Of a stretch of DNA of 33,958 bases, positions 1 through 33,958 are shown piece by piece (position 1 is the stretch's first letter; each line of letters begins with the position of its first letter). The notes under the pieces were generated by a model, which saw nothing but the letters and a program-made list of their open reading frames with translations, had not been told where the DNA came from and did no database searches. The position numbers and the translations under genes were made by a program. The stretch is from an uncultured Hungatella sp. GTDB lineage: Bacteria > Bacillota > Clostridia > Lachnospirales > Lachnospiraceae. The stretch is from contig CAMUJH010000044.1 in assembly GCA_947089145.1 (NCBI GenBank), positions 1 to 33,958 on the forward strand, read 5' to 3'.

Positions 1-356
1 TAAAGAAAAACGTTGAACGCGGACAGGCACATATCCAGTCCTCCTTTAACAACACGATCGTGACGTTAACGGATGCGCAGGGTAATGCTTTATCATGGGC
101 AAGTGCCGGTGGTCTGGGATTTAGAGGTTCAAGGAAATCTACTCCATATGCAGCACAGATGGCTGCAGAGACTGCTGCCAAGGCAGCTATCGTACATGGG
201 TTAAAATCTGTAGACGTTATGGTAAAGGGACCTGGCTCAGGACGTGAGGCAGCAATCCGTGCACTTTCTGCTTGCGGTATTGAAGTAACTAGTATTAAGG
301 ACGTGACACCGGTTCCACACAACGGATGCCGTCCGCCAAAACGTAGAAGAGTTTAA
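1..356 (+). CDS. rpsK: 30S ribosomal protein S11, 5'-truncated by the window edge
   Basis: S11 lies in the platform of the 30S subunit and contacts 16S rRNA and the mRNA exit region. The reading frame is open from base 3, reading [20 protein letters not shown], which is S11 sequence upstream of any start codon, so the gene begins outside the window and its first roughly ten to fifteen residues are missing. The conserved [20 protein letters not shown] segment and the basic tail CRPPKRRRV identify the family. The GTG at 60 is an internal valine, not a start. It is followed 17 bases later by rpsD, as in the usual clostridial operon order. Identification is secure; the only defect is the edge truncation. 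Confidence 0.97.
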
Positions 357-373
357 TTTAGGAGGTACGAAAA

Positions 374-967
374 GTGGCAGTTGATAGAGTTCCTGTTCTT
401 AAAAGATGCAGATCACTTGGTTTAGATCCGGTTTATTTAGGAATAGATAAAAAGTCCAACAGAGAATTAAAAAGAGCCAACAGAAAGGTAAGCGAGTATG
501 GCCTTCAGCTGAGAGAAAAACAGAAAGCCAAATTCATCTATGGCGTTCTGGAGAAGCCTTTCAGAAATTACTATGCAAAGGCTTCCAAGATGGAAGGCAT
601 GGTAGGCCAGAACCTGATGATCCTTTTGGAGAGGAGACTGGACAACGTAGTGTTCCGTATGGGATTCGGACGTACCAGAAGAGAAACACGGCAGATCGTA
701 GACCATAAGCATATTCTGGTTAACGGAAAGTGCGTAAACATCCCGTCCTATCTGGTTAAGGCCGGAGATGTTATTGAGGTGAAGGAGAAGTGCAAAGCTT
801 CTCAGAGATACAAAGACGTATTGGAAGTAACTGCAGGCAGAATGGTACCGGCATGGCTGGATGTTGACCAGGAGAATTTGCGCGGTACCGTGAAGGAAAT
901 GCCTACCAGAGACGAGATTGATGTTCCAGTTAACGAAATGCTTATCGTCGAGTTGTACTCCAAATAA
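374..967 (+). CDS. rpsD: 30S ribosomal protein S4
   Basis: S4 nucleates assembly of the 30S body and binds 16S rRNA. The 197-residue product has the usual Firmicutes length. It has the N-terminal S4 domain (residues about 1-90) and the S4 RNA-binding fold with [21 protein letters not shown] near residues 98-120. The start is GTG at 374, chosen because a strong GGAGGT lies at 361-366 with 7-base spacing and because the protein begins [15 protein letters not shown]. It is co-oriented with rpsK and rpoA. Downstream there is an unusually long, structured spacer of 252 bases before rpoA. In some bacteria S4 autoregulates its operon; nothing here shows that directly. Confidence 0.97.
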
Positions 968-1001
968 TCTTGTTATAGTTGGCTGCAGAGACAGTTTTCG
1001 G

Positions 1002-1079
1002 GCGTGTTTGAAAAATTCTTTCTGTCAAATAAAACGCAGAGAGCGGCGTGCTTTGGCAGAAAGGATTTGTCAAGCACGC
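1002..1079. repeat. Imperfect palindromic repeat in the rpsD-rpoA spacer
   Basis: The outer arms GCGTGTTTGA (1002-1011) and TCAAGCACGC (1070-1079) pair with one G-U. The inner arms CTTTCTGTC (1018-1026) and GGCAGAAAG (1055-1063) also pair with one G-U. An alternative 8-bp stem pairs 1046-1053 with 1072-1079. The outer arm matches the arm of the palindrome at 27944-28032, so the two look like members of one dispersed family. An 8-bp direct repeat TTATAGTT (973-980 and 1138-1145) brackets the segment and could be a target duplication. No protein is encoded here. Confidence 0.6.
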
Positions 1080-1219
1080 TTTAGGCAAAGAATTTGCAGG
1101 AAGCCGCTTTCGTGGAAGCGCTTTGCATAGAGACTGCTTATAGTTATATTATAACGTTATGATTGTTATGATTGAGTAGAAAAGCCTCGACATATAGAAC
1201 CAAAAAGGAGGGGCTATTA

Positions 1220-2179
1220 GTGTTCGATTTCGAAAAACCAAACATTGAAATTGCAGAAATCTCCGAAGATAAAAAATACGGAAAGTTTGTAGTAGAACCG
1301 CTTGAAAGGGGCTACGGCACCACCCTGGGCAACTCACTTCGCAGGATTATGCTTTCCTCTCTGCCGGGGGCCGCAGTCAGTCAGGTGAAAATCGACGGCG
1401 TTTTGCATGAATTCAGTTCCATTGCCGGAGTGAAGGAAGATGTAACTGAAATCATTATGAACATCAAAAGTTTAGCAATAAAGGACAACAGCGACAGCAC
1501 GGAAGCCAAGACCGCCTATATTGAATTTGAGGGCGAAGGGGTTATTACGGCTGCTGATATACAGGCTGACCCTGAGATTGAGATTCTCAATCCGGAACAG
1601 GTAATTGCCACCTTAAGCGGAGGCGCAGACAGCAAGTTTTATATGGAACTGACCATTACCAAGGGCCGGGGCTATATAAGCGCTGACAAGAACAAGAAGG
1701 AAGATCTGCCTATCAGCATGATTGCAGTGGATTCCATCTATACCCCGGTGGAGCGGGTGAACATGTCGGTGGAGAATACCCGTGTGGGACAGGTTACCGA
1801 CTATGACAAGCTGACACTGGACGTTTATACCAACGGCACGCTGGCTCCTGACGAGGCAGTAAGCTTGGCGGCAAAGGTCCTCAGCGAACATTTAAATTTA
1901 TTCATTGATCTCTCTGAGAATGCCAGAACCGCAGAGATTATGGTGGAGAAAGAGGATAATGAGAAGGAAAAGGTTCTTGAGATGAATATAGACGAGCTGG
2001 AACTGTCCGTTCGTTCTTATAATTGTCTGAAAAGGGCCGGCATCAATACGGTGGAAGAGCTGTGCAACAGAACTTCCGAGGATATGATGAAAGTCCGCAA
2101 CCTGGGGCGCAAATCTCTGGAAGAGGTTTTGGCAAAGCTGAAAGAGTTGGGACTGCAGCTGAACCCAAGCGACGAGTAG
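1220..2179 (+). CDS. rpoA: DNA-directed RNA polymerase alpha subunit
   Basis: The alpha subunit dimerises to start RNA polymerase assembly and contacts UP elements and activators through its C-terminal domain. The start is set at GTG 1220, giving 319 residues, because AAGGAGGGG lies just upstream and the product then begins [14 protein letters not shown], as expected for the family. The frame is open back to a TTG at 1172, but those 16 codons are poorly supported. The N-terminal domain carries [22 protein letters not shown]. The C-terminal domain (about residues 255-315) carries [23 protein letters not shown] and the helix-hairpin-helix LGRKSLEEV. It sits between rpsD and rplQ as in other Firmicutes. 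Confidence 0.97.
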
Positions 2180-2186
2180 GGTTCAT

Positions 2187-2290
2187 GAAAAACAGGATGC
2201 CTGTTTTCGTAAGTCCGATGATGCGGAAAACGGGTATGAAAAATAGAGGAAGCCGGGGTTTTTGTAAGCCCGATGATGCATATAAACCCT
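2187..2290 (+). promoter_or_regulatory. Tandem hairpin element between rpoA and rplQ, with alternative pairings
   Basis: The spacer holds two related units sharing the loop sequence GTAAGYCCGATGATGC (direct repeat 2204-2224 and 2259-2279, two differences). In unit 1, CCTGTTTTC (2200-2208) can pair with GAAAACGGG (2226-2234). The same 5' arm can instead form AAAACAGG-ATG-CCTGTTTT (2189-2207), a small terminator-like hairpin, so the two structures exclude each other. In unit 2, GGGTTT (2256-2261) pairs with AAACCC (2284-2289). The rplQ Shine-Dalgarno follows at about 2304. A role in rplQ expression is inferred. Confidence 0.5.
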
Positions 2291-2315
2291 GCTCCAATAT
2301 ATGGAGGAAAGAATA

Positions 2316-2852
2316 ATGGCAAGATATAGAAAACTTGGAAAGACTTCCAGTCAGAGAAAAGCGCTTCTGAGAAATCAGGTTACTGCTCTTCTGCATAAGG
2401 GAAAGATTGTTACGACAGAGGCAAGGGCCAAGGAAGTGCGTAAGATTGCCGAGGGCCTGATCGCTTTGGCGGTGAAAGAGAGAGATAACTACGAGACTGT
2501 AAAGGTAACGGCCAAGGTTGCCCGCAAGGACAAAGACGGCAAGCGAGTAAAAGAAGTAGTTAACGGAAAGAAAGTTACGGTTTATGATGAGGTTGAGAAG
2601 GAGATTAAGAAAGATAAACCTTCCAGACTTCATGCCAGAAGGCAGATGCTGAAAGTTCTCTATCCGGTAAAGGAGGTTCCTGCGGCAGGGGCAGGAAGAA
2701 AGAGAAATACGAAGATGGCAGATATTCCGGCTAAACTGTTTGACGAGATCGGACCTAAGTACGCAAACCGCAACGGCGGTTATACCAGGATTGTAAAGAT
2801 TGGACAGCGTAAAGGTGACGGCGCAATGGAAGTACTGCTGGAACTGGTATAG
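2316..2852 (+). CDS. rplQ: 50S ribosomal protein L17 with internal insertion
   Basis: L17 is a late-assembling protein of the 50S subunit near the exit tunnel. The start is ATG 2316, preceded by GGAGG at 2303-2307; the in-frame ATG at 2301 overlaps that ribosome binding site and is rejected. The product is 178 residues, against about 120 in Bacillus. The N-terminus MARYRKLGKTSSQRKALLRN, the LHARRQ motif and the C-terminus GGYTRIVKIGQRKGDGA are canonical. The extra length is mostly a charged Lys/Glu/Val-rich insertion at about residues 55-105, before LHARRQ. From memory, Lachnospiraceae L17 proteins are often longer than usual. It is the last gene of the ribosomal operon, followed by a terminator. 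Confidence 0.96.
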   Translation: MARYRKLGKTSSQRKALLRNQVTALLHKGKIVTTEARAKEVRKIAEGLIALAVKERDNYETVKVTAKVARKDKDGKRVKEVVNGKKVTVYDEVEKEIKKDKPSRLHARRQMLKVLYPVKEVPAAGAGRKRNTKMADIPAKLFDEIGPKYANRNGGYTRIVKIGQRKGDGAMEVLLELV

Positions 2853-2884
2853 TTCATAATTAAAGAAGGAAAAGGAATTTATGG

Positions 2885-2911
2885 GCCGGGAGAGCAATCT
2901 TCCGGCTTTTT
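2885..2911 (+). terminator. Rho-independent terminator of the ribosomal-protein operon
   Basis: GCCGGGA (2885-2891) pairs with TTCCGGC (2900-2906) with one G-U, followed by five T (2907-2911). It lies 32 bases after the rplQ stop and fits the end of the operon. Confidence 0.8.
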
Positions 2912-2967
2912 CCATTTCCTGGATAAGAGGGGGAAGTTTCTTAAAAAGAACGCAAGGATATCGTAAG

Positions 2968-2996
2968 TTGACGATGGGGCATGCATTGCGTATAAT
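2968..2996 (+). promoter_or_regulatory. Sigma-A promoter for the cell-wall-binding gene pair
   Basis: TTGACG (2968-2973), a 17-base spacer and TATAAT (2991-2996) form a near-consensus promoter. Transcription should start near 3003, leaving a leader of about 130 bases before the ATG at 3136. It lies after the rplQ terminator, so the downstream accessory genes have their own transcription. Confidence 0.8.
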
Positions 2997-3135
2997 AAAA
3001 CCAGATAAGGAAATTGTCAGCAATTTAGGAAAATTGTTTGGTATGCAGATTACAGGGCGAAGCGCTTTTGGGAAAATTGACAAAAAGGAGAAAGCACCGG
3101 AAACCATGAGAATCTGAAACGGGAGGTTGAAGACT

Positions 3136-4386
3136 ATGCGGAGCAAGACAGGTAGGATATTGGGAATATGGCTGGTGCTGTGCCTGGTAACGGCAGGAGG
3201 CTCACTGACGGCGTTTGGTGCGACTAAGACGGTTACTTCCATCTCCATTCGGGTGGGAACGGATACCCAGGCGGGGGAGATGCTGAATGAGAATATTGCC
3301 ATCTATGCAAATACCACGGCCGTCCAGAACGGAACCTATGCGGCCACCAGCTCTGATAAGTATTATCTGCAGAATGCAGAGTGGATCAGCTCTACGAAAA
3401 AGGCCATGAACGTAGGGGAAGAGCCTCGGATGAAGCTTTATTTGGAAATCGAGGATGACAACTATGCGTTTCGGGGAACGTATTCTGCCGGGAATATCAG
3501 CGTGAAAGGCGGTACTTTTATGGCGGCCAGAAGAAGCTCCTCCGGAAAACTGGAGGTTACCGTAAGGCTTAACGGGATTAGGGGTTCCTACAATCCGCCT
3601 CTTGATGCCAGATGGCGGGAGGTGGGATACGGCAGGGCAGAGTGGACGGAAGAGAAGAATGAAGGCGGGACGTCAGGATATTATGATGTATACCTGATGC
3701 GGGGAAACTCTGTTGTAAAAAAGCTTGAGGATTACCAGGGAACCAGCTATAATTTCTATCCCTATATGACCCAGAAGGGAACATACAGCTATAAAGTCCG
3801 CACCGTGCCATACACAGAGGCTCAGAAAAAATACGGAAAGAAAAGCGCCTGGCTGAATTCTGACGAAGTTTATATTGATGAGGCCCATGTATCCGATGGG
3901 ACAGGGCAAGTGGATGATAACGGCCTGACCACGGGAGGCGCGGCAGAAGTGGGCTGGGTACAGTCAAGCGGTACATGGTACTACCGTTATCCGGACGGAT
4001 CTTACCAAAAAGATTCCTGGATGAAGCTGAATGACAAGTGGTACCTGTTTGACAAAGACGGAAGGATGCTTACGGGCTGGCAGACAAAAGACGGTCTTGG
4101 CTATTATCTGAAAGATGACGGGGAGATGTATAAAGGCTGGATTCGGTCAGGAGACAGCTGGTATTACTTAAACAGCGAGGCAGACGGCGTGGAGGGCGCC
4201 ATGCATATCGGATGGCTGAATAATGATGGAAGGACTTACTGTCTCGGCCAAAGCGGGGCTATGCTGGAGGGCTGGAATCAGGTGGACGGCAATTGGCATT
4301 ACTTTTACCCAGGTTCAGGCCATATGGCAGCCGATGTGATTATTGACACGTTTTATGTGGACGGCAATGGAATCTGGAAAAAATAG
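3136..4386 (+). CDS. Secreted protein with C-terminal choline/cell-wall-binding repeats
   Basis: This is a predicted exported envelope protein of 416 residues. ATG 3136 is chosen because GGGAGG (3121-3126) is 9 bases upstream; the in-frame TTG at 3127 overlaps poorly with it. Residues 1 to about 29 form a signal peptide (basic start, hydrophobic core, small residues before cleavage, LTAFGA). Residues 30-150 are a beta-rich region I do not recognise. Residues about 155-255 look fibronectin-III-like (ARWREVGYG..., YSYKVRTVPY). Residues about 275-405 hold about six repeats of the WYYxxxDGxMxxGW type (CW_binding/choline-binding family), which bind teichoic-acid choline or other wall polymers. The next gene, 48 bases on, is a shorter paralogue. 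The ligand is unknown, and no catalytic domain is visible. Confidence 0.85.
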   Translation: MRSKTGRILGIWLVLCLVTAGGSLTAFGATKTVTSISIRVGTDTQAGEMLNENIAIYANTTAVQNGTYAATSSDKYYLQNAEWISSTKKAMNVGEEPRMKLYLEIEDDNYAFRGTYSAGNISVKGGTFMAARRSSSGKLEVTVRLNGIRGSYNPPLDARWREVGYGRAEWTEEKNEGGTSGYYDVYLMRGNSVVKKLEDYQGTSYNFYPYMTQKGTYSYKVRTVPYTEAQKKYGKKSAWLNSDEVYIDEAHVSDGTGQVDDNGLTTGGAAEVGWVQSSGTWYYRYPDGSYQKDSWMKLNDKWYLFDKDGRMLTGWQTKDGLGYYLKDDGEMYKGWIRSGDSWYYLNSEADGVEGAMHIGWLNNDGRTYCLGQSGAMLEGWNQVDGNWHYFYPGSGHMAADVIIDTFYVDGNGIWKK

Positions 4387-4434
4387 GTCTGTGGGCATAC
4401 AGGCGCCATGCTTCTATAGAAAGGGGAAGCCTAA

Positions 4435-5190
4435 ATGGAGCGTAAAAAAGGATTAAGTTGGAGGCAGCGTGTCATTTTGACACTGGTTATAGGTTTGGCT
4501 GCATGGAACGGTATTACGGTTATGGCAGCTACAAGGCTGGCGGAGACAGAGGAAGCTTACTGGGATAAGAGTGAGGTAGGCATCGGCCGGTGGAAAAAAG
4601 TGGATCGCGCCAATGAATACCGGGTGCGTTTGTATGAGAGCGATGATCGCTTTGTTACAAGCTTTAGCGTGAAAGGAACCAAGGCGGATTTTCGTGAATA
4701 TATAAGAGATGGGTATGCATACCATTTTTCAGTGTGCGCAGTTCCAAAATCCGGTCAAAAGGCTTATATTTCAGGGGAATGGAAAGACTCCGAAGTTCTG
4801 GAAGCAGACGGCATAGGGGAGAACGAGGGCAGATGGAGGACTTACAGCCAGGGGAAAAAGTATCAGAGAAGCGATAAGTCTTATATTACAGGTCAGTGGG
4901 AAATGATTCAAAGCAAATGGTACTATTTTAATCAGGACGGCTATGTGCAGACTGGCTGGCAGCAGATCGATTCCAAATGGTACTATCTTGACAAGGACGG
5001 AATCATGCAGACCGGCTGGCTGGATTATCAGGGGAACTGGTACTTTCTTGACAGTGACGGAGCCAGAGCCGCAGGCTGGAAGGAAGTGAAGCCGGGAGAG
5101 TGGTATTATATGGATGGAGACGGAAAGATGCTGGCTAATACGGTGATTGATGGGTATCAGCTGGATGAGGCGGGGAGATGGATACCGTAG
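4435..5190 (+). CDS. Secreted protein with cell-wall-binding repeats (paralogue of the upstream gene)
   Basis: The 251-residue product starts at ATG 4435 after a GGGGAAG ribosome binding site. Residues 1-32 form a signal peptide with a hydrophobic core VILTLVIGLAAWNGITV and a probable MAA cleavage region. Residues about 45-125 resemble the fibronectin-III-like part of the upstream protein: Trp near the start, a YRVRLYE strand, then a YHFSVCAVP strand and the final SGEW. Residues about 145-240 hold four tandem repeats (KWYYFNQDGYVQTGW, KWYYLDKDGIMQTGW and two more diverged). It is likely co-transcribed with the upstream paralogue from the promoter at 2968. A wall-attached, non-enzymatic role is inferred. 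Confidence 0.85.
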   Translation: MERKKGLSWRQRVILTLVIGLAAWNGITVMAATRLAETEEAYWDKSEVGIGRWKKVDRANEYRVRLYESDDRFVTSFSVKGTKADFREYIRDGYAYHFSVCAVPKSGQKAYISGEWKDSEVLEADGIGENEGRWRTYSQGKKYQRSDKSYITGQWEMIQSKWYYFNQDGYVQTGWQQIDSKWYYLDKDGIMQTGWLDYQGNWYFLDSDGARAAGWKEVKPGEWYYMDGDGKMLANTVIDGYQLDEAGRWIP

Positions 5191-5215
5191 CGTAAACTTC
5201 AAAAGAGGTGAGGAA

Positions 5216-5261
5216 GGGGCTGTTGCAAAAGTGGTTTTCTAACCATCAGTGCAACAGTCCC
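5216..5261 (+). terminator. Strong hairpin terminator after the cell-wall-binding pair
   Basis: GGGGCTGTTGCA (5216-5227) pairs with TGCAACAGTCCC (5250-5261) with one G-U, and an inner GTGGTT/AACCAT stem extends it. T-rich sequence follows (5262-5280). The arm also resembles terminal inverted repeats of several insertion sequences, so it could be an IS-end relic working as a terminator. Confidence 0.65.
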
Positions 5262-5306
5262 TTTATGATTATTTTATTCTTGTATCGGCCAAAGGAGATT
5301 TACTAT

Positions 5307-5335
5307 TTGATCACAGCTTTGGACTGCGGTATGAT
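5307..5335 (+). promoter_or_regulatory. Sigma-A promoter for the fused response regulator and kinase
   Basis: TTGATC (5307-5312), a 17-base spacer and TATGAT (5330-5335), with transcription expected to start near 5342. That leaves a leader of about 28 bases containing the CAGGAGG ribosome binding site of the regulator at 5370. Confidence 0.7.
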
Positions 5336-5369
5336 AGGCATAAACATGGATGTACAGGAGGTCTAAATT

Positions 5370-6827
5370 GTGCGGATAGGGATTTGTGACGGTGATGAGC
5401 AGGAGCTTGAACATCTTTTGGCATTGCTTAGGGAATATCAGTTAAGTCGGGGGACGAGTTTTGACTGCCGATCTTTTCATAACAGCACCGATTTTTTATG
5501 TGATATGAAAGGCGGGGAGTATGACCTTGTTCTGTTGGATGCGCATATGCCTGGAATCAGCGGGATACAGGCTGCGCAGGAACTGAGGGAGGCGGATAAA
5601 AATGTAAGAATCATTTTTATCGCTTCCTCGCCGGAGTTTGCCATGGAGAGCTATAGCGTGGGGGCGTACTACTATCTGCTTAAGCCTGCAGATGCCGGCA
5701 TGCTTTTCCCGCTGCTGGATAAAGCGGCAGGCGAAGTGTTTGTGCAGGAAGAGCAGGGGATCGTGCTGAAGAATCGGGGTGGGGTCGTTAGGATAGGGTT
5801 TGCCGAAGTTGAATATGTGGAGGTCATCAATAAAACAGTTTCTTTTCATCTGGCAGACGGCGCAATCCGCGAGGTGACTGCTGCTTTGGCGGATTTTGAG
5901 GAAAGGTTTTTATCCAGACCGGAGTTTTTTAAAACACATCGATCATATCTTGTGAATTTAAATTATATTCAGTCCATTAACATAAATGGAATTATGACAA
6001 AAAACGGACACAGCATTCCAGTATCACGGCAGCGGCGCATTCAGGTCCAGGATGCATATATGCGGTTTATGCACCAGGCAGAGACAGTCATCATGACGCA
6101 GGATGTCCCGCCGACGGTATCCTCTGAAAGGCCAAAGCGCCCTCGCGGGCCGTGGCGTATTCTGCTGGTGGACGACGAACCGGCTGAACGCACGTTTTGG
6201 GCCGATATTCTGCGGTGCCATGGCTGCATGGTGCAGTTGGCTGGAAACGGCAGGGATGCGCTGAAGCTGGCGGAGAGTGAACCTTATGACTGCGTGCTGC
6301 TGGATGTAATGATTCCAGGCGAGGACGGCTTTGCCATCTGCGAAAAAATTCGCAAAGTGGTTCAGGCGCCGGTTGTTTTCCTAAGCTGCCTTACAGAATC
6401 AGACAAGCAGCTGAAAGGATTTGCGGCTGGAGGAATCGATTATATTACCAAAGATACTCCTGCTGCGCTTTTTTGGGCAAAGGTGGAAACCCGGATAAAG
6501 CTGGCAATGTCTGATCGCACCCAGATCCGATACGGACCGCTTTTAATGGATTTAACAGGGCACAAGTTAACCATGAATGGGAAGGAACTGCCTCTTACCG
6601 CTGCTGAATTTGATATCCTGTGGCAAATGTCGGAACATGCGGATCATGTTTTTACTCTGGAGGAGATTTTTGCCATGGCCTGGGGCAGCCAGCTTTGGGA
6701 CGGGGGACAAATGGTGCAGATGCAGATGTCCCGGCTCCGAAGGAAACTGGAAAAAGCGTGGGCAGGACATCACTTTATTGAGACGGTCTGGGGACAGGGC
6801 TATCGTTTTGTTCCCATCAACAATTAG
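5370..6827 (+). CDS. Fused double response regulator: REC-LytTR-REC-winged helix
   Basis: A 485-residue cytoplasmic transcription regulator with two complete regulator modules. The start is GTG 5370, 8 bases after AGGAGG. Module 1 has a receiver at residues 1-118 (phosphoacceptor D57 in LLDAHMPG, K105) and a LytTR DNA-binding domain at about 135-236, with the hallmark THRSYLVN (H190-R191-S192). A linker of about 25 residues follows, with no internal start or ribosome binding site. Module 2 has an OmpR-type receiver at about 264-375 (acidic pair D268-D269, phosphoacceptor D312 in LLDVMIPG, K361) and a winged helix at about 388-483 ending IETVWGQGYRF. Receiver 1 is atypical: Gly8 stands where a second acidic residue is expected, and Ala85 replaces the switch Thr/Ser. 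The kinase gene follows 25 bases on. Targets are unknown. Confidence 0.9.
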   Translation: MRIGICDGDEQELEHLLALLREYQLSRGTSFDCRSFHNSTDFLCDMKGGEYDLVLLDAHMPGISGIQAAQELREADKNVRIIFIASSPEFAMESYSVGAYYYLLKPADAGMLFPLLDKAAGEVFVQEEQGIVLKNRGGVVRIGFAEVEYVEVINKTVSFHLADGAIREVTAALADFEERFLSRPEFFKTHRSYLVNLNYIQSININGIMTKNGHSIPVSRQRRIQVQDAYMRFMHQAETVIMTQDVPPTVSSERPKRPRGPWRILLVDDEPAERTFWADILRCHGCMVQLAGNGRDALKLAESEPYDCVLLDVMIPGEDGFAICEKIRKVVQAPVVFLSCLTESDKQLKGFAAGGIDYITKDTPAALFWAKVETRIKLAMSDRTQIRYGPLLMDLTGHKLTMNGKELPLTAAEFDILWQMSEHADHVFTLEEIFAMAWGSQLWDGGQMVQMQMSRLRRKLEKAWAGHHFIETVWGQGYRFVPINN

Positions 6828-6852
6828 TTCCATGGGAAAGGAGGAGGTGTCT

Positions 6853-8766
6853 GTGGAACGGCAGAAAGCCTGGCAGCAGCCTTTGGCTGTTTTCGCTGCG
6901 TTTGTGCTCTTTTTTTCTTTGCTATTTTATGGAGATAACAAATATCAGGCGCCGCCTCCCTATGGAAAGTCTGGGGTGCTGGCCCTGAATGAGGATAATC
7001 TAAGACGAAATAACCCTGTTTTTCTAATAGACGGCTGGCTGCTGACGGATGGGCGTGCTGCGGACAAGCCTACCTATATTGGCGAATTTTCTAACCTTCA
7101 GCGGGGAGATCTGTCGGTTTGGCCTCACGGACGGGCACGTTATCAGCTGACTCTGCGCTATGACGGCACGCCTCAGATCGTGGCGGTGGATTTCCCGCAG
7201 CTGTCTTCATGGTATTCCATTTCCGCAGACGGGAAAGAGCTTGCCCAGGGCATAGGCAATGGGTGGATTACATTTTTACTGACATCAGGAGATCATGTTT
7301 TGACTGTGGAAACCACGTCAAAATCAGGATATTACAGCGGGATGTATTATCCGCCGATGCTGGGGACGGTTGAGATGCTTTTACGGATGCGCAGCATCAG
7401 AAGCTTTGCCTATGCCCTGGCATTTTTTCTGCCTCTGGTCCTGGCGCTGTTTACGATTTTTCTCTGGAGGTCAGGAGGCAGCCTAAGCCGTTGGTTTGGT
7501 ATCCTGTGCTGCTGCTATGCACTCTATATATTTCGGTATTTTGTATTTCTTTTTTCAATGTCTGTGGTGCGGTACTGGTTTTTAGCAGAGAATCTGGCTC
7601 TGTACGGCCTGTGTTTCTGCATAGTGCAGCTTACCGCGCTGGCTTCTGGCGATTCCCGCGGCAAAGCGTGGCAATGGGTTCGGGGAGTACTGTCTGTGCT
7701 GCCAGTGCTGCTGATAACACTGTGCCTGATGATCCCAGTGCTGCCATGGGCGGTTTATGTCCACAGCAGGCTGACGGATAGCTACTATATAGTTACTTTT
7801 TTCTGCGCAGCTTTTTATGCCGTGAAGGGGATAAAGGGACAGAGCTGGGAGGGCAGGTATACTCTGACAGGATGCCTGGTGTTTGGCTGCAGCTTGCTGG
7901 CCAACCTGCTTTTCTCTAATTTATTTGAGCCCATCTGCTTTTTCTGGCAGTTTGAGTGGTGCGGCCTTTTCCTGGTTCTGCTGTTTGGCGCTATGATGAT
8001 TTCCCGCAGCCGCCGTCTTCTGCAGGAAAACGATGCGCTTACCAATCATCTGGAGGAACAGGTAAGAAAGCGTACAGAGGAGATTAATGGACTTTTGAAT
8101 GAGCGTAAAGCCTTCTTCTCGGATCTGGCCCATGATTTAAAGGCGCCGGTGTTTGCCACCCAGTCTTTTATAGAGGCTATCCGCAGAAGCGGAGTCGGTG
8201 TAGATACAGAATTACGGAGCTATCTTGACCAGGCAGAGGCCAAGCAGCAGGAAATGGCCCGGCGGCTTCAGGGACTGTCTACGATTCATGAGCTGGATAA
8301 AATTGAGGGGGAACGGGTTCGGATATCCGTTCAGGAGATGCTTTCGGAAATTTATGCGGCTTACCATGGGGAAGCCGAAGTGCAGGCAGTGTATTTTTTT
8401 GTGGAACCGCTGAGAGAAGAAGCGTTTTTAATGGCCCAGCCGGAAAAGATTAACATCCTTTTTGAAAACCTTATTTACAATGCGCTGAAAGCTACGCCTC
8501 GGGACGGGAACATCCACGTATCAGCCTGCATAGAGGACGGTAAAATACGCATTGTTGTGGCGGATACCGGCTGCGGCATTCCTAAAGAGGAACTGCCTTT
8601 TATTTTTAAACGATTTTATGTCGGGGCAAATAACAGAGGCAGCGGTACCGGATTGGGGCTTTATATTGTACATGGCATTGTGGCTGAACTGGGAGGTACT
8701 ATTGACGTTTGTTCTGAGGCGGATATGGGTACGAAGTTTATTATGGAGTTTCCCCAGAGCGTTTAA
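6853..8766 (+). CDS. Membrane sensor histidine kinase (HisKA type, multi-TM sensor)
   Basis: The likely partner of the fused regulator. GTG 6853 (637 residues) is chosen because AGGAGG (6842-6847) lies 5 bases upstream; ATG 6832 is in frame but lacks a ribosome binding site. One transmembrane segment lies at residues 10-27, then an extracellular beta-rich domain at about 30-170 (sugar-binding-like jelly roll by appearance only), then a cluster of about seven transmembrane segments at about 183-380. This layout resembles 7TMR-DISM sensors. A coiled linker leads to the HisKA H-box DLAHDLKAP with H427. The ATPase domain has the N-box FENLIYNALKA (N543), the G1 box DTGCGIP (D571) and the G2 box GSGTGLGLYIV. 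All catalytic boxes are intact. The signal sensed is unknown. Confidence 0.9.
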   Translation: MERQKAWQQPLAVFAAFVLFFSLLFYGDNKYQAPPPYGKSGVLALNEDNLRRNNPVFLIDGWLLTDGRAADKPTYIGEFSNLQRGDLSVWPHGRARYQLTLRYDGTPQIVAVDFPQLSSWYSISADGKELAQGIGNGWITFLLTSGDHVLTVETTSKSGYYSGMYYPPMLGTVEMLLRMRSIRSFAYALAFFLPLVLALFTIFLWRSGGSLSRWFGILCCCYALYIFRYFVFLFSMSVVRYWFLAENLALYGLCFCIVQLTALASGDSRGKAWQWVRGVLSVLPVLLITLCLMIPVLPWAVYVHSRLTDSYYIVTFFCAAFYAVKGIKGQSWEGRYTLTGCLVFGCSLLANLLFSNLFEPICFFWQFEWCGLFLVLLFGAMMISRSRRLLQENDALTNHLEEQVRKRTEEINGLLNERKAFFSDLAHDLKAPVFATQSFIEAIRRSGVGVDTELRSYLDQAEAKQQEMARRLQGLSTIHELDKIEGERVRISVQEMLSEIYAAYHGEAEVQAVYFFVEPLREEAFLMAQPEKINILFENLIYNALKATPRDGNIHVSACIEDGKIRIVVADTGCGIPKEELPFIFKRFYVGANNRGSGTGLGLYIVHGIVAELGGTIDVCSEADMGTKFIMEFPQSV

Positions 8767-8780
8767 AGGCTCTGGGGAAA
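8749..8780. terminator. Perfect hairpin overlapping the kinase stop codon, between convergent genes
   Basis: TTTCCCCAGAGC (8749-8760) and GCTCTGGGGAAA (8769-8780) form a perfect 12-bp stem around GTTTAAAG, which contains the TAA stop. Neither strand shows a clear T tract. It lies between the converging kinase and surface-protein genes (50 bases apart), so a bidirectional terminator or transcript-end stabiliser is plausible. Confidence 0.55.
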
Positions 8781-8816
8781 TGTCTGCCATGAAAAACAAA
8801 TAAAGACGTGTAATCA

Positions 8817-11276
8817 TTATTTTTTAAACAGAAGCCTGCGCAGTTTATCTGCGATTTTTTTTGCCCTTTGGACGTATGGGCTGCTTATGGCTAAACAGAT
8901 GGCAGCCGCTGCTGCTATGGGAAGCAGGGGGCTGTATGTCCCTGCCTTGCTGTCAGAGGCATTTTTCTGGCCAGACATGGCTGAGGCGGCGGCCGGATGG
9001 GCTGCTACAGCAGGAGGCTCCGGTGATGCCTGGACTGCCTGACTGCCGTTTTCTGTCTCGGCAGCGGCGGCAGTTTCAGAGCTTGTTTCCTCAGGAGACG
9101 TATCTGCTGTGCCCTGGTTTTCCATGCGTGGCTGGGGGAGAGCCCTAAGTGTGCCTGCCGTAGATTCACGTTCCTGGCAGCCTTCGGTTTCCGGGCCGGA
9201 AGGTTCAGCGGCCTGTGACTCTGCTTTAGGAGTCTGAGAGAGCCTTGGAGCCTTAAACAAAGTGGAGTCTGTCCGAAATACGATTTCAAATCCGCCTGGA
9301 ACAAAATCGTTTTCCCTATGGGGCTGGCTGCCCTGGTCGGGACCTCCTGAAATATTTGCGTTTGGATTGGAGGGCTTAGGCATATTAGGGGATTCAGGCG
9401 GGGGACTGCCTGTCTGCACGGCGGTTTCAGACGTATGGGCTTTGGACTCGCTTTCCCAATAAGCCTCAGTTTCCTGGCCGGATTCTTCCTCAGGATGAAC
9501 CGGCTGGGACGTCTTTGGGGGATCAGAAAACGGGTCTTCCTGCTTGTCTGCGGGACTTAAGGCAGACTCCTGGGGCTGTGTTGGCAATTCTTCGGATTCG
9601 GCTTCTGAAGGTGCGGGAGAACCCTGGGAATCCGCAGGAAGATAAGGTCTTTGCCCTTCTTCTGTTCCGTCGCCTTTACTGCCGTTGCCGGCGTTGCCCT
9701 GGTTTCCTCCGGAGCCTTCCAGTTTTGGCAGCTGAAGCGGAATATCGTAAGTGCCGGGCCATGGGAGGATGAGCTGCCGGCCGTCGTAAACGCCGCCTTC
9801 AATTTTCAGGCCCACAAGGAAAGGGGCAGGAGTGCCTCCTGAGTTTTCAGCTTCCAGATAAGACCGATAAGGCTCCCAGTCACGGCTGATTACCAATGCG
9901 TGGCTGCTGGAGGCAGTTAAAGGCTGGGCATTGACTGCCCCCAGCAGTAAATGGGAAGGCACTTCTGACCATTTTGTATCGCCTGCGGAAAGTGAGTAGG
10001 CATGAATGGCTGCGGCGCCGGTTGGTTTCAGATCAAAGGCCATATGCAGCCCGGAGTTTTCGGCCATCAATGTTCCGGTGGGATTCTCATTTTCTGAGAT
10101 TACATTTAAAACCAGCCGGACCTCCAGATTATCCTGGCTGATCCTCGTAGGCTTATCCAATACAAAAATGCCCATTGGCGTATTCAGGACAGTATCCGCA
10201 GGGATTATCATCTCTTCGGCGGCATCAAGGATTGTCACACTATCACCGGCGGTAAGCCGGGGAAGGGTCACAGGCTTCCATGTGACCGGACAGTCGATGG
10301 TATCATCTGCGAAGAAAAGGTTCATCTTGAAAAGGTTAATTTTAATAGGGAGCGTATCCGGTAAATATGCAGCTATGTCTTTGGGAGCGGCATCTGCTCT
10401 TATGGTAAGCTGGTATCTGCCATAACGGCGGGCAGGCCACGGCCACCATTCCGTGACAGACATAGAAGAAGTGAAAGTGGCTGCGGAAGTAATCTCTTCG
10501 GGAAGCGGCTGCGGTTTTCCCCGGTCAATGCTCACTGTCTGAGATTCAAAGGCGGTTTCATCTTTGCGTATAAATCTCAGCTTCAGGTAGAAACAATCAA
10601 TGGCTTTGTCGATATAGCTTTTAAACGGTTCGGCAAAGGGTCGAAGAAAGAACTGATTCTGCATGGATTTCGGCTCATTTTCCTTGGCGGCAGGCAATTT
10701 TAGATCCAAGCCGCAGACAGTGTAGGCTTCCCCGTCTAAGGAGTACAGAAGCTGGATAGCAGCCAGATCGGAAGCGGATACGGAAAAGGTGCCGTATACA
10801 TAGTATCCCTGGCCGTCATGTTCAATGCAGGCTTTAAACTCAGGCATTTCAGCAGGAACAGGTACACCCTCCTGCCATTCTGCCCCAGAAGAAGATTCTG
10901 ACCGGGAGGCATCGGAAGATGAAGCAGTCGATTCCTCTTGTATGCCTGCCGGTTTCTGGGGGAAAGCATCAGAAGGGTAAATGTCTTCTTCTGTGCCTGC
11001 CGCCTGCTGCCGCAAAGCGTCGGAAGGTGAAGCGGCTGTTTTCTCTCCTGTGCCTGCCGGTTTCTGCCGCAGAGCGTCAGAAAGTGAAGCGGCTGTCCCT
11101 TCTTTGGTGTTCTGCGGTTTGGGAAGGAAATCGAGAGGAGACGAGACGGTAACCTTTTCTTCTATGGTTCCCGATTCCGGCGGCATTCGATCTGCTTTTA
11201 CGGTATATGCCGGAGCGATGTTTGAAATTATGGTCAGCACTGCTAACGCTGCTGCCAGTTTCTGCTGTATTTTCAT
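8817..11276 (-). CDS. Large secreted, Pro/Glu/Ser-rich surface protein with C-terminal membrane anchor
   Basis: I recognise no family for this 819-residue protein. The start is the ATG whose first base is 11276, with GGAG 9 bases upstream; an in-frame GTG at 11291 overlaps that site. Residues 1-28 form a signal peptide (MKIQQKLAAALAVLTIISNI). Residues about 67-121 hold three tandem 17-19-residue repeats beginning SDA. Residues about 140-520 are a beta-rich region, probably globular, with few cysteines and several Trp (VTEWWPWPARRYG). Residues about 525-770 are low-complexity Pro/Glu/Ser/Gly/Ala, like a wall-spanning stalk. A transmembrane helix at about 782-798 (LLPIAAAAAICLAI) is followed by a strongly basic tail (KKIADKLRRLLFKK). 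There is no LPXTG motif. It converges with the kinase gene and diverges from the second regulator. A surface sensor, adhesin or signalling partner role is only a guess. Confidence 0.8.
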   Translation of the reverse strand: MKIQQKLAAALAVLTIISNIAPAYTVKADRMPPESGTIEEKVTVSSPLDFLPKPQNTKEGTAASLSDALRQKPAGTGEKTAASPSDALRQQAAGTEEDIYPSDAFPQKPAGIQEESTASSSDASRSESSSGAEWQEGVPVPAEMPEFKACIEHDGQGYYVYGTFSVSASDLAAIQLLYSLDGEAYTVCGLDLKLPAAKENEPKSMQNQFFLRPFAEPFKSYIDKAIDCFYLKLRFIRKDETAFESQTVSIDRGKPQPLPEEITSAATFTSSMSVTEWWPWPARRYGRYQLTIRADAAPKDIAAYLPDTLPIKINLFKMNLFFADDTIDCPVTWKPVTLPRLTAGDSVTILDAAEEMIIPADTVLNTPMGIFVLDKPTRISQDNLEVRLVLNVISENENPTGTLMAENSGLHMAFDLKPTGAAAIHAYSLSAGDTKWSEVPSHLLLGAVNAQPLTASSSHALVISRDWEPYRSYLEAENSGGTPAPFLVGLKIEGGVYDGRQLILPWPGTYDIPLQLPKLEGSGGNQGNAGNGSKGDGTEEGQRPYLPADSQGSPAPSEAESEELPTQPQESALSPADKQEDPFSDPPKTSQPVHPEEESGQETEAYWESESKAHTSETAVQTGSPPPESPNMPKPSNPNANISGGPDQGSQPHRENDFVPGGFEIVFRTDSTLFKAPRLSQTPKAESQAAEPSGPETEGCQERESTAGTLRALPQPRMENQGTADTSPEETSSETAAAAETENGSQAVQASPEPPAVAAHPAAASAMSGQKNASDSKAGTYSPLLPIAAAAAICLAISSPYVQRAKKIADKLRRLLFKK
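10914..11078 (-). repeat. Tandem 51-57-bp coding repeats in the surface-protein gene
   Basis: Three in-frame units encode 19, 17 and 19 residues, each starting with Asp-Ala after Ser and containing a Q(K/Q)(P/A)AG core. The DNA marker TGCCTGCC recurs at 10943, 10994 and 11051 on the plus strand. Repeat number may vary between strains. Confidence 0.75.
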
Positions 11277-11664
11277 AAATAGGTACTCCACTTTCTATGG
11301 TCTTGGGAAGATTCTTTTATCAATTCAACTGAGATGCCGTTCACGCAGTTTCAGCTACATTTTGCACCGACATCAGTTTTTGAGGGGAAGTTATGGTATA
11401 GTATGATTTGTAGATAAAAAGATAATTAAGTAAATTATACAAAATATACTATAAAACGAATAGCACAGCCAGCTCCTTATACGATTTTACTATATTTATT
11501 TTATGTAATGGCTATTTTAGAGAATATCTTAATAGAAATCTATAGTCATGTCAAGTCTTGCCGTTATTTCCCGAAAATGAAAAACACACCCAAAAGCGGC
11601 AAAAAGTCAGAGCAGAACGCAGGAGGAGAGCTTGTGCAGGCTATGGAGAGGATATGGTTCTTTT
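11277..11664. promoter_or_regulatory. AT-rich divergent intergenic region
   Basis: This gap separates the minus-strand surface-protein gene from the plus-strand second regulator and must hold both promoters. It is much more AT-rich than its surroundings at about 11395-11545. A weak plus-strand candidate is TTGAGG (11380-11385), 16 bases, TATGAT (11402-11407). The minus strand has a TATAAT-like box around 11433-11438 without a good -35. GCCGTT and GCAGTT (11336-11350) are weak matches to half of a LytTR site. No gene of convincing size is present. Confidence 0.4.
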
Positions 11665-12402
11665 ATGATAAGGGTAGCATTTTGTGATGATGATTTGTCT
11701 GCTTTAAACGAAATTCATGTTTTGCTTAACCGATACAGTGCAAATTGCAATCGGGAAATCGCACATGATGCTTTTCACAGCTCTTTGGAGCTGCTGGCTG
11801 AGGTTGAAAAGGGGAAACGCTTTGACATAATGCTGCTGGATATTCTCATGCCGGGGGAAAACGGAATCAATACGGCGAAAGAGATTAGGCAGCATGACAA
11901 CATGGTAAAAATAATTTTTTTAACATCATCCTCAGAGTTTGCCGTAGAATCCTATGAAGTAGGTGCTTTTTTTTACCAGATAAAGCCGATTTGGGAGGAA
12001 AATTTTTTCTGCCTGATGGACTCGGCTATCTGCGAGTGCAGCAAAGAGCAGCAAAAAGGGCTGATCCTGCGCTGCAAAAGCGGGATCACGCGGATCGACC
12101 TGGACAGGCTGGAGTACTGTGAAGTGATTGGGCGTACGTTACTATTTCACATAAAAAACGGAACCATATTGGAAAGCATAGGAAGCTTGGATGAACTGTG
12201 CAGCCAGCTGGCGCAGTACGACGATTTTCTGCGTCCCCACCGCTCGTTTTTGATTAATATGAAATACGTTCAGAGCATTTCTTATAAGGCGATTATTATG
12301 GACAGCTTGGCTCAGATCCCTATACCTCATGGGAAATGTTCCGAAATCAAAAACAGGTATCTTGAGTATGCGTTTAGCAGAAGGCAGATTTTTGTGTCAT
12401 GA
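11665..12402 (+). CDS. LytTR-family response regulator
   Basis: A cytoplasmic DNA-binding response regulator of 245 residues, of the AgrA/LytR class. The receiver is at residues 1-120 with the acidic cluster C-D8-D9-D10, phosphoacceptor D59 in LLDILMPG, switch T87 and K107, all conserved. The LytTR domain is at about 138-240 with RPHRSFLIN. ATG 11665 is used because the product then begins MIRVAFCDDD as in the family. An in-frame TTG at 11632 has a better ribosome binding site (AGGAGG at 11621-11626) and would add 11 residues. It is a paralogue of the first half of the fused regulator at 5370. Its stop overlaps the next gene's ATG by 4 bases, so it should be translationally coupled to the GHKL kinase. 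Confidence 0.9.
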   Translation: MIRVAFCDDDLSALNEIHVLLNRYSANCNREIAHDAFHSSLELLAEVEKGKRFDIMLLDILMPGENGINTAKEIRQHDNMVKIIFLTSSSEFAVESYEVGAFFYQIKPIWEENFFCLMDSAICECSKEQQKGLILRCKSGITRIDLDRLEYCEVIGRTLLFHIKNGTILESIGSLDELCSQLAQYDDFLRPHRSFLINMKYVQSISYKAIIMDSLAQIPIPHGKCSEIKNRYLEYAFSRRQIFVS

Positions 12403-13667
12403 GCAGTGTCTATCTGATTAACTTTACTTCGGTAGGCATATTCGGCATGATTTTGTCCGCTGCATTCTGTGACATTGCCTGGACGCAGAAGAAGCGCAGA
12501 ATCATGGCAGGCGGGATGGCCGCCATCCTGGCATTTCAGGGGATTGTCTATTTTTTTATCGGCCCGTCTATGGCGGAGCGTTTTTATCCCATTACCACAC
12601 ATATTCCGCTGGCTTTGCTGCTTTGCGCTCTCAGAAGGAAATGGTTTTGGCCGGTGATTTCGGTTCTCACAGCATACCTATGCTGCCAGCCGCGCAGATG
12701 GGTGGCGCTTTTTACCGTGGCAGTATTGTCTGGCGGCCCTATGATGCAGAGCGTAACAGAATTGGCTGCGACGCTGCCGCTGCTGCTGCTTTTAGTGCGG
12801 TTTGCTGCCCCTGCGGTGCGATCCATTTCCCGCTATACGATATCTGTGCAGTGTCAGTTTGGCTTGATTCCCATACTCTATTATGGGTTTGACTATTTAA
12901 CACGGATCTATACCGATCTGCTGACAAAAGGTGTCCTGGCAGCAGTGGAATTTATGCCATTTGTATGCTGCATGGCATATTTAATTTTTGCACTTAGGAC
13001 TTTTGAGGCGGAACGGATGCGCAGCCAGATGGAACAGACACAGACCAGCCTGAATATCCAGATTTCCCAGGCTGTCCGGGAGATTGAAGCCCTGCGGGAA
13101 TCCCAGGAGAAGGCAAGGGCTTACCGCCATGATTTACGCCATCATATGCAATATCTTTCCTCCTGCGTTGAAAGCGGGAGATATGAACAGGCGCAGGCAT
13201 ATATTCAGGAGATTAGCTCAGAGATTGAGGCCAATAAGGTAACAAACTTCTGCGAAAATGAGGAGGTAAATCTGATATTTTCTGCCTTTGCCGGGCGGGC
13301 CCGCAGGCATGGCATTCCGATTGAAATCAAAGCTGCCGTCCCCCAGTCTGTCCCTGTATCGGAAAGTGATCTGTGTGTGCTGCTGTCCAACGCAATGGAA
13401 AATGCACTGCATGCCTGCATGAAGCAGAAAGAAAAAGGGCTGGCCGGCGGAATAGAAGTATCTGTCTATGAAAGAAAAGGGAAATTCCTTTTGCAGATTA
13501 TAAATTCCTGTGGGGAAGATGTAACTTTTGTCAAAGGAGTTCCCGTTGCGGACAATCCGGACCATGGGATTGGCGTGCGCAGCATCTGCGCCATCGTGGA
13601 AAAATACAAAGGTATCTATATGTTTCAGCTTAAAGACGACCAGTTTATTCTTCGGGTGTCCTTTTAA
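12399..13667 (+). CDS. AgrC-like GHKL sensor histidine kinase
   Basis: A 422-residue membrane kinase and the cognate partner of the LytTR regulator, whose stop codon it overlaps (ATGA). The N-terminal half (about residues 1-205) has about six hydrophobic segments, the usual sensor layout of AgrC/ComD-type peptide-sensing kinases. A coiled segment (about 210-240) leads to the dimerisation and phosphoacceptor helix YRHDLRHHMQYL with H244. The ATPase domain (about 320-422) has the GHKL N-box SNAMENALHAC and a short C-terminal glycine loop HGIGVRSI. No adjacent precursor-peptide or AgrB-like processing gene was found, so a peptide ligand is not established. Transcription probably ends at the hairpin at 13754. 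Confidence 0.9.
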   Translation: MSSVYLINFTSVGIFGMILSAAFCDIAWTQKKRRIMAGGMAAILAFQGIVYFFIGPSMAERFYPITTHIPLALLLCALRRKWFWPVISVLTAYLCCQPRRWVALFTVAVLSGGPMMQSVTELAATLPLLLLLVRFAAPAVRSISRYTISVQCQFGLIPILYYGFDYLTRIYTDLLTKGVLAAVEFMPFVCCMAYLIFALRTFEAERMRSQMEQTQTSLNIQISQAVREIEALRESQEKARAYRHDLRHHMQYLSSCVESGRYEQAQAYIQEISSEIEANKVTNFCENEEVNLIFSAFAGRARRHGIPIEIKAAVPQSVPVSESDLCVLLSNAMENALHACMKQKEKGLAGGIEVSVYERKGKFLLQIINSCGEDVTFVKGVPVADNPDHGIGVRSICAIVEKYKGIYMFQLKDDQFILRVSF

Positions 13668-13753
13668 AGAAATGTCGATTGGATGCAGTTTCCTGTCGAT
13701 TCATGATGGAAGATTCATTTTTCCAGACTGTTGCGGTACATTATATCCAGGTG

Positions 13754-13774
13754 GCGGCAGCATGCCGCATTTTT
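13754..13774 (+). terminator. Rho-independent terminator after the GHKL kinase
   Basis: GCGGCA (13754-13759) and TGCCGC (13763-13768) enclose the triloop GCA, followed by A and five T (13770-13774). It is short but well formed and separates the two-component operon from the SPFH gene. Confidence 0.7.
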
Positions 13775-13872
13775 AAACAGGTGTTTGCGAAACTCAAAAA
13801 CTTGATGAATATTCCCCGCAATTTTGATTTTCGCAATCACCTGATTTTTGAAGGAAGAAGGGAGTCGGCGCT

Positions 13873-15201
13873 ATGGGGCTTATTAAGGCAGGAATAGGTG
13901 CGCTGGGAGGTACGTTTGCGGATCAATGGAAAGAGTTTTTCTACTGCGACGCTTTGGAAAAGGACGTCATGGTGACAAAGGGAAGGAAGCGCACGACTTC
14001 TCGTTCGTCTAACACAAAAGGGAATGACAATATTATATCCAACGGCAGCGTCGTTGCCGTAGCTGACGGCCAGTGCATGATTATTGTGGAGCAGGGCAAG
14101 ATTGTGGAAGCGTGTGCAGAACCTGGGCAGTTCCGATACGACACGTCTACGGAACCCAGCATTTTTGCGGGGAATCTTGGGGCCAACATAATGGAAACCT
14201 TTAAGACCATTGGCAAGCGGTTTGCATTTGGCGGTGATACAGGCAAAGACCAGAGGGTGTATTATTTTAACACGAAGGAACTGACAGACAATAAATTCGG
14301 AACGCCGAACCCGATCCCTTTCCGGGTGGTGGATCTAAAAATCGGGCTGGATGTGGATGTATCCGTCCGCTGTTCAGGAGTCTATTCTTATAAAATTGAT
14401 AATCCCCTGTTATTTTACGCCAATGTCTGCGGAAACGTGGAGCAGGATTATATGCGGGACGAGCTGGACAGCCAGCTGAAGACGGAGTTTATCAGCGCCC
14501 TGCAGCCGGCCTTTGGCAGGCTGTCCGACCTGGAGCTGCGCCCTAATCAGATCGTATCCCACAATGCAGAGCTGGAAGATGCGATGAATGCCGCCCTTTC
14601 GAAGAAATGGGGAGAGCTGAGGGGACTGAAAATCGTCAGCATTGCCTTAGGATCAGTTACCCTGCCTCCAGAAGATGCTGAGATGATCAAACAGCTTCAG
14701 CGCACGGCTGTCCTGCAGAATCCCACCATGGCAGGGGCTGCGCTGGCAGGAGCCCAGGCGGATGCCATGAAAGCTGCGGCATCCAATTCTGCAGGTGCCA
14801 TGACAGGCTTCATGGGCATGGGAATGGCTATGAACGCGGGAGGCGGCATGAACCCTCAGGATCTGTTTGCCATGGGCCAGCAGCAGAGAGCGTCAGCCCA
14901 GCCGCAGCCGGCAAGGCGGCAGATTCAGGCCGGAAGCTGGAGATGCTCCTGCGGCGCGGCGGCATCAGGAAAGTTCTGCCCGGAATGCGGCTTGCCAAAA
15001 CCTGCAGATAACGGCGGATGGACATGTTCCTGCGGGACGGTGAATAAAGGCAGGTTCTGCCAGAACTGCGGCTTAAGGAAACCAGAGGGAGCGCCCCTTT
15101 ACCGGTGTGACAAATGCGGGTGGGAACCGGCGGATGCTGCTCATCCTCCCAAGTTCTGCCCGGAATGCGGTGACCCGTTTGACGAGAATGACAGAACATA
15201 A
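13873..15201 (+). CDS. SPFH-domain protein with C-terminal zinc ribbons (YdjI-like)
   Basis: The 442-residue product resembles the SPFH / 'virion core protein-like' family that includes B. subtilis YdjI, which acts with YdjG and YdjH at the membrane. The start is ATG 13873 after GAAGAAGGGAG. The SPFH core spans about residues 40-290. A flexible Ala/Met/Gly/Gln segment covers about 290-350 (MTGFMGMGMAMNAGGGM). The C-terminus has three Cys4-type ribbons: CSCG...CPECG, CSCG...CQNCG and CDKCG...CPECG. No signal peptide or transmembrane helix is present, so membrane association would be peripheral. The zinc-ribbon and TPM genes follow in the same direction, matching the ydj set. No PspA-like gene (B. 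subtilis ydjF) is adjacent. A terminator separates it from the next gene. Confidence 0.85.
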   Translation: MGLIKAGIGALGGTFADQWKEFFYCDALEKDVMVTKGRKRTTSRSSNTKGNDNIISNGSVVAVADGQCMIIVEQGKIVEACAEPGQFRYDTSTEPSIFAGNLGANIMETFKTIGKRFAFGGDTGKDQRVYYFNTKELTDNKFGTPNPIPFRVVDLKIGLDVDVSVRCSGVYSYKIDNPLLFYANVCGNVEQDYMRDELDSQLKTEFISALQPAFGRLSDLELRPNQIVSHNAELEDAMNAALSKKWGELRGLKIVSIALGSVTLPPEDAEMIKQLQRTAVLQNPTMAGAALAGAQADAMKAAASNSAGAMTGFMGMGMAMNAGGGMNPQDLFAMGQQQRASAQPQPARRQIQAGSWRCSCGAAASGKFCPECGLPKPADNGGWTCSCGTVNKGRFCQNCGLRKPEGAPLYRCDKCGWEPADAAHPPKFCPECGDPFDENDRT

Positions 15202-15212
15202 ACAGGAATTCC

Positions 15213-15245
15213 ATGCCGCTTTCTATAACGATAAAGCGGCATTTT
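15213..15245 (+). terminator. Terminator after the SPFH gene
   Basis: ATGCCGCTTT (15213-15222) and AAAGCGGCAT (15233-15242) form a perfect 10-bp stem, followed by TTT. The A/T-flanked stem could also work in the opposite direction. Confidence 0.75.
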
Positions 15246-15317
15246 GAATATGGAGACAGCTAAAATGTACCCTCGGAATCTCTCCGGCACCCTTCTTTGC
15301 GGCTGATTTTCCGTCAT

Positions 15318-15374
15318 ATGCACATAAATTTAATCAACGTACGTTCCACGTACGCCTCATAAATTTATGTGCAT
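15318..15374. repeat. 57-base nested palindrome upstream of the zinc-ribbon gene
   Basis: The outer arms (15318-15332 and 15360-15374, beginning ATGCACATAAA) are perfect over 15 bp. A symmetric 5 x 5 internal loop follows, then a perfect inner stem CGTACGT (15338-15344) with ACGTACG (15348-15354) around loop TCC. It lies 79 bases before the zinc-ribbon ATG. There is no T tract, so it is not a classic terminator. It could be a processed RNA hairpin, a protein-binding site or a miniature mobile element. Confidence 0.75.
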
Positions 15375-15452
15375 CTGACAAAGAATCATCTCACAAAATC
15401 AGGGACAGAGAGACTTCGAGAGCGCATTAAAGAAAAGCGGAGGAGGAGCCGG

Positions 15453-16538
15453 ATGGCGGCAATGCAAGAATATAAATGTCCGTGCTGCGGCGGTGCGATT
15501 GCCTTTGACAGCAGGATACAAAAGATGAAATGTCCTTTCTGTGATACGGAATTTGAGATGGACACGCTGGCAGGCTATGACAGCCAGTTAAGAAATGATC
15601 AGGCGGATAATATGATCTGGGAGACTGACAGAGGGGAAGAGTGGCAGGATGAAGAGGTAGCAGGACTCCGTTCTTACGCCTGCCGCTCCTGCGGCGGCGA
15701 AATCATATGCGATGAAAATACGGCAGCAACTTCCTGCCCTTTCTGCGGAAATCCCGTGGTAATGAAGAGGCAGGTTTCCGGTATGCTGAGGCCGGATTAT
15801 GTGATCCCGTTCCAACTGGATAGAAAGGCTGCCAAGGCTGCCCTTAAGAAACATTATGAGGGAAAGCGCCTGCTCCCTCAGATATTTAAAGATCAAAACC
15901 ATATTAACGAAGTGAAAGGCGTTTATGTTCCTTTCTGGCTGTTTGATACCAGCGCAGACGTACATATGCGGTATAGGGCGACGAAAATGCGGACATGGAG
16001 CGACAGCCGGTACGATTACACGGAAACCAGCTTTTTCTCCGTAAGCAGAGGAGGAACCATAGGATTCGAGACAGTTCCCGTTGACGGCTCCGGGAAGATG
16101 CCGGATGATCTGATGGAGTCTCTGGAACCATTTGACATTTCAAAGGCAGTGGATTTTCAGACCGGATATCTGGCCGGGTATTTGGCGGACAGGTACGATG
16201 TAGACGCCGGACAGAGCGCCATGCGGGCTAATGAACGAATCAGAAAAAGCGCAGAGGAAGCTTTTGCGGCAACAGTCAGAGGCTACGGGACTGTAACGAA
16301 GGAGGCAGGCAGCATTCAATTAAACAGCAAAAAGGTAACATACGCCCTTTTTCCTGTCTGGATTTTGAATACCACGTGGGAAGGCAAAAACTATCTTTTT
16401 GCCATGAACGGCCAGACCGGAAAGATGGTGGGAGATCTTCCTCTTGATAAGGCTGCATATCGGAGATGGCTGTTTGGCCTGACAGGCACAATAGGCGCAG
16501 CCATATTTGCAGTTTTTGTTCTGCTTTGGCTGCTGTAG
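15453..16538 (+). CDS. Zinc-ribbon membrane protein (TFIIB-type ribbon, YdjG-like)
   Basis: A 361-residue protein with two N-terminal Cys4 zinc ribbons: CPCCG...CPFC at residues about 9-31 and CRSCG...CPFCG at about 71-95. A middle region of about 230 residues follows with no motif I know, and a single C-terminal transmembrane segment (FGLTGTIGAAIFAVFVLLWLL) ends the protein. The start is ATG 15453 because AGGAGGAG (15441-15448) is just upstream; the frame extends back to 15369 through the palindrome but without a ribosome binding site. This architecture matches B. subtilis YdjG-type proteins, and the next gene (12 bases on) encodes the YdjH-like TPM protein. The trio probably forms a membrane-associated complex; that is inferred from the Bacillus neighbours. 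Confidence 0.85.
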   Translation: MAAMQEYKCPCCGGAIAFDSRIQKMKCPFCDTEFEMDTLAGYDSQLRNDQADNMIWETDRGEEWQDEEVAGLRSYACRSCGGEIICDENTAATSCPFCGNPVVMKRQVSGMLRPDYVIPFQLDRKAAKAALKKHYEGKRLLPQIFKDQNHINEVKGVYVPFWLFDTSADVHMRYRATKMRTWSDSRYDYTETSFFSVSRGGTIGFETVPVDGSGKMPDDLMESLEPFDISKAVDFQTGYLAGYLADRYDVDAGQSAMRANERIRKSAEEAFAATVRGYGTVTKEAGSIQLNSKKVTYALFPVWILNTTWEGKNYLFAMNGQTGKMVGDLPLDKAAYRRWLFGLTGTIGAAIFAVFVLLWLL

Positions 16539-16550
16539 GGAGGTAGGATA

Positions 16551-17369
16551 ATGAAAAAGAGAGCATTTGCCATATGTTTTGCGCTGCTTGTATGGGCCCT
16601 TTTTGCATATTCCGCATACGCCGCAGGCGGAATGCCAAGACTTGTGGACTGGGCGGAACTGCTTTCCGACAGCGATGCAGAGGAACTGCTGGATAAACTG
16701 AATGAAATCAGCGAAAGACAGCAGACTGATATCGTAGTGGTTACGGTCAATTCCCTTGAAGGGAAGTCTGCCATGGAATATGCGGACGATTTCTATGACA
16801 ATAACGGATATGGCTACGGGGACGGAAGAGACGGGATACTTTTTCTCATAAGCATGGAAGAGAGAGACTGGCACATATCAACAGCAGGTTACGGAATCAC
16901 GGCGGTTACGGACGCAGGGCTGGAATACATGTCTGAGGCGTTTATGGATTATTTAAGCGGAGGGGACTATTATGCCGCATTTATTACCTTTGCGGAACTA
17001 TGTGATGATTACATAACCCAGGCAATGACAGGCGAGCCCTATGATGCGGACAATCTTCCGGAAGAGCCATTTGATATCATATGGACTATTATAACCGCAT
17101 TAGGAATAGGCTTTATCATATCGCTGATTGTGACGGGGATCATGAAAGGCGAGCTTAAATCCGTGGGAAGACAGATAAGGGCGGATGATTATATTAAGAA
17201 AGGAAGCATGCGGCTGTCGGAAAACAGCGATCTATTTCTTTACAGGCATGTTGAACGCAGGGAGAAGCCCAAGGAGAACAATTCAGACAGGCAGAGCCCC
17301 CAAGGAGGCTCCTCAACCCATACGTCGTCTTCCGGCGCGACCCACGGCGGAGGCGGAGGAAAATTTTAA
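16551..17369 (+). CDS. TPM-domain membrane protein (YdjH-like)
   Basis: A 272-residue exported protein. Residues 1-25 form a signal peptide (MKKRAFAICFALLVWALFAYSAYA). The TPM domain (formerly DUF477) spans about residues 28-155, with the characteristic LVDWAELLSDSDAEELLDKL, TDIVVVTVNSL and a GDGRDGILFLISMEERDWHISTAGYG-like central strand. TPM domains are linked to phosphatase activity in plants and to membrane quality control in bacteria; activity here is untested. A transmembrane helix at about 182-204 anchors it, followed by a cytosolic basic segment and a Ser/Gly tail ending GGGGGKF, typical of the family. It lies 12 bases after the zinc-ribbon gene and is followed by a strong terminator, so it ends this operon. 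Confidence 0.85.
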   Translation: MKKRAFAICFALLVWALFAYSAYAAGGMPRLVDWAELLSDSDAEELLDKLNEISERQQTDIVVVTVNSLEGKSAMEYADDFYDNNGYGYGDGRDGILFLISMEERDWHISTAGYGITAVTDAGLEYMSEAFMDYLSGGDYYAAFITFAELCDDYITQAMTGEPYDADNLPEEPFDIIWTIITALGIGFIISLIVTGIMKGELKSVGRQIRADDYIKKGSMRLSENSDLFLYRHVERREKPKENNSDRQSPQGGSSTHTSSSGATHGGGGGKF

Positions 17370-17393
17370 ACAGATGCATAAAGCTATGATATG

Positions 17394-17438
17394 TGGCAGG
17401 AATCCGGCTTGACAAAAGGATTCCTGCCATTGCTTTTT
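17394..17438 (+). terminator. Strong terminator after the TPM gene
   Basis: TGGCAGGAATCC (17394-17405) and GGATTCCTGCCA (17418-17429) form a perfect 12-bp stem, followed by TTGCTTTTT. It marks the right end of the accessory block before the ecf genes. Confidence 0.85.
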
Positions 17439-17500
17439 ATTGGGCGGAGCCGGACAATAATATTTATGGAGGCAGCGCTGCTATACTGCCATGAATCTGC

Positions 17501-17529
17501 TTGACTATTGCCATAAATTCTACTAAAAT
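17501..17529 (+). promoter_or_regulatory. Sigma-A promoter for the ecf operon
   Basis: TTGACT (17501-17506), a 17-base spacer and TAAAAT (17524-17529). Transcription should start near 17536. This places the in-frame TTG at 17529 outside the transcript and supports ATG 17568 as the ecfA1 start. Confidence 0.75.
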
Positions 17530-17567
17530 TGAAAAACATATGGGGTGATAAAACAGAAAGGCCGACT

Positions 17568-18485
17568 ATGGGAATTATAAAAGCAAGCAAATTGATCTTT
17601 GATTATATAAGAAGAGATGAGGACGAAAATATTGAAGAGGTGGACAGAGCCATTGACAACCTGAGCGTGGATATTGAGAAGGGGAGTTTTGTGGCCATCT
17701 TGGGACACAACGGTTCGGGCAAGTCCACTTTTGCAAAACATATTAACGGCATCCTGATCCCAACCCAGGGAACCGTGTGGGTGTCTGGCATGAACACGGC
17801 GGACGAGGAGTCGGTGTGGGAGATCCGGAAACGGGCAGGCATGGTATTTCAGAATCCGGACAACCAGATTATCGGCAATGTGGTGGAGGAGGATGTGGGA
17901 TTCGGGCCGGAGAACATCGGAGTGCCTACCGAAGAGATCTGGCGGAGGGTAGATGAAAGCCTGGAGGCCGTGGGCATGACGGCTTACCGCTACAAGTCTC
18001 CCAACAAGCTGTCAGGCGGACAGAAGCAGAGGGTAGCCATTGCCGGGGTTATGGCTATGAGGCCGGAGTGCATCGTACTGGATGAACCGACAGCCATGCT
18101 GGACCCCAATGGGAGGAAAGAGGTTATTAAGACAGTGAGGGAGCTGAATCAGAGAGAGGGGATTACGGTTCTATTAATAACCCACTATATGGAAGAAGTA
18201 ATCATGGCTGACCGGGTGATTGTCATGGATGACGGAAAGCTGGTGATGGACGGGACTCCAAGAGAGATTTTTTCAGATGTGGAGCGGTTAAAGTCGTATC
18301 GGCTGGACGTTCCCCAGGTTACGGAACTGGCCTGGGAGTTAAGGAAGGCCGGCGTTGACATCCCTGTGGGAATTTTATCCCAGGAGGAGTTGATGGAGCA
18401 CCTGCTGCCGATTTTTAAGGATAAATTTCCAGGCCAGATCAGGCTGGATGCGTTGTCTGAGGCAATGACCGGCGAGCCCCAATAA
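17568..18485 (+). CDS. ecfA1: Energy-coupling factor transporter ATPase EcfA1
   Basis: One of two ATPases that power vitamin and metal uptake by ECF transporters together with EcfT and exchangeable S components. ATG 17568 (305 residues) is chosen from the promoter position and the product start [16 protein letters not shown]. Walker A is GHNGSGKST (G46-T54), the Q-loop region reads [22 protein letters not shown], the ABC signature is LSGGQKQR (from L148), and Walker B is [12 protein letters not shown] (D172, E173). The FQNPDNQ motif is typical of EcfA. EcfA2 follows 15 bases on. All catalytic motifs are intact. Confidence 0.95.
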
Positions 18486-18500
18486 ATTTAGGAGAGAATC

Positions 18501-19349
18501 ATGTCGATTAAAGCGGAAAATTTGACGTATATATATGGAGCGGGAACTGCCCTTGAGCAGTATGCGCTGAAAAATGTCAGCTTTGAGATCCCGGACGGGC
18601 AGTTTGTAGGCCTTATAGGCCATACAGGGTCCGGAAAGTCTACCTTGATCCAGCATCTGAACGGACTCATAAAACCTGCAGGCGGAACCATTTATTATGA
18701 CGGAACGGATATCTACAGCGAGGGATATAATTTGAGAGAACTGCGATCCAAAGTGGGGCTGGTGTTTCAATATCCGGAGCACCAGCTTTTTGAGGTGGAC
18801 GTATTTTCCGACGTATGTTATGGGCCTAAGAATCTGGGGCTTAACAATGAGGAAGTAAAAGAGCGGGCCAGGGAAGCCCTGAGACAGGTGGGGCTTAAGG
18901 AAAAATATTGGGAGCAGTCCCCCTTTGAGCTGTCAGGGGGACAGAAACGGAGAGTGGCCATTGCGGGAGTTCTGGCTATGAATCCCAAGGTGCTGATTTT
19001 GGATGAGCCTACAGCAGGGCTGGACCCTAAGGGGCGGGATGAGATTCTGGAAGAGATCCGTGAACTCCACAGAAAAAGGGGCATGAGCATAATTCTGGTA
19101 TCCCATAGTATGGAGGACATGGCCAGATATGCTGACCGGCTTATGGTGATGAACCATGGGGAGAAGGTATTTGACGGGACGCCGAGAGAAGTATTTAAAC
19201 ATTACAGAGAGCTGGAGTCCATAGGGCTTGCGGCTCCTCAGGTAACGTATATTGTCCATGAACTGAGGGAACAGGGAGTTCTGCTGGATGATGGGATTAC
19301 CACGGTGGAGGAGGCCAGGGAGGCTATTTTAAAACTTCTCGGGCTGTAA
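18501..19349 (+). CDS. ecfA2: Energy-coupling factor transporter ATPase EcfA2
   Basis: The second ATPase of the ECF module, 282 residues, start ATG 18501 after TAGGAGAG. Walker A is GHTGSGKST (K46), the Q-loop region is VFQYPEHQLFEVDVFSDV, the signature is LSGGQKRR, and Walker B is LILDEPTAGLDP. EcfA1 reads FQNPDNQ where this protein reads FQYPEHQ, the usual distinction between the two. It is downstream of ecfA1 in the same operon. A 96-base gap with GC-rich short repeats (two copies of a TGCCGG(C/T)TTTGC motif near 19388 and 19409) separates it from ecfT. Confidence 0.95.
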   Translation: MSIKAENLTYIYGAGTALEQYALKNVSFEIPDGQFVGLIGHTGSGKSTLIQHLNGLIKPAGGTIYYDGTDIYSEGYNLRELRSKVGLVFQYPEHQLFEVDVFSDVCYGPKNLGLNNEEVKERAREALRQVGLKEKYWEQSPFELSGGQKRRVAIAGVLAMNPKVLILDEPTAGLDPKGRDEILEEIRELHRKRGMSIILVSHSMEDMARYADRLMVMNHGEKVFDGTPREVFKHYRELESIGLAAPQVTYIVHELREQGVLLDDGITTVEEAREAILKLLGL

Positions 19350-19445
19350 ACCGGCGGACATGGGAGAGAAAGCCGCCGATACCTTTGCCGGCTTTGCAGC
19401 AGCATATGCCGGTTTTGCTTACAAACGGCTGCTATGGAGGAGATT

Positions 19446-20246
19446 ATGATTAGAGATATTACATTAGGACAATATTATCCTGTGGATTCGGTACTGCACC
19501 GCATGGACCCAAGGACGAAGCTGTTTGGAACCATGGTGTTTATCATATCCCTGTTTTTGGCGGATCACATTGCGGCATATGGCGTGGCTACGGCGTTTTT
19601 GGTTCTCGCCATAAAAATGTCCAGGGTGCCGTTTAAGTTTATGGTACGAGGGCTTAAGGCGGTTTTGTTTATCCTGCTAATCAGCGTCAGCTTCAATCTG
19701 TTTCTTACTGACGGGCAGGTTCTGATCCGCCTGGGATTTCTCAGGATTACCAGAGAGGGACTGCGCATGTCCTGCTTTATGGGTTTGAGACTGATTTATT
19801 TGGTAATAGGCTCGTCTATCATGACGCTAACCACCACGCCGAACCAGCTGACAGACGGGATGGAGAAAAGCCTGGGGTTTTTAAAGGCAGTGAAAGTGCC
19901 GGTTCATGAAATATCCATGATGATGTCCATCGCTTTAAGGTTTATCCCCATACTGGTGGAAGAGACAGATAAGATTATGAAGGCTCAGATGGCCAGAGGC
20001 GCAGACTTTGAAAGCGGGAATCTGATTCAGAAGGCCAAGAGCATGGTGCCGCTTCTGGTACCCCTGTTTATCTCTGCGTTCCGCCGCGCCACTGATCTGG
20101 CCATGGCCATGGAGGCAAGGTGCTACCGCGGCGGAGAGGGAAGAACGAAAATGAAGCCGCTGCGCTATAACCGGCGGGATTACGGGGCGTATATTTTTTA
20201 CGGGGCATACCTGGCAGCAATAGCAGGGATACGGCTTTTGGTATAA
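19446..20246 (+). CDS. ecfT: Energy-coupling factor transporter transmembrane protein EcfT
   Basis: The membrane scaffold that couples EcfA1/A2 to S components, 266 residues. ATG 19446 is used because GGAGGA (19436-19441) is correctly spaced for it, while the in-frame ATG 19434 overlaps that site. The N-terminus MIRDITLGQYYPVDSVLHRMDPRTKLFG is typical. Several hydrophobic segments (about residues 25-60, 70-90, 105-130, 235-260) surround the two cytoplasmic coupling motifs, visible as MARGADFE and MEARCYRGG. No S component gene is adjacent, which fits a shared (group II) ECF module. truA follows 27 bases on. Confidence 0.95.
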   Translation: MIRDITLGQYYPVDSVLHRMDPRTKLFGTMVFIISLFLADHIAAYGVATAFLVLAIKMSRVPFKFMVRGLKAVLFILLISVSFNLFLTDGQVLIRLGFLRITREGLRMSCFMGLRLIYLVIGSSIMTLTTTPNQLTDGMEKSLGFLKAVKVPVHEISMMMSIALRFIPILVEETDKIMKAQMARGADFESGNLIQKAKSMVPLLVPLFISAFRRATDLAMAMEARCYRGGEGRTKMKPLRYNRRDYGAYIFYGAYLAAIAGIRLLV

Positions 20247-20273
20247 AAGGGGAGAAGCTTTGAAAGGAGACTT

Positions 20274-21809
20274 ATGAAAAGAGTAAAAATGGTTCTTGCC
20301 TATGATGGAACGAATTACTGCGGGTGGCAGCTGCAGACCAATGGCATCACCATAGAAGAGGTGCTGAACAAAACGCTTTCAGAACTTCTTAGGGAGCCTG
20401 TGACAGTCATAGGAGCCAGCAGGACAGATTCCGGGGTTCATGCAGAGGGAAACGTGGCGGTATTTGATACAGAGAACCGGATGCCGGCGGATAAGATCTG
20501 TTTTGCATTGAACCAAAGGCTTCCTGAGGACATCCGGGTTCTTTCTTCAGAGGAGGTGCCTTTGGACTGGCATCCCAGAAAACAGAATTGTGTTAAGACT
20601 TATGAGTACCGGATTCTGAACCGAAAAATTGACATGCCTACTCTGCGGCTGTATTCCCACTTCTGTTATTTCCCTTTAAATGAGCACCAAATGAGGAAAG
20701 CTGCCTCGTACCTGATGGGAGAGCACGATTTTAAAAGTTTTTGTACGGTCAGAGGGCAGGCCGAAGATACGGTACGCACCATCTACAGGACTGACGTGGT
20801 GAGAGAGCATGATATGATCACCATCCGGATCAGGGGAAGCGGCTTCCTTTATAACATGGTGCGGATCATTGCTGGCACGCTGATGAAAGTGGGCATGGGG
20901 GTATACCCGCCGGATCATATAAAAGAGATTCTGGCTGCCAGAAACCGGAAGGCGGCAGGTCCCACGGCTCCGGCCAGAGGGCTGACCCTTATGAACCTGG
21001 AGTATGAGACAGAGCTGAAGGAAAAGATTACCGGGAACAATGAGGACTGGGAATATCAGCTGATTCAGACGGAGATACCGGAAAAAAAGAAGGCGTACCT
21101 GTTCATCAAGCGGTGCAGGGGAGAAGACTTTGACAGGCTTCTTACCCGGGTAACCCATCAGGCTGTCAGGAACGGGGCCAGACAGGTGTATGTATGTGAC
21201 AAGGAGGACGACAGCCGGATCATTCCCGGAAAGGCTTATGGATATTACACATTTTCTCATGGATATGACATGCTGGCCATGCGGAAAAGGATCCTTTTCG
21301 GAAATCCTGAAAACCATGGAGAAACAGACGCCAAGGAAAAGGGGGAACCAGGTGATGTTTTCCAGGCAGTGTGGGAGAAGGTAAGCATCTGGCAGGCTTC
21401 CCTGTTTTGCCGGATTTACAATGAGATTTTCTATATGGTTCCTAACTCCGCCACGCTGACGGAGCAGGAAGCCCGGGAGTATCTGGTCAGCAGCAGATGG
21501 CAGCTGTTTCTCATAAAAATCAGGGAAAAGGCAGTAGGGTTTGTAATACTGGTCGAAAAGGATGAGGAGCTGGAGATAGACAGCCTTGGAGTCCTTAAAG
21601 AATACAGAGGCCGGGGGCTGGCCAGAGAAATACTGAGGAGGGCGGAGATGACGGCGGCACAGATGGGAATGAAAAGTTTGTTTTTAACCGTGTCCAGCAT
21701 TAACACGGCGGCGGTTTCCCTGTATACAGACACAGGGTTTCAAAATGAAGGAATGATTTCCAGATGGTATGTGGCGGAAAGCGGAAGTGATGACGAGGAA
21801 CTGAAGTAG
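20274..21809 (+). CDS. truA: TruA tRNA pseudouridine synthase fused to a GNAT acetyltransferase domain
   Basis: Residues 1-245 are a complete TruA, the enzyme that makes pseudouridine at tRNA positions 38-40. The catalytic Asp is D52 in GASRTDSGVHAEG, and the domain ends with the family-typical ARGLTLMNLEYE. The frame continues for 266 residues. Residues about 250-350 are an alpha/beta region I do not recognise, and about 370-511 form a GNAT domain with motif A LEIDSLGVLKEYRGRGLAREIL (acetyl-CoA loop R445-G446-R447-G448-L449-A450) and the C-terminal SLYTDTGF strand. Stand-alone TruA is about 245-260 residues. The start is ATG 20274 with GAAAGGAG upstream. The ecf-truA order is conserved in Clostridia. 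The acetyl acceptor is unknown. Confidence 0.9.
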   Translation: MKRVKMVLAYDGTNYCGWQLQTNGITIEEVLNKTLSELLREPVTVIGASRTDSGVHAEGNVAVFDTENRMPADKICFALNQRLPEDIRVLSSEEVPLDWHPRKQNCVKTYEYRILNRKIDMPTLRLYSHFCYFPLNEHQMRKAASYLMGEHDFKSFCTVRGQAEDTVRTIYRTDVVREHDMITIRIRGSGFLYNMVRIIAGTLMKVGMGVYPPDHIKEILAARNRKAAGPTAPARGLTLMNLEYETELKEKITGNNEDWEYQLIQTEIPEKKKAYLFIKRCRGEDFDRLLTRVTHQAVRNGARQVYVCDKEDDSRIIPGKAYGYYTFSHGYDMLAMRKRILFGNPENHGETDAKEKGEPGDVFQAVWEKVSIWQASLFCRIYNEIFYMVPNSATLTEQEAREYLVSSRWQLFLIKIREKAVGFVILVEKDEELEIDSLGVLKEYRGRGLAREILRRAEMTAAQMGMKSLFLTVSSINTAAVSLYTDTGFQNEGMISRWYVAESGSDDEELK

Positions 21810-21857
21810 TGATTTTTGGCGCTGGGACAGCATCATTTTTTTAGAGGAGACGGGTAA

Positions 21858-24770
21858 ATGAGTTGTTGGGAGATTTTGGGGATTGAACAGACAGGGAATC
21901 AGGAAGCCATCCGGCAGGCATATTTGAACAAGCTTCCCAATTATCATCCGGAGGAGGACCCTAAGGGGTTTCAGATTCTCCGGACGGCCATGGAGGAAGC
22001 CATGAGGGAAGCCGCCGGGACAGGATGCAGGTCAGAAGAAGATGCGGGAAATGGCGGGATGACGGAAACAGATATGATGGACAGCCGCAGCATCCGCAGC
22101 TTTCTTAAAGAGGTTCAGGAAATTTATCAGGATTTTGGCAGACGGATTCAGCCGAATCAGTGGAAAAAACTTTTGTCCTGCGAAGTATGCCAGGATCTGG
22201 AGACTCAGAGAGAGGCAGGCTGGGCGCTGGCGGGATTTCTTATGAATCATTTCCATATACCTCATCAATGCTATCAGGTCATGGATCAGGTATTTGGATG
22301 GGCGGAAAACCAGGAGGAGCTGAAGACGCATTTTCCGGAGGGTTTTATCCGGTATCTTGCAGAGAGGATCGAGGAGGAAGACAGCCTTCGGTATGAAAAA
22401 ACTCCAATAAGAGAAGATTTTGACTATGACGCATTTTTTGAAGCGTATTTTGAACTTTCGTCTGCTTTGGGAGAAAAAGACAGGGAGCATGTGGAAGAGG
22501 CCCTTGAGAACATAGAGGAAATGGGCATGGAACATCCGGATCTTACAATTCTGAAAATCCGGCATGTTTCCATGATAAAGGGCATGGAGGAGCAGGCCTG
22601 GGAAATGGCAAGGCAGCTATATGAGACAGACAGGGAAAATAAGGCTTCCAGGTATTGGTATGTGCGGGCGGCCCTGGAGACAGCAAATTCCCCTGTTTCC
22701 CCTGATATCATGGAAAAAATCCTGGCGGATCTGATTGAGGAAGAGCCTGGAAACCCTGGCTTCTGGCAGTTGTTTGGCAGCTTTTTTAAGAAACAGAATC
22801 TTCTGCTTCAGGCTTTGCAGGCATTGCAGAGGGCTGACGAATGCGCCCAGGGAAGGTGGGATTATCTGGAGAAGGAGATTGAGGAGACAGCTTATGCGCT
22901 TACCAGACAGCTGGAGGAGGAGGGATTTGAGGACAGCTGGTCCATGGCCAATTTATGCTGGACTGCCTGCAGGTTTGACAAAGTGCGTCAGATTCTGGAG
23001 GGCATGGAACCGCCTGAGGGCGGCGAAAGGACCTGGCTGATGCTTATGGCTGGAAGCTGCCATAATCTGGAGGACTACAAGGCGGCTTTGGAATACCGGC
23101 AAAAAATATGGGATATCTATGAACCGGAAAAACGGCCTTTGGAGCTTTATATGGATCTGGCGGAAGATTATGGCCTTACAGGGCAGCGGGACAAGGCTCT
23201 TGAAATATATGGACAGGCTGCAGAGACATTTACAGAAAACGCAGAGGTGTATTACAGGCAGGCGAAACTTCTGGAAGAAGACGGACGCCAAAGAGAAGCG
23301 GCGCAGATGTGCAGCAAAGCCCTCAGCGTAGAATTTCACAGGGATGCGTTTAACCTGCGGCTGGAACTTCTCCTGGATATGGGAGAGTATGAACAGGCCA
23401 GAGAGGAGGCCGCGCAGGTAATGGAGCAGGGATACCGGCCCGCTCAGGTGCTTTTTGACTATGCCAGGGCTTTGCGGAAGCTGGAAGAGTATGAAGAGGC
23501 GGAAAAGGTGCTGAAAGAGCTTTATGACAGAACCGCAGGAGCAGAACTGGTATGTGAGGAGTATGCGTCTTTGCTCTATGACATGGATAAGCCCAAGGAA
23601 GCCCTTCCATGGATTGAGGAAGCCCTTGAGAAGCGGGAAACGCCCCGCAGGCTGTACATGAAGGCTGATTACCTCCATGATCTGGATCGGTTTGAGGAAG
23701 AAATAGGGATATATCGGAAGCTGGAAAGCCAGGGATTTGATGATTACTATGTGAAATACCGTTTGGGACGAGCTTTGGAGGAGATAGACTTATTTGAGGA
23801 GGCAGAGGCCAGTTTCCGGGCTTCTATAGAAAAAAGAGCGGATTACGGTTCGGCGTGGGACGGACTGGGTGACATTTTCCAGAAGCAGGGGAGGTGGCAG
23901 GAGGCTGTCACTGCCTATGAAGGCGGAATGGAGCTGGGACATCTGCAGGCGGTCAGGGATCTATGCCGTCTTCTGAAAAGGCTTCATGAGGATGACCGTG
24001 CCGTGGAGTGCATGGAAAAGGGGCTTAAGAAATGGCCGGAGGACGGAAGCCTTCTCATTCTGTACTCGGATATGCTGGTTCGAAAGAAAGATTATGAAAA
24101 AGCAGTGCGCTGCCTGAACCGATATATGGAGGTAAAGCCCTCCCAGACGGGCCGGGCATATCGGGAAATTGCCATGACCTATGAGAGGGCCAGGGACTTG
24201 GATAAGGCGGAGGAGTTTTATCAGAAGTCAGTGGATCACGAACCTGAAAATGCCAGGGCCTGGCGGCTTATGGGGAAGTTTTTGGCCAATGAAAAAAAGG
24301 ACCCCCAGAGGGCGCTGCCTTACCTGGAGAAAGCGGCAGAATTGGCTCCAGACAGTACATATGGATACATGAAGCTTGGGGAGGTGTATGAGGCCCTGGG
24401 CCGGCGGGAGGAGGCTTTGGACAGCTATGAGAAGTCTTTAGCCAATTACAGGACGGATATGGAGGAAGACCCAAAGGACTGCTGCAATTATGAAGGCATG
24501 GCGGATGTGCTGGTTCACCTGGGGAGGCTTGAGGAAGCTGAGGAGATGGCCCGGAAAGCAATTTCGCTGCAGGAGAGAGTATTTACATGCAGCTGTCCCT
24601 TCTGCTACGAGGCATATGAAGACTTGGCCAAGGCAGAGGAGAGAAAGGGAGAGCTGGATAAGGCATTGGAGTTTATGGAGATGGCTGGAAGGCTGGCCGT
24701 CACAGAGCATTATCCGGGAGAAATAGAGAGGCTGAAAAAGGCCATTGAGAGGAAGCAGGCGACGCAGTAA
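21858..24770 (+). CDS. Large TPR protein with an N-terminal degenerate J domain
   Basis: A 970-residue, probably cytosolic, scaffold-like protein; no signal peptide or membrane segment is visible. ATG 21858 follows AGAGGAGACGGG. Residues 1-50 look like the start of a J domain (CWEILGIEQTGNQEAIRQAYLNKLPNYHPEEDPKGFQ), but the essential HPD is HPE at residues 30-32, so stimulation of DnaK ATPase is doubtful. An acidic helical middle follows. From about residue 260 to 950 there is an extended array of degenerate tetratricopeptide repeats (for example ALEIYGQAAETFTENAEVYYRQAKLLEEDG and KAEEFYQKSVDHEPENARAWRLMGKFL), about 18 to 20 units. TPR arrays bind peptides or partner proteins. It is co-oriented with truA (48 bases apart) and ends at a hairpin. 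Specific function unknown. Confidence 0.85.
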   Translation: MSCWEILGIEQTGNQEAIRQAYLNKLPNYHPEEDPKGFQILRTAMEEAMREAAGTGCRSEEDAGNGGMTETDMMDSRSIRSFLKEVQEIYQDFGRRIQPNQWKKLLSCEVCQDLETQREAGWALAGFLMNHFHIPHQCYQVMDQVFGWAENQEELKTHFPEGFIRYLAERIEEEDSLRYEKTPIREDFDYDAFFEAYFELSSALGEKDREHVEEALENIEEMGMEHPDLTILKIRHVSMIKGMEEQAWEMARQLYETDRENKASRYWYVRAALETANSPVSPDIMEKILADLIEEEPGNPGFWQLFGSFFKKQNLLLQALQALQRADECAQGRWDYLEKEIEETAYALTRQLEEEGFEDSWSMANLCWTACRFDKVRQILEGMEPPEGGERTWLMLMAGSCHNLEDYKAALEYRQKIWDIYEPEKRPLELYMDLAEDYGLTGQRDKALEIYGQAAETFTENAEVYYRQAKLLEEDGRQREAAQMCSKALSVEFHRDAFNLRLELLLDMGEYEQAREEAAQVMEQGYRPAQVLFDYARALRKLEEYEEAEKVLKELYDRTAGAELVCEEYASLLYDMDKPKEALPWIEEALEKRETPRRLYMKADYLHDLDRFEEEIGIYRKLESQGFDDYYVKYRLGRALEEIDLFEEAEASFRASIEKRADYGSAWDGLGDIFQKQGRWQEAVTAYEGGMELGHLQAVRDLCRLLKRLHEDDRAVECMEKGLKKWPEDGSLLILYSDMLVRKKDYEKAVRCLNRYMEVKPSQTGRAYREIAMTYERARDLDKAEEFYQKSVDHEPENARAWRLMGKFLANEKKDPQRALPYLEKAAELAPDSTYGYMKLGEVYEALGRREEALDSYEKSLANYRTDMEEDPKDCCNYEGMADVLVHLGRLEEAEEMARKAISLQERVFTCSCPFCYEAYEDLAKAEERKGELDKALEFMEMAGRLAVTEHYPGEIERLKKAIERKQATQ

Positions 24771-24796
24771 CAAACAGGCGCGGCACAATTGAAGAG

Positions 24797-24838
24797 AGGA
24801 AGCACCGGATGACTGATTCCTGTCATTTGGCGCTTCCT
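24797..24838 (+). terminator. Hairpin terminator after the TPR gene
   Basis: AGGAAGC (24797-24803) pairs with GCTTCCT (24832-24838), continued by CC/GG after an A-C mismatch and an inner ATGAC/GTCAT stem. Only a weak T-rich tail follows. Confidence 0.6.
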
Positions 24839-24891
24839 TTGATTATGCAAATAAAAGAGGTGATCGTACAAATGAAATATAGGCTTGGCTA

Positions 24892-24921
24892 TTGATTTTG
24901 GCGGCAATGGTCAGGTATACT
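24892..24921 (+). promoter_or_regulatory. Sigma-A promoter for the nucleotidyltransferase-kinase pair
   Basis: TTGATT (24892-24897), an 18-base spacer and TATACT (24916-24921), with transcription expected near 24928. It lies after the TPR hairpin and before the AAAAGGAGGT ribosome binding site used by the ATG at 24972. Confidence 0.65.
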
Positions 24922-24971
24922 TAAAGGGTAAGAAAACAGTGCGGAACGGTGTCTTAAAAGGAGGTAATCTT

Positions 24972-25901
24972 ATGGGACGAAAGAAACCAGTATTGGTGGT
25001 TATGGCGGCAGGCATGGGGAGCCGCTACGGCGGGTTAAAGCAGATTGATCCGGTGGACGAGTATGGCAATATCATTATGGATTTTTCCATTTTTGATGCC
25101 AGGGAAGCCGGGTTTGAGAAGGTGGTTTTTATTATTAAAAAAGCCATTGAGAAGGAATTTAAGGAGAACGTAGGCAGCCGCATGGAGAAGCGGATCGAGA
25201 CGGAATATGTGTTCCAGGAACTGGACAAGCTGCCAAAAGGATTTGAGATTCCGGAGGGCAGGGTGAAGCCATGGGGCACAGGACATGCGATTTTGTGCTG
25301 CAGGGATGTGATCCAGGGACCATTTGCAGTTATTAATGCGGATGATTATTATGGGAAACAGGCATTTCAGGAGATGTATGGGCAGCTGACCGAACATGGG
25401 GATGATGAAAGATACCAGTACGCCATGGTAGGGTACCGGCTGAACAATACCATGACGGACAACGGGTATGTGGCCAGAGGCGTGTGCTCGATAGATGAAA
25501 GAGGGAAGCTGGTTGACATTCATGAGCGAACCAGGATTGAGAAACGGGGCAGGGACGGTGCATACACGGAGGACGACGGAGCTACCTGGGTTATGCTTCC
25601 CGGGGAGTCGGTAGTGTCCATGAATCTGTGGGGATTTACAGAGAGCATTTTTGGGGAGCTGGACAGGCGGTTCGGCGCCTTTTTGGAAAGGGAGCTTTCG
25701 GGGAACCCTTTGAAATGCGAGTATTTCCTGCCCTTTGTTGTGGATGAGATTTTGAAAGAGGATAAGGCGGAGGTTACGGTGCTGGAGAGCAGGGACCGGT
25801 GGTACGGCGTGACGTACAAGGAAGATAAAGAGGCTGTGGTAAAAGCTGTCAGGGAACTGAAGGATAAAGGGCTTTATCCGGAGAAATTGTGGGAGGATTA
25901 A
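24972..25901 (+). CDS. Sugar-phosphate nucleotidyltransferase
   Basis: A 309-residue cytosolic NTP-transferase-fold protein. ATG 24972 directly follows AAAAGGAGGTAATCTT; the frame is open back to 24885 without support, and that stretch contains the promoter. The N-terminal nucleotide-binding signature is VVMAAGMGSRYGGLKQIDPV (about residues 8-27). Further family-like segments are GTGHAILCCRDVI and the metal-site-like FAVINADDYYG. The kinase gene starts 1 base after its stop, so the pair is tightly coupled. By context it probably turns the HexNAc-1-phosphate made by the kinase into UDP-HexNAc (UTP-dependent), the role filled by a different uridylyltransferase in bifidobacterial lnp operons. 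The nucleotide and sugar specificity are inferred. Confidence 0.8.
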   Translation: MGRKKPVLVVMAAGMGSRYGGLKQIDPVDEYGNIIMDFSIFDAREAGFEKVVFIIKKAIEKEFKENVGSRMEKRIETEYVFQELDKLPKGFEIPEGRVKPWGTGHAILCCRDVIQGPFAVINADDYYGKQAFQEMYGQLTEHGDDERYQYAMVGYRLNNTMTDNGYVARGVCSIDERGKLVDIHERTRIEKRGRDGAYTEDDGATWVMLPGESVVSMNLWGFTESIFGELDRRFGAFLERELSGNPLKCEYFLPFVVDEILKEDKAEVTVLESRDRWYGVTYKEDKEAVVKAVRELKDKGLYPEKLWED

Positions 25902-25902
25902 C

Positions 25903-27015
25903 ATGGATATCAGCATAGAGAGAAGGATGGAGGCAGCAGAGGCATTTGCAGTACAGGGACAGGTAAAGTCCTGCCAGGTGTATGGAAGCGGACATATAAA
26001 CAACACATTCCTTCTGGTGTGCCAGGAAGAGGGAAAAGAGCGCTCCTATATCCTGCAGCAGATGAATCATGGTGTATTTAAGGACATTGAGGGGCTGATG
26101 CGCAACGTAAAGGGAGTGACCACGTTTTTGCGGCAGCAGATTGTGGAAAACCACGGGGACCCGGACAGGGAGACTCTGAACCTGATTCCCACAAAGGACG
26201 GGAAAGACTTTTACATAGACAGCCAGGGCAGTTTCTGGAGGGTATATCTGTTTATCGGCGGCGCTACCTGCTACAATCTGGTGGAGAAGCCGGAAGACTT
26301 CTATCAGAGCGGAAAGGCGTTCGGGCGGTTCCAGCGCCTGCTGGCGGACTTTCCGGCGGATGAGCTGACGGAAACCATTCCTGATTTCCACAATACGCCA
26401 GTGCGGTTTGACACGTTTCAGAGGGCGGTGGAAGAGGATGTTATGGGCCGGGCCCATGAGGTGCAGCGGGAGATCGCCTTTGTCAGGGAGAGGCAGGAGG
26501 AGATGGGGCTTGCCTTGAGGCTTAAGGCCGAGGGAAGACTTCCGGTGCGGGTAAGCCACAATGATACCAAGCTGAATAACATCATGATTGATGATGAAAC
26601 CGGGCAGGCCCTGTGCATTATTGATTTGGATACCATCATGCCGGGATTTTCGATCTTTGATTATGGGGATTCCATACGGTTTGGGGCTAACACGGCTGAG
26701 GAGGACGAGAAGGATCTGTCAAAGGTTTCTTTGTCGCTGCCCCTTTTTGAGATTTATACAAAAGGTTTTCTGGAGGGCAGCCAGGGCAGGCTGACCGAGA
26801 CAGAGATAGAGCTTCTTCCCTATGGGGCCAAGATGATGACCCTGGAGTGCGGGATGCGGTTTTTGACGGATTATCTCCAGGGCGACGTGTATTTTCATAC
26901 CAGCAGGACAGGGCATAATCTGGATCGGTGCCGGACTCAGTTTGCCCTGGTTGCAGATATGGAGAGAAAGTGGGCTGACATGAAAGAGATTGTGAAAAAA
27001 TATCAGGGCTCATAG
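25903..27015 (+). CDS. nahK: N-acetylhexosamine 1-kinase-like phosphotransferase (NahK/LnpB family)
   Basis: A 370-residue kinase of the aminoglycoside-phosphotransferase fold. NahK phosphorylates GlcNAc or GalNAc at C1 with ATP in the lacto-N-biose pathway. The N-lobe has GSGHINNTFLL (nucleotide loop-like). The catalytic loop is VSHNDTKLNNIMID (H219, N220, D221) and the metal-binding IDLDTIMPG follows (D241, D243). The length is close to bifidobacterial NahK. It starts 1 base after the nucleotidyltransferase. Its last 13 bases overlap the convergent AraC gene. Assignment rests on the whole fold, these motifs and the neighbouring GH112 phosphorylase; a kinase for another sugar or amino-alcohol is the main alternative. 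Confidence 0.8.
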   Translation: MDISIERRMEAAEAFAVQGQVKSCQVYGSGHINNTFLLVCQEEGKERSYILQQMNHGVFKDIEGLMRNVKGVTTFLRQQIVENHGDPDRETLNLIPTKDGKDFYIDSQGSFWRVYLFIGGATCYNLVEKPEDFYQSGKAFGRFQRLLADFPADELTETIPDFHNTPVRFDTFQRAVEEDVMGRAHEVQREIAFVRERQEEMGLALRLKAEGRLPVRVSHNDTKLNNIMIDDETGQALCIIDLDTIMPGFSIFDYGDSIRFGANTAEEDEKDLSKVSLSLPLFEIYTKGFLEGSQGRLTETEIELLPYGAKMMTLECGMRFLTDYLQGDVYFHTSRTGHNLDRCRTQFALVADMERKWADMKEIVKKYQGS

Positions 27016-27929
27016 CCGCCGGGAGAGCTTCTCTTTTCTGACAAAAGGCGGATGGAAGATGCATACTCTGACGGGGTCATGTGGGTGATTTTTTTGAACT
27101 GTCTGGAAAAATAGTGGACGGATGTGTAGCCAAGGCGGTCGGATATCTGGGTGAAGTTCAGCTGATTGGTGCGTATCAGCTCTTTGGCGGTGTTAATTTT
27201 CATCAGGGTAAAAAACTCCATGACGCCGCAGCCGTGAAGCTCCTGAAACAGCTTCTGCAGCCGGGAGCGGCTGATAAGGGTGCTTTTGCAGATGATCTCA
27301 ATGGTGAGCTGTTCGTGGACGTGCTCTTCCATGTAGCGGATAATGCGGTTATACGTTTCGTTAGGGCGTCCTAAACGGGGGCGTCCAAGAGAATGGGCGG
27401 GAACCGGCAGCGGGTTGGCAAAGTAACGGCGGTACAGGTGAATGAGAAGCTCTTCTAAGTAATTGCTGATAAGCTGTTCGGCTCCAAAGCCCGGGGAGGC
27501 GGTGTTGCGGACAAGCTCTTCCTGATAAGGGTCATCCAGGCGGCCGGAAAACGCATGGCGGGCTTCAATGATGATTTGGGCCAGCAAGGCATTTTCCGGT
27601 TCCTGGACCGTGAGTATCTGGCTGCGAAACGCATCCATATAGGGGGAAGAGCACTGAAATGCAATAACCACAAGGCTGGGAGCGCTGCGGCCGTTGGTAA
27701 TGACATTATGAAATTCGTTGGGCTGGTGGAAAATAATGCTGCCTCGCTTTAGGGTGTGGCGCTCTTGTCCGGCTACTGCGTCGATTTCGCCTTTGTCTAC
27801 ACAGAGCAGCTCCCAAAAGTCGTGGCTTTCACCTGGAAAGGTGAAATCACTCATGTAATCGAAGTAATGGATAGAAATAACGCTGCGGATAGAAAAGGCA
27901 GTCCGCAGGGTGGTGCTTTTGTATGACAT
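27003..27929 (-). CDS. AraC-family transcriptional regulator
   Basis: A 308-residue regulator on the minus strand. The start is the ATG at 27929-27927 with GGAGG 6 bases upstream. Residues 1 to about 150 form a cupin-like sensing domain (WELLCVDKGEIDAV, RGSIIFHQPNEFHNV). The C-terminal 100 residues contain the two helix-turn-helix motifs of AraC proteins (QLTIEIICKSTLISRSRLQKLF and FTQISDRLGYTSVHYFSRQFK), ending MTPSEYASS. It is divergent from the GH112 gene and convergent with the kinase gene, overlapping it by 13 bases, so it most likely controls the phosphorylase/transport genes in response to the disaccharide or a product. Whether it activates or represses cannot be read from the sequence. 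Confidence 0.9.
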   Translation of the reverse strand: MSYKSTTLRTAFSIRSVISIHYFDYMSDFTFPGESHDFWELLCVDKGEIDAVAGQERHTLKRGSIIFHQPNEFHNVITNGRSAPSLVVIAFQCSSPYMDAFRSQILTVQEPENALLAQIIIEARHAFSGRLDDPYQEELVRNTASPGFGAEQLISNYLEELLIHLYRRYFANPLPVPAHSLGRPRLGRPNETYNRIIRYMEEHVHEQLTIEIICKSTLISRSRLQKLFQELHGCGVMEFFTLMKINTAKELIRTNQLNFTQISDRLGYTSVHYFSRQFKKITHMTPSEYASSIRLLSEKRSSPGGYEP

Positions 27930-27943
27930 GGCATGCCTCCGTG

Positions 27944-28032
27944 CTAGAGCGTGTTTGAAAATTTATTCGGGCCAAATCTCCCACAAACTGTGACGCACAT
28001 CTGACGGTAAGCAATTTTCAAACACGCTCTAG
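27944..28032. repeat. 89-bp palindromic repeat between araC-type gene and GH112 gene
   Basis: Perfect 20-bp inverted arms (27944-27963 beginning CTAGAGCGTGTTTG, and 28013-28032) flank a 49-base centre that holds a small CACA-AAC-TGTG hairpin. A 3-base GTG flanks both ends. The arm is shared with the imperfect palindrome at 1002-1079. It begins right behind the araC-type ribosome binding site, so it would lie in that gene's leader or promoter. Confidence 0.8.
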
Positions 28033-28154
28033 GTGATATGGTACAACTGCTGGTTCTATAGTGGGAGTATAACATGACGGCAGGGGGAATGCAAGGGCTG
28101 CCCCAGTGATGGGAAAGACGGAGAAAAATACAAATGTACAGAAAGGGGACTTTT

Positions 28155-30317
28155 ATGGCAAAGACTAAGGGGCGGGTTACGCTGCCCAGTGAGGCGGATT
28201 TTCTGGAGGAGACAAAAGAGATAATGGGGCGCTGGGGAGCGGATGCTCTCAGGGACAGCGACGGAACCAAGCTTCCCCAGGAGATTAAGGATCTGGATGC
28301 TGCGATCTACACCACGTATTTTGTGGCCAGAGGACACAATGAATTTGCAAAGGAGCACATGGAGGAGTGCCAGCAGATGTATCTGATGAGCCGGCGGGTG
28401 ACAGCTGTGGACTCTGCGGCGGAGATCCCTTTTATGGAAGGGTATTTCCGGCAGCAGGTAGTGCCGGACTATGTCCATGACTGTAAGCGCTGGTGGGAAG
28501 TCATGGACAGAACCACGGGGGAAGCCGTGGATCAGGACGGCTGGGATGTGGACAGAGAAAGGAATGTGGTGACAGTTAAGGAGGCGGCGGCTTTTCATGA
28601 GTATACGGTGTCCTTTTTGGCCTATGCCGTCTGGGACCCTACCCAGATGTACAACCACATTACCAATAACTGGGGAGACAAGCCTCACGAGATCCCCTTT
28701 GACGTGCGTCAGCCGGCTTCAGGGGCATTTGCAAAGGAATATCTGGTACAGTGGCTAAGGGATAATCCCGACACGGATGTGGTGCGCTTTACCACGTTTT
28801 TCTACCATTTTACCCTGGTGTTTAATGATAAGGCCAAGGAAAAATTTGTGGACTGGTTCGGATATGGGGCTACCGTGTCTGTAAAGGCTCTGGAGGAATT
28901 TGAGCAGGAATACGGCTACAGGCTGCGGCCAGAGGACATCGTGGACAACGGGTACTACAATTCCACGTTCCGGGTTCCCACCAGACACTATCTGGACTAT
29001 ATGGATTTTATTCAAAGATTTGTAGCCGCAAAGGCTAAGGAGCTGGTGGATCTGGTTCATGAGGCAGGACGGGAAGCCATGATGTTTTTAGGCGATAACT
29101 GGATCGGCACAGAGCCTTACGGCAGATATTTTCCGCAGATTGGCCTTGACGCGGTGGTGGGAAGCGTAGGCGGCGGGGCTACCTTGCGGCTGATCTCCGA
29201 TATTCCAGGAGTAAAGTATACAGAGGGCCGTTTTTTGCCCTACTTTTTCCCGGATACCTTTTATGAGGGGAATGACCCTTGCGTGGAAGCCAGGGAGAAC
29301 TGGCTTGGGGCCAGGCGGGCTCTCATGCGCAAGCCGGTGGACAGGATCGGGTACGGCGGGTATTTGAGCCTGGCATATAAATTTCCTGAATTTGTCAATT
29401 ATATTGAGCAGGTTACAGATGAATTCCGGGAGATCTATGAAAACATAGGCAAAAGCCGCCCCTACTGCGGGTTAAAGGTGGCCGTTCTCAACTGCTGGGG
29501 GCAGATCAGGGCATGGCAGTCTTTCATGGTGGCTCATGCCCTGTGGTACAAGCAGACATACTCCTATTTCGGGATGCTGGAGTCTTTAAGCGGAGCCAGC
29601 GTAGATGTAGCATTTCTAAGCTTTGATGATATCAGGGAAAAAGGCATCCCTGGGGATGTTGATGTTATCATCAATGCAGGGGCGGCACAGACAGCTTTTT
29701 CCGGCGGGGAGCAGTGGCTGGATGCAAAGATTGTGACAGCCATACGAAAGTTTGTCTATGACGGCGGCGGATTCGTAGGGATCGGGGAGCCGTCGGCAGT
29801 CCATGGGGGCGGACGCTTTTTTCAGCTGGCCGATGTGCTGGGGGTTGATAAAGAGCTGGGGTTCAGCCTTTCCACGGATAAATATTTTAATAAGGAAATG
29901 GAAAACCATTTTCTGAAAGAGGACAGGAAGGCGGCATTTGACTTTGGAGAGAGCGTGCAGAATGTCTATGCGCTGTCGGAAGATACAGAAATTGCAGAGT
30001 ATTCCAACGGGGAGGTTCATGTCAGCGGCCATAAATATGGAAAAGGCCGGGGAGTCTATATTGCGGGGCTTCCTTACAGCTATGAGAATACCAGGCTTCT
30101 GATACGCAGCCTGTATTACAGCGCAGGGCGGGAGCAGGAGATGAAGCGTTGGTTTGCGGACAACCTGCTTTGCGAAGTCCACGCGTATCCGGAAACGGGA
30201 AAGTATGCAGTTGTAAATAATTCGCAGGAAGCCCAGGACACTGCGGTCTACGACGGTGAGGGGAATGCCAACCAGTTTCGCCTTGAAGGGGGCCAGATAC
30301 TCTGGAGAAATATATGA
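28155..30317 (+). CDS. lnpA: GH112 1,3-beta-galactosyl-N-acetylhexosamine phosphorylase
   Basis: A 720-residue cytosolic phosphorylase that splits galacto-N-biose or lacto-N-biose with phosphate to alpha-Gal-1-P and HexNAc. ATG 28155 follows AAAGGGGA; an upstream in-frame ATG (28134) would add 7 residues. The N-terminus (GRVTLPSEADFLEETKEI...WGADALRDSDGT) closely resembles bifidobacterial LnpA. D314 in FLGDNWIGTEPYG is in the place of the general acid reported for the Bifidobacterium longum enzyme (D313). A TIM-barrel-like core is followed by a Rossmann-like region with INAGAAQTAFSGG. There is no signal peptide, consistent with import of intact disaccharide. GH112 also includes galactosyl-rhamnose phosphorylases, but the nahK-like neighbour favours HexNAc substrates. 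Confidence 0.92.
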   Translation: MAKTKGRVTLPSEADFLEETKEIMGRWGADALRDSDGTKLPQEIKDLDAAIYTTYFVARGHNEFAKEHMEECQQMYLMSRRVTAVDSAAEIPFMEGYFRQQVVPDYVHDCKRWWEVMDRTTGEAVDQDGWDVDRERNVVTVKEAAAFHEYTVSFLAYAVWDPTQMYNHITNNWGDKPHEIPFDVRQPASGAFAKEYLVQWLRDNPDTDVVRFTTFFYHFTLVFNDKAKEKFVDWFGYGATVSVKALEEFEQEYGYRLRPEDIVDNGYYNSTFRVPTRHYLDYMDFIQRFVAAKAKELVDLVHEAGREAMMFLGDNWIGTEPYGRYFPQIGLDAVVGSVGGGATLRLISDIPGVKYTEGRFLPYFFPDTFYEGNDPCVEARENWLGARRALMRKPVDRIGYGGYLSLAYKFPEFVNYIEQVTDEFREIYENIGKSRPYCGLKVAVLNCWGQIRAWQSFMVAHALWYKQTYSYFGMLESLSGASVDVAFLSFDDIREKGIPGDVDVIINAGAAQTAFSGGEQWLDAKIVTAIRKFVYDGGGFVGIGEPSAVHGGGRFFQLADVLGVDKELGFSLSTDKYFNKEMENHFLKEDRKAAFDFGESVQNVYALSEDTEIAEYSNGEVHVSGHKYGKGRGVYIAGLPYSYENTRLLIRSLYYSAGREQEMKRWFADNLLCEVHAYPETGKYAVVNNSQEAQDTAVYDGEGNANQFRLEGGQILWRNI

Positions 30318-30353
30318 GGCCGCCTGGATTGGCAAAAATCAGGATTTTGAGTA

Positions 30354-30381
30354 TTGACAGAGAAAAAAACTTGGTTAAAAT
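30354..30381 (+). promoter_or_regulatory. Sigma-A promoter for the ABC importer genes
   Basis: TTGACA (30354-30359), a 16-base spacer and TAAAAT (30376-30381). The leader to the ATG at 30549 would be about 160 bases. This lets the importer be expressed apart from the phosphorylase. A second TATACT box lies at 30491-30496 without a clear -35. Confidence 0.7.
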
Positions 30382-30548
30382 GGACATTGTATCTGGTGGT
30401 AAATGAAAACATCTATGCAGAATGACCATAAATATCTGATTGTACAAATATAAGGGCTGATCATGCAAATATTTTTCTGTGCACTTTTACTATACTAAAT
30501 GTATAAGAAGCAGGAGTTAAAGCAGCGAGAAAGAGGAGGATTTTATTT

Positions 30549-31871
30549 ATGAAGAAAAAAATTATGGCCCTGATTATGGCATCAGCAATGGCAGTTTCGC
30601 TGACTGCATGCGGCAATGGAGCATCGGATGCCCCGGCAGATACCACGGCGGCTCCGGCAGGGGACAGCACCCAGGCAACCCAGGCGGCCCAGGATGCTCC
30701 GGAAGGAGATGGAAGCGGGCTGGTATACTGGTCCATGTGGGAGGCTACGGAACCTCAGGGCCAGGCGATCCAGGCGGCTGTGGATAAGTTTACGGCTGAC
30801 ACGGGCATCAGCGTGAATCTGCAGTTTAAAGGCCGTACCGGTATCCGTGAAGGGCTTCAGCCGGCACTTGATGCAGGAACTAACATTGACCTGTTTGACG
30901 AGGATATAGACCGTGTCAATACCACATGGGGACAATATCTGATGGATTTGGAGGATCTGGTTAAGGGGGCTGATTATGAGGCTACAGCCAATGCGGGCCT
31001 GATGGCGGCATGCCGTGAGGTTGGAGGCGGGACTTTGAAATCCATTCCTTACCAGCCTAATGTGTTTGCATTTTTCTACAATCAGGCTATTTTTGACGAG
31101 GCGGGCATTACGGCGGTTCCCACTACCTGGGAGGAGCTGGATGCGGCATGCGCAAAAATTAAGGAGGCAGGATACACCCCTATTACCTGTGACGATGCTT
31201 ACATTACCTGCATGTTCGGATATCATATGTCAAGGCTGGTAGGCGAGCCTAAGACAGAAGAGATTGTAAAGGGCGGACAGTGGGATGACCCATCTGTTCT
31301 GGCTACGGCACAGGCGTATGCCGATTTTGCAAGCAAGGGATATTTCTCTGAGACTATTGCATCCAACGTATGGCCGGCAGGACAGAACCAGGAGCTGGCT
31401 ATGGGAACAGCGGGCATGTATCTGAATGGTTCCTGGCTTCCCAACGAGGTTAAGGATATGGCAGGAGATGACTTTGTATGGGGATGCTTCAGCTATCCGG
31501 CGGTAGAGGGCGGAACCGACGGCACGGATGCAGCCAACTACGGCGCGCAGGTGCTGGCTATTAACAAGGACTCCAAGAACGCAGAGGATGCATTTAAATT
31601 AATCTGCTACATTACTCAGGGCGAATTTGACAAGATGCTTTCCGAGATGTCTGTCGGCATTCCGGCAGATTCCAACAATACCGAGTGGCCTCAGCTCATC
31701 GCCTGCGTAAAGCCGGTTATGGACAGCATGAATACCCGTTATCCGTGGGCGGCAGGCGCTGAAGCCAATGCGGATCTGACTCCTATTATTAAAGAGAATT
31801 TCCTGAAACTTTGCGGCGGCAGCATTGACGCCCAGGGCTTTGTGGATGCTTTGAAGAAGGCAGGCAACTAA
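30549..31871 (+). CDS. Extracellular sugar-binding lipoprotein of a CUT1 ABC importer
   Basis: A 440-residue family-1 solute-binding protein. The start is ATG 30549 with AGAGGAGG upstream. The lipoprotein signal is MKKKIMALIMASAMAVSLTAC with lipobox LTAC and lipidated Cys21. A Ser/Ala/Asp/Gln-rich linker (about 22-57) precedes the binding domain, which begins GLVYWSMWEATEPQGQAI. The fold-typical FFYNQAIFDEAGITAVPTTWEEL and the later MGTAGMYLNGSWLP are clear. It is followed by two permeases. Position after the GH112 gene suggests lacto-N-biose, galacto-N-biose or a related glycan as ligand; the sequence alone does not prove that. A hairpin lies directly after the stop. Confidence 0.92.
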   Translation: MKKKIMALIMASAMAVSLTACGNGASDAPADTTAAPAGDSTQATQAAQDAPEGDGSGLVYWSMWEATEPQGQAIQAAVDKFTADTGISVNLQFKGRTGIREGLQPALDAGTNIDLFDEDIDRVNTTWGQYLMDLEDLVKGADYEATANAGLMAACREVGGGTLKSIPYQPNVFAFFYNQAIFDEAGITAVPTTWEELDAACAKIKEAGYTPITCDDAYITCMFGYHMSRLVGEPKTEEIVKGGQWDDPSVLATAQAYADFASKGYFSETIASNVWPAGQNQELAMGTAGMYLNGSWLPNEVKDMAGDDFVWGCFSYPAVEGGTDGTDAANYGAQVLAINKDSKNAEDAFKLICYITQGEFDKMLSEMSVGIPADSNNTEWPQLIACVKPVMDSMNTRYPWAAGAEANADLTPIIKENFLKLCGGSIDAQGFVDALKKAGN

Positions 31872-31881
31872 TACAATTTAA

Positions 31882-31920
31882 AAGAGGCGGCAGGGGTTGG
31901 CTGCCGCCTCTTCTTATTTT
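31882..31920 (+). terminator. Attenuator-like terminator between binding protein and permeases
   Basis: AAGAGGCGGCAG (31882-31893) and CTGCCGCCTCTT (31901-31912) form a perfect 12-bp stem, followed by CTTATTTT. Partial termination here would give more binding protein than permease, a common arrangement. Confidence 0.75.
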
Positions 31921-32033
31921 CTGCAATAACCATGAAACATTGTTTTAGCGCTGCCAGGCGTAGACGCACACAGCGGGGAAAGGCCGCCGGCTTTATGCGG
32001 GGCAGCGTCAGCTTAAGGAAAGGGGGAATCGGG

Positions 32034-32939
32034 ATGAAGAGAAATAAAGGTATGATCATACTGTTTTTGACTCCGGCGGTGTTTATGTTTTCCGCTATTT
32101 TCCTGTATCCCATTATCCGTACCGTCATTATGAGCTTTTTTAAGATTGATGGAATTACGGACCCGGTTGCCAAGTGGCAGTTTACAGGCCTGGCTAATTT
32201 TACGAAGCTTGCCAATACCAGCCTGTTCCGCATTTCGATGTGGAATCTGTTTCGAATCTGGTTTTTCGGCGGCATTATCGTTATGTCACTGGCACTTTTG
32301 TTTGCTGTAATTATTACCAGCGGCATCCGTTTTAAGAGTTTTTTCAGGGCGGTTATATATCTGCCCAATATTGTCAGCGCGGTTGCCTTGGCCACCATGT
32401 GGCTGCAGTATGTTTACAGCCCTAAGTTTGGACTTTTGAAGACCGTATTTACGAGCCTGGGCCTTACGGATCTGGCAAAGATACAATGGCTGGACAATGA
32501 TCACAAGTTTGCATCGCTTTTGCTGGCCTACTGTTTCGGTATGGTAGGGTATCATATGCTCATATTTGCCAGCGGTATTGAACGTATCAGCTCAGACTAT
32601 TTTGAGGCGGCTACTTTGGACGGAGCCAATAAGCTTAATCAGTTCCGCTATATTACATTACCTTTGCTGAAAGGTGTTTTTAAAACGAATATTACCATGT
32701 GGAGTGTTACCAGCGTAGGATTTTTCGTATGGTCCCAGCTGTTTTCCACAGTTACAGCGGATACCCAGACCATCACCCCCATGGTTTATATGTATATGCA
32801 GATTTTCGGTGCAGGCAACAGCATCACAGAGAGAAATTCCGGCCTTGGGGCAGCCATCGGCGTGCTCCTGAGCGTATGCGTGGTGGCCGTGTTCTGGGTT
32901 TGCAACCATCTGATGAAAGATGACGATTTGGAATTTTAA
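32034..32939 (+). CDS. ABC sugar transporter permease (MalF-like)
   Basis: A 301-residue inner-membrane permease. ATG 32034 follows AAGGAAAGGGGG and the protein begins MKRNKGMIILFLTPAVFMFSAIF; the frame is open back to 31932 but that stretch is basic, unlike the family, and lacks a ribosome binding site. About six transmembrane segments are visible. The cytoplasmic EAA loop that docks the ATPase reads EAATLDGANKLNQFRYITLPLL (about residues 195-216). It pairs with the next gene as a CUT1 heterodimer. The ATPase gene is absent from the window, so a shared MsmX-type ATPase is likely. Confidence 0.92.
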   Translation: MKRNKGMIILFLTPAVFMFSAIFLYPIIRTVIMSFFKIDGITDPVAKWQFTGLANFTKLANTSLFRISMWNLFRIWFFGGIIVMSLALLFAVIITSGIRFKSFFRAVIYLPNIVSAVALATMWLQYVYSPKFGLLKTVFTSLGLTDLAKIQWLDNDHKFASLLLAYCFGMVGYHMLIFASGIERISSDYFEAATLDGANKLNQFRYITLPLLKGVFKTNITMWSVTSVGFFVWSQLFSTVTADTQTITPMVYMYMQIFGAGNSITERNSGLGAAIGVLLSVCVVAVFWVCNHLMKDDDLEF

Positions 32940-32954
32940 AAGGAGGGGATCATT

Positions 32955-33830
32955 ATGGCGAGAGAAAAAAAATACCGTGAACCGGTTAATTGGAAGAGAG
33001 AGCTGCGCCTTGCCCCGGGGTATCTGATTTTACTTTTGTGGATTACCTTTACCTTCGTGCTTTTGGGATGGGTGCTGCTTGCCAGCTTTTCCACGACCAA
33101 GGAGATTTTTTCCAATAAGCTTCTGGCCTCCGGGCTTCATTTCGAAAACTATGTGAAGGCCTGGGTCAATTCGGATGTGGCGGGGATTTTCAGAAATTCT
33201 CTTATTTATTCGGTTATTTCCTGCACTCTTTTAATTGTTATCTGCGCTCCTGCGGCTTATGTTCTGGCCAGATTTATTTTTCCTGGGAATAAGCTGATTC
33301 AGACCGGATTTGTGTCCGCCATGGGTGTTCCCGTGGTTATGATCGTGCTGCCGCTTTTCGGCATTGTGGCCAGCATGGGGATTCTTAACAACGTGATGAG
33401 CAATACAGTGCTGCTGATCTTCCTGTATATTGGCATAAATGTCCCCTACACGACAATTTTCCTTATGACGTTTTTCAGCAACCTGTCCAGAGCTTTTGAG
33501 GAGGCTGCCGCTATTGACGGGTGCCCGCCTACCAAGGCGTTTTGGCTGATTATGCTTCCAATGGCTCAGCCCGGCATAATTACAGTGACGATTTTTAATT
33601 TTATCAATATATGGAATGAGTATTTCATTTCCCTGATTTTTGCTAATTCGGATAAACTGCGGCCCATTGCAGTAGGCTTGTACTCTATGATTAACTCTAT
33701 GAAATATACAGGCGACTGGGCCGGAATGTTTGCGGCAGTGGTTATCGTGTTCCTGCCTACGTTTATCCTGTACATCTTTCTGTCGGAGAAGATCATTGCC
33801 GGCGTTACGGGCGGAGGAGTTAAGGGATAA
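32955..33830 (+). CDS. ABC sugar transporter permease (MalG-like)
   Basis: A 291-residue permease, partner of the upstream gene. ATG 32955 follows AAAAGGAGGGG. A short basic N-terminus is followed by a first transmembrane segment (YLILLLWITFTFVLLGWVLL) and about five more. The EAA loop is EEAAAIDGCPPTKAFWLIMLPMAQPG (about residues 181-206), and the C-terminus ends FLSEKIIAGVTGGGVKG, typical of MalG-like CUT1 permeases. It is the last gene of the transport operon, with a terminator 33 bases after its stop. Confidence 0.92.
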   Translation: MAREKKYREPVNWKRELRLAPGYLILLLWITFTFVLLGWVLLASFSTTKEIFSNKLLASGLHFENYVKAWVNSDVAGIFRNSLIYSVISCTLLIVICAPAAYVLARFIFPGNKLIQTGFVSAMGVPVVMIVLPLFGIVASMGILNNVMSNTVLLIFLYIGINVPYTTIFLMTFFSNLSRAFEEAAAIDGCPPTKAFWLIMLPMAQPGIITVTIFNFINIWNEYFISLIFANSDKLRPIAVGLYSMINSMKYTGDWAGMFAAVVIVFLPTFILYIFLSEKIIAGVTGGGVKG

Positions 33831-33863
33831 GAATGTCAGTTTTTTGCGGGTTAATGATATGAG

Positions 33864-33896
33864 AAACGGCGTAGGCGCTGCCTATGCCGTTTTTTT
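33864..33896 (+). terminator. Rho-independent terminator of the importer operon
   Basis: AAACGGCGTAGGC (33864-33876) pairs with GCCTATGCCGTTT (33880-33892) with one G-U around triloop GCT, ending in a run of seven T (33890-33896). The remaining 62 bases to the window end show no gene. Confidence 0.85.
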
Positions 33897-33958
33897 CAAT
33901 ATTATAGGAAGACCGGGCATAACAGGCGGAGGCTGATTCAACGATTGGAAAAACAGCA

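Follow-up and report, generated by a model that had tools for sequence, protein, structure and literature searches.

A conserved Lachnospiraceae fusion of an AgrA-type and an OmpR-type response regulator, and a candidate operator in its neighborhood

Response regulators are normally seen as one receiver joined to one output. In a 33,958-nucleotide stretch of DNA from an uncultured Hungatella sp. (contig CAMUJH010000044.1; hereafter the window), an initial annotation reported a single frame holding two receivers and two DNA-binding domains of different kinds, which raises the questions of whether such a protein is real, how it arose, and how two regulators might act as one.

5370..6827, + strand: FUS, the fused response regulator, identified from a 485-aa open frame, Pfam domains, relatives and predicted structure

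The reported frame was confirmed. FUS (5370-6827) runs uninterrupted for 485 codons from a GTG start, with an AGGAGG ending 8 bases 5' of it, and Pfam placed its domains in the order REC, LytTR, REC and Trans_reg_C, each family scoring above its gathering score (LytTR, residues 139-227; Response_reg in two stretches, the best at 264-365; Trans_reg_C, 404-480). In an AlphaFold2 model, the domains were folded (mean pLDDT 80.5) and the linker was of low confidence (237-259), with uncertainty as to how the domains are placed relative to one another (pTM 0.43). The linker had been described as free of both an internal start and a ribosome binding site. No clear ribosome binding site or Shine-Dalgarno sequence was seen by eye before Met242, but the former statement was inexact, given that an in-frame ATG is present at 6093-6095; among the other 39 aligned proteins, this Met242 is shared by L045 only.

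We scanned 84,980 species genomes, which gave 44 loci; after L073 (29% identity) and L074 (27%) were dropped, FUS proteins were retained at 42 loci with best-segment identities of 61-71%, mostly in Lachnospiraceae metagenome assemblies. Twenty-eight are complete four-domain frames, 11 are without receiver 1, one has a frame change (L053) and two are cut by contig ends. Protein alignments leave out L053, whose frame change lies in receiver 1, together with the two cut copies (L067 and L072), and comprise 40 proteins: 29 complete, the window's included, and 11 short. Response_reg, LytTR and Trans_reg_C were all matched by 29/29 complete proteins. The fusion is rare and patchy. At E <= 1e-70, FUS was encoded by 4 of 397 genomes of the window's family (own genome counted), by 1 of 26 genomes of its genus, namely its own, and by 3/8 and 4/16 genomes of two other genera (short forms counted). 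Among 392 genomes sampled across the order, two carried FUS, the own genome and G377, both from the window's family, and FUS was not found outside that family.

With the whole domain order repeated in 28 additional complete proteins, the fusion goes beyond chance; it is real and conserved, not a sequencing error. The annotation had argued that these are not two genes joined by error and that a real family should show the same order in related genomes, and both expectations were borne out. In favor of an artefact, whether of assembly or by frameshift, that merged two genes, one may point to the metagenomic origin of most relatives' assemblies, but an identical, unbroken order at 28 further loci, at 61-71% identity, makes such an artefact so improbable that it was rejected. 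Separate genes or a frameshift in relatives, the signs that would point to such an error, were seen in part, in G402 (described below) and in L053 (1/42), and elsewhere the fusion stands. No published account of a REC-LytTR-REC-winged helix architecture was found among the matches listed from excerpts of the open-licence literature, and the accessible portions of PMC8895600 and PMC4618731 do not describe it; although built from familiar parts, the architecture is apparently undescribed.

Both halves of FUS can be placed in known classes. Residues 262-482 form a complete REC-winged helix regulator adjoining a histidine kinase gene, like OmpR/PhoB-type regulators: the acidic pair, phospho-Asp, Ser/Thr and Lys of receiver 2 (D268, D269, D312, S339 and K361) are invariant in 40/40 aligned proteins, and a C-terminal winged helix (PF00486) is present in 29/29 complete proteins, the group scanned for it. 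Unlike OmpR/PhoB-type regulators, which have a single DNA-binding domain, FUS carries an N-terminal LytTR domain (139-227) besides its winged helix and so represents a variant of the class rather than an ordinary member. Residues 1-235 match AgrA/LytR/ComE-type regulators in domain content, REC followed by LytTR (PF04397), in the window and 28 others (the receiver being absent in 11 loci), and the LytTR motif FxRxHRS, taken from the accessible part of PMC4227749, appears in FUS as FFKTHRS at 186-192. Regulators of that type, however, are separate proteins, whereas FUS adds a second regulator and its receiver 1 can be missing. The separate genes nearest to the REC-LytTR half in 99 relatives' genomes were 39-43% identical to it, and none of the best 25 NCBIfam models scored above cut-off for FUS. 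By its domain composition, FUS is an OmpR/PhoB-type response regulator with a whole AgrA-type (REC-LytTR) regulator fused at its N-terminus.

The fusion has a recurrent genomic neighborhood, which in the window comprises the following genes.

6832..8766, + strand: histidine kinase, presumed FUS partner; HATPase_c above cut-off, HisKA just below
8817..11291, - strand: SURF, a Ser/Pro-rich surface-type protein; likely ATG at 11276, conserved core at about 145-555
11665..12402, + strand: LytTR2, a response regulator (REC-LytTR) in a gene of its own; likely start ATG at 11665
12399..13667, + strand: GHKL histidine kinase (HATPase_c_5 in Pfam), presumed LytTR2 partner

The histidine kinase gene lies directly 3' of FUS at every locus whose flank extends that far. 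A FUS-type kinase was encoded in 5 of 397 family genomes (E <= 1e-100), its upstream neighbor being FUS in four, the window included, and an unfused OmpR-type regulator in one (G402). SURF, convergent to FUS and the kinase, occurs in 32 of 36 relatives with flank past the kinase; it is a truncated remnant in L051 and absent in L049. By eye, the protein has a signal-peptide-like start and a C-terminal hydrophobic segment, and it had no match in Pfam or NCBIfam. Beyond SURF, LytTR2 is found in 26 of the 30 relatives that have the 47-bp block described below, and the flanks extend to the GHKL kinase in only four relatives (L045, L049, L056 and L068). LytTR2 of L042 (11113-11454) begins at about residue 130-140, its receiver seemingly lost, as is receiver 1 of FUS elsewhere. 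A different LytTR gene replaces LytTR2 in L060, L062 and L064. It precedes SURF and shares its orientation in L060 and L062, and lies upstream of FUS and divergent from it in L064; a GHKL kinase accompanies it in L060 and L064. These three genomes yielded no LytTR2 (E <= 1e-50).

Two unfused relatives suggest how the fusion came about. In G402, the one genome of this kind and estimated to be 7% contaminated, the OmpR-type regulator is a separate 241-codon frame with 44% identity to FUS 262-482; the kinase (51-53%) and SURF (28%) come after it, and LytTR2-GHKL (61% and 55%) is oriented divergently from it. In a tree with 9 other OmpR-type regulators, the G402 regulator, on a long branch, united with the C-terminal halves of 13 FUS proteins (support 100/99). 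In G270, a gene divergent from LytTR2 codes for a LytTR regulator on its own, with 40% identity to FUS 1-240. The simplest reading of these two genomes is that a LytTR regulator and an OmpR-type regulator met beside LytTR2-GHKL and then fused. An origin of the N-terminal half as a duplicate of LytTR2 was not supported: in a tree of 13 of the 29 complete FUS proteins, with some long branches, this half fell outside the LytTR2 group (98/93).

While the key residues of receiver 2 are unchanged, receiver 1 is missing at 11/42 loci, the rest of FUS and the kinase being kept in all 11, and its phospho-Asp, D57, is replaced in 3/29 complete proteins (by N in L048 and L071, by H in L052). A remnant of the receiver 1 start runs directly into the LytTR region in 8/11 short proteins (e.g., MRIVTCDAEQG in L061), and the short forms read as in-frame internal deletions of receiver 1. 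On a tree of the shared part they need 4 changes (3-4 in bootstraps). No more than 1 is forced by the starred branches, however, and placing all receiver 1-less proteins in one clade was not rejected (p-AU 0.067); receiver 1 appears to have been lost in at least one lineage, and probably in several. The LytTR domain is kept in 40/40 aligned proteins, also where receiver 1 is gone, with H190, R191, Y193, N196, S219, R220 and R222 invariant throughout. FUS can dispense with receiver 1, though most carriers retain it, and its mean identity where present (67.8%, level with 63.4% for LytTR; 71.9% for receiver 2 and 73.4% for the winged helix) speaks for a function. These values were computed for REC1 at about 1-118, LytTR at about 133-235, REC2 at 262-372 and the winged helix at 391-482, with the linker at 236-261. 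Since receiver 1 is dispensable while the key residues of receiver 2 do not change, we suggest that FUS is one phospho-switch carrying two DNA readers.

The annotation had also offered the integration of two phosphorelay inputs. Spelled out, a GHKL-type kinase would phosphorylate receiver 1 and the HisKA kinase receiver 2, as in an AND/OR gate. Such an arrangement would be in keeping with the GHKL kinase gene in the window's locus, with the retention of D57 in 26/29 and K105 in 28/29 complete proteins, and with a receiver 1 as conserved as LytTR. It is weakened by the 11 loci at which receiver 1 is absent and the remaining FUS and kinase persist, and by LytTR2 still standing beside receiver 1-less FUS in L055, L057, L058, L059 and L069; with D57 gone in three more proteins, it is tenable for those species only in which receiver 1 is intact, and we regard it as unlikely. 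Further down the scale stands the idea that the LytTR half is a decaying passenger on an ordinary OmpR-type regulator. The loss of receiver 1 at 11 loci, the broken L053 copy and a LytTR conservation below that of the OmpR half (63.4% vs. 72-73%) would all agree with decay, but the domain persists in every aligned protein with several motif residues invariant, even without receiver 1, and a passenger role strikes us as highly improbable. A single phospho-switch with two DNA readers is the reading we carry forward.

A candidate target for such a protein is a conserved block in the SURF-LytTR2 intergenic region; at the FUS promoter itself, no conserved block was seen by eye except promoter-like hexamers.

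11334..11380, + strand: conserved block of 47 bp, a proposed operator with consensus tTaCc.TTCgCGCAGTTTc.g.taCaTTT.gC.C.g..g.cGgTTTT
11336..11344, + strand: LytTR-like direct repeat 1, nine bases chosen by eye; family consensus ACCGTTCGC, window GCCGTTCAC
11357..11365, + strand: LytTR-like direct repeat 2, at a start-to-start distance of 21 bp from repeat 1; family consensus ACATTTCGC, window ACATTTTGC
11374..11402, + strand: proposed rightward promoter, facing LytTR2-GHKL; cAGTTT in the -35 position at 11374-11379, 17 bp, extended -10 TGgTATAGT with its hexamer at 11397-11402
11526..11554, - strand: proposed SURF promoter; TTGACA at 11554-11549, 17 bp, TAAGAT at 11531-11526; transcription from here would run across the 47-bp block

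The block was found at 31 loci (the window and 30 relatives), the second-best score being far lower at each; the available sequence of L035, L036, L037, L040, L052, L053 and L064 does not cover the region, and L072 shows neither SURF nor block. Of the 31 sites, 27 went into a model, and in leave-out scoring, which for L063 and L065 also dropped the nearest relative, these 27 sites scored 37.7-68.5, against -3.0 or less elsewhere in the same loci. L051 has a weak block (score 29.8) beside its SURF remnant. Information averaged 1.29 bits per column within the block vs. 0.16-0.40 in the flanks, which were aligned ungapped, so that indels lower the latter figure. The own genome contains one exact site; one further match, on C32 (3 mismatches, score 5.6), was taken as chance. 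Within the block, the best repeat spacing was 21 bp, its score being equalled by 0/1000 column shuffles at the same offset and by 19/1000 over all offsets of 8-36, and the best-matching nine columns at the 21-bp offset were TTCGCGCAG and TTCGCACCG. The LytTR-like units ACCGTTCGC and ACATTTCGC, read by eye, leave 12 bp between them and 8 bp before the place of the -35, and the spacer between the repeats, GCAGTTT (columns 17-23), is among the most conserved bases of the block. With promoters taken as the best matches picked by script, the cGgTTT-like end of the block lies 17-19 bp before the best -10 match, facing LytTR2, in 25/31 loci, and the best SURF-facing match has an exact TTGACA in 24/31, L049 among them though it is without SURF. 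We infer that the block is likely an operator, bound by a regulator.

LytTR repeats are nine bases long, and LytTR Regulatory Systems (LRS) consist of a LytTR regulator and a membrane inhibitor and are not known to include a kinase. With histidine kinase genes adjoining both regulators, the present locus differs from LRS so defined. In the accessible part of a paper on LRS, the direct repeats are mostly 12 bp apart and lie 4-11 bp upstream of the regulator's own -35 (PMC6193735). The block resembles that arrangement in that its repeats, 12 bp apart, closely precede the -35 of an extended -10 promoter, but differs in that the spacer between the repeats is conserved as well.

Which regulator would use the block depends on where it occurs. 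It was absent from all four LytTR2 loci without FUS that were examined (G047, G236, G402 and G270; best scores -5.9 to -14.3); G402 is without it although the other genes of the locus are present, and the LytTR2 of G270 is merely 50% identical. It was kept in L063 and L065, in whose genomes no LytTR2 was found (E <= 1e-50; these are metagenome assemblies and can be incomplete), with the lowest leave-out scores of the 27 (39.7 and 37.7, respectively), which could be decay following the loss of LytTR2. The block was missing in L031, L060, L062 and L066, FUS loci with SURF and its upstream region; since no LytTR2 was found in these four genomes either (E <= 1e-50), the occurrence of the block follows both LytTR2 and FUS. 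It might instead be a LytTR2 autoregulatory site unrelated to FUS, whose DNA-binding domains would act elsewhere. The position of the repeats relative to the -35 is that described for LRS in the portion of PMC6193735 noted above, LytTR2 adjoins the block in 26/30 relatives, and the four FUS loci from LytTR2-less genomes have no block. Against this stand the lack of the block in the four FUS-free LytTR2 loci (one with the divergent LytTR2 of G270), its presence, in weaker form, in L063 and L065, and the high conservation of the spacer bases. Autoregulation by LytTR2 alone is possible but doubtful, and the evidence leans toward participation of FUS at the block, alone or with LytTR2.

For FUS as a single phospho-switch, we propose the following mechanism. 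The adjacent kinase would phosphorylate Asp312 in receiver 2, whereupon the OmpR half would dimerize. With FUS as a dimer, the 47-bp block would serve as a single composite site for both LytTR domains and both winged helices. The LytTR pair would occupy the repeats 21 bp apart, while the winged helix may read the conserved spacer or a flank, the OmpR side being a guess. Bound FUS would activate the rightward promoter of the LytTR2/GHKL pair, because its -35 region coincides with the end of the site, and would hinder SURF transcription, because the SURF leader would cross the site; receiver 1 may serve as a secondary modulator. We give the proposal as a whole, comprising the fusion history, the adjacent kinase and one composite site controlling LytTR2/GHKL and SURF, a probability of about 0.5. 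Its most specific element is put forward tentatively, with the odds somewhat against it: that the 47 bp are one composite operator, onto which a pair of LytTR domains and a pair of winged helices are both brought by a single phosphorylation of the OmpR half. The annotation's suggestion that two kinds of promoter element could be bound at once is supported as a possibility.

In FUS, two complete regulators of different families have been fused, with both DNA readers kept and one receiver lost in at least one lineage. If the composite-operator reading is true, specificity would arise from the two fused readers acting on a single site. Naturally trimmed forms, a relative without the fusion and a single conserved candidate operator make this an unusually clean case, and open the question of how a protein with two DNA-binding domains acquires and employs composite specificity.

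Other genes of the window were noted in passing. Between rplQ and FUS (3127-5190), two neighboring genes encode proteins with cell wall repeats of the choline-binding type, for which no match was listed in the relatives' flanks examined. An SPFH gene follows LytTR2-GHKL, with a TPM-domain gene further on (13873-17366), and in the fusion-free loci L095 (by Pfam), L096 and L097 (both by eye), LytTR2-GHKL lies near LemA-like genes; a link of LytTR2-GHKL to membrane stress, from such neighbors, is a guess. At 20247-21806, one frame matches both a tRNA pseudouridine synthase (PF01416) and a GNAT acetyltransferase (PF00583), an apparent fusion, and a 970-codon frame at 21858-24767 has many TPR repeats and, at its N-terminus, a weak match to DnaJ that falls short of the cut-off.
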